Both the position numbers and the translations under genes were made by a program. Positions 1 to 64,000 of a stretch of 64,000 bases of DNA are shown here, piece by piece. The DNA is taken from contig OW203769.1 of assembly GCA_934045905.1 (NCBI GenBank), positions 13,733,705 through 13,797,704 on the forward strand, written 5' to 3'. Origin of the DNA: Leuctra nigra (lineage: Eukaryota > Arthropoda > Insecta > Plecoptera > Leuctridae). Every line of letters starts with the position of its first letter. Position 1 is the first letter of the stretch. The notes below the pieces were generated by a model that worked only from the letters and a program-made list of their open reading frames with translations, was not told the origin of the DNA and searched no databases.

Positions 1-1200
1 CGGAAGTCCAATTCTCGATTCTGCGTTTTGGAATGATAAAGCTGTATCAAGTACCATTTGTCAACAAATACAGTTTTCCTACTGAGCTGAGGTAATCTCT
101 TATACAATTACAAATTGGATCAAATCTGAGCTCATCTCACGAATCATTTAAATGGAATTCCGCCCTTCTACCTCTGAGGTGTCATTTTATTCCACCGATC
201 CAATTTAAGCGTCCATGTACTGGGGGTTTTCAGGAATGCTAATTATCAAAAAAAAGAAATAAGAAAGTAAAATGACTAGAAAAGTGACTAATTTACAAGT
301 TTGAACAGATTTGGAAGACGTCAAAAGTGTGCTTAGAAACAAAAAATCTGAGGCATTCAGATTTATCGACTCCCCAACGGAGCCTTTTGTGTGGATTCTA
401 TACTCGTCCATGGCAACTCGCCAGACCAAACTTAAAAAAAAAAAATTAACAAAGTCCCCATCCGTCATGCGGGATAATCCTGACAATCTGCTCCCTCCCA
501 GATCCCCGTGATCCTCAGGACTCCGGGAAGAACTTCATCAACCCCCTCCCCGCGGGTGGGTTCGCGCCCCCCGACGCCGGGGGATCAGCGACGACGACGG
601 CGGTGATTTATCTCCATACACGCGCCGTCGCCATGGATATTGTTTATCGCCGGAGACATTAGACGAGGGCGAGGAAGTCGGCGAGCAAATTAACATTTAA
701 TTATACCACGCCCGTTAGAGTCGATGCGTTCGATGTCGCATTCGGATTCATGAGTGAGGCGTTACAGATTTCAAATTCAAATCGTCGCATTTAAACGTTC
801 CATTTGGTTAGTGTGATTTTCCATATCAAATTCAAATCATCCATGAATTATCGGAACGTTCCATATTTTTCAAATTTCCATAAGACATTCCAATTTCACA
901 TTCGAATTCATTTCATCCCGAAAATGTTCTATATTTTCAATCCATCTAGTCGGGCGCTAGCTCGACGCTGCCAAGCACCGCTCTAATACAACGTGCGAGC
1001 TACTACCAGACTTATACTGCAAGCGCTTCGGGCCCGATTTCGGGGTGTCAGTACGCATGCAAGCATTTAGAAATGAAAGTTGAAAACCATGGTTATCGGG
1101 TATATTTAGCCACCTGACAACACCTAACCAAATATCAAAGTGCTGCGATCATCCCTTCGGGGTGAATTTTGGGCCTCAAACATGCAAGGATTGACTTTCA
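1..1200. other. Non-coding stretch with one GC-rich island
   Basis: No convincing gene is visible. Positions about 530-690 are much richer in G, C and CpG than the surroundings and could be a promoter or an isolated exon. A short plus-strand reading frame there contains a good Kozak context (GCCATGG near 632) but ends after nine codons. Positions 770-945 hold degenerate copies of a motif around AACGTTCCAT followed by TTCAAATTCAAAT, which recurs at 5570-5890. Confidence 0.4.
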
Positions 1201-1201
1201 T

Positions 1202-1242
<41 letters not shown>

Positions 1243-1243
1243 G
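1201..1243. repeat. (GTTA)n microsatellite
   Basis: About ten uninterrupted copies of the tetranucleotide GTTA are seen directly. Confidence 0.95.
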
Positions 1244-1534
1244 CACGGTCAATTTGTTTGCCCCTCTCCACAGGTTGAACGGTTTGTCCTAGAGAGTTGA
1301 AATTTGGCAGAGACATAGAGTCATATTTATAGCAGTGCCCTTTGAAAGAAAATCTGAAACATTTTGACCGGAAGTGAAGTTATTACAATTTTAAATTTTA
1401 AATATGTTAAAAGTCAAACGGGTCCATCGAGAGTTTTGAAATTTGGCAACAATAAAGACAATGTATTGCTAGACACTCCACTTCAAGAAAAATCAATAAA
1501 TTTAAACCGGAAGTGGGAAAATTATCAATATTTA

Positions 1535-1680
1535 CGTTCCGCCCTTCTTCTTTGATACACTAAACAGCGGCTCTAATTCCCATCGGACTGATAGCTCATG
1601 TTAGGAAGGCAGCTGGCTTCGACATCTGCATAACACGTTCGATTCCCGATCCCGGAAAACTTTTTTTTTCATATATTATT
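1535..1680 (+). repeat. tRNA-derived SINE-like unit
   Basis: The unit starts with CTTCTTCTTTGATACACTAA and carries a Pol III B-box-like GTTCGATTCCC at about 1640, followed by a T-run. The same leader and a related B box recur in the two tandem copies at about 1855-1975 and 2805-2920, so these are three members of one family. Confidence 0.5.
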
Positions 1681-1738
1681 TTTTAATTTGTATAAGCGAT
1701 GATACCTTCATGGATATATATTCAAATAAGAGGTCCAG

Positions 1739-3620
1739 GGATGCTGTGAAGATCATCAATAGACCGAAACATCGCAATCGCGGCACGCCAGTTGCCATCG
1801 TGAACACTGAAGTTATCAGGGAATCAGGAATTGCGCACGTCGTTTTACGCTCCACCTTTCTTCTTTGATATACTACACAGGTTTATATTTCAGTGTGGCG
1901 AATTGGCTCGGTCACATGAGGCAAGTGACTTCGATCACGGCGTTGCCGGATTCGATCCCCGTAACAAACGTTTTATTTTTTATCTTTTTATTTACTTAAA
2001 AAATGTTTAACCTTCTTGTGTATATATTCAAAATGTTAATCCGAATACATTCAACGATTACATAGCTACTCTTTTTAATATTATACTCATTGGACTCTAG
2101 TAATGATTGTCAATGTACACGTTGTACGTAAAGTTGTGCAATAAAACAATTCGTGGTCATGCTAATCAACAGAATCTTGGTGGCTCAGTTACTAAACTAG
2201 AAACCACACAAAAAAGGTTCCATTACTGGGTGCATAAGGTTGTCACAGCTTTTAATTTATCCGAATTATTTAATTATGTAAAATTCAGTTAATTAAGTAA
2301 ATAGTAAAATTCAGTGAAGGCTCCATAACTAATATTCAGAGTATTAGGTGTTTACAACTTTTCATTTGTCACACTTATTTAATTATTTAAAATAGAGTTA
2401 ATTTGTCAATATTGGTGGCTCAACAAGAAACAAGAACAACACGAAACAAGAAACCACACAAAAAGGCTCCATTACGTGCATCCATTACGTGCATTAGGTT
2501 CTAAAATTAATTTAATTATTTTAATTATGCTAATTTGTCAATCTTGATGGCTCAGTTACGAAACAATAAACCACACAAAAAGGCTCCATTACTAGGTATA
2601 TTAGGTGCTCTTTGCTCCTAATACTCTAAGAGACTAATGCTCTGGTGCTCTGGTACATTTTTAATAAATGAGACTACCAATGGATGCTGTGAAGATCATC
2701 AATAGACAGAAACATCGCCATCGCGGCACGCCGGTTGCCATCGTGAACAGTGAAGATATCAGGGAAACAGGAATTGCGCACGTCGTTTTACGCTCTACCT
2801 TTCTTCTTTGATATACTACACAGGTTTAATTTCAGTGTGGCGAATTGGCTCGGTCACATGAGGCAAGTGACTTCGATCACGGCGTTGCCGGGTTCGATCC
2901 CCGTAACAAATGTTTTATTTTTTTATCTTTTTCTTTACTTAAAAAATGTTTAACCTTCTTGTGTATATATTCAAAATGTTAATCCGAATACATTCAACGA
3001 TTACATAGCAACTCTTTTTAATATTATACTCATTGGACTCTAATAATGATTGTCAATGTACACGTTGTAAGTAAAGTTGTGCAATAAAACAATTCGTGGT
3101 CATGCTAATCAACAGAATCTTGGTGGCTCAGTTACTAAACTAGAAACCACACAAAAAAGGCTCCATTACTGGGTGCATAAGGTTGTCACAGCTTTTAATT
3201 TATCCGAATTATTTAATTATGTAAAATTCAGGTAATTTAGTAAATAGTAAAATTCAGTAAAGGCTCCATTACTAATATTCAGTGTATTACGTGTTTACAA
3301 CTTTTCATTTGTCACACTTATATATTATTTAAAATAGAGTTAATTTGTCAATATTGGTGGCTCAACAAGAAACAAGAACAACACGAAACAAGAAACCACA
3401 CAAAAAGGCTCCATTACGTGCATCCATTACGTGATCACAACTTTAAGTTTCTAAAATAAATTTAATTATTTTAATTATGCAAATTTGTCGATCTTGATGG
3501 TTCAGATACGAAACAAGAAACCACACAAAATGGCTCCATTACTAGGTTTATTAGGTGTTTACAACTTAGTAAAAATTATTTCATTATTTCAGATGTTGTA
3601 ATCTGTCAATCTTAGAAGCT
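1739..3620. repeat. Tandem duplication, two copies of about 943 bp
   Basis: The block starting GGATGCTGTGAAGATCATCA at 1739 begins again at 2682 and is near-identical for about 850 bp. Each copy holds a tRNA-like SINE head (B box GGTTCGATCCCC at about 2890 in copy 2, with one mismatch in copy 1). It also holds degenerate sub-repeats around AAACCACACAAAAAGGCTCC (about 2200, 2450, 2575, 3145, 3400, 3520). Short open frames inside are not coding. Confidence 0.85.
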
Positions 3621-4829
3621 CGGTTACAATAAACAAGAAACTACACTAAATGGTCCATGATAATTAATGGAAATCTGTGGGTATGAGAGATTTAAATTTC
3701 ATTTCATCATCCAACAATGCTTACGTTAAAAAGTTATAATAATAAAACGCTTTTAAATTGTCATGATTTATTTCCAAACTGTGAGTCAAAGTCTCATCAA
3801 GTGACATTGTTTAATGGAAATAAATGAAACTGAAACTGATGTTCCTCCTAATCTGACACTAATAAAATAAACATTGGTTTTGATGCGAACGTTATATACG
3901 AAAGTGGTCTGGCTTGTTTACATCGGCAATACAATAATATTCTTCAAGTATCTAGGCAATAGCACGAAGTTGTTTCCTGGTTTGAAAATATGAAAATATT
4001 ATCTTCCACAGCTACATCACAAAACAATATAATAATCACTAAATAAGATCAGTGGACTAATTAAAATGCAAGCTCGATAACTGTTTACAAGTATCTATAG
4101 AAGAAGACAACAATACTAAATGGACATCGATCGTATTTGCCATGAACAAACAAATGTAAACATTAAGTTGACCTGACAGGGAGAGGCAGAGAGGTGGAGA
4201 TGCCAGGTATAGGCCGGCCCATGCTATCCGTGTACATAGGCGAGTAAGGCGGGTAGCGTAAATTTCATCACCCGTCATACTCCTTCCCACCAGCACTATA
4301 AACACCAGGTGGCTCAGCTAGTTAATCTTAACTAAGTTCCTTTTAAGTTACATTGCCTTCCAAAAACCATCCGGATTTTATTTAAAATGTGTTGTAAACA
4401 TCTGTAAGCCTGCACGCTTTACCAATTGAGTTTATACTTCGGAACTTTGACATAAAAGAGTGAACATGGGAGAATTTAAAAATGAGGAAACGCATTTGCA
4501 ATCATCTTTCGTGTACCTTTCAGTTTACCTAGTGGCGACAAATACGCGTTTTACGAGATGAACGCACAAATTCCGGTTTACACCGGAACAATACACCTAC
4601 AATTTACGTTATTCACATGACTCAAAGCTGTGAACTTTTAACAAATTGTAATTTGATATAACTCAAATTCAACCAAAAGAAATGGACCCTTTTGTTATAC
4701 TAACTTCGGAACTATTGAAATAAAAACAGAAAACTTTAGACAAGAAGTGACGTTGTTGGCGTTAACTGTAATGATAGGTAACACTTAATGATCAGTGAAA
4801 GCTGCTATAAACTTATACCCCATATGACA
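3621..4829. other. AT-rich sequence, nothing identified
   Basis: No long reading frame, RNA gene or element end could be recognised on either strand. Confidence 0.5.
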
Positions 4830-5560
4830 TGTTGTACAAAAACAAAAACTTGTAAAAAAAACTGCCAAGCACCTTCCCACTTAAAACAATTGAGATCTAA
4901 AAGAAGGGCCAAGCAATAATATATTGTTTAAACATTTTCGCACTTAAAATTCGTGAAATCATTTCGCCCAGTTACTGCCGCCAAGCACAACACTAAAAAC
5001 CTAATGTTGTGTCCAAATTTGAAGAATACAATCTAAGTGAACCATCATTGTAAATTTAACAAAATTATAAAAATTAAAAACGACTTCAAAATAAATTTAA
5101 AATTGAAATTAAAAAAATTAAAAATAAAGCTTGGCGCATTGAATTTGCACCGACCATATTGTAGACTTCCTCTATCTTCTTCCTACTTTCTGTCTTTCTT
5201 CGGCTCCTTTATCGTCATCTTCTTTCTTATGTTGCCTTCTTCTTGACACAATGCGCCTAGCTTTCTTTTTATTTTTTTTAATTTCAATTTTAAATTTATT
5301 TTGAAGTCGTTTTTAATTTTTATAATTTTGTTAAATTTACAATGATGGTTCACTTAGATTGTATTCTTCAAATTTGGACACAACATTAGGTTTTTAGTGT
5401 TGTGCTTGGCGGCAGTAACTGGGCGAAATGATTTCACGAATTTTAAGTGCGAAAATGTTTAAACAATATATTATTGCTTGGCCCTTCTTTTAGATCTCAA
5501 TTGTTTTAAGTGGGAAGGTGCTTGGCAGTTTTTTTTTACAAATTTTGTTTTTGTACATAT
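4830..5560. repeat. Long near-perfect inverted repeat (hairpin), arms about 300 bp
   Basis: The left arm (about 4830-5143) and right arm (about 5249-5560) are reverse complements with few mismatches. For example, CTGCCAAGCACCTTCCCAC at 4861 pairs with GTGGGAAGGTGCTTGGCAG near 5511. The spacer is about 105 bp. Transcription through it would give a long double-stranded hairpin. It could be a fold-back element. No flanking target duplication was found. Confidence 0.9.
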
Positions 5561-5569
5561 ATTTTACAT

Positions 5570-5895
5570 GCGAATTCATGAAGTCTCGGAACGTTCCATA
5601 ATTTAAAATTAAAATAATCGAAACATGTTACATATTTTCAAATTTGAATTCGTTCTACAACAATGTTCAAATCATTCTCGTTTTGCGTCCGAATTCATTC
5701 CATCGCATCATCGAAAACGTTCCATATTTCAAATTCAAATTATCCCAAAACAAAACTATCAATTTCCGCATTCGAATTCAGCCCATCCCAGAACGTTCCA
5801 TATTTCAAATTATCGCAAAACGTTCCATATTCCCACATTCACAATCCTTTCAATTACAAAACATTCTAATATTTAAATTCGAACTCGTCGCCAAA
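5570..5895. repeat. Degenerate short repeats around AACGTTCCATATTTCAAATT
   Basis: Several imperfect copies of a unit containing GAACGTTCCATATTTCAAAT lie next to the hairpin. Related units are at 770-945. Short plus-strand open frames across it reflect the repeat, not a gene. Confidence 0.55.
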
Positions 5896-6916
5896 AATTC
5901 TGTCACAGTCAATTTGAATACTGTTTCATTCATTTCTCCGGTGTCTTGCGTGGTACTCGTGTTTCCCGCCATCTCGCTGCTGGGCTGGCACGGCCGCCTG
6001 GCTGTCTTGCGAGCGCTGACACGGCCGCCTGAATGTCTGCTTGCGATGCCGCGCACGTCGCTGGCAGTTTGCTCTACGCTCTCAAGAGCAGGCCGACATT
6101 CTTGCACTTGATCGCAGAGTGTGGGACGACGGCCGTTACAGCAATCGATACCACGAGAGGATGTCCACATACACGGGATGCATGTTTAGGTCCTGGCATC
6201 AGTTTTGTCAGCGCAAAATGTTGCAGTGACGCGTACAGGTAAAGTTTTCAGCCCATCGAGAAAATAAGGAACACGACTGACCTCTGGTGGATTCTTTGGT
6301 ACTATCCATAAGGGGGATAATGGAGGATATAAAGGGTTTATTAATGTACAAATAAATGATATAAAATTTGCTTTAGTTGATGGCTGAAGAAGTAAACTTG
6401 TAACTAAAACCAAATTTCATTTGTTTCTCCTTTTTCACTGCCCTATATGGAAACACGAACATCAAAATGAAAAAGTGTATAAAAAGTTTCCTGCCAGAAG
6501 TGGCGCCATCACGTATCGCTTATTTGTTCGAATACTCGATCTCTGATAACCAGAGAATGATAGGAAAACGGTAACGGAGCAAAATGTAAACTTGTTCCAT
6601 CTTCGTTCAGTTCGCGTAATGGGGTTGTTCACGCAAAACTATTAGAACGCTGCTGTTCTAATCGTCCGGGAGAGAGCCAATCAAAATGCATCTAGCGGAA
6701 TGGAAGGTTTTTAAACCTTGGCGGGAGTTTGATTCAGAGATCTTGGATTCAGAGACCAACCAATCAGAGAGAGACTCCTCCAATGCCGCTAGCGCTGCGA
6801 GTGAGAGCAAATGGCAGTGAACAACCTCATTGAACAGTTTTTGCTGTCCACAAGCTCAGTCTTCTTCACAATTTTAAACGACAAGACGGATTATGAGTTT
6901 GATGTTGATGCACTTA
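5896..6916. other. Unassigned, with a GC-richer patch at 5935-6240
   Basis: The patch at 5935-6240 is higher in GC and open in several frames for 60-150 codons, but it has no recognisable domain. It could be a decayed transposon fragment. The remainder shows nothing supportable. Confidence 0.35.
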
Positions 6917-7042
6917 GGGCCGGTTTTTGTACCTCTTGCAAAAGTTAGCTATCGGATGAAATAAATGTAAAATGAGCTGCTTGCTAACTTAATCCGTTAG
7001 CTAGCATCAAGAACTTTAGCAAGAGGTACAAAAACCGGCCCG
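6917..7042. mobile_element. Short MITE with inverted ends GGGCCGGTTTTTGTACC
   Basis: About 126 bp bounded by perfect inverted repeats of roughly 23 bp that begin GGGCCGGTTTTTGTACCTC. The flanks are TTA and GTA, so a 3-bp duplication would carry one mismatch. The superfamily is not assigned. Confidence 0.7.
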
Positions 7043-7275
7043 TAGTAGCAAAAACGTTCCAACATTCTAGATTACCGCGAACTGAAATGTTTTCACAACC
7101 AAAGGAAAATACCTAACTTTTACCAAATACCTGGTTGGTTGTAACTGTTGTAACTCCAGACATTTAAATTATTACCATCATATTTGATGGACTGCCGAAA
7201 CTACACAGATGACAGCAGAGGCGATCAAACCTTTTCTTAAAATAGCGTAATAATCGTTCGGCTTAGCCAATAGGC

Positions 7276-7723
7276 CAGGAGTCGGCAACCTTTTTTGGTG
7301 AAGGAACCATTTTCCCAAAATTAAATAAATTATATAATTATGGGAGCCGCAGTTGAGGCAATCAAATATAATACACCGAAAATAATACATTGTATTAAGA
7401 TAATTTTATTCTGATTTTGACCAAGATCCCCAGTTGATGGCCCGCAGGGCGTTTTTTTTAGAATTTCAACAATTTTTAAAAGTGATTCTAGGACTAGAAA
7501 AGAACAAATTGAATCAACTAACCTTCCAACTGTTCCCCGCAGGGCGTTTTTTTTTAGAATGTCAACAATTTAAAAGTGATTCTAAACTTGATCAAATAAT
7601 ATTCCAATTGTTGCCCAGCAGGGCGATTTTTTCTATATTTAAAATCTTTCGACTCCAGATCTTTATTTAAATTATAAAGAGCCATTCAAGAACCACCAAG
7701 GAGCCGCTGGTTGCCGACACCTG
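7276..7723. mobile_element. Non-autonomous hAT element
   Basis: The terminal inverted repeats CAGGAGTCGGCAACC and its imperfect complement at the right end (GGTTGCCGACACCTG) are flanked by an exact 8-bp duplication, CAATAGGC (7268-7275 and 7724-7731), which is diagnostic of hAT. Inside are sub-repeats containing CCCGCAGGGCG. A related partial copy starts at 54244. Confidence 0.9.
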
Positions 7724-7734
7724 CAATAGGCTAT

Positions 7735-7975
7735 CATGCCTGTACTTCGAAAAGAAAATGAATTTCGTTTCTCGTCTGGCGGAAAAGTATCGGACTAGAA
7801 TGGTGGCTCGGGAAGTAAAGTCTTGCACTCCGGAGGTCTCCGCCGTCCTGACAGCATAAAGATTTCCCTCAGTCGACAGGCAAATAGGCAACGTCCTTCC
7901 CCTTCCCACCATCCAACTCAATCAATAATCGTCCGTCGCCATTAGCCTAGCTGCAGAACAGTGTGACGTATCAAT
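7735..7975 (+). repeat. SINE fragment related to the 10153 SINE
   Basis: It shares CCCTCAGTCGACAGGCAAAT and CCGTCGCCATTAGCCT with the full SINE at 10153-10450, but the tRNA-like head is degraded. Confidence 0.65.
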
Positions 7976-8022
7976 CAAGGTGAATGGAATTGCCCTTGGC
8001 GACGTCTAGCATTACGTTGTGT

Positions 8023-8684
8023 AAGGTGGTGCAAGCGAGAGCGATTTTGCTGCTTGTTAGACACTCTGCACACGATGGAGTCGAAATGGGTTGACGAAAT
8101 GATTTGAAATTTTAATCATGATTAGATAAAAGACAGACCTAGGGCTGGTCTTTCAATACTGCTAAACCAGTACCTAGTTAAGTTCTGATCGGCCATTCGA
8201 GGATTGTCATTGGTTGTTGCCATGACAATATAGTCCTAATTGACTGTTTAAAAGTTAGCAAGGCATTGAAAGACCGGCCCTTGGGGTTGTAACTTGGTAC
8301 ATTTTTAATTTTTTGCTTCGTTAATTAGTAATAATTAGTAATTTTTTTTTTTAAATTAGCTATTTTCTTGTCTCGCTGTATGCCGTATGAAATTTAATTT
8401 TAAAAATGTGCCAACTGCCAAGTGATAGCCTTAAGTTTTTCTTCTGTCTAAATATGATTAAAATTTGAGATCATTATGGTCTCCAATCGTATCGGAAATT
8501 TCATAGTTGTGCGCGGTTTTGTTGAATCACCGGCGCCTAATTAACAAGGCACGAAGCAAAATTGAAAAAGTGCTACTACCAATCAGACTGATCACGTAAA
8601 CATCCTAGCAAAGTTACACCCACTTATGAAACAATTATTCTCTCTCAATTCGCTTCAACGGCCGAGCTCTTGCACCCCCATAAC
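8023..8684. mobile_element. TTAA-type MITE with a second MITE inserted
   Basis: This is a degenerate copy of the family also found at 47602-50649. Its ends carry GGTGCAAG, and the interior shares CAATCAGACTGATCA and GACGAAATGATTTGAAAT with that copy. A separate MITE sits inside at about 8150-8285, with ends GGGCTGGTCTTTCAAT and ATTGAAAGACCGGCCC. Confidence 0.6.
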
Positions 8685-8799
8685 GGCTGTACTTCTATCT
8701 TGTACGGAGCGACGTAGTCTGGTATTACTGACAGGCATCACATCAGCTACGGCAAGAAGAGCTCTCTTCTTCAATCATGTATGCCTCGCTGCTGTCTGT

Positions 8800-10055
8800 C
8801 ACATTGTTATCGACTTTCGCGAGCCCCAAACACAGTCGTTGACAAGAGCGTATCATCACCACGGAGAAGCTCGAGCAACGGCCATGACCGGCATCTTGGC
8901 GAGATCTTGCCACGATCGTCAAGGTCACATTGTTATCGACTTTCGCGAGCCCCAAACACAGTCGTTGACAAGAGCGTATCATCACCACGGAGAAGCTCGA
9001 GCAACGGCCATGACCGGCATCTTGGCGAGATCTTGCCACGATCGTCAAGGTCACATTGTTATCGACTTTCGCGAGCCCCAAACACAGTCGTTGACAAGAG
9101 CGTATCATCACCACGGAGAAGCTCGAGCAACGGCCATGACCGGCATCTTGGCGAGATCTTGCCACGATCGTCAAGGTCACATTGTTATCGACTTTCGCGA
9201 GCCCCAAACACAGTAGTTGACAAGAGCGTATCATCACCACGGAGAAGCTCGAGCAACGGCCATGACCGGCATCTTGGCGAGATCTTGCCACGATCGTCAA
9301 GGTCACATTGTTATCGACTTTCGCGAGCCCCAAACACAGTAGTTGACAAGAGCTCATCACCACGGAGAAGCTCGAGCAACGGCCATGACCGGCATCTTGG
9401 CGAGATCTTGCCACGATCGTCAAGGTCACATTGTTATCGACTTTCGCGAGCCCCAAACACAGTAGTTGACAAGAGCGTATCATCACCACGGAGAAGCTCG
9501 AGCAACGGCCATGACCGGCATCTTGGCGATATCTTGCCACGATCGTGAAGGTCACATTGTTATCGACCATCGCGAGCCCCAAACACAGTAGTTGACAAGA
9601 GCTCATCACCACGGAGAAGCTCGAGCAACGGCCATGACCGGCATCTTGGCGAGATCTTGCCACGATCGTCAAGGTCACATTGTTATCGACTTTCGCGAGC
9701 CCCAAACACAGTCGTTGACAAGAGCTCATCACCACGGAGAAGCTCGAGCAACGGCCATGACCGGCATCTTGGCGAGATCTTGCCACGATCGTCAAGGTCA
9801 CATTGTTATCGACTTTCGCGAGCCCCAAACACAGTCGTTGACAAGAGCTCATCACCACGGAGAAGCTCGAGCAACGGCCATGACCGGCATCTTGGCGAGA
9901 TCTTGCCACGATCGTGAAGGTCACATTGTTATCGACTTTCGCGAGCCCCAAACACAGTAGTTGACAAGAGCGTATCATCACCACGGAGAAGCTCGAGCAA
10001 CGGCCATGACCGGCATCTTGGCGATATCTTGCCACGATCGTGAAGGTCACAAGGT
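8800..10055. repeat. Minisatellite, about 10 copies of a 126/123-bp unit
   Basis: Near-identical units begin CACATTGTTATCGACTTTCG at 8800, 8926, 9052 and so on. Some units lack 3 bp (GAGCTCATCACC instead of GAGCGTATCATCACC), so every length stays a multiple of three. This keeps frames open on both strands, up to 435 codons on the minus strand. I see no start context, splice sites or domain that would make any of these a gene. Confidence 0.95.
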
Positions 10056-10152
10056 CCTAACATGACTTTTCAGCAGTGTGCTTCACCAGTGGAATTCGCA
10101 GCGTTGAGCATCGAGGCGATAATTTTAATTTAAGTCGATTTCAAAGATAAAA

Positions 10153-10450
10153 CGGAACAGGTTGGGTGAGTGGTTAACGCTCTGAACTTGTATTCCGGAG
10201 GCCCGGGTTCGATTCCCGCGGCCGTCCTTCCTGACTGGGTTTTTTTTCGTGGTTTTCCCGGGTTTTCCCTCAGTCGACAGGCAAATGCTGGGAAGGTACC
10301 CTACTAATAGGCCACGACCGCCTCCTTCCCACCTTCCATCCTTACCTACTCTTCACCATCATCTCCCAATCATCATCATAATCATCCATCCGTCGCCATT
10401 AGCCTCGCTACAGAACAATGCGACGTTAAGCCCCAGACAAAAAAAATATT
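10153..10450 (+). mobile_element. tRNA-derived SINE, complete
   Basis: The head has A-box-like GTGAGTGGTTAACGC and B box GGGTTCGATTCCC. The body has CCCTCAGTCGACAGGCAAAT and the tail ends in an A-run. It is flanked by the 9-bp duplication AAGATAAAA (10144-10152 and 10451-10459), which supports LINE-driven retroposition. Confidence 0.88.
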
Positions 10451-10649
10451 AAGATAAAAATTGATGGAATTGCTTAATTCTGGTCACAATAATTGCAATG
10501 CACTTTGTTCACTATCTGACCATTATTTTATGTGTAACTAGGTATCTTGAAAAACTTTTGCAAACTGCTTTGGATTATATTTAAAAACAATATAAGTATA
10601 ATACCTAAATTATGAAGTAGAGAGAGTGGGCGCGATTGAGATTAAGAGT

Positions 10650-11010
10650 GGATTGGCTATAGCCAATAAGGCTGATGGCTACAAGATTGATGCTGGGGCT
10701 GGAGCCAAGATTGCTTTGGCTAGAGCCGAACAGGCTTGGGACAGGCTAAAGCCAAAAAGACTTTGGCGCAGCAACCAAGAAGGCTGAGAGGAGAGTACAG
10801 AATGCTCTGGTTAGCCAAAAAGGCTACAGCTATAACTAGGGAATAGCCAAAAAGGCTAAATAGCACAATGTTACCGTGACTAACCAAGAATAACTCTGGC
10901 CTGACCAAAGCTAAAAAGGCTACAGCTAGGACCAGATAATAGCCAAAAAGGCTGAGAGGACATAATGTTGTCGTGGCTCGAGCCAAGAAGGCTGCGAGCC
11001 GAAGCAAGAT
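10650..11010. repeat. Degenerate array of AGCCAAAAAGGCT units
   Basis: The near-palindromic motif AGCCAAAAAGGCT (and AGCCAAGAAGGCT) recurs at least eight times. It is partly organised at about 105 bp and sits immediately downstream of the FERM exon's splice donor. The open frames across it are repetitive and not thought to be coding. Confidence 0.7.
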
Positions 11011-11024
11011 GGCGAGCCTCTTAC

Positions 11025-11201
11025 CTGCACTTGGAACATGGTAATGGAGTCGTCGAGCATCTGCACGCGCACCGCCAGCATCTTGCCGCCTTTCTTGGGG
11101 GTGGCGGGGGGTGTGCGCGCACCGCCGTCCACCCCCGCGGGGGTGCTGTGCGAGTGCGGCAGCTTCATCGAGCCAGCGCGGCTGCCGCGCTCCGAGTCCA
11201 T
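11025..11201 (-). CDS. First coding exon of a FERM-domain protein (FARP-like)
   Basis: Read on the minus strand, this is a 59-codon exon starting MDSERGSRAGSMKLPHSHS and ending in KMLAVRVQMLDDSITMFQVQ, followed by a consensus splice donor (CAG|GTAAGA) at 11024. The basic, Pro/Thr-rich leader and the VRVQMLDD strand resemble the start of the FERM domain in FARP/FRMD7-type proteins, which link membrane proteins to actin and, in FARP, activate Rho-family GTPases. The exon ends in phase 0. The ATG at 11201 is in good context but could be internal if an upstream exon exists. I could not identify the next exon in 1-11000, so it probably lies beyond the left edge behind a long intron. The FERM assignment is moderate and the FARP assignment weaker. 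Confidence 0.6.
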
Positions 11202-11777
11202 CGTCTCACCACCACGCGGCGCTGGTTACCATCATCTGCAACACAAGAGATCATGAGGCCCGGCGTTACCCGTGCATCGCAGCTTCATCGCCCGGCGTTG
11301 CCCGTGCGTGGCAGCTTCATCGAGCCATCCTCTCACCACCACGCGGCGCTGGTTACCATCATCTGGAACACAAGAGATCATGAGGCCTGGCGTTGCCTGT
11401 GCATCGCAGCTTCATCGCCCGGCGTTGCCCGTGTGTGGCAGCTTCATCGAGCCATCCTCTCACCACCACGCGGCGCTGGTTACCATCATCTGGAACACAA
11501 GAGATCATGAGGCCTGGCGTTGCCTGTGCATCGCAGCTTTATCGCCCGGCGTTGCCCGTGCGTGGCAGCTTTATTGAGCCATCCTCTCACCACCATGCGG
11601 CGCTGGTGACCATCATCTGCAACACAAGAGATCATGAGCGTTGCCCGTGCATCGCAGCTTCATCGCCCGGCGTTGCCCGTGCGCGGCAGCTTCATCGAGC
11701 CATCCTCTCACCACCACGCGGCGCTGGTTACCATCATCTGGAACACAAGAGATCATGAGGCCCGGCGTTGCCTGTGC
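11196..11777. repeat. Minisatellite of 127-bp units derived from the FERM exon edge
   Basis: Five copies of GCTGGTTACCATCATCTG occur at 11221, 11348, 11475, 11602 and 11723. Spacing is 127 bp, except the last at 121 bp. Each unit also contains GGCAGCTTCATCGAGCC and TCTCACCACCACGCGGCG, which match the adjoining exon (11159-11221), but the exon-specific stretch between them is deleted. The array therefore appears to have expanded from the exon's 5' end. Confidence 0.88.
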
Positions 11778-12086
11778 GTTTCAGAGTGAAGACCCTGGGA
11801 CCAATAATGAAACTTAGCACTTACGATGGCCTATTTCTAGGGCGACCAGAATGGTTGACATAGCGCCCCAATGTTCTAGGCATTTACACAATTCGGTGGC
11901 ACATCGTTATGGTGTCGCCCACAGTGGAACCTTTGACCATTTTTAATCCTGGGGAACTACCTTCTTGTACCATGAATGTCGTCATAAAATAAATATTATC
12001 ACAAATAAAAACTATGATCAACAACTGTAGGCTAGTGTAGTGTCAGGTACGATCAGAAAAATATGGTTTCCAGGCTAACAGGGACC
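11778..12086. other. Unassigned spacer
   Basis: No gene or repeat boundary recognised. Confidence 0.4.
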
Positions 12087-12090
12087 TTAA

Positions 12091-12468
12091 GACGGCTGGG
12101 TAGTGAGTTTGACCTTGAAGAGTTTTTAATCGATTTTTATCAATATCTTTTACCAATGGAATTGTTAACAAAATAAGGCTTTGTACGAGTATTCAGAACA
12201 GTTCAATGAAAATAATCCCATAGCATAATGGTTTATTAGATTTACTTTGTCCTACAGACGTTTAGTGCCCGAAAATTAGTAAAATTTTGGCACTAAACAT
12301 CTGTTGGACAAAATAAAGTAATAACTTATTCCAAGCAATGAAATTATTTTCATTGAACTGTTCTGAATACTCGTGCAAAACCCTATTTTGTTAACAATTA
12401 CATTGGTAAAAGATATTGATAAAATCGATTAAAAAACTCTTCAAGGCCACGCTCACTACTCAGCCCTC
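12091..12468. mobile_element. Palindromic MITE with TTAA target duplication
   Basis: Two long imperfect inverted arms begin GACGGCTGGGTAGTGAG at the left. They are flanked by TTAA at 12087-12090 and 12469-12472. Interior landmarks are AAAGATATTGATAAAAATCG and GGCACTAAACATCTGTTGG. Related copies are at 52296-52662 and about 14830-15205. TTAA duplication fits piggyBac- or Kolobok-type transposases. Confidence 0.88.
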
Positions 12469-12472
12469 TTAA

Positions 12473-14050
12473 GCAATATATGTTCTAGCTTTCGCAACTG
12501 TAATGAGTTAACTGCTACTAGGGCTTATGGCCGACGGTCAGACAAACTACTCTTTGCGACGAATTGCCGTATGAGCCGGAGCGACAAACGAGTGGAATGC
12601 AGCGTGGGAGATGTCCAACATAACAGTGTCACACTCACGCATGAGCATGACGAACTGGACGGAAATAGTGACCGATAGAGAACCTGACACCCACAACAAC
12701 AGTGTCCAGCGTCTTCTTGACACTTGACGAGAATACAGCAGGCGCATGGTGTTTCTGGTTGGCAGGCTTCTCAAATAGGGAATAATTGGAATTTTATGTG
12801 TTGGAACTAGTAGATTGATGTTCTCAATGTCTACCTAGCCCTCTCACGGAATTGAAGCCGTGAAAATTCTTTAGGGTTTAAATTTTTCGATTAGTTGGTT
12901 GGTACCTTTTTTAGGTAGGTGACGTACCTTTTTACCATTCATCTGACTTCCGGACAACAATGTCGGAGCTCTAATTGTAAATACACGAGTAGGTACCTTT
13001 TAAGTAGGTACCTAGGTATTTATTAATTTAGTTTTTGTCATTTTCAATGGACCAATGGTGATGGGAGGAGTAAATGTAGCATAATAGTTCTCTTTACTCA
13101 CACTAGAGCAGCACTGTCCATATAGTGGGAGAGGGAGCCAATCAAACGTGTGGGGGAAAGACAGTTGAATTTCAAAATGGATCCATTTGCTATTTGATTA
13201 CTATTGATTACTGTAGGTACTGTCACAGACTTTTTGACGGTCACGGCCCACATCCTTCTGTCATCTGTTTTATTCGTGACGTCACATAGCAAGATAATGA
13301 CAAGTGGTCCATTTAGGCTACACCTCCATTTGAGATCTCTTTGCCAGAAAAATCATCGCGTGCCCGTAGTAAGTACTACATTATGGGGGCATTTGTCTAT
13401 CCTAACAAATGTAAACAATAGAACATCTAAACATTTAGTAGTTTTTACCTCTAGTCACGTAGGTACCCAAGTGTCCCACCCCTGTAAAGATACGAAGTGC
13501 CAATTCAAATTGAAAGTTAGTCAATATCATGAGCGTATGATCCATCATCACGGAGACTTTTACATGTTTAGATAAATATTGTCGGAGAATGAAGCTCAGA
13601 GCATCAATCTTGAACAATATCGCATGTACCTACTACAGTATAGGTAGACTTACAGTGAGCTCATCCATCAACAAAATGCGTCTCAAACGATTACATTCAA
13701 CCCAAGGTAAGGTGAACGCTCACGGAAATTCACCCTCCACCCCCCTATTCTTACCTAATAGTTCCCTCCCCCTCGACCGGTTTCACTGGAAAAGTTTATT
13801 GACTTGGGGAGGGGGGGGGAGGGGGGGGGGGAGAGAGATGTAAATCTTGTCCCTACTTCATAAGATACCTATTGAACCTATGATTGAACTAAGGATTGAA
13901 ATATTTTGCTAAGAACAAATTTTATCAAGAAATTTGTTAGATATTTTTCAGAAGAAGGCAGTTGATTTCCAAGTTTTTTAAAGATGCAAGATCATGTTAA
14001 AATTTCTAATATCTTGCCTAAAGGAAGACTTCTTGTAGATAATTCTTGTT
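12473..14050. other. Unassigned AT-rich sequence
   Basis: Short open frames on both strands (up to 123 codons at 13204-13575) lack domains or credible splice structure. There is a G-rich simple tract at 13806-13835. Confidence 0.4.
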
Positions 14051-14077
14051 TATAATTTTTTAGGTTCTCTAAACTAG

Positions 14078-14165
14078 GTTCCGACCGAACCGGGGCTCGA
14101 ACCCGGGACCTCTCACTTGTCGGGCGAGAGCTCAGAGCTCTCGACTTATAAAATAGACTAGATAT
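14078..14165 (-). repeat. tRNA-like SINE fragment
   Basis: On the minus strand a B box (GGGTTCGAGCCCC) is seen at about 14095-14107, with tRNA-like flanking sequence. It is too degenerate to be a tRNA gene. Confidence 0.4.
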
Positions 14166-14372
14166 TGGCAAGATTTTTCATCAGGGTAAAGATGGAAGGT
14201 GGTAGGAACTTAGGAAGCCCTACTGAGCGACCCCACTGAAAAAAAACATTATAGGACCCCGATAAAAAAAAAAACGTGCGAGATATTGAATAGGAACTAA
14301 CTCGGCAAGATCTTGCCAAGTTCTTCCCTCTTACTAAGATCATTCGCCCCCTCCGCCCCATCATTTGCCATT

Positions 14373-14475
14373 AACAATGATCGTGCCGAAGTTTTTCGGG
14401 AATCGAACCCGGTAACCTCCAGAGAGACGTGTAGAGCGTTATGACTTATGCCTGAGCCAAACGCTCCGTCCCATG
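14373..14475 (-). repeat. tRNA-derived SINE head
   Basis: On the minus strand, an A-box-like TTTGGCTCAGGCAT and B box GGGTTCGATTCCC sit about 55 bp apart, and the family's GGGACGGAGCG precedes them. There is no cloverleaf good enough for a functional tRNA. Confidence 0.5.
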
Positions 14476-14829
14476 ATCTAATTCTAAGCTAACTATGTTC
14501 TAAATTTTCAAAGTCTAGTTAAAAGCCTACTTTAAGTCAGCTAACCTGATAAGAGCATTAAATTTTCTTTTTAACCAGACTTTTTAACAAATTGGCCTAC
14601 CTAGTACTAGGTGTAGGTACATATTGTTTTAAAACGAGTGATAAAAACATTAAAATTAAAATACAATTATAAATTTATATTCGATTAATTTTGGGTGGGC
14701 AGAGGGTGGGCAGGTGTACGATTTCGCTAGTAATGGATTTCTTGGATTCCAATCCCTTTATCGTTCCACACCCTGTTGAAAAATCTTGGGAAGACAGCCA
14801 AGATGTACAACTTCGAAGTTCTTGATAAG

Positions 14830-15205
14830 ATTTCTTGCGTGGCCTTGAAGAGTATTTTAATCGATTTTTATCAATATCTTTCACCAATTTGTAATTGTTA
14901 ATAAAAAATAGGGATTTGTTTTTGTACCTACTACGAGTCTTCAGAATTGGAAACTTATTTTATAGTTTGGAATGGGAGTTTCAATTTGTCCTAGACGTTT
15001 AGTGCCATATTTTTACTAATTTTCGGGCACTAAAGTTACTAAACGTCTGCATAGGTCTAGGACAAAATAAACCCTTCCAAGTTACTAAATTATTTTCTGT
15101 GATCTGTTCTGAAGACTCGTACAAAGCCTTTTTTATTAACTATTACATTGGTAAAAGATATTGATAACAATCGATTAAAAGAACTGTTCAAGATCAAACT
15201 CAAGA
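14830..15205. mobile_element. Degenerate copy of the TTAA palindromic MITE
   Basis: It has the same order of landmarks as 12091-12468 (GGCCTTGAAGAGTATTTTAA, AGACGTTTAGTGCC, TTGGTAAAAGATATTGATAA), but the ends are eroded and no TTAA pair is clear. Confidence 0.7.
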
Positions 15206-15636
15206 TCTCGCCTAGTATTTCCCCAGGGCAGAGTAGTCAGCCACATGTTTGCAATCTAACTGTCACTGTGACAAGTGTCAACGGCACCCAAGATCCTTCA
15301 AACAAGTGTAGCAACGGTACTCCAGCTGTTCCGATGTAGAATCCATTTGAGTGTCCTGGTGCGATAAGGAGCTTGAAGAAGAGCTGGACAAAAGAACAGC
15401 TGACTGCACTGAGCTCGTCTTCTCCCAGCCTATTGTCTAGCGTCTCTTATCATCTTGCGAGGCATTGTTTCAACCACTTCGCGAGGGATTATCGCATCAA
15501 GTACTAGAGCGATAAGTTGACAGAAGAATTAGAATGTTGAGAACTTAATTAGACGTCGAATTGTCGACGATGCGACTAAAAAGTTGAGAGAATTAGGTCA
15601 TGTGTTGTGAAAAGATCACCAAAAGGGATGGGGGAT

Positions 15637-15879
15637 TAGTGTTGGGAGTTTTCATGAAATTTTTTGTGTGAAAATTTTCATGATAATTTTCAATGTTTTG
15701 AATCCTGTGGAAGTTTTTTTTTTATTATTATTTTTCTGGTAGTGCACCGACATTTACGTATTTCTATCACGCATAATAATGTAACACACCTCCATTAATA
15801 CTTTAAATACAAAATAAAAAAATTGAAAATATGCTGAAAGGTCCTGTAAATGAATGAAAATTTTCAACTCCCAACACAA
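15637..15879. mobile_element. Short hAT MITE
   Basis: Inverted ends TAGTGTTGGGAGTTTTCAT and ATGAAAATTTTCAACTCCC are flanked by an exact 8-bp duplication, TGGGGGAT (15629-15636 and 15880-15887). Confidence 0.9.
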
Positions 15880-15887
15880 TGGGGGAT

Positions 15888-17720
15888 ACACACATAAAAA
15901 GGCTCCATTTCATAGGCAGATTTATGTTATTGTAAGTTAACTCTTAACTTTCAAGCACGGTTTTTCAATCAATAATACATCATTATTGTAAAAGTAATTG
16001 ATTGTTGGGTCCAAAAATAAAACTGGTCAGGTGTCAAAATTTCGCTTAAGTCAGCTAAATCAGATTGGTAGGTAGAGCTTTTTTTGCTGCAGAAACAAGA
16101 CTTCCTGACAACTTTTTAAAAAACCATTGCAAACTCTTTACATTTTTTGTCGAGGTCAAGGTACGAATTTGAGCTTCAAGAAATATCACTGCCACATAGA
16201 GATTAGAGAACAAACTAATACAAAATATACGGAGGCCGTGTCTAGCTAATTTTGACAAAATGCAACAGTTTACTTTGCAGGTTTAGTTACTATTTCATAT
16301 TATGAATTATTATGCTTTCTCATTCTTGCTGCAAACACGTTTCTGATAAAATATTAATTTCATCATGCACAGAAGTCAACAACCTTCATTCCCTATTATT
16401 TTGTGTCAACACTTGATTCTGAATCGTCGTTAACAATGGCACCTGTTTCCAAGGGGTGTTAGCTATTGAAACAACCCCTATGCTATTCAGAACCACCCTC
16501 ATTCAATAAACAACCCGCTATGTAAAATCCCGGGAGCAGCAAAATAGACCCCAAAAATTAAACTATTGTCAAGTATGCGGTTACTGGTTACTGCATCACT
16601 TCACAAGAAAAAAAATCAAAAGTTTTCTGAATCTTTAGTTTGCAGTGACCGATGGGAAGCAATGAAGACAAATGCATTTTAACCGGTCTTGACGGGAGCT
16701 CTATAAAAACTGGTCCAATAATCTCCCTTTGGAGCTGGGCCGCAAACGAGAAATACCAAATTCTAGGTCACAAATGTCAAACAAAAACATTTTCACGGGC
16801 ATACGGCGGTTCGGAACCTGTTCAAAAGGTTTTATGTCGTAAGAAAGGGCAAAAAATGACGTATTCACATAGATAATTAGGGTTTTAAATGTTTAATAAC
16901 ACATTACAAGGCAAAAATTTAAGAATCTTGACAGCGGCTAAGAATGACTGGGGGCGGGCGGGCAAAGTTCACGTAACAAAACCCGTGAACTTGCACACAC
17001 ATTTCACGTCACCTTTAATAAAAACATAATGAAAATACTCACTCACATTCTAGTTCGACGATTATTTCGTGTCGAACATGCTGCTATTCCCGGCAGATAA
17101 CGAAAAAGCACGAACAAATTGAGCACCGCACAGAACACACCCACCAACAGCGAACACCCGTCCAACACTGGCCCGTGTGAATTATTATACAACTATTCCG
17201 TTAGTTGCGCGCACACCCCAAATCACAGTCGTAACTTTCCGTTTCACCCTCGAATAATAACACTCAGAGCTTATAGAGTCACACGATATGATATCCACGC
17301 CATATATTAAAGGTTATCAAACATTTTAGCTCGTTTAAGGAAGGCAAAACGATGTTAGTTTACAAAATGTCGCCTTGCGCGGGCGAAATCTGACGGCGCA
17401 CAGTAGCAAGCATGGCTGCCATTCGAATCAATGAGAGCTTTCTGGGAAATGAATATCGGAATTTGATACCTTTCCTCCAATAAACTGTAACTCGGAGTAG
17501 CCTAATTATTTAATACATATTATATGGATGAGTACGGATCACTTACATACACTAAAACTGGCGATATAAGAGTGATATAGCAAAATTACTACAAGGACTG
17601 ACGTTTCCACTGCATAAACGAAACTTGCCTGCACTCTAGCGGTCACCGCTGAACTGATATCATTGGCGGGAATATTTTAAATGTGTCCAGAACAACAAAT
17701 TAGGACAGAGCAATCTTGTA
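15888..17720. other. Unassigned; GC-richer patch at 17340-17460
   Basis: No gene recognised. The CpG-richer patch near 17360-17420 contains CATGGCTGCCATT, which could belong to a promoter, but nothing else supports one. Confidence 0.35.
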
Positions 17721-17721
17721 G

Positions 17722-18275
17722 TAAACTCACCACCCTCTTGAGATGGTTGATGGTTGTACAACAATAGAATTAGTAGCTACAACCAAATACGTACTTGAAG
17801 ATGAAGATTATTTCAAAATGTTCCACTGTTAAAATCACCACCCTCTTGACGGCGTCATCAATATACATCAGCAAATGCTTGTTCAACACAATCAAGTAAA
17901 GTAACAACATAATACACTTCAAAATGAAAGATTATTTCAAAATATTCTTCTAGTAAACTCACCACCCTCTTGACGGCGTCCTCAATATACATCAGCAAAT
18001 GCTTGTACAACAATTATAGACAGTGACTACAAATAAATACGTACTTAAAGACGAAGATTATTTTATATAATCCACTAGTAAACTCACCACCCTCTTGACG
18101 GCGTCCTCAATATACATCAGCAAATGCTTGTACAATTCATTAGAAAGTAACAACAACCAAATACGTACTTAAAACTGAAGAATATTTCAAAATTCCACAT
18201 GTAAACTCACCACCCTCTTGACGGCGTCCCCAATTTACATCAGCAAATATTTGTACAACTCCAGAAAGTAGCTAC
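17722..18275 (-). repeat. Array of short exon-like units (minus strand)
   Basis: Five units about 120 bp apart each contain, on the minus strand, a stretch that reads roughly LYKHLLMYIEDAVKRV followed by a splice-donor-like GTGAGT. Their plus-strand starts are about 17725 (partial), 17829, 17953, 18079 and 18204. The 18204 unit has an in-frame stop and the 17829 unit has a damaged donor (GTGATT). A sixth, better-preserved unit is at 19437. The host gene is not recognised. They may be tandem duplicates of one small exon, some of them decayed. Confidence 0.6.
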
Positions 18276-18480
18276 AACCAAATACGTACTTGAAGTTGAA
18301 GATTATTTTAAGGTGGCGCGATGATTTCTCACTTTCAACAAAGTTTTGAAACTTGCAATCATTAGTTATTGTATCATCCTCAATAATATCGAAAATTTAT
18401 CACAGTTCAAGCTTCACTTTTTTCCTATAGGTACTTTAACATTAGAAGTGGTATAAAAACGTTCGTTTATTTTTTCCCCC

Positions 18481-19077
18481 CAGTGTTGAATCCAGACATT
18501 TTTCTCGGGAGGGGCACTTTAATAGTTGGGGGTGGCATTTTTTTGGGGTACTTTTTTGATGTTGCTGTTGGGAAGGGGGGGGTAAGTTAATATATGAATA
18601 TGCTTGTAGTTGTACAAAGCACAAAGCAATTATTTATACGTAATATATTTTGAAAAGTCACAGTGGAAAACAGGGGGTTCGGGGGCATAGCCCCCGAGAT
18701 AATTTTTGATCAAGGTCATTCGTTTAGGTACAATTTTGAATCACAGTGTATAGCTATTTTGGGGAATTATAAATTGCAAAATATCCAAAAAATGGTTTAA
18801 GAGATTTAATAATAGGTACATTTATTGAACTTATCAGGATGCATGTCCGGGGCGCATAGCCCCGGAAAATTTTTGGAATTTTAACTCAATTCTAACAGTT
18901 TTGGAAGGTTTTTGACATGATCCGTCTATTTTTACGTGTTTTTTTCACATATTATTTTGAAGGTATTTTGAATAGGTATTTGTGCCGGGGAGGGCACATG
19001 CATACCTCGGGGGGGGGGGGCAGTGCTTCCCCCCCCCCCCCCCCCCCCCCCCCGAGGTATGCCTGGATTCAACACTG
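18481..19077. mobile_element. Non-autonomous hAT element with C/G homopolymer hairpin
   Basis: Inverted ends CAGTGTTGAATCCAG and CTGGATTCAACACTG are flanked by an exact 8-bp duplication, TTTCCCCC (18473-18480 and 19078-19085). Near the right end a G-run (19010-19021) and a C-run (19029-19053) form a hairpin with GCATACCTC/GAGGTATGC arms. Confidence 0.92.
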
Positions 19078-19436
19078 TTTCCCCCTCAATTTAAACTATG
19101 TCCCCACCTTGAGAATTTTACCAAAAACTAAAAGAAAGGTAGAATACTGGAACACAATTTTGTCAAGAAAATGTAACCAAGCCAAACTAATTAAAAAGAT
19201 GTGCATTATATTGTATTAGATACTACTTTTCTGAAATTCCCATAAGAGCAATACAAATATTGTTCAAATATAAAACATTGACTGACAAATTAAGTTTATT
19301 TTCAAGAAGAACTTCACTAAAATTATTTCAACATTAATTATATCCCCAAAACTACGCAAATTTCAACATTTGAACTAATCACTTCGCATATTTTAGAATG
19401 GACTTGTATTGAAGTCAATGTTTTTATCAAATTAAA

Positions 19437-19490
19437 CTTACCACCCTCTTGACGGCGTCCTCAACATACATCAGCAGATGCTTGTACAAC
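19437..19490 (-). CDS. Possible small host exon, best copy of the exon-like array
   Basis: On the minus strand this unit reads about LYKHLLMYVEDAVKRV and ends in GGTG|GTAAGT, a stronger donor than the other copies have. A possible acceptor (CTTTATAG) lies just upstream, giving an exon near 50 nt. It may be the parent exon from which the 17722-18275 copies arose. I do not recognise the gene, and no neighbouring exon could be linked to it. Confidence 0.35.
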
Positions 19491-20278
19491 ACTATAAAGG
19501 ACTAGGGTGCCCTCCCCCTAGACCCCCCATTTATTTTGTGTGAGATCGTTGTTTCGTATGCATTTTTCCCAAAATACCAGATTACTATATATTTTTAACC
19601 CCAAGAATATTAGAACTGCAATGTCTGGAATTCTATTCTTGTAAAGCTGGCAACTGTAGACTTGATGGTTCCGAATTGCAACAGCACTGAAGAAGTGGTG
19701 GAAGCTCTTGATGTACGTCATCCGAGAGCATAATTTCTTCTCGGATGTGTTGTTTACAGATGTTGGGGTGATTTAGGTCTCAGTTCATTCTCAACCGTCA
19801 ATTGACACGATATTTTGCATACCCGTCATTGTCAATACTCTGGTTTGCCTCAGAATAGATGAAAATGTTTGGATCAAGTTGAAATTTGGCAAGGTAATAA
19901 AAACAAATTTTACAGCATTTTCAGGCTCCTCAACAGATCACGTACCTATGCATTGATATTTGTTATATTCATCTATGCATAGCTCCATTTTTCATAGCTA
20001 TTCACGACTTCTTTTGTTTTATATCAGCAATGCAAAATTATTGAATTTTCCACCCAAGGACAGACATTTTGTTTGCATGTTGATGGGTTAGATTTATAAC
20101 TTTATTGCGGAAAATCAATGTATATTTGAAATAATGTGAGAAATAATAATCTTCTCACTAAAGATTTCTCGGGAGCCTATACAATTTCCCACGTACTCAT
20201 TAACTATAAAATAGTAAAAAATGCATAGAATCACAGCTACATATTCTGCGTGCTATCAAGATGGGCAACAATGAGATG
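19491..20278. other. Unassigned AT-rich sequence
   Basis: Nothing recognised on either strand. Confidence 0.4.
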
Positions 20279-20282
20279 ACAT

Positions 20283-21742
20283 TGTAACCTGCCACTGCCT
20301 TTGACACCGAAATCTATGAATTTATGGGCCGAAAGTTTCAATTTTGAAGTTCTATCTTTTAGAACGCGGACCGAAAAGTTAATTTAGAACAGTCAGGATG
20401 ACACCACCGTAAGTATCAACCCCCACGCCTACGGTCGTTCTAAAGGGGAATATAATAAATTTACTGTTTGAAAGAATACCGAGCTTGGCTCATGCGTGGA
20501 CAGCAAAATAACTTTACTTTAAACCAGATACTCTTAATCCGAACTCTTGATGATCTCTTGATGTTACACTAGTCTTTCCAGACAAAACTCAGTTTTTGTG
20601 ACAACCAGGAAAAGATGGATTGTGGAGAGTCGAAAATAAACCACTTCGTAGCCTGATGTTTGCTGACGAGTTTGATTTTATTGCTCACTTGAAACTTGAA
20701 ACACTTGTGGTCGATCACTTTACACACTCAAATTCGGTAACAACAATGAAAATATCAAATAGTTAACTCAATCGCAATACTTTCACACTTAATTTCGGTT
20801 ACAACATTTAAATTATCGAATAGTTAACTCAATTGCAATTACAACTTACACTATACAAATCCGAAACGTATTATGATTTAACTACTGTTGAATTAAATTT
20901 AGCACTGCCTATCAGATCTAGACTCCAGTATATGTCCTTTAAGAGGAGAGAGCGAGCAGAAGTCTGCCCATCGAATGGTAACCTAATTTTGATGAGCTGA
21001 AATTTATAGACTTTTGAAAAGTCGTAAAACTTGATACTAAAATTTAGTTCGAACTATGTCACAGCTTGGCGCCACAAATCAAGCTCTCAAACCTCTTGAC
21101 CAATCCGGTGATGCCGGTAAATACAGTCACCTACTATGTTGGCCTTGGGCTGACATAGGAGAAAACCCTGATTTGAAGTACAGTTTTAAAAATTAAATTT
21201 GATTCTTAGTAAATATATTATTGATTATTTATCAATTACAATCTTTAACATTGACAATTCTTGCGGATTAAACTAGACTACACAATATAGAAAACAGTAA
21301 ATTTGCTGTATTAAAAACCTAGACTTCCAAACTGTCAAATGGTTTTGCTTTGAACTCCTCATAATGTATCTTATGAACATAACATACCCAATTGCTCCAA
21401 TAAAATGAAATATACATTTCCTCTTAAGTTCACAAAACTTGTTACCATGATTTAATCATTTGTTTTACCTGTAATTATTATCCATCCTCAATCATCAATT
21501 CAAGTAGGTATGTGATAAACATTATACTGATTAAAACTTGCTTCTAACTAAAGAATTTTGTAATTAACATTAATATTCAATTATTTGAGGTGTCAATTCA
21601 ATTAGCATTTAAGATTATAAGAAAAGTTTAAAGACTTACTGAAATTAGTAGCAGAAATTAAAGGTCCTATTTCAACAAATTATCTTGAGTTCCACTTGCA
21701 ATATTTCATGTTTATGAAGTCATGTTTATGAAGTTGTTTACA
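20283..21742 (-). repeat. 3' LTR of the large Gypsy element
   Basis: 1460 bp. It has the same length and, by eye, the same sequence as 44966-46425. In element orientation it starts TGTAAACAAC and ends GGCAGGTTACA. The outer flank is ACAT and the inner flank is the G-rich tract at 21743-21758. Confidence 0.92.
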
Positions 21743-21758
21743 AGGCATCCCCCCCAAA
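21743..21758 (-). other. Candidate polypurine tract
   Basis: On the minus strand TTTGGGGGGGATGCCT directly precedes the LTR's TGTAAAC. A G-run at this spot is what primes plus-strand DNA synthesis in Ty3/Gypsy elements, though the last bases are not all purines. Confidence 0.55.
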
Positions 21759-23328
21759 CCGACAAAAAGCGGGGTGACAGCCCTCTTTTTAGGTACAACA
21801 TTCCCACATAAACATAAAATATTACTTCCACAAGAGCGGATACAAACAACAAGAGACCTCCACTGAGAGGGCACAACACCCGAGACACGCACATAGCAAG
21901 TCCACAACCGACAGAAAGTCACTGAACACTTGCAGCCATTGGCACACGACAGACATTGGGCCAGGAGATACTCGGATGACTTGTAAATCTTGCCGATCGA
22001 GAGCACTCCCCGCGGTGTGTACGAACTTTTGTCGCTCCAACACCTGAAGCGAAGCCCGCCGCAAGAATTCAGCAGCAACTCGCTCTTTCGTCGTAGTGGT
22101 TGCCGGTGTTCTCGTCTGCGATGGCCACACCCAAGATGAAGCTCAAGCAGCATGACTCCGATGACCTGGATAAAGTCCAAAGTGTTTACTCAGTGTAAAA
22201 TATGAAACAGTGAATTTTGGTGAATTTAAATTTATAACTTTAATCGTAGGTATGTATATTCAGAACTTTAACACTGAATGTAAAAATGACTCTAACATTA
22301 TGACATCTTGAAATGAAACTATATAAACATGTGTACATTGCTCCATGAGATTGAATGCTGCATCTTATAACAACTGGAGTTGCAAGATTTCGTCCCTCAA
22401 GACTTGGAAAATGTGCAATGGTAGACAAGAACAGTGATCTGTATCAATGCAATAGTCAAACTTATTAGTTATTATAATATAGCAAGTATATCTCCGCTCA
22501 ACTAAATATGAATTGTATTGAAACCTGAATATATAGATTCAATCTATCAGTAATATCACCTAAAAAAAATTACTGGAATGTGATAAAGGCACTTCGAATT
22601 CTTCTTATAAAATAGAATGTCATAATATCTCCCATAATATTCATCAGTCTGTAACAGTTTGGCGTGAATTGAAATTTCATTTGCAACTGGTTATTTGTGC
22701 AAATCAAATGTAACACATTTTTCTTAAAGTTTCAAAATTGCGGTTTATGAATACTACTCCAACATGCAATAATCCTTGTTCGGTAAAATACAAACTATGA
22801 ACTAAAAATATGTATTTCAGTTTCTATCCCCAAATCATTCAAATAAATTTAAAATTCTGGTAATAACTATTTGTTGGCACCATGAAAATGACATGAAGAC
22901 TATACATAATCATAATGTAAATGGTCCTAGGTAAATGGTAACGTTATGAGGTAACAAAATATGAAAAATATGTAACATGGACAAAAATGTAATTTCCATG
23001 CTTGCTAAATCAACATTATCTTCAAATTTCTAATTAAAGTTTCCAAAATGTGCATCTAAACCTATATAGCCACTTAGCTTATCTAGCCGTGATCATCTCC
23101 CATCAGCAAGGTCCGGGTTGTACTCGCGGATCAGCTGATGCCAGCGACGGTGAAGTGGGTCAGAAGTTGCGTCATGGAACGCAGTCGGCTCCCTCTTGGC
23201 TCCCTCCAACCGCGACCTTGGGCTAGTGCGTGCGCTGGACGTCGGAGTTCGAGCCTCTTGAAGTCGAGGAGGCCCTTCCTTGTCGCGCCGCAGATGCGAG
23301 TTGAGATGACAGCCAATCCAAGTTCGTG

Positions 23329-23343
23329 TTCTGACACCAAATT
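23329..23343 (-). other. Possible remnant of a second LTR-element primer site
   Basis: On the minus strand TGGTGTCAGAA (11 nt, the tRNA-Leu 3' end) follows CACA plus a short spacer. This is the same arrangement as at 44944-44966, but the match then stops. It could be a fragment of another Gypsy element. Confidence 0.25.
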
Positions 23344-24312
23344 GTGATCCAAGAGCTGTGTTGAGCTAGCAGGAGCTGTGTACTATTATAGATTTTGATA
23401 ATGATTCGTTGTATCTCTTGCATGGTGAAGTACGACAGTGTTGACGGCGTCGTGAAGAAATTGAAGCTTGTGTGAATTCTTATTACATCAGGTATGAATA
23501 TCGCGACCTCGTAGATCAGGTGTTGAGTAGTAGAATGGCATGATTGAATCTTGATTTTACCAAAGCGTATGGTTGTAAACTTTACAGCGAAAATTGAAGT
23601 TGGCTAGTAGCTTCTTCCGACAGATGTTTGCTAGACGAGACGAAATGCACGTAATTACTCTATTGTCGTAATTACTGTATGGTCATGGCGTAGTGGTTTT
23701 GGCGTCGCGGTGCTCATAGAGTCAGGCTCAAGTCATCGTTTCTTATTGGAATTTCTTGATCTTCATCTCATAAAGGCGAGACCGAGCGTCACCAGCAGAG
23801 TCGTGAAGTTTGTTCTTCATAGAGTCCTCATTATTGAAATTCTTCAGATCTTGGGACTCATTTCTTGATCGGGCGTCGTCTTCCTCTAGGACTCGTCTTC
23901 TTTTGACTCAGGCTCCATTGCAGAAAGGATTAGATTCACGGATTGACTTTAGGTTTGGAATCAGTTGTGTTTTTTTTTTTTTTTTTTTTTTTTTTATGAT
24001 ATGATGAAAGATGAAGTATGAAATGATTTAAAGTTGAACGATTTCGATAACACTAGATTTTACGATTTTGAGACGATTTTGATTTTAATTAATTTTTAAT
24101 ATATAGAAAAACTATTTCACCGCATTTTAAATTTGGAATATTGTGTTAATAACTGCAGAGTTTCGGCGGCATTTCCACGCACAATTCAAAACTTAATTAA
24201 TATTTTAAATGTAAACCTGCATATAAAACACTAAACACGAATCGACTATTAAAACTAGTTTTTAGAGAAAATTTTACTTGAAATTTTGGCTCTTTAGGTA
24301 GCTTCTCAGTGC

Positions 24313-24672
24313 TCACTCCTCATCCTTCCCGTAAACTTTGCGAAATACTGGGGTAGAATCATAAGGTGTGTGCGTGGTAGCCTGATAAATTCTCGTGAAA
24401 TAATTAAATAGATCTCGAGCCGAATTTTCGATACGCGATGGAGGAATGGGAACGGGTAGTCCCACCCGCGCCTGACAAGTTCGGAGGATCATTTCAAGAA
24501 GGACATCCAGAAATTCGTCCCGGAACACGCGTGGATCTATCAAGAACGGAAGATTATCTGGAGGAAGATGAACAGGAGGACTGGGAAATAGATAATTGGG
24601 ATTGAGCTGATGAGGAAGAAGTGGTGAAGAGTGAACCACGTCAAGGGCTCTTCGGACATCATTTGCCAACAT
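24313..24672 (-). CDS. Hypothetical ORF, interrupted by the CR1 insertion
   Basis: A 119-codon minus-strand frame starting MLANDVRRALDVVHSSPLLP and ending in KVYGKDEE. It stays open upstream of the Met into the LINE's ACATACAT tail, so the LINE may have landed in a longer ORF. Pro-rich segments are followed by an amphipathic part (EFLDVLLEMILRTCQ). No family was recognised. It could be a third ORF of the Gypsy element or a decayed host gene. The matching upstream part on the far side of the LINE (beyond about 29200) was not found. Confidence 0.35.
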   Translation of the reverse strand: MLANDVRRALDVVHSSPLLPHQLNPNYLFPSPPVHLPPDNLPFLIDPRVFRDEFLDVLLEMILRTCQARVGLPVPIPPSRIENSARDLFNYFTRIYQATTHTPYDSTPVFRKVYGKDEE

Positions 24673-24939
24673 TTCACCTGGTTGGGCGTAATGTATGTAT
24701 GTATGTTTATTTTTCTACAATTTGTTACATTGAACAGGTGGTAGAGGTCTTAATACTAAATATTTTCTAGAATCTAAGTCAAATTAAAATACAACTAAAA
24801 CAATCTTATAGGTTAAAGTAATTTATATAAATTAATAAAAATAAATACTTATATAAATATAAATATAACTATAACTATTACTGTTAATATTAATGCTAGA
24901 TCGCTTTTAACTGTTAATTCGCCGACTTAATAGGTACTC

Positions 24940-25035
24940 TTAATACTCTTAATAATCTTTATACTCAATAATACTTAATACTTAATACTTAATACTCTTA
25001 ATACTCTTAATACTCTTAATACTTAATATTCTTAT
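24940..25035. repeat. TTAATACTC simple repeat in the LINE 3' UTR
   Basis: Repeated TTAATACTC and TTAATACTTAATACT units are seen directly. Confidence 0.85.
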
Positions 25036-25066
25036 CAATAATTTTAACATTCAATAATTCTGACAT

Positions 25067-27958
25067 CTAAACTAAGCTTTTCAACTCGGCCAAGTCGGCT
25101 GGAAATTCCCGGAGATCCATCGAGTTCCATTCTCTAATGGTTCGGTTCACGAACGAATGCCTACCACCCTCAGTACGCGACCTTCTCTCCTTGATTTTCC
25201 ACGAATGGTCGTTCCTGCTGTAGTAGTCCGGCATCGCAAACCTACTCGCCACCTCCTTCCAAGCCTCCTTCCCGACTAACGCTCTGTACATGTTTAAAAG
25301 GCGAGCCTTCCTCCTCCTATCCTCCAACGATTCCCACTCTAGCTCCTTTAGCATTTCGCTTACACTTTCGGGAACCCGTTGGAGTGTGATCTTGAACTCA
25401 CTTCCCACCTTATGCCCTTTGTTTGCTATGACCCACTTTCTGTATTTTGTTTTGCCCGTTACTTTTCTAGCGGCTCTTCTCTGAACATTCTCTATCGCCC
25501 TGATCTGTCCCTTTTTGTAAGGGTCCCATACTGCTCCAGCATATTCCACGATGGGCCTGATTAGCGTTGTGTACGCTTTTGCTTTGGTTCTATGGCTAGC
25601 GCCCTTCAAGCTCCGCATCACAAACGCTAACTGCCTTGATGATTTTGCGACTACCGATCCGATTTGTAAGTCCCCGTCCATCTTTCGATCTAGCACCACA
25701 CCAAGGTATTTACAGCTATCCTGTTTGTCTAATAGCACCCCTCCCATTTGGTAACTTCCACTATCTACATTCCGTGCCCTCGAAAATCTAACATACTGAC
25801 ATTTTTTCGCATTCACAACCATTTTATTTTTAATCGCCCATGTCTCTATTTTATATACATCCTCCTGCAACTCCCTTCTGTCCTGATCACACCTTATAAG
25901 TTTGGTCAGAATCAGATCGTCTGCAAATAATCGAACCTTAGCTGTAACGCCCTCCCCAATATTATTTACATATATTATAAACAGCAGGGGACCCAACACG
26001 CTTCCTTGGGGTACCCCTGATGTAACAGCTACGCTCCTGGATAGGCATTTTCCTACCCTAACTCTCTGTGATCTGTTGCGAAGGAAACTGCCTATCCAGT
26101 CCACCACTCCCTCGTGCAGTCCCAAGCTGCCAAGCTTACCCAACAACTCCCCATGAGGCACCTTGTCGAAGGCCTTCTCAAAGTCAATCAAGATTGCGTC
26201 CACGACTTCGCCTTTATCCAACGCCTCATGAAGGTCCTCCGATAAACCCGCTAACTGGGACTCACACGAGTGTCCCGGTCGGAAGCCATGTTGCTCGCTC
26301 CTTAGCCATCCCAGTTTCACTAGGTGACCCCGAACGTACTTGGCTATGACCCCCTCCATGGTCTTGCAGATCACAGAGGTAAGGCTAACCGGTCTGTAGT
26401 TTCTGGGATCACCTCTCTCCCCTGCCTTGAATATTGGGACCACCGTCCCTTGCTTCCATTCTAGAGGTAACGTATTTGTGGCAAAAGATATTCTGAAAAG
26501 CTCATCCAAATATTGAATTATGCTATTTCCTGCCATCCTTACAGTATCCCCTGAAATATTGTCTGGCCCCTCTGCCTTTCCACTCTTTATTTTTCTGACC
26601 TCTTTCCATATATCTGTTGTAGTTATATTCAAACTTTCCCACATAGCTTTTTCATTTCTCCCTCCAATATATTCCCTGTCCTTTGCTTGAAAAACTCTGG
26701 AAAACTGAGTGCTTAGCATCTCTGCCTTATCCTCGTCCTTATCTGCCTCCGAATTATCGTCCTTCAGACCAGGAATGTCTCTGCCACTTCCTTTCTGCCC
26801 TCTAATATGGGCATAAAGTTTTCTCCAGCTACTTTTGATGTCCTGCTCATCAAACAGTCTCTCCATATATTTATCTTTGGCATCTTTCTTAGCACCAGTA
26901 AGCTCTTCTCTAATAGCTTTACGCTTCACTCTCCATTCATTTTCTTCTAACCTGCCCTTCTTTCTATGCAGTACTCTCGCTTTTCTCTTTATTGTTTTGA
27001 CAGATTTATTGTAAAAAGGCGGATCGCTATTTGGACGAATGATTTTACGCGGCACGAACTTTTCCCTACATGTGTTTAATAGGTCCTTGAGCGCTTCCCA
27101 TCTAACTTCACAAATTTCCTCTTTACAAGACCAATCACCGAACATTTCTCCCATGAACTTTTTTACTCCATCTTTATCTACCTTTCTGTACAGCCAAATC
27201 TCTTTGTATGTTTCTGCTTTTTCCTCACTTTTATTTACAAAATCTATGTCTAAAATTGGTACCTGGTGATCACTTATTCCCTCGACTACCTCCCCTCCTA
27301 ACCATAGGTTCGGTGGACGAACGAGGAAGACGTCTAGGAGGTTTGACCTATTGTTGTTCCCATAACCTCTCGTTCCCTCCTGCACCGTCTGTACAAAACC
27401 CTGGTTCATTATTTGATGTACCAGGGCTTGCGTCTTATGTGGCACACTTTCATCGCCCATGTCCCACAGAACCCCAGGTAGATTAAAGTCCCCTCCAATC
27501 ACCACTCTCGCCTCTTCACTCCATTCCTGCAACCTTTCGTTGAGTCTCTCTAACAGCTGGATTCCTCCCGGTCTATACCCCGCAACAATCTTTAGGACCA
27601 CATTTCTTTCTTTTACTTCAACACACATCATCTCTACTTCCTTTTCAACCCACTCAACTCTGCATCTTAATCCTTCCCTGACCCCGATAAATATTCCACC
27701 TCCATGACGGTTTCGGTCTCTCCTGAATATCCTGAAACCGGCACCAAACACTTCTGTGTCCCGGATATCGGGGTCCAGGAAGGATTCAACGCCAATGAAT
27801 ACATCAGGCTGATGACAGTCAATTAGTGAGCTGAATTGAAGCTGTTTAGGAAATACACTTCTACAATTTACTTCTAAAAACCGTAACTTATATCTATTTA
27901 CAATTTTTACACTTTTCTTTATTTCCCCCGTCCTTCTGTCCATTGGTCCTATTTTCAT
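25067..27958 (-). CDS. CR1 ORF2: endonuclease and reverse transcriptase
   Basis: An intact 963-codon ORF, normal length for CR1 ORF2. The N-terminal third is an APE-type endonuclease, with the motifs VIGGDFNLPG and GISDHQVPI, the SDH being catalytic. The reverse transcriptase follows, with HGFRPGHSC, IDFEKAFDKVPH, TSGVPQGSVLGP and the active site FADD (CR1 and related LINEs usually have FADD rather than YADD). The C-terminus is basic with a Trp-rich segment. The protein nicks target DNA and copies its own RNA from the nick. Its ATG lies 8 nt after the ORF1 stop, suggesting re-initiation or coupled translation. No stop or frameshift was seen, so the enzyme may be functional. Because it was read from genomic sequence alone, activity is inference. 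Confidence 0.93.
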   Translation of the reverse strand: MKIGPMDRRTGEIKKSVKIVNRYKLRFLEVNCRSVFPKQLQFSSLIDCHQPDVFIGVESFLDPDIRDTEVFGAGFRIFRRDRNRHGGGIFIGVREGLRCRVEWVEKEVEMMCVEVKERNVVLKIVAGYRPGGIQLLERLNERLQEWSEEARVVIGGDFNLPGVLWDMGDESVPHKTQALVHQIMNQGFVQTVQEGTRGYGNNNRSNLLDVFLVRPPNLWLGGEVVEGISDHQVPILDIDFVNKSEEKAETYKEIWLYRKVDKDGVKKFMGEMFGDWSCKEEICEVRWEALKDLLNTCREKFVPRKIIRPNSDPPFYNKSVKTIKRKARVLHRKKGRLEENEWRVKRKAIREELTGAKKDAKDKYMERLFDEQDIKSSWRKLYAHIRGQKGSGRDIPGLKDDNSEADKDEDKAEMLSTQFSRVFQAKDREYIGGRNEKAMWESLNITTTDIWKEVRKIKSGKAEGPDNISGDTVRMAGNSIIQYLDELFRISFATNTLPLEWKQGTVVPIFKAGERGDPRNYRPVSLTSVICKTMEGVIAKYVRGHLVKLGWLRSEQHGFRPGHSCESQLAGLSEDLHEALDKGEVVDAILIDFEKAFDKVPHGELLGKLGSLGLHEGVVDWIGSFLRNRSQRVRVGKCLSRSVAVTSGVPQGSVLGPLLFIIYVNNIGEGVTAKVRLFADDLILTKLIRCDQDRRELQEDVYKIETWAIKNKMVVNAKKCQYVRFSRARNVDSGSYQMGGVLLDKQDSCKYLGVVLDRKMDGDLQIGSVVAKSSRQLAFVMRSLKGASHRTKAKAYTTLIRPIVEYAGAVWDPYKKGQIRAIENVQRRAARKVTGKTKYRKWVIANKGHKVGSEFKITLQRVPESVSEMLKELEWESLEDRRRKARLLNMYRALVGKEAWKEVASRFAMPDYYSRNDHSWKIKERRSRTEGGRHSFVNRTIREWNSMDLREFPADLAELKSLV

Positions 27959-27966
27959 TCCCCCAT

Positions 27967-28935
27967 CTACAACTCGTTTTTTGATGCCCTATCACTATTT
28001 CCCAGCTCCTTTTGAATACATTCTACAATAATTCTACCCAGCTTCTCTCCCCCCGCCGTGTTGAGGTGCAGCCCGTCCCCTGATGCGAAATTATTTGGGA
28101 ACTCGTGGCTTAGTGGGACGAACTTGGCACCCAACTCTTCGCACAGCCACGAAACACTTTCATTTAGTTTGTCCATTGTTTCGTCATGTACGTCTGCTCT
28201 GTACATCATCCCGTTGACTATAAACCGGGCTTCAGGGTATTTAGCCATTCCCACCCCAAGAAGCTCTTCCATCTCCACCATGAGGTGGCGCTCAGAACTT
28301 CCGCTATATCGACTCCTTCCGACACGAACATTGTTTGTTCCGACGTTCAAAACTACTACTTTTGGAGTGATTGTCCTCTCCATCAGCTTTAACATGTTTC
28401 CTAGTTCAGCAATTCGAATGCCTGGAAACACGTCCACCGCACACCCACTTTTCCTGCAGACGACACCTGCACCTCTTATTAGAGAGTCCCCCATAACCAG
28501 AACTTCTCCTTCGTCGCACACGATCAATGTTGCACTGTTGCTGCTGTTTCTCGGTGGTGTTTTGCTCAGCTCCAGGATGCGGCGAAATCTTTCTTCCCTC
28601 CTTTGTTTCAGAATCTGTTTCTGCTCGCTATTCTGCTGTTGCTGTTGTTGCTGCTGCTGTATTTGTTTTTGTTGTTGTTGTTCTTGTGGTGTCTGCAGGA
28701 GTTGATGAGGTTGCTGTCCCTGTTCTTCTTGTACCTCCTGCAGCAGCATTTCGCTTTGCTGTTGCTGTTGTTGCTGATCCCGTTTGTGATTTAGCCTTAG
28801 TTCAAGAAGAAGGCTTTGCTTGTGCATTTGATGTTTTGCTTGCTGCTTCTGTTTGTCTTCCTTCTCCAGCTGCTGGGTACCGGTGAAACTGCCAAGGGCG
28901 GCCTCGATGGAATCTGTTGAATCACAGGTGGGTCA
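27967..28935 (-). CDS. CR1 ORF1, C-terminal part: Gln-rich linker and SGNH esterase
   Basis: The frame is open from the stop at 27967 up to about 28935. A Met at 28827 starts a 286-codon stretch. It begins with a long polyglutamine-rich linker (CAG/CAA repeats, 28620-28790) and ends in an SGNH/GDSL hydrolase. Block I is GDSLIRG, block III is VLNVGTNN and block V is DGLHLN, so the Ser and the Asp-His pair are all present. Esterase domains in CR1 ORF1 are known, though their substrate is uncertain, perhaps membrane lipids. The zinc-knuckle part lies in another frame just upstream, so ORF1 as read here carries a frameshift near 28930-28960. Confidence 0.85.
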
Positions 28936-29114
28936 TTGGATCGTGACGTGCTTGGAAGATCAGGATTGATCAAGGCTACAGAATTTACCGTCCAAACCGG
29001 AGGGTTCTCTTGCCTTCTCAGGGTTAGTGCTGGAACTGGCATCTGGGCGTCGCGACGTTTCTTGTAACAGGACACTTCTGTATGATTTCGCTTTTGACAA
29101 TACTTGCACCTCAT
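28797..29114 (-). pseudogene. CR1 ORF1, N-terminal part with zinc knuckle, frameshifted
   Basis: The frame starts MRCKYCQKRNHTEVSCYKK, a CX2CX4HX5C nucleic-acid-binding knuckle, followed by a Pro/Ser-rich segment. It runs 105 codons and overlaps the esterase frame. Protein-like sequence continues in the esterase frame from about 28935 down, so a 1-nt indel probably separates the two. The frame is open about 15 codons upstream of the Met. Confidence 0.6.
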
Positions 29115-29199
29115 GGCTATTTTGATGTCACTGAGTTCACTTGAACAATTGATACTAAATCACCAAAGAAAACTTATTGAGAACTAATTGAATAAAGTG

Positions 29200-32001
29200 A
29201 GCTCGACCTCACGTAGTGATTGAATTTGGAATGCTGACTGTTAGGTGGCGAGGGTGGTAGCTGGGTTTTTAAAGACAATGCTCCGCCTTCCAGTCACATG
29301 GACGACGAAAAAACTAATTTTATTGCAAAATACCATATAAGGTAAAAATTTTAGCCAAAATTTTTAAGAGGTTACCGAACTTAGTGCGAATTTTTACAAA
29401 TTTGCACGAGTTTTATGGTTTTAGTGGCTAGCGCCATCATTTATTTTTTTACCATTGAAACGTGCTCAAAAGTTAGGGGCGTATTCTACACTGCTGTCAA
29501 AAATGTCACTTTTAAATAATTTATTCCATCATACCACCATTAGCGCAGACTCGGCTTCCGGGCGCCTTCTCGTTAAATGAGGCGTTTGTTTACATCCAGC
29601 TCTAGAGGGTCAATGAACTCCGTCTGGAGCTACTCTCTCCCTCCGTCTTACAATTGCTGCTGATAATGTCTTCTAATTTTGCGCTTCGGTTGTAAATGCG
29701 TTTACATTTTTTTTTAAATGCCCTTTTTTTTCGTTTTAAATCTATAAATTAATTTTAATCTTCAGTTTCTGTTTAGGCTTTAATTCTCCGGTAGATATTA
29801 ATATGCGCTTGTTCCTTATCTATTTTGAAATAACTAATCAGTTGCCATTAGCTTTCCGGTTGTCCTGGTAAGCTTTTCTCTTTGTTTTCATAAAATCAAA
29901 GCCCTAATTATTACTATCCCAGACACCTAGACGTAATTAAACCATTCTTTACTGAGGACAGCAAAGGTCAAACTCCAGTGCCAAAATGAAATAAGATTCA
30001 TACTTAAATCTGAAAATAATTTAGTGGAACAGTGAACCTTCTCCAGGCAAATATTTAGCCTTCATCGTAAGACCATACGTGCCTTTGGGTTTAATGCCCA
30101 AACCAAAATGTATAATTTTGATAACCTGAGTCATTTCATCTTTTAAATTACCAGGTTGAAGCTTGATCTCAATAGTTATCTTATTTCTGTCGCCTTTAGT
30201 TGCGTTTAGTACTGGGACCAATGCCTACTTTATTTTAATGTATTATTCAAAACATGTGGATAGATATAGGCTGTTTCTTATTGCGATACTCGTCAGCTTA
30301 AATTCTAGTTTTATATTGTTTATAGCATTCTATTGCTTGTAGTCTTCCTAAACTACAATAATACCTTTGGGGAGCTTCCACGTCCTACTATGATTTTTCG
30401 GCGTGTTTTAGGTTACCCAATTTCCTATAGGCCTTTTCTACTTTCTAATTGCTATAGCTGAAAATTATTTATAATATAAAAATTATTACCTAATTGATTA
30501 GGGATCCTCTTATTAAAAAGTAAAATTTATTATTTCCATGAAAATCTCTAATTACTAATACCAATTACAATATAACAATACTTAACTCTTATGTAGTAAG
30601 TATTTTCTACATTAGGTTACATTACAAGCATTACTACTGATTACTTAGATTAGTCTCTAGCTACTGTTTGTCTATTTGTCTCGACTGTTTTATTATATAA
30701 TCCGTAAATTAGACTCGTGCTTACTACAATCCCTAAATTATAAAATTAATAGAATATCTGAATTCATAATCGATACTTTACTTTAATTCTAAACTATTTT
30801 TATATAGGTAATATATATCTAATTTTTTTTTTAGATTTTTGTAACACCTAAGTTTTATTATTTTCTCTTACAAGCTATCTATCAATTAAACACTGATTCT
30901 CATCATCAAAACCACCATACAACAATTAGAGTACCACACACTAAAGGTGTATTTGGAGCGATTAACCGCGCTCAAATAATTTGATTAATTAACCCAAGTC
31001 TCTTTTAATCAAAAGACTTATTAATTTTAAAATGTGCCCCCTCCAAGCTGTAACCAGAGGACGAGAGAGAAACGTAACAAGTGTGTACATTAATTACTCC
31101 TTCATTACTTCTCTTACACGTGTGAGCCAAATGAAATCCGCTAATATTCCACTTGTCTGTTGATGTCCCTTCTTCATTCATTCTCATTTTCGTTCACCAG
31201 CTTGTAGTAGGCTGTCGGGTCAGTCCACTCTCCTCTTTCAGAGAGGGTTCCTCGCCCAAGGCTCAAGGCCAACAAGTTTTTGTCTCAAATCGCGATGGCC
31301 GCCGGCAGTAACCGTGACGCTCGACCGCGGGTCCGCACTTCGCTCGGCTCCTGGACGAAACGAAGTTGCTGGGTTGCTTGTGACATTCACAGTCCGAGCA
31401 AGCCGGCTCAGGCAACACGGCACCTCCACCCGAGTTGGAGTGAATATTGAATGCAGACGCTTTCGCTTAAAGCTCTGTACGCGATATTTGCATACCCTGT
31501 CGAGATTGAACTTAAACCTACTTTTAATTACAATTAACCCATATTACTCATAAAAGATGTTCCCTATTTATTCTTATCTTTTACAAAACTATAGACTGCA
31601 TTATCTCGTCATTTCGGGATAACACTATGCGCCTCATTGGTAATCACTCGATTTCTTTGAATATTTACAATTACCTTGCCATTGTATTTCTATCTATATT
31701 TTGACAATTATTGCCAAAGTCTAATATTATCTATGATTGCTACTACTCTAATTTTTATTTTTGTTCCACATTACTGCAGTTTTATGTGTCTGTGAGCTAG
31801 ACTCACCGGACATTTATTTATTTTTGTTGAAACCTCAACGTAATACCTAATTACCTATACCATATCTTATTATTTTATTAATCCTGATAATCCTTAAAAT
31901 AACCAAGGGTGGGTTACATCAGCATATCATTTTAGCGATAGGTAAATATTTACAAGAGTGCACAGCATTGATAATGCTCTTCTGCTGATTTCGGGCAGAA
32001 C
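29200..32001. other. Unassigned AT-rich part of the Gypsy 3' region
   Basis: It is dense in stop codons on both strands, so an intact envelope gene is excluded here. A GC-richer patch lies at 31200-31440. The only protein-like piece is the short frame at 30021-30235. Confidence 0.5.
30021..30235 (-). CDS. Possible terminal exon fragment, unknown
   Basis: About 70 minus-strand codons read ALVPVLNATKGDRNKITIEI, then LGIKPKGTYGLTMKAKYLPG, and end SLFH-stop at 30021. An AG just before codon 1 (about 30236) could be a splice acceptor, though the upstream tract is not pyrimidine-rich. The composition looks like real protein (beta-rich), but no family was recognised. It may be a captured host exon or the tail of an element gene. 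Confidence 0.25.
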
Positions 32002-33548
32002 CTATTGATCTGATAACTTCGAGGTATATCTCTTATTGCTATTTTTAGCATCCATGGAATATGGCCTTAATCTCAACTTTCGGAGGTCATACCGAGTGCT
32101 CGGGGTTCGTTCATATGATGTTTCGAAGTCAAAGATTTCGAAGTCACTGCTAACTTCATCACTCCCGCTCCCTTCACTCAGCACATCTCTAGTAGGACCG
32201 GGCGGTTGAATGTTATTTGGTTCATGAACGATTTCCCGTGTCTTCCTCCCTCGATTTCGGGCCTTCTGAAAAGCACAGCGTCCGCATCGCCTCACACGCG
32301 AACTGGTTTTGAGTGATGCGGGTTGCCTAAATCTCACCGCTGGCCCCGTGCTCGAGCTTGCTCTCGGCTCGTTTCGTTCTCGCGGTCGCTCACCAGCGGC
32401 AGCTTGCCTCTGGTCTTCAGTACGCGCTTGGCGTCGGCGAGAGGAGTACTTTTGTGCATGTTCCGTGCGTGTGAGGATTAATTGTTCCGCGGACACCGTG
32501 TTATCTTCATCTGCGGAACTGGATTCACTGTGGAATATTCTCGTTCTGATTTTGGTAAGTTTTCTTTGTCTTTCCGGCGCTTGACTATTATCTATTTCAT
32601 TGTATTCAACTTGATTATCATTGTCGTTTTCTGTCCCAGCTAAATCAAAGGAATTGCCCAATTTTATGTGGCGGGCCTCCTGAAGCAGCTCATCGCTTCC
32701 CACCACGCCCTGGCTTCTCGTCGGCGCAGTTTCTTCAAAGTCTGACCAGCTTTGGCTTGGGGCAAACTTGGTAAATGACTCTTGGGGAAGAAAATACTGT
32801 ATATTACTATTTGTATCGTATGTTAGCTCAGTTTTCTGATTTTCAGGAATGTTCAACGGATATTGCACGGTGTTATATGGAAAGACGTCATGGTCCCCAA
32901 CAGGGACTTCCTCTACATTGATGTTGGTATGTTTTAACGTAAAGTTATCATGGAAATCCTCTTCAGCGAACGTATTGAGTTTTCTTAACCTGTTATAATG
33001 CACGATAGATTCTTTCTCATCATACACATGCCGTATTTTGTACTGATAGGTGCCGGGCACTTCTATAATACGCCATGGGCCTGAATAAGGCTGAGTAAAC
33101 TTGGAACCCACTCTTTTGTTTGGTCTAATTGAGTGTAGATATACGAGGTCTCCAATTTGAAGCGACATTGGCCTGCATTTTTTGTTGTAAGATTTCTCAT
33201 ACTTGTCAGTGGCCTTTCGAATGTTTTCCTGAACAATTTTTAATGTCTCGGACATGGTGTTTATCAATTCTGTCGCATATATTTTATTATCCTCATCGGT
33301 ATTGGGTAATCTTGGCCCAAATAACGTAGAATAAGGGAGACGGGCATCCCGGAAATACATAAGCCAGAACGGTGAATAGCCTGTAGTTGAACTGATACAC
33401 ACTCTCATTGATAATGTAATGAGCGGCAAAACTTCCTCCCAATCTAGCTCACTACTATTCACATAAGCAGACACCGTGTCGGCAATGATTTTATGATACC
33501 GTTCAACGAGGTTCGATTGGGCATTATAGGTACTTAGAAATACTCGAT
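32002..33548 (-). CDS. Gypsy Pol, 3' part: end of integrase and C-terminal extension
   Basis: The frame is open from the left edge of the DNA transposon (33548) to the stop at 32002. The first Met is at 33474. It carries the end of the integrase catalytic core, including the segment expected to hold the third (Glu) catalytic residue. The chromodomain-like/GPY-type module follows, with GDLVYLHS, YSGPWRIIEV and HYNRLRK. A long acidic, Arg/Ser-rich extension of about 290 residues with RRRQARTEDQRQAAAGERPR completes it. The reading frame matches that of 38172-43394 once the transposon and one copy of a 2-bp duplication are discounted, so both halves belonged to one intact pol gene. Confidence 0.9.
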
Positions 33549-33550
33549 CA

Positions 33551-36500
33551 CCCTACAAACACTGGGAGGTCCCTGGACGCGTCCTAGGCCGTCCCAGATG
33601 GGCGTACGGGCCTGCCCAGGGACCTCCCGTCTTATGGGTGATTAGCATGGAGTGAGACTCCCGGGGCCTGCCACTGGGAATAAGCCCGGGCGGCGGCCTG
33701 GGCCGTACCATGACGCCCGCGCGGGAGGTATGGGCCGTCCCTGGACCCTCCCGGGCGGCCCGCGCGGGAGGCATAGGCCGGCCCTGGCCCCCGCCCGGGC
33801 GGCCCGGGCGGGAGCAGCTGCTCGCTTTGTAGCCCCCTCCCCCTACGCACATTCCATAACGGTCACGTGCTAGCTTGCTAGGTACACTCTCATTCAAAAT
33901 GCAGTACCTACAAAACGTGCCTCTGATCCAGACACGTGCATATAGGCACTAATTTTGAATGCGAATGTACCTGGAAAAAATACGTTTCATTAAGACATAA
34001 TTAATTGCAAACGTAAGTGACACGAGAAACGGGATTTTTTCACAATTTCGGAGAGTGGGCGTTGCCATACGAAAAAAATAATCCAGGTATTTTCTTCCAG
34101 GGTCAATGTATTAGTTCACAGTTCACGGAATATTTCACAACAGTTGTAATTTGTTATGTCAACTAGAAGAACAGTAGGTACCTACTCAAACACATTAGAA
34201 ATGCATTTAAATGGTCAAATATTAATAAAAAAAAAATAGTCGGTACCTATATTATAAAGTTAATCAGTGGTTATTGGAAGTTATTTTATCTCGCCATGTT
34301 TCCCTATTGTTTGAAAGCTGTTCCACTGACCTGACACATTACCTAAGGTACCTCCTACTGTTTTTTTTTAACGCATTTTTATTTGGAGGAAATATTTTGG
34401 GATCATTTGAAATCCTCAACTTGACTGTCACATAATGGGGAAGTCTCGTGAAATTCAGATTTCAGAATAATAGACCCTTATTTTATGAAAGTTGATTATG
34501 TTGCTGAACACAGATGTGATTTTATTTTTGCTGTGGGATGAATAGTTTTCAAGGAATGAATTTACAAAGTTTGATTACTTTTAACAGGAAAATTTACAGA
34601 AAATTGACAGATGATCCACAATGGTAACACATTAGTGTAAGTGGATTCTTGTAATACGTCGTTTTTCCCGCCAAAAGTCCCATTATAATTGAATTTCATT
34701 TGCATGAATTAATTTTTAACATTTCGCGGGTGACAAATGTCAGTAATTATTTGCGTTGATATTTAAAAACTTACTGGAACAAAATTTCTAGAGACTTAAG
34801 TATTACCTACCTTATTCATAAAAAAATGAAGAAGGATAAAAAGATCCATAATTTTTGTTTATGAATCAGTTGTTGGATTTTGAAATTAGCAATTATTTTT
34901 TGATAATCTCTTACAGGACGATTGAATCGTTTCAATAATAATTTTTTCACGTACTCTTCCCTACTTACCTACTTAGGTACTATATTGTTTTGATAAATTA
35001 CAAAAAATAAAATGCTACACATAGAAGATTCACTTCAATTGAATTTTAGGAATAATAAAGAGCAGGAAAACACACGAAAATTAAAAAAAAAACAGTTTCA
35101 TATAATATAAACGTATATTATTGTAAAAGATTATACTACCACATCACTTAAAATTTTTAAATGTCCTTCAACCTTCACACGTCACATAGTATCAAAACAT
35201 TCTGAGGTAGGTACTACCTGGCAGTGAGTCTGGCACGCTGTCTCTTTATCGACAAGACACAATTCGGATTTTACTTCACTCACGGATATGTTGGCACAAT
35301 TTTTCATCTTCAGTTTTTCAAGAAAATGAATGCTATTGAATACGTATTTCTTTCATCTGAAAAAATAAAATTGCAAAGTATTTAGGTAATGTACCTTGTA
35401 CTAATAATGTTCGCAAGATATTTGCAATTATTTATTATTGTAGGTACAGATTCTAACCTAAACAAGATTTATACAAGATCTTGAAAAGTTTAGCAAGATC
35501 ATGCAGCGTATTGTTAGAAGTGTTTTTTATTTTTTGTGTAAATTTTTATTCGGTCAGACCAATGAAAGTCCAACATTTACAAGATCTTGTTATCAGTAAG
35601 ATCTTGTTAATTTTGTCAATATTTAACACTATTATTATGCTATGCTCAAAAGAATTTTCCGATTTAATGGCCAGATACTGGATTCCATCCATAAATTATT
35701 AGCACACGGTCTTGTGGTGTCGAGGACTGACATCCGCAATCTACGTGGATGCAACTTCTTTTGAGCATGAGGCTGCCTAGCAAATAGTTTCTACCTACTA
35801 CACAAGAACTATTTATGTAAATAACCCTAAAAAAAGAAAGATAGATTCAATGAAGAATTTGTAAATTGATAGGATAAACTTCTTGGCAATGAATAATACA
35901 AAAATCACTTTTGTGTTGTGTGACCTGCCACAATAATCACTTGAGGTACAATTATTACCATTAGGTACACTATTTATTTAAAACCCCAATAAAAATTTGA
36001 AACATTCTATATTGCATAAATGTGATTTATAGGTAAGGTTAGAGGAAATACTACACATATAAAATACTAAAATGTGGCTTACCATCAGAGAGTTCTGAAT
36101 CATTACATCTGTAGGGTAGATAACATTTAATCCATTTACTCGATGAAGTCCCAAGTCCTGTGCATCTTCAGAATTCTCGCTAATTTGCCAAGAAGTAAAT
36201 TTACTTTTTAATTGAAGTAGGTAGGCAATTAAATCGACTCTAGAATAAGAGCAGGGCAAGTTCACGGTGAATCTGTAGAACCTACAAAAAGTAAGGTGAA
36301 AGTTAGCAACTCAAATTAATTTCCTCTCAGCCATTCCGTGTTACGGGTGTACGGGTGTAAGATGCTATGTTCAGCATCTTATTCATCAAAATAAAAATAG
36401 TTCTAGGATCATTGTGCAGCCTTCTAAATTTTTTATGTAATTTAGGTACATGGTTCGACACGAAATTTAAATTTAAATGCGGTCCCACAATTTTACTGAT

Positions 36501-38171
36501 AACAAAATAACTATTCAAACTTAAAAAAAAACTGATTACATATTTGGAATCAGCAAGAAAATACCATGAATTTAATATAAAAACATGCTGATTTATTTAC
36601 ATTTAATAATTCAGCAGTCATCATGTATTATGTGGCATATGTCTGCATTCGCATGGAATGGCTGCTCTCTTACCACCGGCGCGTTAGAGGAAATTCAAAA
36701 GGTGCGGTTTATTTTTTTGGATGACAACATTCAATCTCAAAAATTTTACTACGTATTTGAATGAAGCGGGACCACCATTCAATGTATGTATCTACTACCT
36801 CCGACAAGAATGTAATTTCCATGCAACATAATTTTTACTTTCGGATCACAGCAAAAATGTTTGTTATTGGCCTTGTAAGGTACCTACATAAACAAAAATA
36901 ATTGATGTATATCTAAAATCCTTGATAAAGTTAAATAATTAAAAATAATGAATATATTTACCACTCTGCTCGGTTCGGTTCTTAATGTTTCGGCTCGGTT
37001 TGACGATACAGCTTGGTTCGCTCGCAGGACGAATACGCGCTTTGTTTCTGGAGTTCAATATCTTAATAGCCTATTTTCTTCCAGAGTAGATTCACCTTTA
37101 ACAAGTAACATTATTAAAACTGCAGTAGGTACCTTGGTAGGTATGTGGGATGGTTATTGGTTAATGTAGAGGTGAAAATATTCCCAAAATAGGCGGAGGT
37201 ACGTACTAGGTAGGTACCTACAGGTAGGGTTTCCTACTGACTACTACCACTGATATGTATAGACTACCACGCCAAGCAAACTGTTTACCTACTTTATTTA
37301 TTTTATAAATACCTAAACTACCTAGTTGGAAATTTTACTTTGCATAAATTGCTACATTTCAAAAATTTACATGTGAGGTTAATGTTTACTGAACATTGGT
37401 CACACTACCTATTGGTTTATTAGTATCCCCAGCATACAAAACTAAAGTAACAACGATTAATGCCTGGATACTTATGTAGTTGTGATGAAGACTCACCTTC
37501 AATGGGTTGTATGGCTCTGTGATGAAAATCCAAACAAAAGAGGCACAACAAAACTGTAATTATTTCACGATTTGTGTCACATTAAATGGTTTGAACTGAG
37601 ACAAACTATTCAGCAGTGAACACTGCATTCACGGACACAGATAATAATTGAAATCACATTCAAAATCACTCAAAAGGACGTAAACTACACACTCATGACA
37701 CTCTGTAAAATATCAACAAACGTCAAACGCCGCGTTTGAAATGAAGAAGGGAGAACGGAAACAAGTTGATTCACGAAGATGGCCGACTGCCGAGTTCATA
37801 AAAGAAACTTTACTAATAACGTTTAAAATGGTATGAATACTTTGCTTTGGAATTGTAAACATATTTATTCTTAAATCAATATATCCATGTGAAAGGTAGA
37901 TGTAATTATTATAGAAATGAAGTTATAAATATGAAAAAAATAAGTCATTAGAGCAGCTCAAATTCAAACAGTCGTAGCGCCCGCGCGGGCCGTCCCTAGC
38001 CATTCCCGGGCGGGACCAAGACGGGACATTCCTAGAAATTTTACAGCCAGATAAAACGGATCGGTTGGGCTCCGTTGGGCAGGCCCGGGGCATGCCCTAG
38101 TAGTTCCCGCCCGGGACGTCCCACTTGGGCGCTAGATGGGCAGAAGCCCGGGCCGCCCAGTGTTTGTAGGG
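33551..38171. mobile_element. 4.6-kb DNA transposon inserted in the Gypsy integrase gene
   Basis: The ends are perfect 16-bp inverted repeats (CCCTACAAACACTGGG), flanked by a 2-bp CA (33549-33550 and 38172-38173). About 300 bp at the left and 200 bp at the right are very GC-rich, with many short palindromic CCCGGGCGGG/GTCCCTGG-like motifs, while the 4-kb core is AT-rich. The excised pol frame is continuous, which fixes the borders. No transposase ORF above 100 codons is present, so it is non-autonomous or has a heavily intron-split gene. A 2-bp duplication with CCC ends does not match the common TA, TTAA or 8-bp classes. I leave the superfamily open. Confidence 0.9.
36083..36281 (-). CDS. Exon-like segment inside the DNA transposon
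   Basis: On the minus strand a good acceptor (ACTTTTTGTAG) precedes 199 nt open in one frame (FYRFTVNLPCSYSRVDLIAY, then KSKFTSWQISENSEDAQDLG and NVIYPTDVMIQNSLM). It ends at a consensus donor, ATG|GTAAGC. A second candidate donor (GAAG|GTGAGT at 37496) lies upstream, and the GCCATCTT motif at about 37775-37785 may belong to a promoter. Joining the two does not give a long ORF in this frame (a stop falls at the junction), so translation might start inside the exon. The protein is unknown. It could be part of a spliced transposase or a captured host gene. Confidence 0.35.
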
Positions 38172-41100
38172 CAACTCCCAGCATTTTACTCACTTCGGCG
38201 AAGAATTTTGACACATAGTTTGGGCCGTTGTCTGAGATAAGAACCTTTGGCATGGCATGATCTACGACTACATGCTTAACGAACGCCCTTGCAGTAGTTC
38301 TCGCAGTTTGATTTGGAATTGGTACCAGTATTATCCACTTAGTTAGTCCACAAAGAAATGACATAATGTACCTATTTTGGGCCTTGGAGGGCTTCAAAGG
38401 ACCCACAATGTCCGTATAAACGACCGACATGGCTTGGTTTATGACTGGTTTTCTTCCCATAGGTGCTCGATTGGCTGTCTTCCGCGGGTGGCGCTTCTGG
38501 CATTCGGGACAACACTTGACATAGTTATCTACCGCCTTATGCATTCCGCTGAAGTACACCTGCAACTTCATCAAGGCCAAGGTCCTATCCTTCCCACCGT
38601 GCGCAGACATCGTGGGCAGACAATGAAAAGCCGCAATAACTTCTTTCTGGTAAGTTTTGGGAATAACCAACTGATCTTCTCTCTCACCTAGCTTTCTTTT
38701 CCTATAAAGAATCTTATCAAGGTCCAGATAGTAATTAAGATTTGTTGTTTCTTCCTTCGCAAGCTGATCTATTATAGGAATAAGTTGTTCGTCTTTGCCC
38801 TGTTGTATTTTTATCTGGAACCTGTCTAGAATAGGAAAACAAGATCTCTCGCCTTTGATACCTGTAATCAGATTAACCTGTGCAGGTGCTCGTGATAAAC
38901 AATCGGCCACGACATTGCGATGACCTTGAATATGCTCTATAGTATGATCAAACTCGAGCAAGGTCAAGGCCCACCTACTTTGGCGCGCAGAGGGCCGGGG
39001 CAATGATAAGGCATACGTGATACTAGCCTGATCCGTTCTTATCAACACCTTTGTTCCCCATACCCACACGTAAAACGTTTTAAGTGCATTTATGACTCCC
39101 AAAAGTTCCTTATCTACTGTTCCATACCGCGTCTCGGTATCTTTCAGAACTCGAGAAGTGTAGGCAATGGGACGTTCTACGCCATCTATTTCTTGGCTAA
39201 GCATGCCTCCGATTGCATAATCTGATGCATCCGTTGTGACTATGAAAGTTTTAGTCATGTCAGGGTAGGCTAAACATGGTTTGGTTGTTAACATCTCTTT
39301 CAATTTTGAAAACGCCACTTCTTGTTCTTCCCTCCAATCAAAGGGGTAGTTTTTTCTTGTAAGCTTTATTAGGGGAAAACTGACATCTGCAAAATTTGAG
39401 AAGTGTCGGCGATAGTATCCACACATGCCTAAAAATCTCTTGATCTCAGTTATATTTCGAGGTCTCGGGAAGTTAACCACTGCGGAAATTGACTTTGGAT
39501 TCGGTTTTACCCCTTCTCTTGATAAATGGAACCCCAAGTAAATTACGGAGTTTCGAAGTATTCTGGACTTTTTAGGATTTAGTTTAAGTCCATTTTTATG
39601 GAGTCTTTCCAATACTTCTGCCAAACGTTCCATGTGCTGCTCAATGGTGTCGGAAAACAACAAAATGTCATCAATGTAGCAAGATAAATAAGGCAATCCC
39701 ATCATGACGTCATCAATTAGGCGTTGAAATGCCAAAGGGGATGTTTTTAAGCCGTAGGGCATTCTGTTGAAAAAAAATTGATCGGATATGGTGGAAAAAC
39801 TAGTCTTATACCGGTCTTCCTTGGCCACGCCTACCAGGTGAAAAGAATTTTTTAAATCAAGGGAAGTAAAATACTTTGCTTTTCCAACTCTGTCAATCAA
39901 TTCCACAATTGAAGGGGTGGGATTCCCAAGGGGTATCAAATGTTCATTCAGATATCTATAATCAATAACGAGCCGCCATTGCTGGGGCTCTCCAGGGCCT
40001 GTGGCCTTGGGGACCACTAAAGATGGCGAGCACCAAGGGGACGTGCACCGTTCAATTACTCCGTCCGTTAGCATATCAGAGACAATCTTGTCTACAAATT
40101 CACGCTGGAGATAGGGTACACGATAGGGGGTTTGTTTTTTGGGTGTAACATCATCTAAATCTAATTTGTGCACCGCCGTAGGGTGTAACCCTAACTCGTC
40201 CCCATCCAGGTGATATACACTATGATATTGCATAATCAAGGCCCTTATTTGCTCGTGCGCTTCAACCGGTATTTCTTGCATCTTTCCCATGCCCCAGATT
40301 AATTTTAATCTCTCTTCTGGGTCCGTAATTGGCGGTATTGGTATGTACGGATAATGATATTTCGGATCCTCAATTATAATGGCCACTCTTGCTATCTCTT
40401 CTGGACTCCTGTCATCTGTTTCTTTGGTCGCCTGAGATATTTTCCTGACTTTACCCAGTAACGTACCTTCCGCGATGTTTATAGCACGCCTAGACAAATT
40501 GACAGCATGAACTGGTAATTGCAAGTCTAAGTTTTCTTCATAGATTGCTTCTACTAGCTTTATGCCGGGTATTAACCTTGAACTGGGCTCAAAAATTACA
40601 CTTTTACTAGTGCTTTCTTGCAGGTTTGTGTACAATAACCTTTTTTGTCTTCCTATGCACCAAACCGCTGATGAAGCCGGCACCTCCACTGCGTTTTTCA
40701 CAAACAGTGTTGAACATCTCGTTTGAAATACTACATTAACTCTTTGAATCACTTTTGAACTGGACGCTTGTTCCTCCGAGGTGTCAGTTGTTTCAACTTT
40801 TCTCTTGGAAGCCTTTTTATGTAGTTTCTTTCCTGGAATACTTTTCCCCCTGACTTCACATCTTTCCTTGAAAGACATATCGGGAGTAATAATGTCTTCT
40901 TCCACATCTTCAATAGTGACTCTCTCAATCTCTTTCTCGGTTTGCTTCCCAATATTTGTTTGTTCTTCACTCTTTTCAATTTTCTCCATCTCTTCCACTC
41001 CATACAGGTTTCTAAAACCTTCTGTTAAATCTTCTTCTTCTCCGCGATTTGCCGTGGTAATTATTTCCACTTCGGCATCTTGTTTCCACCTAACCTTTTG

Positions 41101-43394
41101 GAAAATGTTACGTCTCTTCCTCTTCCGAGGATACCTGATCATATTCACTTGTCTCAAATTACCGGAATCGCCACTAATTACAAAACAGTTTAATTTTTGT
41201 AAACAATTCATTTTTCTCCAATTTTTCTCTTTTGAGTTTTTAGTTATCCATTGCGATACCTTTTTCTGGTATGATGTCAATCTATCATTACAATAATTAA
41301 ACACTAAATTTTCATTTCCACATGCCTCGAGAGGGTTTTCCAAATCACCACATGCCTCGAGAGGGTTTTCCAAATCACCACATGCCTCGAGAGGGTTTTT
41401 CTTATTACCACATGCCTCGAGAGGGTTTTCCAAATCACCATATGCCTCGAGAGGGTTTTCCAAATCACCACATGCCTCGAGAGGGTTTTCCAAATCACCA
41501 CATGCCTCGAGAGGGTTTTCCAAATCACCACATGCCTCGAGAGGGTTTTCCAAATCACCACATGCCTCGAGAGGGTTTTTCTTATTACCACATGCCTCGA
41601 GAGGGTTTTCCAAATCACCATATGCCTCGAGAGGGTTTTCCAAATCACCACATGCCTCGAGAGGGTTTTCCAAATCACCACATGCCTCGAGAGGGTTTTC
41701 CAAATCACCACATGCCTCGAGAGGGTTTTCCAAATCACCACATGCCTCGAGAGGGGTTTTCATATTTGTTATGAATAATTCTTCATTAGTATTACTCTGT
41801 TCTTCTTTCGCTGGTATTTTCCATACGTTATTAATATTTTCATCCTGATTTATTCTGACAAGATTTACTAGTGGCTCTTCTCTGTCCTGTAATTTAACTA
41901 AGTTTGAAACACTCACATCTACCTCTTTTTCTTCACTGATGGAGGTCAGATACTTAGAGGCTATCATTTTCTGGGTTAAAGCTCCGATTCTTAAACCACT
42001 TTTAGCCTCTTCACCTGCATCCCTTAGACTTCCCCACGAGTCTAGCATTTTTACTGTTTGTTTAGCATGTTTGAAATTATTGGTCTTGGAGCCTATTGTG
42101 GTGGATTCTTGATCCACAGACTCGCTTTCCTCCAATCGTCTCTTCAGTGTCTTATGTGGCTCTTTTAAACTTACACAGTTCTTTGCCTCTTCACATTTTT
42201 CTAAGTGGTTTCTTTCAGTATTTAATGGATCGTTAATTTCTTGAATCGGGCTCCTTTGGACATAAAACTCTTCCTTATCTTGCTCATCTGATCCCAGTGC
42301 TTGTTGTATGTCTAATTTATGATTTTGAACCTGTTCTGGGTAGGTTAGTTCATGTGCTTGGTTTATTGAAGCGGGTGGCCAGTGACACGCGATTACTTCT
42401 ATATCGGTTTCCTTGAAGGCCAAAATTACTTCTGCTTTAACTGGTTCCCATTCCAATCTGTCTAACCCACATCCTAAACGAGGAATCGCTAGACGCTTAA
42501 TGTTATGTTGAACACATAATTTTTTTAAAGTTCCCAGAGTCTTCACAAACACATTAAAGTCTGGTTTTTGATATGCAAATTCCTTTGTTACCATGCTATA
42601 TACAAAGCGATTATGATCACGGATGTACAATATGCCTCCCACACATTTAATTTTCCCTTTCCAGTCTTTTAGCTCGGGAAAACGCTTTACAAACTCTACG
42701 GCTAGTCCTTTCGACTGGACTGCATCCTTAGATATACATTGTGTCAAGGAAACATCATCATCATTATCAAAAATATCCCTTTCTAATTCTACAAACTTAA
42801 ATGTATGTTTAGTGTCTTTAGACACTGACTGTACATTGCCTAAATTAAGTGACCAATTTATCCCACACGGGCATTGAACTTGATGGTAATCTGATGGTAT
42901 TCCTGTCTGGATAAACACTTCTGATACCCCATCATTTCCATAGCTGACAATGTTTTCTTTATCTATCAGTAACTTATTACTAGTATCTAAGATTAGGCCA
43001 TAGGCGCGCATAAAGTTATATCCAAGTATGCCCCCACCCCCAGTATTAAGCTCATCACTACACACTATAAATCTAAAATTATATATCTTATTTCCTAATT
43101 TCAGATTTACGTCTGAATACCCAACAACCGGTAATGCTGATCCCGTGACTGACAGTATGGGTTCCTCTGCTCGATAGATGGGGATGCCAGCCCTCTGGAC
43201 CAACCCCTGATGCAGGATGCTTACATCTGCACCACTGTCTATCAGCATACGGTATGATATAATAGTTCTAGCATCTATACCGACTATGAAACTATTTACA
43301 ATTGGCTTTACATCTCTCCCTCCGGAATTATAATTTTCATGACAACATTTGTTCGACTGAATAGTTAAGGGTGGCTCCTGGGAGGGTTCAGTTA
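38041..43394 (-). CDS. Gypsy Pol, 5' part: protease, macrodomain, repeat, RT, RNase H, integrase
   Basis: The frame opens at about 43423 (overlapping the end of gag in -1) and has its first Met at 43248. The 1735 codons from there include transposon read-through after 38172. Domains by residue from that Met: retropepsin, 1-95 (LIDSGADVS, ILGYNF); OARD1-type macrodomain, about 148-292; variable Glu/Lys-rich linker with the 10-residue repeat, 499-645; spacer before RT (VEVPASSAVW); reverse transcriptase with CYIDDILLFSD (Asp pair at about 1193-1194); RNase H (VTTDASDYAIGG, RTDQAS); integrase with its zinc domain (CPECQK) and the first two catalytic Asp (VYTDIVGPL, LISDNGPNY). The insertion at 38172 removes the rest of the integrase. 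A Pol of about 2200 residues is roughly twice the usual Ty3/Gypsy length. It replicates the element in cytoplasmic particles and inserts the DNA copy. Confidence 0.92.
41322..41754 (-). repeat. In-frame 30-bp tandem repeat in Pol, 15 copies
   Basis: Each unit encodes about NPLEACGDLE. Variants EAYGDLE and EACGNKK recur in fixed order, so six units (180 bp) form a higher-order repeat present twice plus a partial. DNA identity between units is near-perfect, so expansion is recent. It sits in the linker between the macrodomain and the RT and adds about 145 residues. Confidence 0.95.
42373..42807 (-). other. OARD1/TARG1-type macrodomain within Gypsy Pol
   Basis: Residues about 148-292 of the Pol frame follow the fold order of OARD1 (TARG1). 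They have an FxxVxxDIF start, TQCISKD, KGLAVEFVKRF, the segment VYSMVTKE holding the catalytic Lys (residue 222), a long helix, then LAIPRLGCGLDRLEWEPV holding the catalytic Asp (residue 263), and a final strand IEVIACHW. In OARD1 this Lys and Asp remove ADP-ribose from glutamate side chains and process O-acetyl-ADP-ribose. The ligand loop differs (QSKG where OARD1 has a Gly-rich MGAG), so activity is not assured. The domain is in frame and uninterrupted between protease and RT. Confidence 0.85.
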
Positions 43395-44774
43395 CTACCC
43401 TTGATAAAAATACGGTGCTCCGTTAATTGTCGGGTTTGGCTGTACCCCTTCGGCACTAGTTGTTTGAACTCCCACCGAGGATGGACCCGCTGAACTAGGC
43501 TCTTGCCTTTGAGACACCGAAGTTTCATTTTCAGAAGTCACTTGAGGAGTTAAATGTGGGCCAAAATATACAGTATGAAAAGCCTTCTCTTGACTGTAAG
43601 GCGGATACGGCCTGAAATTTTGATTCTTTTGTGCATTATCCATATTCTCCGCTCTCATTCTGATTCTGCATTCGGAAATATGATGACCCCGGCGGCCACA
43701 ATACCTGCATTCCATCTGAATTGATTGTGATGCATCTTGATTATAGTTTCCTTGTCTGGGCGTTTCTTTCACTGAATTATTTGTTATTTCGTTCTGTTTC
43801 AGCACTTCAAGAGGTGATGGGCAATTATTAGCATAATGTCCAATCCCACCGCACCGAAAACATTTTATTCCTGGGGCCGTGTTCACAGCTGCTCCCTCAC
43901 CAGTGCCCGCACGTCCACTTCGGAATTGTGGCGGTGGACCATTTCGATACCGTGATCCGGTATTGGGCATGTTAGCCAGAACTGGTCTTGAATAATTTTG
44001 ATTAGAAAATGAGGGGGACTGACCCGCGAAATCTGGTGTTTGCAACATTCCTACTCTGGGTCTAGTATTCCTTTGGTTCTCAAACTCTGTCGCTAGTTCC
44101 AATGCGTGCTCCAGCGTCTTAGGATCTCTCATCCATATTATACTCCCTCCGCTTTCTGTTCTTAATCCGCGCACAAATGTTTTAACTATTGTTCTATCGA
44201 TCATAGCCTTCGTAAGTTTAACGTCTGCCACCGACATTCCCGGGGCCTCTGCTGTTCGAATACCTGCCATCTTTAAACGAACCAAATACTGCTTGGCACT
44301 TTCGGAATTAGCTTGTTTGCAATTGTAGTACACCTGTACCGGATCTTGGCTCGAACTCGGTGCTCGGAACCAATCTACTAGCGCGGTTGTTAGGTCACTC
44401 CATGAACATCTCAATAAGCTGGGATGGCTTCCCAAGTAGTCCGCGGCGGCTCCCGTCAATCTGAGCTTCAAAATTGTCTTTTTAATGTTATCAGACCAAC
44501 CTCCCAGAGTCCCTACGGAATTTAACGATGTAATAAAATGTCTAAGTGGCACCGAGCCGGACTCACCAGAAAAGTAAGGCACCAATGGCAACAGACCGCC
44601 AATGTTTTGACTCACCGCTAACAACTCTGCCGGTATTGTAGCATCATGGCCGTCGTTTAGCTCGAAGGTGTTATCTCCATTCTCTTGTGTGTCTTCAAGA
44701 TTTTCGACCTCTTGAGTAGGTGGAAGTACTTCTTCGTATATGTTCTCCACAGACATCCTTAAGTTGCTTGTCAC
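43395..44774 (-). CDS. Gypsy Gag
   Basis: 459 codons, starting MTSNLRMSVENIYEEVLPPT and ending at the TAG at 43395-43397. The central part is a capsid-type domain (LPLVPYFSGESGSVPLRHFI, then a retrotransposon-gag-like region with W-F-P-S motifs). Two zinc knuckles follow, CFRCGGIGHYANNC and CRYCGRRGHHISEC, both perfect CX2CX4HX4C. Gag packages the RNA and forms the particle. Pol is in the -1 frame and the overlap is only about 30 nt. No canonical heptamer is obvious in it (only a T-run, TATTTTTATC), so how Pol is made is not settled. The PBS lies about 170 nt upstream of the start codon. Confidence 0.92.
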   Translation of the reverse strand: MTSNLRMSVENIYEEVLPPTQEVENLEDTQENGDNTFELNDGHDATIPAELLAVSQNIGGLLPLVPYFSGESGSVPLRHFITSLNSVGTLGGWSDNIKKTILKLRLTGAAADYLGSHPSLLRCSWSDLTTALVDWFRAPSSSQDPVQVYYNCKQANSESAKQYLVRLKMAGIRTAEAPGMSVADVKLTKAMIDRTIVKTFVRGLRTESGGSIIWMRDPKTLEHALELATEFENQRNTRPRVGMLQTPDFAGQSPSFSNQNYSRPVLANMPNTGSRYRNGPPPQFRSGRAGTGEGAAVNTAPGIKCFRCGGIGHYANNCPSPLEVLKQNEITNNSVKETPRQGNYNQDASQSIQMECRYCGRRGHHISECRIRMRAENMDNAQKNQNFRPYPPYSQEKAFHTVYFGPHLTPQVTSENETSVSQRQEPSSAGPSSVGVQTTSAEGVQPNPTINGAPYFYQG

Positions 44775-44943
44775 AAATTCAGAGTGTAAATAATAAAAGA
44801 GTCTCTGAGTTTAACCAATGAAATCGACCGAAGAAAACAAAACACAAAATTTTTTCAGATTTTATTGAAAATAATTTGACTTTTTGCAAAATTTTTTTTT
44901 GTACTTTTAACTTATCTAGACCCCTGAAAAGGGCCGATTTCAA

Positions 44944-44963
44944 GAATCCCACTTCTGACACCA
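44944..44963 (-). other. Primer-binding site for tRNA-Leu
   Basis: On the minus strand TGGTGTCAGAAGTGGGATTC is complementary to the 3' end of an insect tRNA-Leu, including CCA. It is separated from the 5' LTR by 2 nt. Confidence 0.92.
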
Positions 44964-44965
44964 AT

Positions 44966-46425
44966 TGTAACCTGCCACTGCCTTTGACACCGAAATCTAT
45001 GAATTTATGGGCCGAAAGTTTCAATTTTGAAGTTCTATCTTTTAGAACGCGGACCGAAAAGTTAATTTAGAACAGTCAGGATGACACCACCGTAAGTATC
45101 AACCCCCACGCCTACGGTCGTTCTAAAGGGGAATATAATAAATTTACTGTTTGAAAGAATACCGAGCTTGGCTCATGCGTGGACAGCAAAATAACTTTAC
45201 TTTAAACCAGATACTCTTAATCCGAACTCTTGATGATCTCTTGATGTTACACTAGTCTTTCCAGACAAAACTCAGTTTTTGTGACAACCAGGAAAAGATG
45301 GATTGTGGAGAGTCGAAAATAAACCACTTCGTAGCCTGATGTTTGCTGACGAGTTTGATTTTATTGCTCACTTGAAACTTGAAACACTTGTGGTCGATCA
45401 CTTTACACACTCAAATTCGGTAACAACAATGAAAATATCAAATAGTTAACTCAATCGCAATACTTTCACACTTAATTTCGGTTACAACATTTAAATTATC
45501 GAATAGTTAACTCAATTGCAATTACAACTTACACTATACAAATCCGAAACGTATTATGATTTAACTACTGTTGAATTAAATTTAGCACTGCCTATCAGAT
45601 CTAGACTCCAGTATATGTCCTTTAAGAGGAGAGAGCGAGCAGAAGTCTGCCCATCGAATGGTAACCTAATTTTGATGAGCTGAAATTTATAGACTTTTGA
45701 AAAGTCGTAAAACTTGATACTAAAATTTAGTTCGAACTATGTCACAGCTTGGCGCCACAAATCAAGCTCTCAAACCTCTTGACCAATCCGGTGATGCCGG
45801 TAAATACAGTCACCTACTATGTTGGCCTTGGGCTGACATAGGAGAAAACCCTGATTTGAAGTACAGTTTTAAAAATTAAATTTGATTCTTAGTAAATATA
45901 TTATTGATTATTTATCAATTACAATCTTTAACATTGACAATTCTTGCGGATTAAACTAGACTACACAATATAGAAAACAGTAAATTTGCTGTATTAAAAA
46001 CCTAGACTTCCAAACTGTCAAATGGTTTTGCTTTGAACTCCTCATAATGTATCTTATGAACATAACATACCCAATTGCTCCAATAAAATGAAATATACAT
46101 TTCCTCTTAAGTTCACAAAACTTGTTACCATGATTTAATCATTTGTTTTACCTGTAATTATTATCCATCCTCAATCATCAATTCAAGTAGGTATGTGATA
46201 AACATTATACTGATTAAAACTTGCTTCTAACTAAAGAATTTTGTAATTAACATTAATATTCAATTATTTGAGGTGTCAATTCAATTAGCATTTAAGATTA
46301 TAAGAAAAGTTTAAAGACTTACTGAAATTAGTAGCAGAAATTAAAGGTCCTATTTCAACAAATTATCTTGAGTTCCACTTGCAATATTTCATGTTTATGA
46401 AGTCATGTTTATGAAGTTGTTTACA
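44966..46425 (-). repeat. 5' LTR of the large Gypsy element
   Basis: 1460 bp, same length as the left copy and no difference noticed by eye. The outer flank ACAT (46426-46429) matches that of the left LTR. The LTR should contain the promoter and poly(A) signal, but I did not pin them down. Confidence 0.92.
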
Positions 46426-46429
46426 ACAT

Positions 46430-47284
46430 CTCATGCAAACAATGAACTGAAGCGTACCTATGTAGTAGATACGTTTCATTAATATGAGTATCAGCGCCTT
46501 TGGCTGGTGATCTAATCATTCTTTACAGCATATTCCCAAGATCTTGTAGACTAACAATTCTCATAATATGATGGTCTACATACCTACAAGGTTTACCGTT
46601 TGGTGATCGAAAGTACCTATAGAGAGCGTTTTCATACAGTCAATTTTCCAATGTGTTTGCAACATAATTTTAACGTACCTAACTTAATAAATTCACAACA
46701 CAAACATAATGTAGCACAAGGAAAAACAATATTTTGGATTGGAGAGGAAAGGGAAAAAAGAAGTGAAATGCCAAAATGTTAATGAATATTACTTTAATAA
46801 AGTTCTAAATTATTATTATCGATACAAAGTCGGTACAAAATTAAAATATTTACATTACAAACTACTTCTTTTGCCAGCAGAAGTTGTATAACAGTACCTA
46901 TTCGAGTGCATGATTATGATATGATGATAATAATGACAAAAGTAAAATCATTTGAAACCTGAGCAATTGATAAACAACATACAAGTATTTAGGAGTCTAT
47001 CAAAAACCTATTGTAATAAACATTTTCTCCCTCCGGGAACGGAGTCGTTAATAACCCATGCATGACCGGAGTGAAATGAAATGTGTAAGGCACTCTGTAC
47101 AAATACAGGTACGGAATGGCGCAACTCTCGATCCAACTCTGGCGCTCTTACAAACTAAGTCGCGGCACAGACGATGACTTTCTTGAACACAATATCGTAC
47201 TGGATAAGCCGCTCATCACAAGCGAAACAATAATGAAACAAATACTTGATATTACGCTAGTCAGTCTCGACCGGGAGTGGCGGG
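46430..47284. other. Polo 3' flank / 3' UTR
   Basis: This lies between the polo stop codon and the Gypsy element. On the minus strand an ATTAAA (about 46790) is the best poly(A)-signal candidate, and no AATAAA was seen. Nothing else was recognised. Confidence 0.45.
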
Positions 47285-47479
47285 CTATTCGGGCGGCGGC
47301 ATGATCATGCCCTTGATCTTGTCGTAGCTGTACTGGATGGCGGCGTCGAGGCGCGGGCAGCAGCCGTTCTCGATCACGTTGGCGAAGCGGAAGGTGCGGA
47401 GCGCCTTGTCCAGGTCGATGAACGTCACCGCCTTCATCAGCGGACACAGGATGATCTTCGTGTGGTCGGTGAAGTTGAT
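47285..47479 (-). CDS. polo: polo exon: end of polo box 2 and stop
   Basis: 65 codons including stop TAG (47285-47287). Acceptor CCGCAG|ATC. It contains [20 protein letters not shown] with the His and Lys that clamp the phosphate of the docking peptide, and ends MIMPPPE. Confidence 0.94.
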   Translation of the reverse strand: MNFTDHTKIILCPLMKAVTFIDLDKALRTFRFANVIENGCCPRLDAAIQYSYDKIKGMIMPPPE

Positions 47480-50400
47480 CTGCGGGAGAGGAGAGCGGGT
47501 TAGTTCGCTGCTTGTGCGCACGTTGCGAGGACACACCAATGCGCACGAGAGTGGTTATCAAGTTAGAATCCAGTGATGTCAAACGTATTGGGAGTTGTTA
47601 AGGAGGTGCAAGCGCGAGTGATTTTGCCACTTGGATGCTTTTTAGGATACGATTGGAGACAAAATGGGTTGACGAAATGATTTGAAATATTAATCGTGAT
47701 TAGATAAAAGACAACCTTAGAGTTATCACTTGGTATGTAGGTACATACATTCTTAAATTTTTGCTTTGTTAATTAGTAATGCAATTAATAATTAGTTGAC
47801 TTTTGGTAAAAAAATTGTACATTTTCTTGTCTCAATGGGTGCGTTGTATTTAAGAAATTTGCTAAGTGATAGGATAGTATGCAAAATGCATATTTATTTT
47901 AAATGATCAGATCATATGGAACCATAGATATAAATTTGTTTTGAGATCCCCTGATTCCAAAAATATAGGTTTCATTTAGCATATTTTGCATATTTGGGCC
48001 TTTTTGGTGAAAAACAGCATATTTCAGCATTTTCGTTAATATTTTAAGTCATTTTGTCACTATTTTCTGCATATATCAGTACTTTTCGGCATGTTAATTT
48101 TATTAGTTTTTTGAAATGTTGAACATCTCAATTGGCAAAAGAAATGTCAACCATTCTACTTGGTTTCCAGGCGCGTAGGAAGGGGGGGGGGGGGGGAGAG
48201 AAATGGGGGGAAAATCCCCCCCTCTGATTCAATTCCCCTCCCTATATTATTGTTCTTATACATGTGTCAAGAAAAAAATTTGCTTAAAAAGTGTTAAAAT
48301 CGCGGAAATGCACCAAATTGATGTCTGAATTTAAAAAAAATTCCAGGGCTGTACGCCCCGGACCCGCATTTTGCTGGGGGACCCTCCCCCCAGACCCCAC
48401 TTGTCTTCGTAAACACTAGTATCTCCAGCTCAAGTTATTTTACAATATTAGGAAAACGCTCTGTGAAACGCGTTGATGAGCGAGCACGGATACACGCATC
48501 ACCTCGAACCGAAATTATGTCTATCGAATGTCATTAAAAGCCAACAATTCTTTAGTTTCGTCACAGACTTGTATAAAAATCACCAAAATCTCCAAAAATA
48601 TTGGTGCCAATCCTTGCTAAGTTTTAAGTTGATCGATTAAACCTTTATGATTGAACGGTTCCTTGTTAATTTTCGAAAATCACAGGATCTCGTTCAAAAA
48701 ATATACCTGGGACCACCCATATGATATGATATGTAGTGTGTGTACACAATATCAGATCAATCTGTTGAACGGTCATTATTAGTTTCATATGTTTAAAACT
48801 TTCTGCTCTAACTACCTTGCCTTGAACTGTAGATTCGAAGTCGCCGTGAATTTGACAGCCAACACGCAAAATGTCCCTAAAATGACAAAAACTTTTGAAA
48901 ATAACGACAGATTAGAGTGAAAATTGGCAAAAATACCATAAATGTTGGTACCAATGACCATGCGAAGTTTTTATTTGGTCGGTCAATCGGTTCCAGTTTA
49001 AATTTCAAAAAACACAGGAAAAATGGTTTCAAATTTGAACCAATTGGAGGATTTGGCTGAAATTTTTTTTGATTGGGTACAATGTTGGTTGAAATGACTT
49101 TGCTAAATTTCAAATTGATCGAACCAACCAATCGAAGGATAATTTTTATAAAATTTGAACCAATCACAGGATCTCGTTCAGAAAAGATCCCAGGGATCGC
49201 ATAGATTACGTTAGTATGTGTACAAAATTTCAGATCGATTGGTTGTGCGGTTTGACCTGGACAGTGCAGGCAAAAAAAACAAACAAACAAACAAACAAAC
49301 AAACAAAAAAAAAAAAAACACACAGAGAAAGTGCCATAAGAGTACCGTGGTGACGCTCGCTACGCTCGCTCAATTATTCCACCCCCTTGCAAATTTAGTT
49401 CCTACTAGGGATGTCGGCGGGTACCCGGGCGGTTCCGGGTAATCAATTACTCGGGTAATAAATAATAATCGCGGGTACCAACAAACAAATTTTTTTTTTT
49501 TTAAGAGTGTAGTTGAAAGACACTTGTTTACGCACAGTTATCAGCTGCATCTCAAGATGAAGCTCATCGACCTTGCTTGCTCTGGGGGGTGAGAGAGGAA
49601 TGGGGAAGGAGAGGTGAAATCATGTGTCGGGAGTAGGAAGCATGGGAAAAATGCGTCTGTTTTTTTTTTTCAGTCACACTGTAGCACAGTGAAAAAGTTG
49701 AGTCCTGGGTAGAAAGGTGCACAAATTCGTGTTTTCTTATGATTGAAGTTGTTAGTTATCAAAGAATGTTATCATGTCCTGTCCTGTTTTCTCAAATTCT
49801 TTTCTAGGACAAGCACACAGATGGCCCTGAGAGAGGGTCATTTTCTCCTCTCTCGCAGCTAAGTGCCACGTGTTTATTTACCTAAACCCCTTCCCCCTTA
49901 CCTAGCCACCCACCACCAAAAAAAAAAAAAAAATATATATTTTTTAGGGGGGTTCAATTACCCGATTCCGACCCGAATATTTATGACGGGTACCCGATTC
50001 CTGATTTTTGGACCCGCCGACATCCCTAGTTCCTACGCGCCTGAATGTTCTACAAGCAGTTGGAAAGTTTTATTGAAAATTTGAAATAATTGTTTGAAGT
50101 TACATGTATGATGTACCTAGTGACATTTTTTTAGGTACCACCCTATGTACTGTCTGTGTTAGCAGTAGTGAAGTGCATTAAATAATTTATGAATACTATT
50201 AGGATTTAATTAAAATATCAGTAGGTATGCCAGTGGATAGAGCAAAATTACAACATTGCATATTTTTGCATATTTTGCAATATTCATTGCATATTTTGCA
50301 TAATATATTGGCACTTACAACTGCATATTTTGGGATAATTTTTGTGCATACAATCCTATCTCTAGTGATAACTCTCATCTAAGTCATCTCATCTCGTCTT

Positions 50401-53400
50401 TCATCTAATCATGATAAAAATTAAAGATCAATTGGTTCACGGGATTGGTCTCCAATCGTTTCGGAAATTTCACCGTTATGCGCGGGTTTGTTGAATAACC
50501 GGCACATTAACAAGGCATGAAGCAAAAATGAGAAAGTGCTACAAATATACAATCAGACTGATCATGTGAACATCCTATCAAAGTTAAACACACTTATGAA
50601 ACAATTTTGCTATCTCAATTTGCTAAAACGGCCGAGCGCTTGTATCACCTTAAATGATTTTGGAGGTCAATTACTATTTCTTGTAATTTTAGCGAGGTAC
50701 TGATCAGTCGAGCAGTTCTAAAAAGGTGTGCAATTCCGATCTCGGTATAATCGTACCTGCAGGGTGCCGTTGGTGAGGTGCATGACGACGGCGTTGTTGG
50801 TGCGGAACCACTGGTAGAGGTATGGCATGCGGCTGAGCTTGTCGGAGTCGCGCGTCGCCACCTCGGCGCCCGCCTTCACCAGGTGCTCGTTCATGTAGCG
50901 GCGGAAGTAGGAGAGCAGCTTCATCTTCTTGTCCAGAGCCGGCGGGTAGTTGTCGTGCTGGTGGTAGTTCTCCTGGCCGTCCTTGTTGATGTAGTGCACG
51001 TTCCTGCGGGGGGACAAGACGCCTCGGGATTAGCACATCACGGTCATTCATTTACGTTGGGAAAATAGGCTACCTAGTAAGCAATATATTTCTCCCTCCT
51101 TGAGCATAAAAATGATTTCAAAATACAAAGTGCGAAGTAACAGCCATTCAGGACATTATTAAACAAACGCTTGTAGGTATAAACATTTGATCTATTATTT
51201 GTTCATGACTTTGGTTTCCAATCGTTCTCGATTGAGCAAGGTTTTGCATTGTTATATTGAAAAATCGGCGTCTATTTAACACATAGGCATATTTTGACTA
51301 GTACAGTAAACCCTCGTTAATTCGAATTCAAGGGGACCCAAAAAATCCCAGTTCGAATTATATATTTAATTTTTTTTTTTTTTTTTTTTTTTTTTTAGTA
51401 CATACACTGTATTGATTTGAATATAACGCGATGTTTCTTCATTATTTTTTGCCTTCAAAAGCTAACTCGCACTATATACGCGGTCAAATGCTTTCAAAAT
51501 CTTGAATGAAGTTTGAATATTCCCGCCTAAAGTGTTCCAGGGTAGGCAAACCTGTATACTAAAGAGACTAGACCTACACTTCCCCCACCCCAACACAACA
51601 GAGAGCAGTTTGACTACTCTCTTTGTAACGTGATGCCATTGGAAACATTGGAAATGTGTAGTTTGAGTTTGTTTTTTCGAAGTTTGTTCGCGATTATTTT
51701 GTCAATCCTTTTGCAAAGTTCGAATTAAAACAACTGTATGCAAGTTATAACATGGGCTGGGACCAAAATTCAGTTCGAATTTCGAAATAACCTAAAATTC
51801 GATTTATCAAAATTATTTAACATTGTAAAGCCTATACTGAACACTGGGACCATCCACCTAGTTCGAATTTACCCCTAAATTCGAATTATTGAAGTTCGAA
51901 ATAATGAGGGTTTACTGTATAACTAGCCATACTTATAGGTTGCAATTCTGCAGTTTGACGAGGATATCTTGCCAGTTCAAGTTTTCCTCCCATGTATTAA
52001 AAAACTCAATGACAAATTATAAAAACTTGTGAAAGTTATGGAAGTTTTAATGATTCCTAGGAAGTCTACACTTTCAATCTCAAAATCCCAATTTCCAAGC
52101 TCGTTTTTATCTTTAAAAATCACATGCCAATGCGTTAACCGTTAAGGCATGAAGCAAAAATAAAAATAATACTGTACAACTCCATCTACAATCAGTCTGA
52201 TCATGAACATCCTATCAGAGATACACCCAATGAAACATTTGATCTCTCTCAATTTGCTCCAACTGCCCAACGTATCACCTTTCAATTAGTATTAAGAGGG
52301 CTTGGTAGTGAGCGTGGCCTTGACGAGTTTTTTAATCGATTTATTATCAATATCTTTTACCAATGTAATTGTTAACAAAATAGGGCTATGTACGCATATT
52401 CAGAACAGTTCAATGAAAATAGTTCCATAGCTTTGTAATGGTTTATTAGATTTACTTTGTCCTACAGATGTTTAGTACCCGAAAATTAGTAAAATTTTGG
52501 CACTAAACATCTGTTGGACAAAGTAAAACTAATAACTTATTCCAAACTATGATTTTATTTTCATTGAACAGAGCCCTATTTTGTTAACAATTGCATTGGT
52601 AAAAGATATTGATAAAAATCGATGAAAAAACTCTTCAAGGTCAAACTCACTACCCAGCCGTCTTAACAATGGAATCCTGTTTTAAATTGCCACAGTCCTG
52701 CGCTCTGGTCGGCGCGAGACTCACTTGTTGTCGGCGAGCAGCACCATCTTGGTGGTGTCGTTGAACATGACGCCGACGCACTCGTCCGACAGCTGGTAGC
52801 CGAAGCCGTACTTGTCCGAGTAGTCCACCCACTTGGAGATCCACACAATGGGCTGGGCGGCGGGGTCGGTGCACTCGTCTGCAACGCAACGCGGCCGTCA
52901 GTGGTGCAACAACGCGGGGGCGTCCATTCAAGGACGTAAACATGAATGTGACATTACATCGGGACCACAGTGTTGGGAATGGCTACTGCTATCGGCTCAG
53001 AATGCTTTCGTAGATTTTGTAATTTGTAGGATGAATTTTACATGATGACTTTACTAGGACATATTAGTAGAGCCAGTTTTAAATGGTGATGCGCGAATTC
53101 GCGAATTGTTCTGATTGCACTATTTTCTTCTAATAAAATCCATTTCATTGTGTATAGATCCCAAATCTACCATTTTTACATCGCGAAAAAAAACGAAATC
53201 CAACCCTGATCGCGATATTCAACATTTTCCGCGAAATTACCACGAAATAAAGGTTTTCTATTAAAATTACTGCTATTATCCCCCTAACAGGTCACACAAC
53301 AACAAACGAAACCAGTTTCTTTCCATGTGCTACTCAATCAACCCCCTCCCCCTCGCCAGACACTTTGCTACCCACCCTCAAAGTGAACCAGACCAGTCTA

Positions 53401-56400
53401 ACCAGTTGATGATGCCTCCAGGCTGCTTTGTTTTGCGCCCCCATCTGTTCAAGGTCGACCAGTTTTCCCAACCCCCCCCCCCCCCTTCCACCCTCAACCA
53501 GTCGCAACTATTCAGAAGGATATTTTGGAACAATTACTGCACTGAAAATTGTTGGATTGGGAAAGAAAATGTCTTGTCAAACTATACATTTTGCGTCATG
53601 AAATTTTAAATATTATGTATCATCAACACATAGAAAATGTGGGTTGGGGAAAAGACAGTACAGAGCATTAAAGACGCCATTCTAGACAAGCCTATTTCAG
53701 TGCTAATAGTGCATGACCAATCCATTCCAATCCCTACTCCAAAGTGGCATACATGTTTTTCATCAAATTATGGTTTCTGGGGGCTATAACAATGTGTTTT
53801 ATAACCAATTTAATATCACCACAAAATCGCGAAATCCCTCTTCCAGAAAAAACACAAAAAACGAACTTGATGATTTTAAAAACGAATTTTAAGAAATAAA
53901 ATCACCATTTAAAACTGGCTCTACATATTAGTTTTAAATTAAATCAGTAATAATTCCACCTGAAATTTAAATATATTGACAATATATTGATATACCTAAT
54001 CAGGGTTCACAGTCAACACTTCAGTTTTTATAGGACATTTTAGCCTAAAATAAAGGATTTTGTTTCAGAATATAGATAATACCTATAGGATATAGGTATA
54101 TGACATATTTCCTACTGGTTTTAGGAAAAGCATGGCTTCGCCTGCAAATTACAATTGATAAATATAAATTCTCATCTATGTACTACAATTATTGAAGTTT
54201 TATTCTTTCTTTCTCACATACCTATCTCGAACACAGCCTATGCCAGGGGCCGGCAACCTTTTTTGGTGAAGGAGCCAATTTCCCAAAAAATAATTAATTA
54301 GATTATAATGGGGGCCGCAGTAGAGACAATCAAATATAATACACCGAAAATAATAAATTGAATTACAGTTTATTTTGATATTGCGTTTTTTTTAAATTTC
54401 AACAATTTAAAAGTGATTCTGGGACTCTGGAATGAACAAAGTGAATCAAATAACCTTCCAATTGTTGCCCCGCAGGGCGGTTTTTCATATGTCAGCAATT
54501 TGAAAGTGATTCTGGGACTCAAAAATGAACAAACTGAATCAAAATACCGTCCAATCGTTGCCCCGCAGGGCGTTTTTCGTTATTTAGCTATTTAAAAGTT
54601 ATTCTGAGACTCTAAAATAAACAAAATAAGAAAATATAGGACATTCAACTCCCAATTTGCTTAGAAATATAGGACAAGGCCAAAAAAATAGGAAATATAG
54701 GGCTATAATTCACTATTACCCAAAATATAGGAATTATAGTGTAACTGACTGTGAACCCTGCCTAATGAAGCGAATTACAATTTACGACATCCAAAATGTA
54801 GTAAAAAAAGATGTTTACCCATTGTCCCAAAAGTAATGAATAATGAATACAAAACTTATGAACTCTGCAAAACTTTCAATGAAATTCACACTGAAAATTG
54901 AAATTGAAACTGAAATAAACACATTGACCGGCCACTGGAGCATGTATGACTTGTATTGTATTCGTAAGCTGTGAAATAATAAATAAATACCTACTGAACC
55001 TTTTCAGATTGGGTTCGAGATTCGGATTCAAAATCCTGGATTCGAGCACCCCTAAAACTATCGGTCTCTATATTTTCACTTCGACTGGTCACAATCAAAC
55101 TCTTACGGACGTTTTCTTAATCCCAGCCCGAGAAAAGACAGTAGTTACCTCCGAAGTGTGTCTGGGTGGGCGCCTTGCGCTTGCGGTGCACGACGGCGCT
55201 CAGCTGGGTAAGCAGCAGCTTGAGGTGATGGCGGTAGTGCTCCTCGAGCGCAGTCTTGGGCAGGCGGCCGTGAGCGACGGCCACGCTCAGGCGCGGCTGC
55301 CGGTTCGGGCTCGGGGTGTTGTTGTCCTCTGTCGAACACAAGTCAAGGCCCGTCTCATACACAGTAGGTACACACACAAGGACAATCAATAGCTCGGTAA
55401 TTCTCAATACTGTGACCGCCACGTAGAAGGTAGATAATGTTGAAGCGACTCAAGCTTTTTCTTTGTGAAGCGTGAACTATTAATTAAAAAATATTGCTCT
55501 TCTGAAAGTTATGAGCGGTTTGGATAACTTCTGAATATTTCAAATTTCGTGATTGAACAATATTATTTGGAAACGGCTCACAACTTTTGGATCAACGTTT
55601 TAAAAAGTATACGCGGCAACGTGAGCGAGAATGGAACGCCGACTCACCATTCTTCTCGTGCAGCGGCTTCCTGAGCATCGGCTTGGCCTCGGGGTAGGAC
55701 TTGAGCGCAGGCCGGGCCTTCTCGACGGTGTCGAAGCGTGGCGGCATCGTCAGGCACGACACGGGCAGCTCGCGCGGGTGGTAGCCTGCACACAACGTCA
55801 CGTCAGTTATATGGCACATTCACAATAATAACAAATTTCAAATATGTCAGCACTAAATGCCAGATAAAGCCACACATATCTTTTGAACAAAAAGATTTTG
55901 TGTTGATACACCTACCTAAACATCCACCATTTGTAATTCAAATTTAAAGTAGAATGGTTTGAAGATGTTCAATAAATTACATTGTACCTCTACACCTCTT
56001 GTTACTGAAAAGAATTTGATGCATCATTCAACAGATCTACAATTTAAGAGTTAGGTACCTAGTACCTACACAGAAAATTAACTCTGATTTTAGTCTTTCG
56101 CCTTGGATTGTGAAGTCACTGGTATCTTTGCCAAGGTTCTATGAAATTATGAAACCCCCTCAAAAAATACAAAACAATATTCTCCTATTATACATTTTGC
56201 ACAAAAATAAACTTAGACGTTGGCCATTCAATCGACCGCTACTTACCGCTGGTGAAGAACTCGTGGACGAGGGCCTGCTTGACGGTGGGCCGCTTGGCGG
56301 GGTCACTCTGCAGCATCTGGCAGATGAGCTGCGAGGCGGCGTGGCTGACGTGTGCGGTGCTGGGGATGCGGTACTCGCAGCGCTTGATGCGCGAGTATGT

Positions 56401-56548
56401 CTCCTTGAGCGTGCTCGTCTCGAAGGGCGGCTTGCCCACCAGCAGCGTGTAGAGGATGCAGCCGACCGACCACATGTCCACCTCGAAGCTGTGCCCCGAC
56501 TTGGTCAGGATCTCGGGGGCGATGTAGTTGGGCGTGCCACACAGGGTC
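47285..56548 (-). CDS. polo: Polo-like kinase (PLK1/Polo), last six exons
   Basis: Six exons join with consistent phases: 56248-ish to 56548 (56247-56548), 55648-55785, 55149-55328, 52725-52878, 50757-51003, 47285-47479. They total 1216 nt, about 404 residues, matching PLK1 from the activation loop to its end. The kinase part has [12 protein letters not shown] with the T-loop Thr that is phosphorylated on activation, then DMWSVGC and the C-lobe. The linker holds RKPLHEKN, a destruction-box pattern (RxxLxxxN) at the place PLK1 has one. The two polo boxes keep the phosphopeptide-binding Trp ([10 protein letters not shown]) and the His/Lys pair (DHTK). The kinase drives mitotic entry, centrosome maturation and cytokinesis. 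The N-lobe exons (about 200 residues) must lie right of the window, beyond the retrotransposon that sits in this intron. Confidence 0.95.
48168..50043. mobile_element. Nested element B with ends CAGGCGCGTAGGAA
   Basis: The inverted ends CAGGCGCGTAGGAA and TTCCTACGCGCCTG define it. Inside are G- and C-runs (48181-48232), degenerate direct repeats containing GGATCTCGTTCA (about 48687 and 49170), and an (AAAC)n tract at 49277-49305. No clear target duplication was seen. Confidence 0.6.
49406..50028. mobile_element. hAT element C nested in element B
   Basis: Ends TAGGGATGTCGGCGGGT and ACCCGCCGACATCCCTA are flanked by an exact 8-bp duplication, GTTCCTAC (49398-49405 and 50029-50036). The target is the right terminus of element B. 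Confidence 0.93.
50757..51003 (-). CDS. polo: polo exon: inter-polo-box region
   Basis: 247 nt, acceptor CGCAG|GAA and donor CAG|GTACG. It encodes [14 protein letters not shown] through [12 protein letters not shown] to [18 protein letters not shown], the end of polo box 1 and the start of polo box 2. Confidence 0.94.
51180..52285. mobile_element. Degenerate TTAA-family MITE split by a TA MITE
   Basis: Flanking halves resemble 50440-50650 and 8480-8680 (AATCAGTCTGATCA, GGCATGAAGCAAAAAT). The copy is interrupted by the TA-flanked element at 51304-51917. Confidence 0.5.
51304..51917. mobile_element. pogo/mariner-type MITE
   Basis: Ends CAGTAAACCCTCGTTAATTC and AATGAGGGTTTACTG with TA on both sides (51302-51303 and 51918-51919). 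TTCGAATT motifs repeat internally and there is a T-run at 51370-51396. Confidence 0.88.
52296..52662. mobile_element. Palindromic TTAA MITE, copy 2
   Basis: Flanked by TTAA (52292-52295 and 52663-52666). Same family as 12091-12468. Its right end lies about 60 bp from the donor site of the next polo exon. Confidence 0.88.
52725..52878 (-). CDS. polo: polo exon: polo box 1
   Basis: 154 nt between a CAG acceptor and a GTGAGT donor. It encodes [20 protein letters not shown] and continues with [15 protein letters not shown] to LLADN. It includes the Trp that binds the phosphopeptide. Confidence 0.94.
53068..53933. mobile_element. Non-autonomous hAT element in a polo intron
   Basis: Ends TAGAGCCAGTTTTAAATGG and CCATTTAAAACTGGCTCTA with an exact 8-bp duplication, CATATTAG (53060-53067 and 53934-53941). 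866 bp with a C-run at 53474-53486. No ORF of note. Confidence 0.93.
54244..54610. mobile_element. Partial hAT copy related to 7276-7723
   Basis: The left end CAGGGGCCGGCAACC and the three internal sub-repeats with CCCGCAGGGCG match the 7276 element. The right terminus is missing. Confidence 0.7.
54611..55148. other. polo intron, nothing further identified
   Basis: AT-rich, with no element ends recognised. Confidence 0.5.
55149..55328 (-). CDS. polo: polo exon: linker and start of the polo-box domain
   Basis: 180 nt, acceptor GACAG|AGG and donor GAG|GTAACT. It encodes [20 protein letters not shown] then [20 protein letters not shown], the linker and cap helix region. Confidence 0.93.
55648..55785 (-). 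CDS. polo: polo exon: linker with destruction-box-like motif
   Basis: 138 nt, acceptor GTGCAG|GCT and donor ATG|GTGAGT. It encodes [18 protein letters not shown] and ends [10 protein letters not shown], matching the RxxLxxxN degradation signal of PLK1. Confidence 0.93.
56247..56548 (-). CDS. polo: polo exon: kinase activation loop and C-lobe
   Basis: 302 nt, acceptor TTCCAG|GAC and donor GCG|GTAAGT. It encodes [40 protein letters not shown] and [17 protein letters not shown]. Confidence 0.95.
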
Positions 56549-57335
56549 CTGGAACGCGGCGACGTTGAAGGGACCGTTCATTTTTGTGACAGCATTTAGA
56601 TGTCAGGACAATCAAATCAGTTTCACGAATGGAATGGCCTCATTCAAATGCAATTGACAAATTCGCACACATCGCGTATTCTCACACAAAATTTTAGTAA
56701 AATTAATGTTTTATTTGTTGGGTAAAGCATAGAGATATATTACAGAGAGGGGTAACTACTGGTTAATGCTTGACTAATTTTGAAAGATCCTTTTTCTCCA
56801 TATTGGAGATATTTAATAATTCACTGCCACTGAAATGGAAAATTAATTCGGAAGGCAGTGAAAAAATTACTTTGAGCTGTCAAATTTTAAACTTACCTAC
56901 TAGAAACACGTTTTTAACTTGAATCAGAAGACTATTACAATATTATATCTTGTTTTTACTGTACATTTATTTGTTCTGTGTTGTTTGTTACTGTGAAGTA
57001 TGCACTGAAGGTTAGTACAAAGTAACATTCAAGTCTCTTGCCAACAACATTACAATCGAGGGGGGTGCCATTTTTAAAGTAATTTTTGAAATAATCTCCA
57101 AGATGGTGGCTGAGCATGCTCAGATCTACCCTGACAGTGTACATCGCATCATACCAAGGCTGGCTATCTACTTGCCCCTCTCTGTAAGTATATGAATCTC
57201 TATGGGTAAAGTACCCATTTCAAATTTTGCCTGCAGAAGCGCCCGGAATGACTTTCCAATGAATCATGATTCATGACAATGAAGACGAAATCAAACTACT
57301 TTATCGACCACCTAGGGCGAAACCTAGAGTAAGTA
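56549..57335. other. polo intron, unassigned
   Basis: AT-rich. No exon or element end recognised. Confidence 0.5.
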
Positions 57336-57448
57336 CAGTCAGGGAAACTAGATGGTTCATACTCTGCCTCTCTCTGACCCATAACATAAACATGTTTTTA
57401 TATGGAGCAGAGAGAGATAGAGTATGAACCCTCTAGTTTCCTCGACTA
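57336..57448. mobile_element. Short mariner-like MITE
   Basis: Inverted ends around CAGTCAGGGAAACTAGA and CTAGTTTCCTCGACT with TA on either side. About 113 bp with a few mismatches between arms. Confidence 0.65.
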
Positions 57449-57579
57449 TACCTAGAGATGTAAAATTACCGGTAACTTAAAAATGGTAGGTACTATAGCG
57501 GTAAAATTACCAAAAACTGGTAAAATTGGTAAATATTGGAGCAAAATACAAGTTTCGGGTAGGTACAAATCGATCACGG

Positions 57580-58597
57580 TGTAACGGTTTGAATTCGGCG
57601 CTGGCGCCAACGTCAAGTCGTTACCATTAGCCGGCATTTGTACCCATATTTGGAGGGTCGCCTAGAGCAGAAAAGATGTCATGCGCAATGGTCAATGATA
57701 GTCGAGTTCGCGGATCGGCGACCTGAGCTCATTCTCTTTCTCTGGCTGACCGTCGTCGACTTCACATCGCCGCGTGAGTAGTGTTTAAATGTAGATTGTA
57801 ACCACGCTAAGTTGTAGCGGATATAACGTAGTGCGACTGGTCGTCCAGCCCCTACTTGCAGGTTCAATCTTGAGCTTTGTTAACAGAATCATTATTGTGC
57901 CCCTGTGGCCTACTTGAAATAGAGTAGTTAATGTATTTTGTCGTTGCGTAGTTTTTGTATTGCAATCAAGTGTGGCCACACTTGGATTGTCTCCGCGGAG
58001 AGTCAGGCAGTCAGGGAAAGGGCACCCTTTTCGGATCATCAAACCTATCTAAATTCAACATTGTATTAAGTAAGTCCAGTAATCTTAGAACGTCGTCTGT
58101 ACGAGTTCTATTTAAGTAAATGTCCGAAGTAATTCGGCGAGCATCTTATCACGGAGGAGTGTAAGTAAAGAGTTTATTATATTTATCATTGTATTGTATC
58201 AGTCTTATTTGCTATTCATTCAATTGCATGTGTTGTGTTGCCTCCAGGCACACAGCTGATGAGGTTACGACCTGTGTTGTACACAGAGTCCATTTACGCG
58301 AGGAGGTCAAACCCCCGGTACTCTGTTATCTCATTCTGATCATTTGTATGTTGTGTTTATTTGACTGTTCATTTATTCCTCACTTGAGGTTAAGTAATAA
58401 AACCATAATTAATGTCAACTGGACATCACCGCCTTATGTCTTGATAGTCTAGCACCTAGTTCTGATCCTATTGCTCTCGCTCATGTCGTGTCTCTCTCTT
58501 TGTCAACTACCACGAGATCACCCGCCCACACCCATCTCCAGCTGTTGCTAGCCCGGCACTGGTTATTTCTGCCCGAGGCGACGACGCCGGCGTGGCA
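57580..58597 (+). repeat. 5' LTR of the polo-intron Gypsy element
   Basis: About 1018 bp from TGTAACGG to a TGGCA that ends 3 nt before the PBS. The right border is inferred from the PBS because the 3' copy is truncated. Confidence 0.85.
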
Positions 58598-58600
58598 TTT

Positions 58601-58618
58601 TGGCGCCCAACGTGGGGC
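58601..58618 (+). other. Primer-binding site for tRNA-Lys
   Basis: TGGCGCCCAACGTGGGGC is the complement of the 3' end of insect tRNA-Lys(CUU), including CCA (family knowledge). Confidence 0.88.
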
Positions 58619-58831
58619 CTGGTGATCAAGACGCGACGTGTGGAGCCCGAACGTTGGCATTTTGGTGCTCAAATCCAAAATCGACGTGGGACAACAACGA
58701 CCTTCAGACGCTTGTGTTTGCTGTGATTACATCGAGATACGTTTGACCTTCGAGTTACGTGAACACGCCGTGAATACTGGTGAGCTGTATCGTTCAGTCA
58801 TTATTTATCCCTGTTACGTAATCTTTTCATC

Positions 58832-59911
58832 ATGGACGAAGCCGAGTTGTTAGAAGAAATTCATGCTTTAAGCGAGCGCCTGCAAACTGTAGTGACCTTG
58901 ATCGACAACTTTGATGGTGATAACACACAATGTCGGTCAATTGACATTAAACTAACTGGTTTAACTCGACGGTTAGCGTTGGTGACGAACGCCGAGAACG
59001 ACGTCGTAGCCGCCAAGGACATTCTGACGCGATCATTGGCAAAGGCCAAGTCTGATTTTCAGATAGTACGAGACGCTGTTGACGAGTACGACGCCATGAA
59101 TACGTCATTACCGCCGAAACCGAAACCTGCGCTGAAGAAGATGAAGCCGATCATGGAATGGGGAATGAAGTTCTCTGGTGATTGCTCCGGTTCTAGTGTT
59201 AGTGGTTTTCTAGAAAAGGTGCAGGATGTCATGGTGGCCAGGAACGCGACTAAGGAGGACTTGTTCAAGGAGGCCATAGACTTCTTTAAAGGTCAGGCCC
59301 GGCTTTGGTTCCGTGCAGTCCGATCGACTCTGACTTCGTGGGACGACCTCGGTCGTGCTTTGCGTACCGAGTACCAGCCAGCCGACTACGATGACCGCCT
59401 TTACGACGAGATCCGTTCTCGAACCCAAGGAGATTATGAGAGTGTAGGAGTGTATTTTGCTGTCATGAATACGCTATTCTCCCGTCTCTCAGTAACAGTT
59501 TCCGACCAGGACCGCTTGGCGACGATCAGGAAAAATGTTCATCCGTATTTCTTAGAAAAGTTAAGTTTGGAGAAACCAAAGACGGTGGATCAGCTGCGCA
59601 CAATGTGTAAATCCCTCGAGTTTGCGAAGACGCAAGTCGAGCAATTTCGTCCGCCGCCAGTAAACCATTTATTGGAACCCGACTTGGGTTATGTTTCCCC
59701 TAGGAAACCGCAGCGCCACCCGATAGCCGCTATGGAGACCAAGAGCATACGTGCCAAATGCTGGAATTGCTCACAAGAAGGACATAGATACCGTACGTGC
59801 CAAGATAAGTTGACGCGATTCTGTTTTGGGTGTGGTCAACCAGGAATTCTCCGATACCAGTGCACCACCTGCCGATGCAAACAGGGAAACCGAACCGGGA
59901 ATCGACAGTAA
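58832..59911 (+). CDS. Gypsy Gag (polo-intron element)
   Basis: 359 codons starting MDEAELLEEIHALSERLQTV. The capsid-like region includes MEWGMKFSGDCSGSSVSGFL, WFRAVRSTLTSWDDLGRALR and QPADYDDRLYDEIRSRTQGD. At the C-terminus the first zinc knuckle, CWNCSQEGHRYRTC, is canonical (CX2CX4HX4C). In the second, CFGCGQPGILRYQC, the His is replaced by Ile. Pol overlaps in the -1 frame, with a slippery heptamer six codons before the stop. The ATG is the first in frame after the PBS. Confidence 0.92.
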   Translation: MDEAELLEEIHALSERLQTVVTLIDNFDGDNTQCRSIDIKLTGLTRRLALVTNAENDVVAAKDILTRSLAKAKSDFQIVRDAVDEYDAMNTSLPPKPKPALKKMKPIMEWGMKFSGDCSGSSVSGFLEKVQDVMVARNATKEDLFKEAIDFFKGQARLWFRAVRSTLTSWDDLGRALRTEYQPADYDDRLYDEIRSRTQGDYESVGVYFAVMNTLFSRLSVTVSDQDRLATIRKNVHPYFLEKLSLEKPKTVDQLRTMCKSLEFAKTQVEQFRPPPVNHLLEPDLGYVSPRKPQRHPIAAMETKSIRAKCWNCSQEGHRYRTCQDKLTRFCFGCGQPGILRYQCTTCRCKQGNRTGNRQ

Positions 59912-62900
59912 GGTCGCCTCCGCTTCCCTCTGTTTCAGCGACCCGGAAGAATAACATTATTCCTAATATTTATTTTAATTATCTGTTGCTTAAATCTGAC
60001 AATGATGCAAGACCCCATCTTGAAGTGAAAGTATTTGGTTATCCATTGTTGGGACTTTTGGACTCAGGTTCTAGTCGAACCATTGTAGGTGCCCAAGGGT
60101 GGAAGATTCTTCAAGAGTTAGGCCTTCGCATTAACCGACATGCACGACAAGTAGTATCCGTGGCTAATGGCAACCCATGTAAAGTAGAAGGAGTGATGGA
60201 CACCCCGATAGAATTATACGGCCGTGTATGTACGTTACCTATACTTGTTGTACCTCAAGTGACCGCTCTTCTAGTACTTGGAACGGACTTCTGGAAAGCA
60301 ATGCAGTTGATGCCCGATCTTGCTGCTGGCACCTGGACCTTCGCCACTTCGACGGAGATCTGCAACGCGATCGACTCAGCACCGAACCTACAGGACCGTG
60401 ACACGTTAACTGCCGACCAACAGCGACGCCTGAAAGACCTCACATCTCGACACCTTCAGCGCATGGGAAGCCAGTTAGGCGTTACAACGATGGTGGAGCA
60501 TCGCATTGACACAGGTCAGGCCGTACCAGTTAAACAAAGATATTATCCCGTGTCCCCGATCATACAAGAGATCCTCAACAAAGAATTAGACCAGATGTTA
60601 GCCGACGACGTGGTTGAACCGTCGACGAGTAGTTGGTCATCTCCTATCCGACTTGTCGAGAAACCCAATGGAAAGTACCGTGTCTGTGTAGACTTTCGCC
60701 AGGTCAACGCCCTTAGTAAGAAGGACGCATATCCGCTTCCGTTTGTATCCCAGATTCTGGACCGATTGAGAAATGCTCGCTTCCTATCGTCCCTGGACAT
60801 CAAGAGTGCGTACTGGCAGGTACCCCTCGAAGAAGGCAGCCGAGACAAGACCGCTTTCACCGTCCCCGGTCGTGGCCTATTCCAGTTCAAGAAGATGCCT
60901 ATGGGACTCCACAATTCACCAGCTACGTGGCAGAGATTGATCGACAACGTGTTAGGACACGATTTGGAACCCTTCCTATTCGTGTATCTGGACGACATAG
61001 TTGTGGCCACTCAAACATTTGAACAGCATTATAATATACTGGACCGCGTGTTCAAGAGACTGATTGCCGCTGGTCTCACCCTGAATGGAGAGAAGTGTGA
61101 GTTTTGTCGCTCCTCATTAAGATTTTTAGGCTATGTTATCGACGCTCGAGGTCTTCGAGTGAATCCCGACAAAGTCGCAGCCATTCTCAATGTTCCGACG
61201 CCGACCAACGTGAAGGAGGTCCGACGATTTGTTGGAGTAGCTTCGTGGTATCGCAGGTTCATTCCAGACTTTGCAACTCGCCTGGAACCTCTCACCTCCA
61301 TGCAGAGAAAGAATCAGAAGTTTCTTTGGACCGACGCAGCCGACCGTGCCTTCAACGACGTCAAGAACTTGCTCATAGAAGCGCCCATTCTTTCGTGCCC
61401 AGATTTTTCAATTCCTTTTCAAGTTCAGACCGACGCATCCGGAGTTGGACTTGGTGCAGTTCTCTACCAGATTTTCCCCGAGGGAGAGCGCGTCATTGCT
61501 TATGCTAGCAAAACCCTCACGCAATCCGAGAAAAAGTTTTCAGCGACGGAGCTGGAGTGTCTCGCCGTGCTGTGGGCAGTGGAAAAGTGGAGACCTTACC
61601 TTGAAGGTTACACCTTCACCGTCCATACTGACCACGCAAGTCTTCTGTGGCTCCATAATCTTAAGGACCCCCATGGCCGTTTAGCCCGTTGGGCGATTCG
61701 CCTTCAACAGTTTAATTTTTCGATTGTTCATCGAAAAGGCAAGGACAACGTGGTGGCTGACTTTTTGTCCCGTGCTCCTCTTGAGCATTTAGCTCTTGTA
61801 AACTTCCCGAATCCAGTCATTGACCCGTGGTACCGGAAGACCACGGACTTAGTCACTACCTATCCCGAACGTTATCCTGCTTGGAGAGTTGAAGATAATG
61901 TGATGTACAAATATGTCACAGCAGACAGGAAATTGTTAGATCCCGCTGCAGAATGGAAGATAGTCGTTCCGAAGGAAGCCCGAGAAGCCGTGTTTGCTGA
62001 GTGTCACGACAACCCGACTGCTGGACACCTAGGCATTTACAAGACGTGCCGACGCATCATCGACAAGTACTACTGGCCCAAGCTGCGTATGGATACTGCT
62101 AGGTACATCCGCCGATGCCCGACCTGTCAGCGCGTCAAGGTTGAACAGAAACTTCCCGCCGGACAGATGGGACGCGAACGCAATGTTGATGGACCATGGA
62201 GACGCATCTCCGCTGACCTCATGGGACCGATGCCGAGATCGACGTCTGGTAATAAGTATCTGTTAGTGGTGACGGACACCTTTTCGAAGTACAGCCTCCT
62301 ATTTCCGTTGAGATCCGCGACAGCGAAACTCGTGGCGCAGAAGATAGAAGACGAGGTATTCTTAGTGTACGGCACTGCAGAGATCTTAGTTTGTGACAAT
62401 GGTCCCGAGTTCATAGGAGCTCCTTTCAAGAAGATGGCTCAAGACTACCATTGTACCCTCCACTACAACGCCAAACGTCATCCCCAAGCGAATCCGACGG
62501 AACGCACTAATCGTACTGTTCTAGATATGCTGAGATCATACATCACCGACAATCATAAGCTATGGGACAAGAATGTGCCGAAAATAGGTTGTGCCCTACG
62601 TACAGCAGTGAATGAAGTAACTGGCTATACACCGGCATACGTTAACTTTGGTCGTGAATTAATTTTGTGTGGTACAGACCACCGACGCATTGATATGGCG
62701 GAAATTGTCGCGGACCGTGTTGACAAGATGCAAGGACTAAAATCTATTTTTACAGATATTCGCGCTCGTTTGAAACGCGCCCATCAGCAAAACGCCGTGA
62801 GATACAACCTCCGACGACGCCCGCTGGAATTCCATGTTGGCGACCGAGTCTTGAAGAGAGACTTCCACTTGTCCAACGCTGCCGACAACTATGCAGCCAA

Positions 62901-63036
62901 GCTAGCGCCTCGATACGAAGGACCGTTCGAGATCAGCAAGAAAACGTCACCGCTGATCTACCGTCTCAAGGGCCTCGATGGACGCGACATCGGAACCTGG
63001 CACATCAAGGATTTGCGTAGTTATTATGATAGTTAG
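59830..63036 (+). CDS. Gypsy Pol (polo-intron element)
   Basis: 1068 codons from the Met at 59830, but real Pol probably begins by -1 frameshift at 59884-59890 inside gag. Domains by residue: retropepsin (LLDSGSSRTIVG, Asp 78); reverse transcriptase with FVYLDDIVVATQ (Asp 388-389); RNase H (QTDASGVGLG at 533 onward, HTDHASLLWL); integrase with an H/C zinc domain (H..AGHLG..CPTC) and a catalytic triad Asp 796, Asp 856, Glu 891 (D,D-35-E spacing); and a GPF/Y-type C-terminal module (YEGPFEISKK). All active-site residues are present and no stop interrupts it, so it may be competent. It makes and integrates the element's DNA. No envelope ORF follows. Confidence 0.95.
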   Translation: MWSTRNSPIPVHHLPMQTGKPNRESTVRSPPLPSVSATRKNNIIPNIYFNYLLLKSDNDARPHLEVKVFGYPLLGLLDSGSSRTIVGAQGWKILQELGLRINRHARQVVSVANGNPCKVEGVMDTPIELYGRVCTLPILVVPQVTALLVLGTDFWKAMQLMPDLAAGTWTFATSTEICNAIDSAPNLQDRDTLTADQQRRLKDLTSRHLQRMGSQLGVTTMVEHRIDTGQAVPVKQRYYPVSPIIQEILNKELDQMLADDVVEPSTSSWSSPIRLVEKPNGKYRVCVDFRQVNALSKKDAYPLPFVSQILDRLRNARFLSSLDIKSAYWQVPLEEGSRDKTAFTVPGRGLFQFKKMPMGLHNSPATWQRLIDNVLGHDLEPFLFVYLDDIVVATQTFEQHYNILDRVFKRLIAAGLTLNGEKCEFCRSSLRFLGYVIDARGLRVNPDKVAAILNVPTPTNVKEVRRFVGVASWYRRFIPDFATRLEPLTSMQRKNQKFLWTDAADRAFNDVKNLLIEAPILSCPDFSIPFQVQTDASGVGLGAVLYQIFPEGERVIAYASKTLTQSEKKFSATELECLAVLWAVEKWRPYLEGYTFTVHTDHASLLWLHNLKDPHGRLARWAIRLQQFNFSIVHRKGKDNVVADFLSRAPLEHLALVNFPNPVIDPWYRKTTDLVTTYPERYPAWRVEDNVMYKYVTADRKLLDPAAEWKIVVPKEAREAVFAECHDNPTAGHLGIYKTCRRIIDKYYWPKLRMDTARYIRRCPTCQRVKVEQKLPAGQMGRERNVDGPWRRISADLMGPMPRSTSGNKYLLVVTDTFSKYSLLFPLRSATAKLVAQKIEDEVFLVYGTAEILVCDNGPEFIGAPFKKMAQDYHCTLHYNAKRHPQANPTERTNRTVLDMLRSYITDNHKLWDKNVPKIGCALRTAVNEVTGYTPAYVNFGRELILCGTDHRRIDMAEIVADRVDKMQGLKSIFTDIRARLKRAHQQNAVRYNLRRRPLEFHVGDRVLKRDFHLSNAADNYAAKLAPRYEGPFEISKKTSPLIYRLKGLDGRDIGTWHIKDLRSYYDS
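59884..59890 (+). other. -1 ribosomal frameshift site GGGAAAC
   Basis: GGGAAAC fits X XXY YYZ in the gag frame (CAG|GGA|AAC), with pol in -1. After a 4-nt spacer, CCGGG (59895-59899) can pair with CCCGG (59942-59946), and TCG (59902-59904) with CGA (59939-59941), giving a stimulatory stem. Confidence 0.85.
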
Positions 63037-63083
63037 CTTGTAAGCAGAACTCGAAGAAAAAGAAAATTGTATTTTCTTTTTGT

Positions 63084-63100
63084 TGGGGTTAACGGGGAAT
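63084..63100 (+). other. Candidate polypurine tract
   Basis: GGGGTTAACGGGGAAT directly precedes the 3' LTR at 63101. Confidence 0.65.
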
Positions 63101-64000
63101 TGTAACGGTTTGAATTCGGCGCTGGCGCCAACGTCAAGTCGTTACCATTAGCCGGCATTTGTACCCATATTTGGAGGGTCGCCTAGAGCAGAAAAGATGT
63201 CATGCGCAATGGTCAATGATAGTCGAGTTCGCGGATCGGCGACCTGAGCTCATTCTCTTTCTCTGGCTGACCGTCGTCGACTTCACATCGCCGCGTGAGT
63301 AGTGTTTAAATGTAGATTGTAACCACGCTAAGTTGTAGCGGATATAACGTAGTGCGACTGGTCGTCCAGCCCCTACTTGCAGGTTCAATCTTGAGCTTTG
63401 TTAACAGAATCATTATTGTGCCCCTGTGGCCTACTTGAAATAGAGTAGGTAGTTAATGTATTTTGTCGTTGCGTAGTTTTTGTATTGCAATCAAGTGTGG
63501 CCACACTTGGATTGTCTCCGCGGAGAGTCAGGCAGTCAGGGAAAGGGCACCCTTTTCGGATCATCAAACCTATCTAAATTCAACATTGTATTAAGTAAGT
63601 CCAGTAATCTTAGAACGTCGTCTGTACGAGTTCTATTTAAGTAAATGTCCGAAGTAATTCGGCGAGCATCTTATCACGGAGGAGTGTAAGTAAAGAGTTT
63701 ATTATATTTATCATTGTATTGTATCAGTCTTATTTGCTATTCATTCAATTGCATGTGTTGTGTTGCCTCCAGGCACACAGCTGATGAGGTTACGACCTGT
63801 GTTGTACACAGAGTCCATTTACGCGAGGAGGTCAAACCCCCGGTACTCTGTTATCTCATTCTGATCATTTGTATGTTGTGTTTATTTGACTGTTCATTTA
63901 TTCCTCACTTGAGGTTATGTAATAAAACCATAATTAATGTCAACTGGACATCACCGCCTTATGTCTTGATAGTCTAGCACCTAGTTCTGATCCTATTGCT
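63101..64000 (+). repeat. 3' LTR of the polo-intron Gypsy element, truncated by window
   Basis: It matches 57580-58475 except for one inserted GTAG and one A-to-T change. By comparison with the 5' LTR, it should end near 64122. Confidence 0.93.

What the first reader, a model, noticed from the sequence alone, without database searches (positions are those of the whole stretch)
42373..42807. A TARG1/OARD1-type macrodomain built into a Ty3/Gypsy Pol polyprotein
Seen: in one uninterrupted frame between retropepsin and RT, a ~145-residue segment with IPRLGCGLDRLEWEPV and VYSMVTKE. Known: OARD1 removes ADP-ribose from glutamate using a Lys and an Asp at exactly these two motifs. Both are kept (Lys 222, Asp 263 of the frame). 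Inference: the element captured a host ADP-ribosyl hydrolase and kept it under selection, perhaps to counter PARP-type host defence or to act on DNA-repair ADP-ribosylation at integration. Standard Ty3/Gypsy polyproteins do not have this domain, to my knowledge.
Basis: partly seen in the sequence, partly recalled or inferred. Interest (0 to 1): 0.9.

Follow-up and report, generated by a model that had tools for sequence, protein, structure and literature searches.

The report
ADP-ribose hydrolase domain inside jumping genes
A family of retrotransposons in an unnamed eukaryote genome carries, inside its replication polyprotein, a well-preserved relative of TARG1, an enzyme that strips ADP-ribose marks from proteins; the same domain also sits in an unrelated class of jumping genes there, suggesting that ADP-ribose marking is something these elements need to overcome.

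The parts
42373..42828 (-). TARG1/OARD1-type macrodomain inside Pol (HMMER match about 42391-42789)
42583..42585 (-). Lys 280 of the frame, aligned with OARD1 Lys84 (catalytic role recalled, Sharifi et al. 2013)
42460..42462 (-). Asp 321 of the frame, aligned with OARD1 Asp125 (catalytic role recalled)
38041..43422 (-). Pol frame PR-macro-repeat-RT-RNaseH-IN, cut in IN by a nested insert
43012..43254 (-). retropepsin-like protease
   Evidence: Asp_protease_2, residues 57-137
41309..41766 (-). 30-nt tandem array coding (NPLEACGDLE)n between macrodomain and RT; 8-15 units in 8 copies
39523..40011 (-). reverse transcriptase (RVT_1)
38950..39336 (-). RNase H
38164..38664 (-). integrase zinc-binding and start of core; frame then runs into the insert
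32002..33552 (-). downstream part of the IN frame with Integrase_p58_C (E 0.00025, below the curated cut-off), beyond the insert
43395..44810 (-). gag with CCHC knuckle; overlaps pol by 28 nt, pol in the -1 frame relative to gag (arithmetic)
44966..46425 (-). 5' LTR (TG...CA)
   Evidence: 1463 of 1463 aligned bases identical to the other LTR
20283..21742 (-). 3' LTR; 4-bp target duplication ACAT at 20279-20282 and 46426-46429
44941..44963 (-). primer binding site region starting TGGTGTCAGAAG
33551..38171 (.). 4.6-kb nested insert with 22-nt inverted ends (not part of the element)
25067..28932 (-). nested LINE (GDSL ORF1 without a macrodomain match; EN-RT ORF2), not part of the element

Best explanation
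It is a TARG1-type mono-ADP-ribosyl hydrolase domain captured long ago by a Ty3/Gypsy lineage and kept as a regular part of Pol. Shown: fold, family, position, presence in many related families, trees that mostly agree with RT, purifying selection, catalytic Lys and Asp retained in most copies. Inferred: that it is made within Gag-Pol by a -1 shift and perhaps freed by the element's protease; that it hydrolyses ADP-ribose from glutamate/aspartate (or from nucleic-acid ends); and that this removes marks put by host ADP-ribosyltransferases (PARPs, SIRT6-type) on element proteins, on silencing factors or at the cDNA/integration site, which would otherwise block transposition. The same domain in unrelated LINEs points to a shared barrier rather than a need special to LTR integration. 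My split: catalytically competent 0.8; counter-defence 0.45; integration/repair aid 0.25.
For: Sequence and fold. Of 20 loci of 9-10 kb examined, 15 show PR, macrodomain and RT in that order and one (L010) PR and macrodomain; the other 4 are LINEs. Of 105 scored RT places, 51 of the nearest 59 have a listed macrodomain within 8 kb upstream on the same strand, 0 of the other 46. Macro and RT trees mostly agree. Macrodomain dN/dS 0.13-0.19 in 9 of 10 pairs with finite dS (13 pairs tried). Lys in 34 of 35 and Asp in 32 of 35 element rows of A1, near-duplicates included. One LINE copy (L027) models as TARG1 at 0.9 A, 52% identity. Literature: SIRT6 mono-ADP-ribosylation of KAP1 silences L1 (passage in PMC4695847); in parp-1 mutant flies mobile elements, many of the gypsy superfamily, tend to go up (passages in PMC7712786; several changes not significant, some elements go down, and the authors do not exclude an indirect effect).
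Against: No activity was measured. Three of 35 rows (L029, L042, L043) lack the Asp and one (L024) the Lys; 13 RT places share L029's frame length and score, so hydrolysis may not be needed by every family. In seven pairs of the L014-L029 clade macrodomain dN is 1.7 to 6 times that of RT. One pair (window-L020) has dN/dS 0.43, and most dS values exceed 1, so the ratios are rough.
Confidence: 0.5

Rival explanations
1. Reader, not eraser: the domain binds ADP-ribose and tethers the element's complex to PARP-marked chromatin or breaks; hydrolysis is secondary or lost.
For: L029, L042 and L043 lack the catalytic Asp but keep open frames; PHD and SAP domains next to LINE macrodomains (some below Pfam's cut-off) are recalled as chromatin/DNA-binding modules.
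Against: Lys kept in 34 of 35 and Asp in 32 of 35 rows; a pure reader would not be expected to need both.
Confidence: 0.2
2. Repair/end-processing aid: TARG1-type activity cleans ADP-ribose from DNA ends or repair proteins at the cDNA or the nicked target, helping completion of integration.
For: TARG1, overexpressed, localises to DNA damage, and cells without it are more sensitive to damage (passage in PMC4695847); both LTR elements and LINEs make DNA ends (recalled).
Against: No position or partner evidence; the host already has its own TARG1.
Confidence: 0.25
3. Passenger: a captured domain carried as linker without enzymatic role.
For: Faster change than RT in one clade, catalytic residues lost in 4 of 35 rows, one pair with dN/dS 0.43.
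Against: dN/dS 0.13-0.19 in 9 of 10 measurable family pairs; Cys and Trp columns invariant and Lys/Asp nearly so; retention across deep RT divergence; lower dN than RT in the window/L011 pair (0.097 against 0.234).
Confidence: 0.05

Closest known systems
Human TARG1/OARD1 (C6orf130)
   Different: Stand-alone cellular enzyme (intron-split in this host) against an intronless module inside Pol; 28-33% identical in the structural alignments
Macro-domain ORFs in epsilon-like endogenous retroviruses of ray-finned fish (Basta et al. 2009, not held; seen only as a sentence in the review PMC4977317)
   Same: A retroelement that acquired a macrodomain
   Different: Retroviridae, described there as additional open reading frames; here within Pol of Ty3/Gypsy and in LINE ORF1. 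Macrodomain type of the fish ORFs not seen by me
Accessory ORFs shared between retroelement classes in bdelloid rotifers (GDSL esterase, DEDDy exonuclease; PMC5408684, passages)
   Same: Enzyme modules found in unrelated retroelement classes
   Different: Different enzymes, in an ORF3; the term 'macro' does not occur
AlkB m6A demethylase in orchid Ty3/Gypsy (PMC9289625, abstract)
   Same: Captured eraser enzyme in Ty3/Gypsy, proposed to act in host surveillance against elements
   Different: Separate ORF, RNA methyl mark, plants; activity shown there in vitro
Viral macrodomains (alphavirus nsP3, coronavirus Mac1; Kadipiro virus VP8 as nearest predicted viral fold)
   Same: Macrodomain in a virus protein; Mac1 is said to counter host PARP activity (abstract in the listing)
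   Different: nsP3 domains only 15-19% identical to the model and, by recall, another macrodomain class; RNA viruses

Membership tests
TARG1/OARD1-type macrodomain | Macro fold closest to TARG1 | tested here: met
TARG1/OARD1-type macrodomain | Sequence closer to TARG1 than to other solved macrodomains | tested here: met
   OARD1 E 1e-23, next 5m3i (DarG macrodomain) 3.7e-06; Pfam Macro only 0.028
TARG1/OARD1-type macrodomain | Catalytic Lys (84) and Asp (125) | tested here: met
   residue roles recalled (PMC3642678 not held)
TARG1/OARD1-type macrodomain | Removes ADP-ribose from glutamate | not testable with these tools
   needs an assay
Ty3/Gypsy LTR retrotransposon | Pol order PR-RT-RNaseH-IN | tested here: met
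   (IN cut by a nested insert, remainder at 32002-33552)
Ty3/Gypsy LTR retrotransposon | LTRs TG...CA, PBS starting TGG, short target duplication | tested here: met
Ty3/Gypsy LTR retrotransposon | Gag with CCHC | tested here: met
Ty3/Gypsy LTR retrotransposon | Placement in a named Ty3/Gypsy clade by RT tree with reference elements | not tested
   no reference RT set at hand
Non-LTR retrotransposon (LINE) with ORF1 macrodomain, for the related loci | EN-RT ORF2 downstream of the macrodomain ORF | tested here: met
   L021 and L027 with EN and RT; L018 and L032 with EN; L025 with RT. Other LINE labels rest on domain hits (L031) or on my reading of flanking residues

The most novel reading that the evidence does not exclude
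ADP-ribosylation is a general barrier to retrotransposition in this host lineage, and a TARG1-type eraser module has become a standard counter-defence shared by two mechanistically unrelated retrotransposon classes (Ty3/Gypsy Pol and LINE ORF1), through repeated capture or exchange between them; one concrete form is removal of ADP-ribose from cDNA or target DNA ends before integration.
Probability: 0.35. Interest if true: 0.92.

Novelty: new variant of a known kind. Interest (0 to 1): 0.78.

Why it matters
Macrodomains are known as counter-defence tools of RNA viruses (abstracts in the listing), and host ADP-ribosylation (SIRT6, PARP-1) has been linked to retrotransposon silencing, but a dedicated eraser inside a retrotransposon polyprotein would be genetic evidence of an ADP-ribose arms race with transposable elements. 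It gives a testable system: many related domains, natural catalytic losses, and the host's own TARG1 as control. The presence in both Ty3/Gypsy and LINEs asks whether retroelement classes exchange accessory domains.

Tried and rejected
Single-copy artefact or assembly chimera: rejected, many copies in open frames. Coincidental motif: rejected. Recent copy of the host gene: rejected, 33% identity to the host's own intron-split TARG1. One capture for all elements, or one for all Ty3: neither shown nor rejected (AU p 0.235 for Ty3; for Ty3 plus LINE 0.362, 0.227 and 0.284 in three row sets). Animal TARG1s plus host as one group: p 0.219 with one host exon, p 0.042 with the two-exon protein, so even the cellular backbone is poorly resolved. 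Trees used 33 of the 120 proteins listed (of 214 hits); searches also left out the metagenome and bacterial rows and six element rows (near-duplicates and one long branch).

Absence of the macrodomain in other Ty3: L083, upstream of a 40%-identical RT, has no macrodomain match; its PR is my reading only, since tblastn with the window PR found none. The window's second Ty3 (58784-63036) gives only weak matches (best E 0.002 against a single sequence, behind the integrase; those in the PR-RT gap E 0.18 or worse). L084 reads N there, so nothing can be said. For RT places without a listed macrodomain absence is not shown, since both macrodomain lists are capped at 150.

Searches without result: Pol region in 5.8 billion proteins (81 and 199 candidates, none at E 1e-3), viral contigs. 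Genome contigs gave 26 loci with bacterial titles; their gene context was not examined. Literature: ten searches, of which I saw at most the 20 best listings each (up to 421 papers held the terms), showed no paper on a macrodomain in Ty3/Gypsy Pol or LINE ORF1. Passages of PMC6338049, PMC12440569 and PMC10499221 added nothing beyond the reference to Basta et al. 2009; that paper and Sharifi et al. 2013 are not held. Host species not identified. No -1 slippery heptamer was recognised by eye in the gag-pol overlap.

Full report
What is there. On the minus strand lies a Ty3/Gypsy element: two LTRs of about 1460 bp, identical over 1463 of 1463 aligned bases, with a 4-bp target duplication ACAT and a PBS region starting TGGTGTCAGAAG; gag with CCHC (43395-44810) and a Pol frame 38041-43422 with PR, RT, RNase H and the start of IN. 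Pol is cut in IN by a 4.6-kb insert with 22-nt inverted ends; the IN remainder is at 32002-33552. Gag and pol overlap by 28 nt, pol in the -1 frame (arithmetic).

Not a one-off. A search with human OARD1 gave 150 again, 39 of them new: 189 places in all. I fetched 20 loci of 9-10 kb: 15 show Ty3/Gypsy PR, macrodomain and RT in that order, L010 shows PR and macrodomain only, and 4 (L018, L021, L025, L027) show no Ty3 match beside it. Those 4 are LINEs: EN and/or RT frames follow, and PHD (L018, below cut-off), SAP (L021) or GDSL esterase (L021; L027 below cut-off) domains lie in the macrodomain frame. L031 has PHD, macrodomain and GDSL (the last two below cut-off), L032 has SAP and macrodomain followed by an EN frame. 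L038, L039 and L046 have another ORF1 tail and EN or EN-RT frames by my reading. The labels of L030, L034-L036, L040, L044 (LINE) and L037, L047 (Ty3) rest on flanking residues that I read. A second model, of the L027 LINE domain, matches TARG1 at 0.9 A and 52% identity.

Inheritance. The window RT against the own genome gave 105 scored places. Against the 189 macrodomain places, 51 of the nearest 59 RT places have one on the same strand within 8 kb upstream, and 0 of the remaining 46. One of the 8 exceptions (C9) is a window-family copy with a macrodomain about 10 kb away on the other strand; for the rest absence is not shown, because the lists are capped. A boundary element, L083, has gag-like and PR-like sequence by my reading and no macrodomain match. 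RT and macrodomain trees of 15 elements share {window, L011, L012}, {L022, L023}, {L013, L014}, {L019, L020} and {L029, L017, L024}, with L016 and L026 outside. They are not identical: RT puts L022/L023 with the L013-L029 group (100/99), the macrodomain tree leaves them open, and that puts them with the window group (84/72, weak). I read this as a domain that has travelled with Pol.

Selection. In one search I compared 13 pairs; macrodomain dS is finite in 10. dN/dS is 0.13-0.19 in 9 of them and 0.43 in one (window-L020), with slightly different boundaries, gives 0.10-0.18 for five such pairs. dS mostly exceeds 1, so these are rough. Near-identical pairs carry too few changes (0.17; 1.02; one pair with five non-synonymous and no synonymous changes). 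Against L011 the window macrodomain has lower dN (0.097) than PR (0.124), RNase H (0.131) or RT (0.234), while the linker behind it reaches 0.535. In seven pairs of the L014-L029 clade it is the reverse: macrodomain dN is 1.7 to 6 times that of RT. In A1 the Lys is kept in 34 of 35 element rows (L024 has Ile) and the Asp in 32 of 35 (L029 Gly; L042, L043 Asn); the rows include near-duplicates, and L045 was dropped for a stop codon. Eight window-family pieces differ in 34 columns, none in the macrodomain; but they were fetched for their identical macrodomain protein, so this is weak evidence.

Origin. The host has its own TARG1: I found two coding exons with a 2.2-kb intron with GT...AG ends that join to a seamless protein; its upstream start was not determined. 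It is 52.7% identical to human OARD1 and 32.6% to the window domain. The window's Ty3 group is well supported (14 rows, 99/96; 10 rows, 98/89), but deeper branches are not, and one capture or several cannot be told apart.

How it probably works. The enzyme would be made in Gag-Pol amounts and act on ADP-ribose attached by host transferases. Two published links make a counter-defence plausible: SIRT6 mono-ADP-ribosylates KAP1 to silence L1 (PMC4695847, passage), and mobile elements tend to go up in parp-1 mutant flies, with weak statistics for many and an indirect effect not excluded (PMC7712786, passages). The presence in LINEs, which integrate differently, argues against a role tied to LTR integrase alone. 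The alternatives are a reader function, suggested by families without the Asp, and end-processing or repair.

What is known. A review notes macro-domain ORFs in fish epsilon-like ERVs (PMC4977317, passage). Accessory enzymes shared between retroelement classes are known from bdelloids (PMC5408684, passages), and an eraser enzyme in Ty3/Gypsy from orchids (PMC9289625, abstract). In the LINE ORF1 survey PMC4120745 (passages) 'macro' and 'ADP-ribose' do not occur; in the NAD/ADP-ribose virus survey PMC9503650 (term search only) none of six retroelement and TARG1 terms occurs. Ten paper searches showed no report of this arrangement in the listings I saw. I therefore call it a new variant of a known kind.

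Limits. One genome, species unnamed; no expression data; no activity; distribution in other species not established (searches found no protein of Pol length with it among 81 and 199 candidates).

Noticed in passing
L018, L021, L025, L027, L031, L032 (and by my reading L030, L034-L036, L038-L040, L044, L046): TARG1-type macrodomain in LINE ORF1s of several architectures (PHD-macro-GDSL, SAP-macro-GDSL, macro with another tail).
   Followed up: partly
41309-41766: 30-nt tandem array in the Pol frame, 8-15 units in 8 otherwise near-identical copies.
   Followed up: partly
20283-46425: LTRs identical over 1463 bases although the element already holds a LINE and a 4.6-kb inverted-end insert.
   Followed up: no
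57580-64000: Second Ty3/Gypsy element with LTR repeats 99.4% identical, PR close to RT and no clear macrodomain.
   Followed up: partly
L029 and L042/L043: Families whose macrodomain has lost the catalytic Asp (Gly or Asn); 13 RT places share the L029 frame length and score.
   Followed up: partly
L053 plus L056: The host's own intron-split TARG1 gene.
   Followed up: yes
L052 (G000:C1:65807242): A full-length TARG1-like stretch in a 205-aa frame without recognised element neighbours; it groups weakly with the host gene (91/90). Nature unclear.
   Followed up: partly
8798-10051: Tandem array of about 126-nt units, 96.5-97.8% alike.
   Followed up: no
BFVD A0A8E0KJF2: Kadipiro virus VP8 is the best viral fold match (E 1.5e-17, 36% identity): a TARG1-like domain in a dsRNA virus (virus type recalled).
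   Followed up: no
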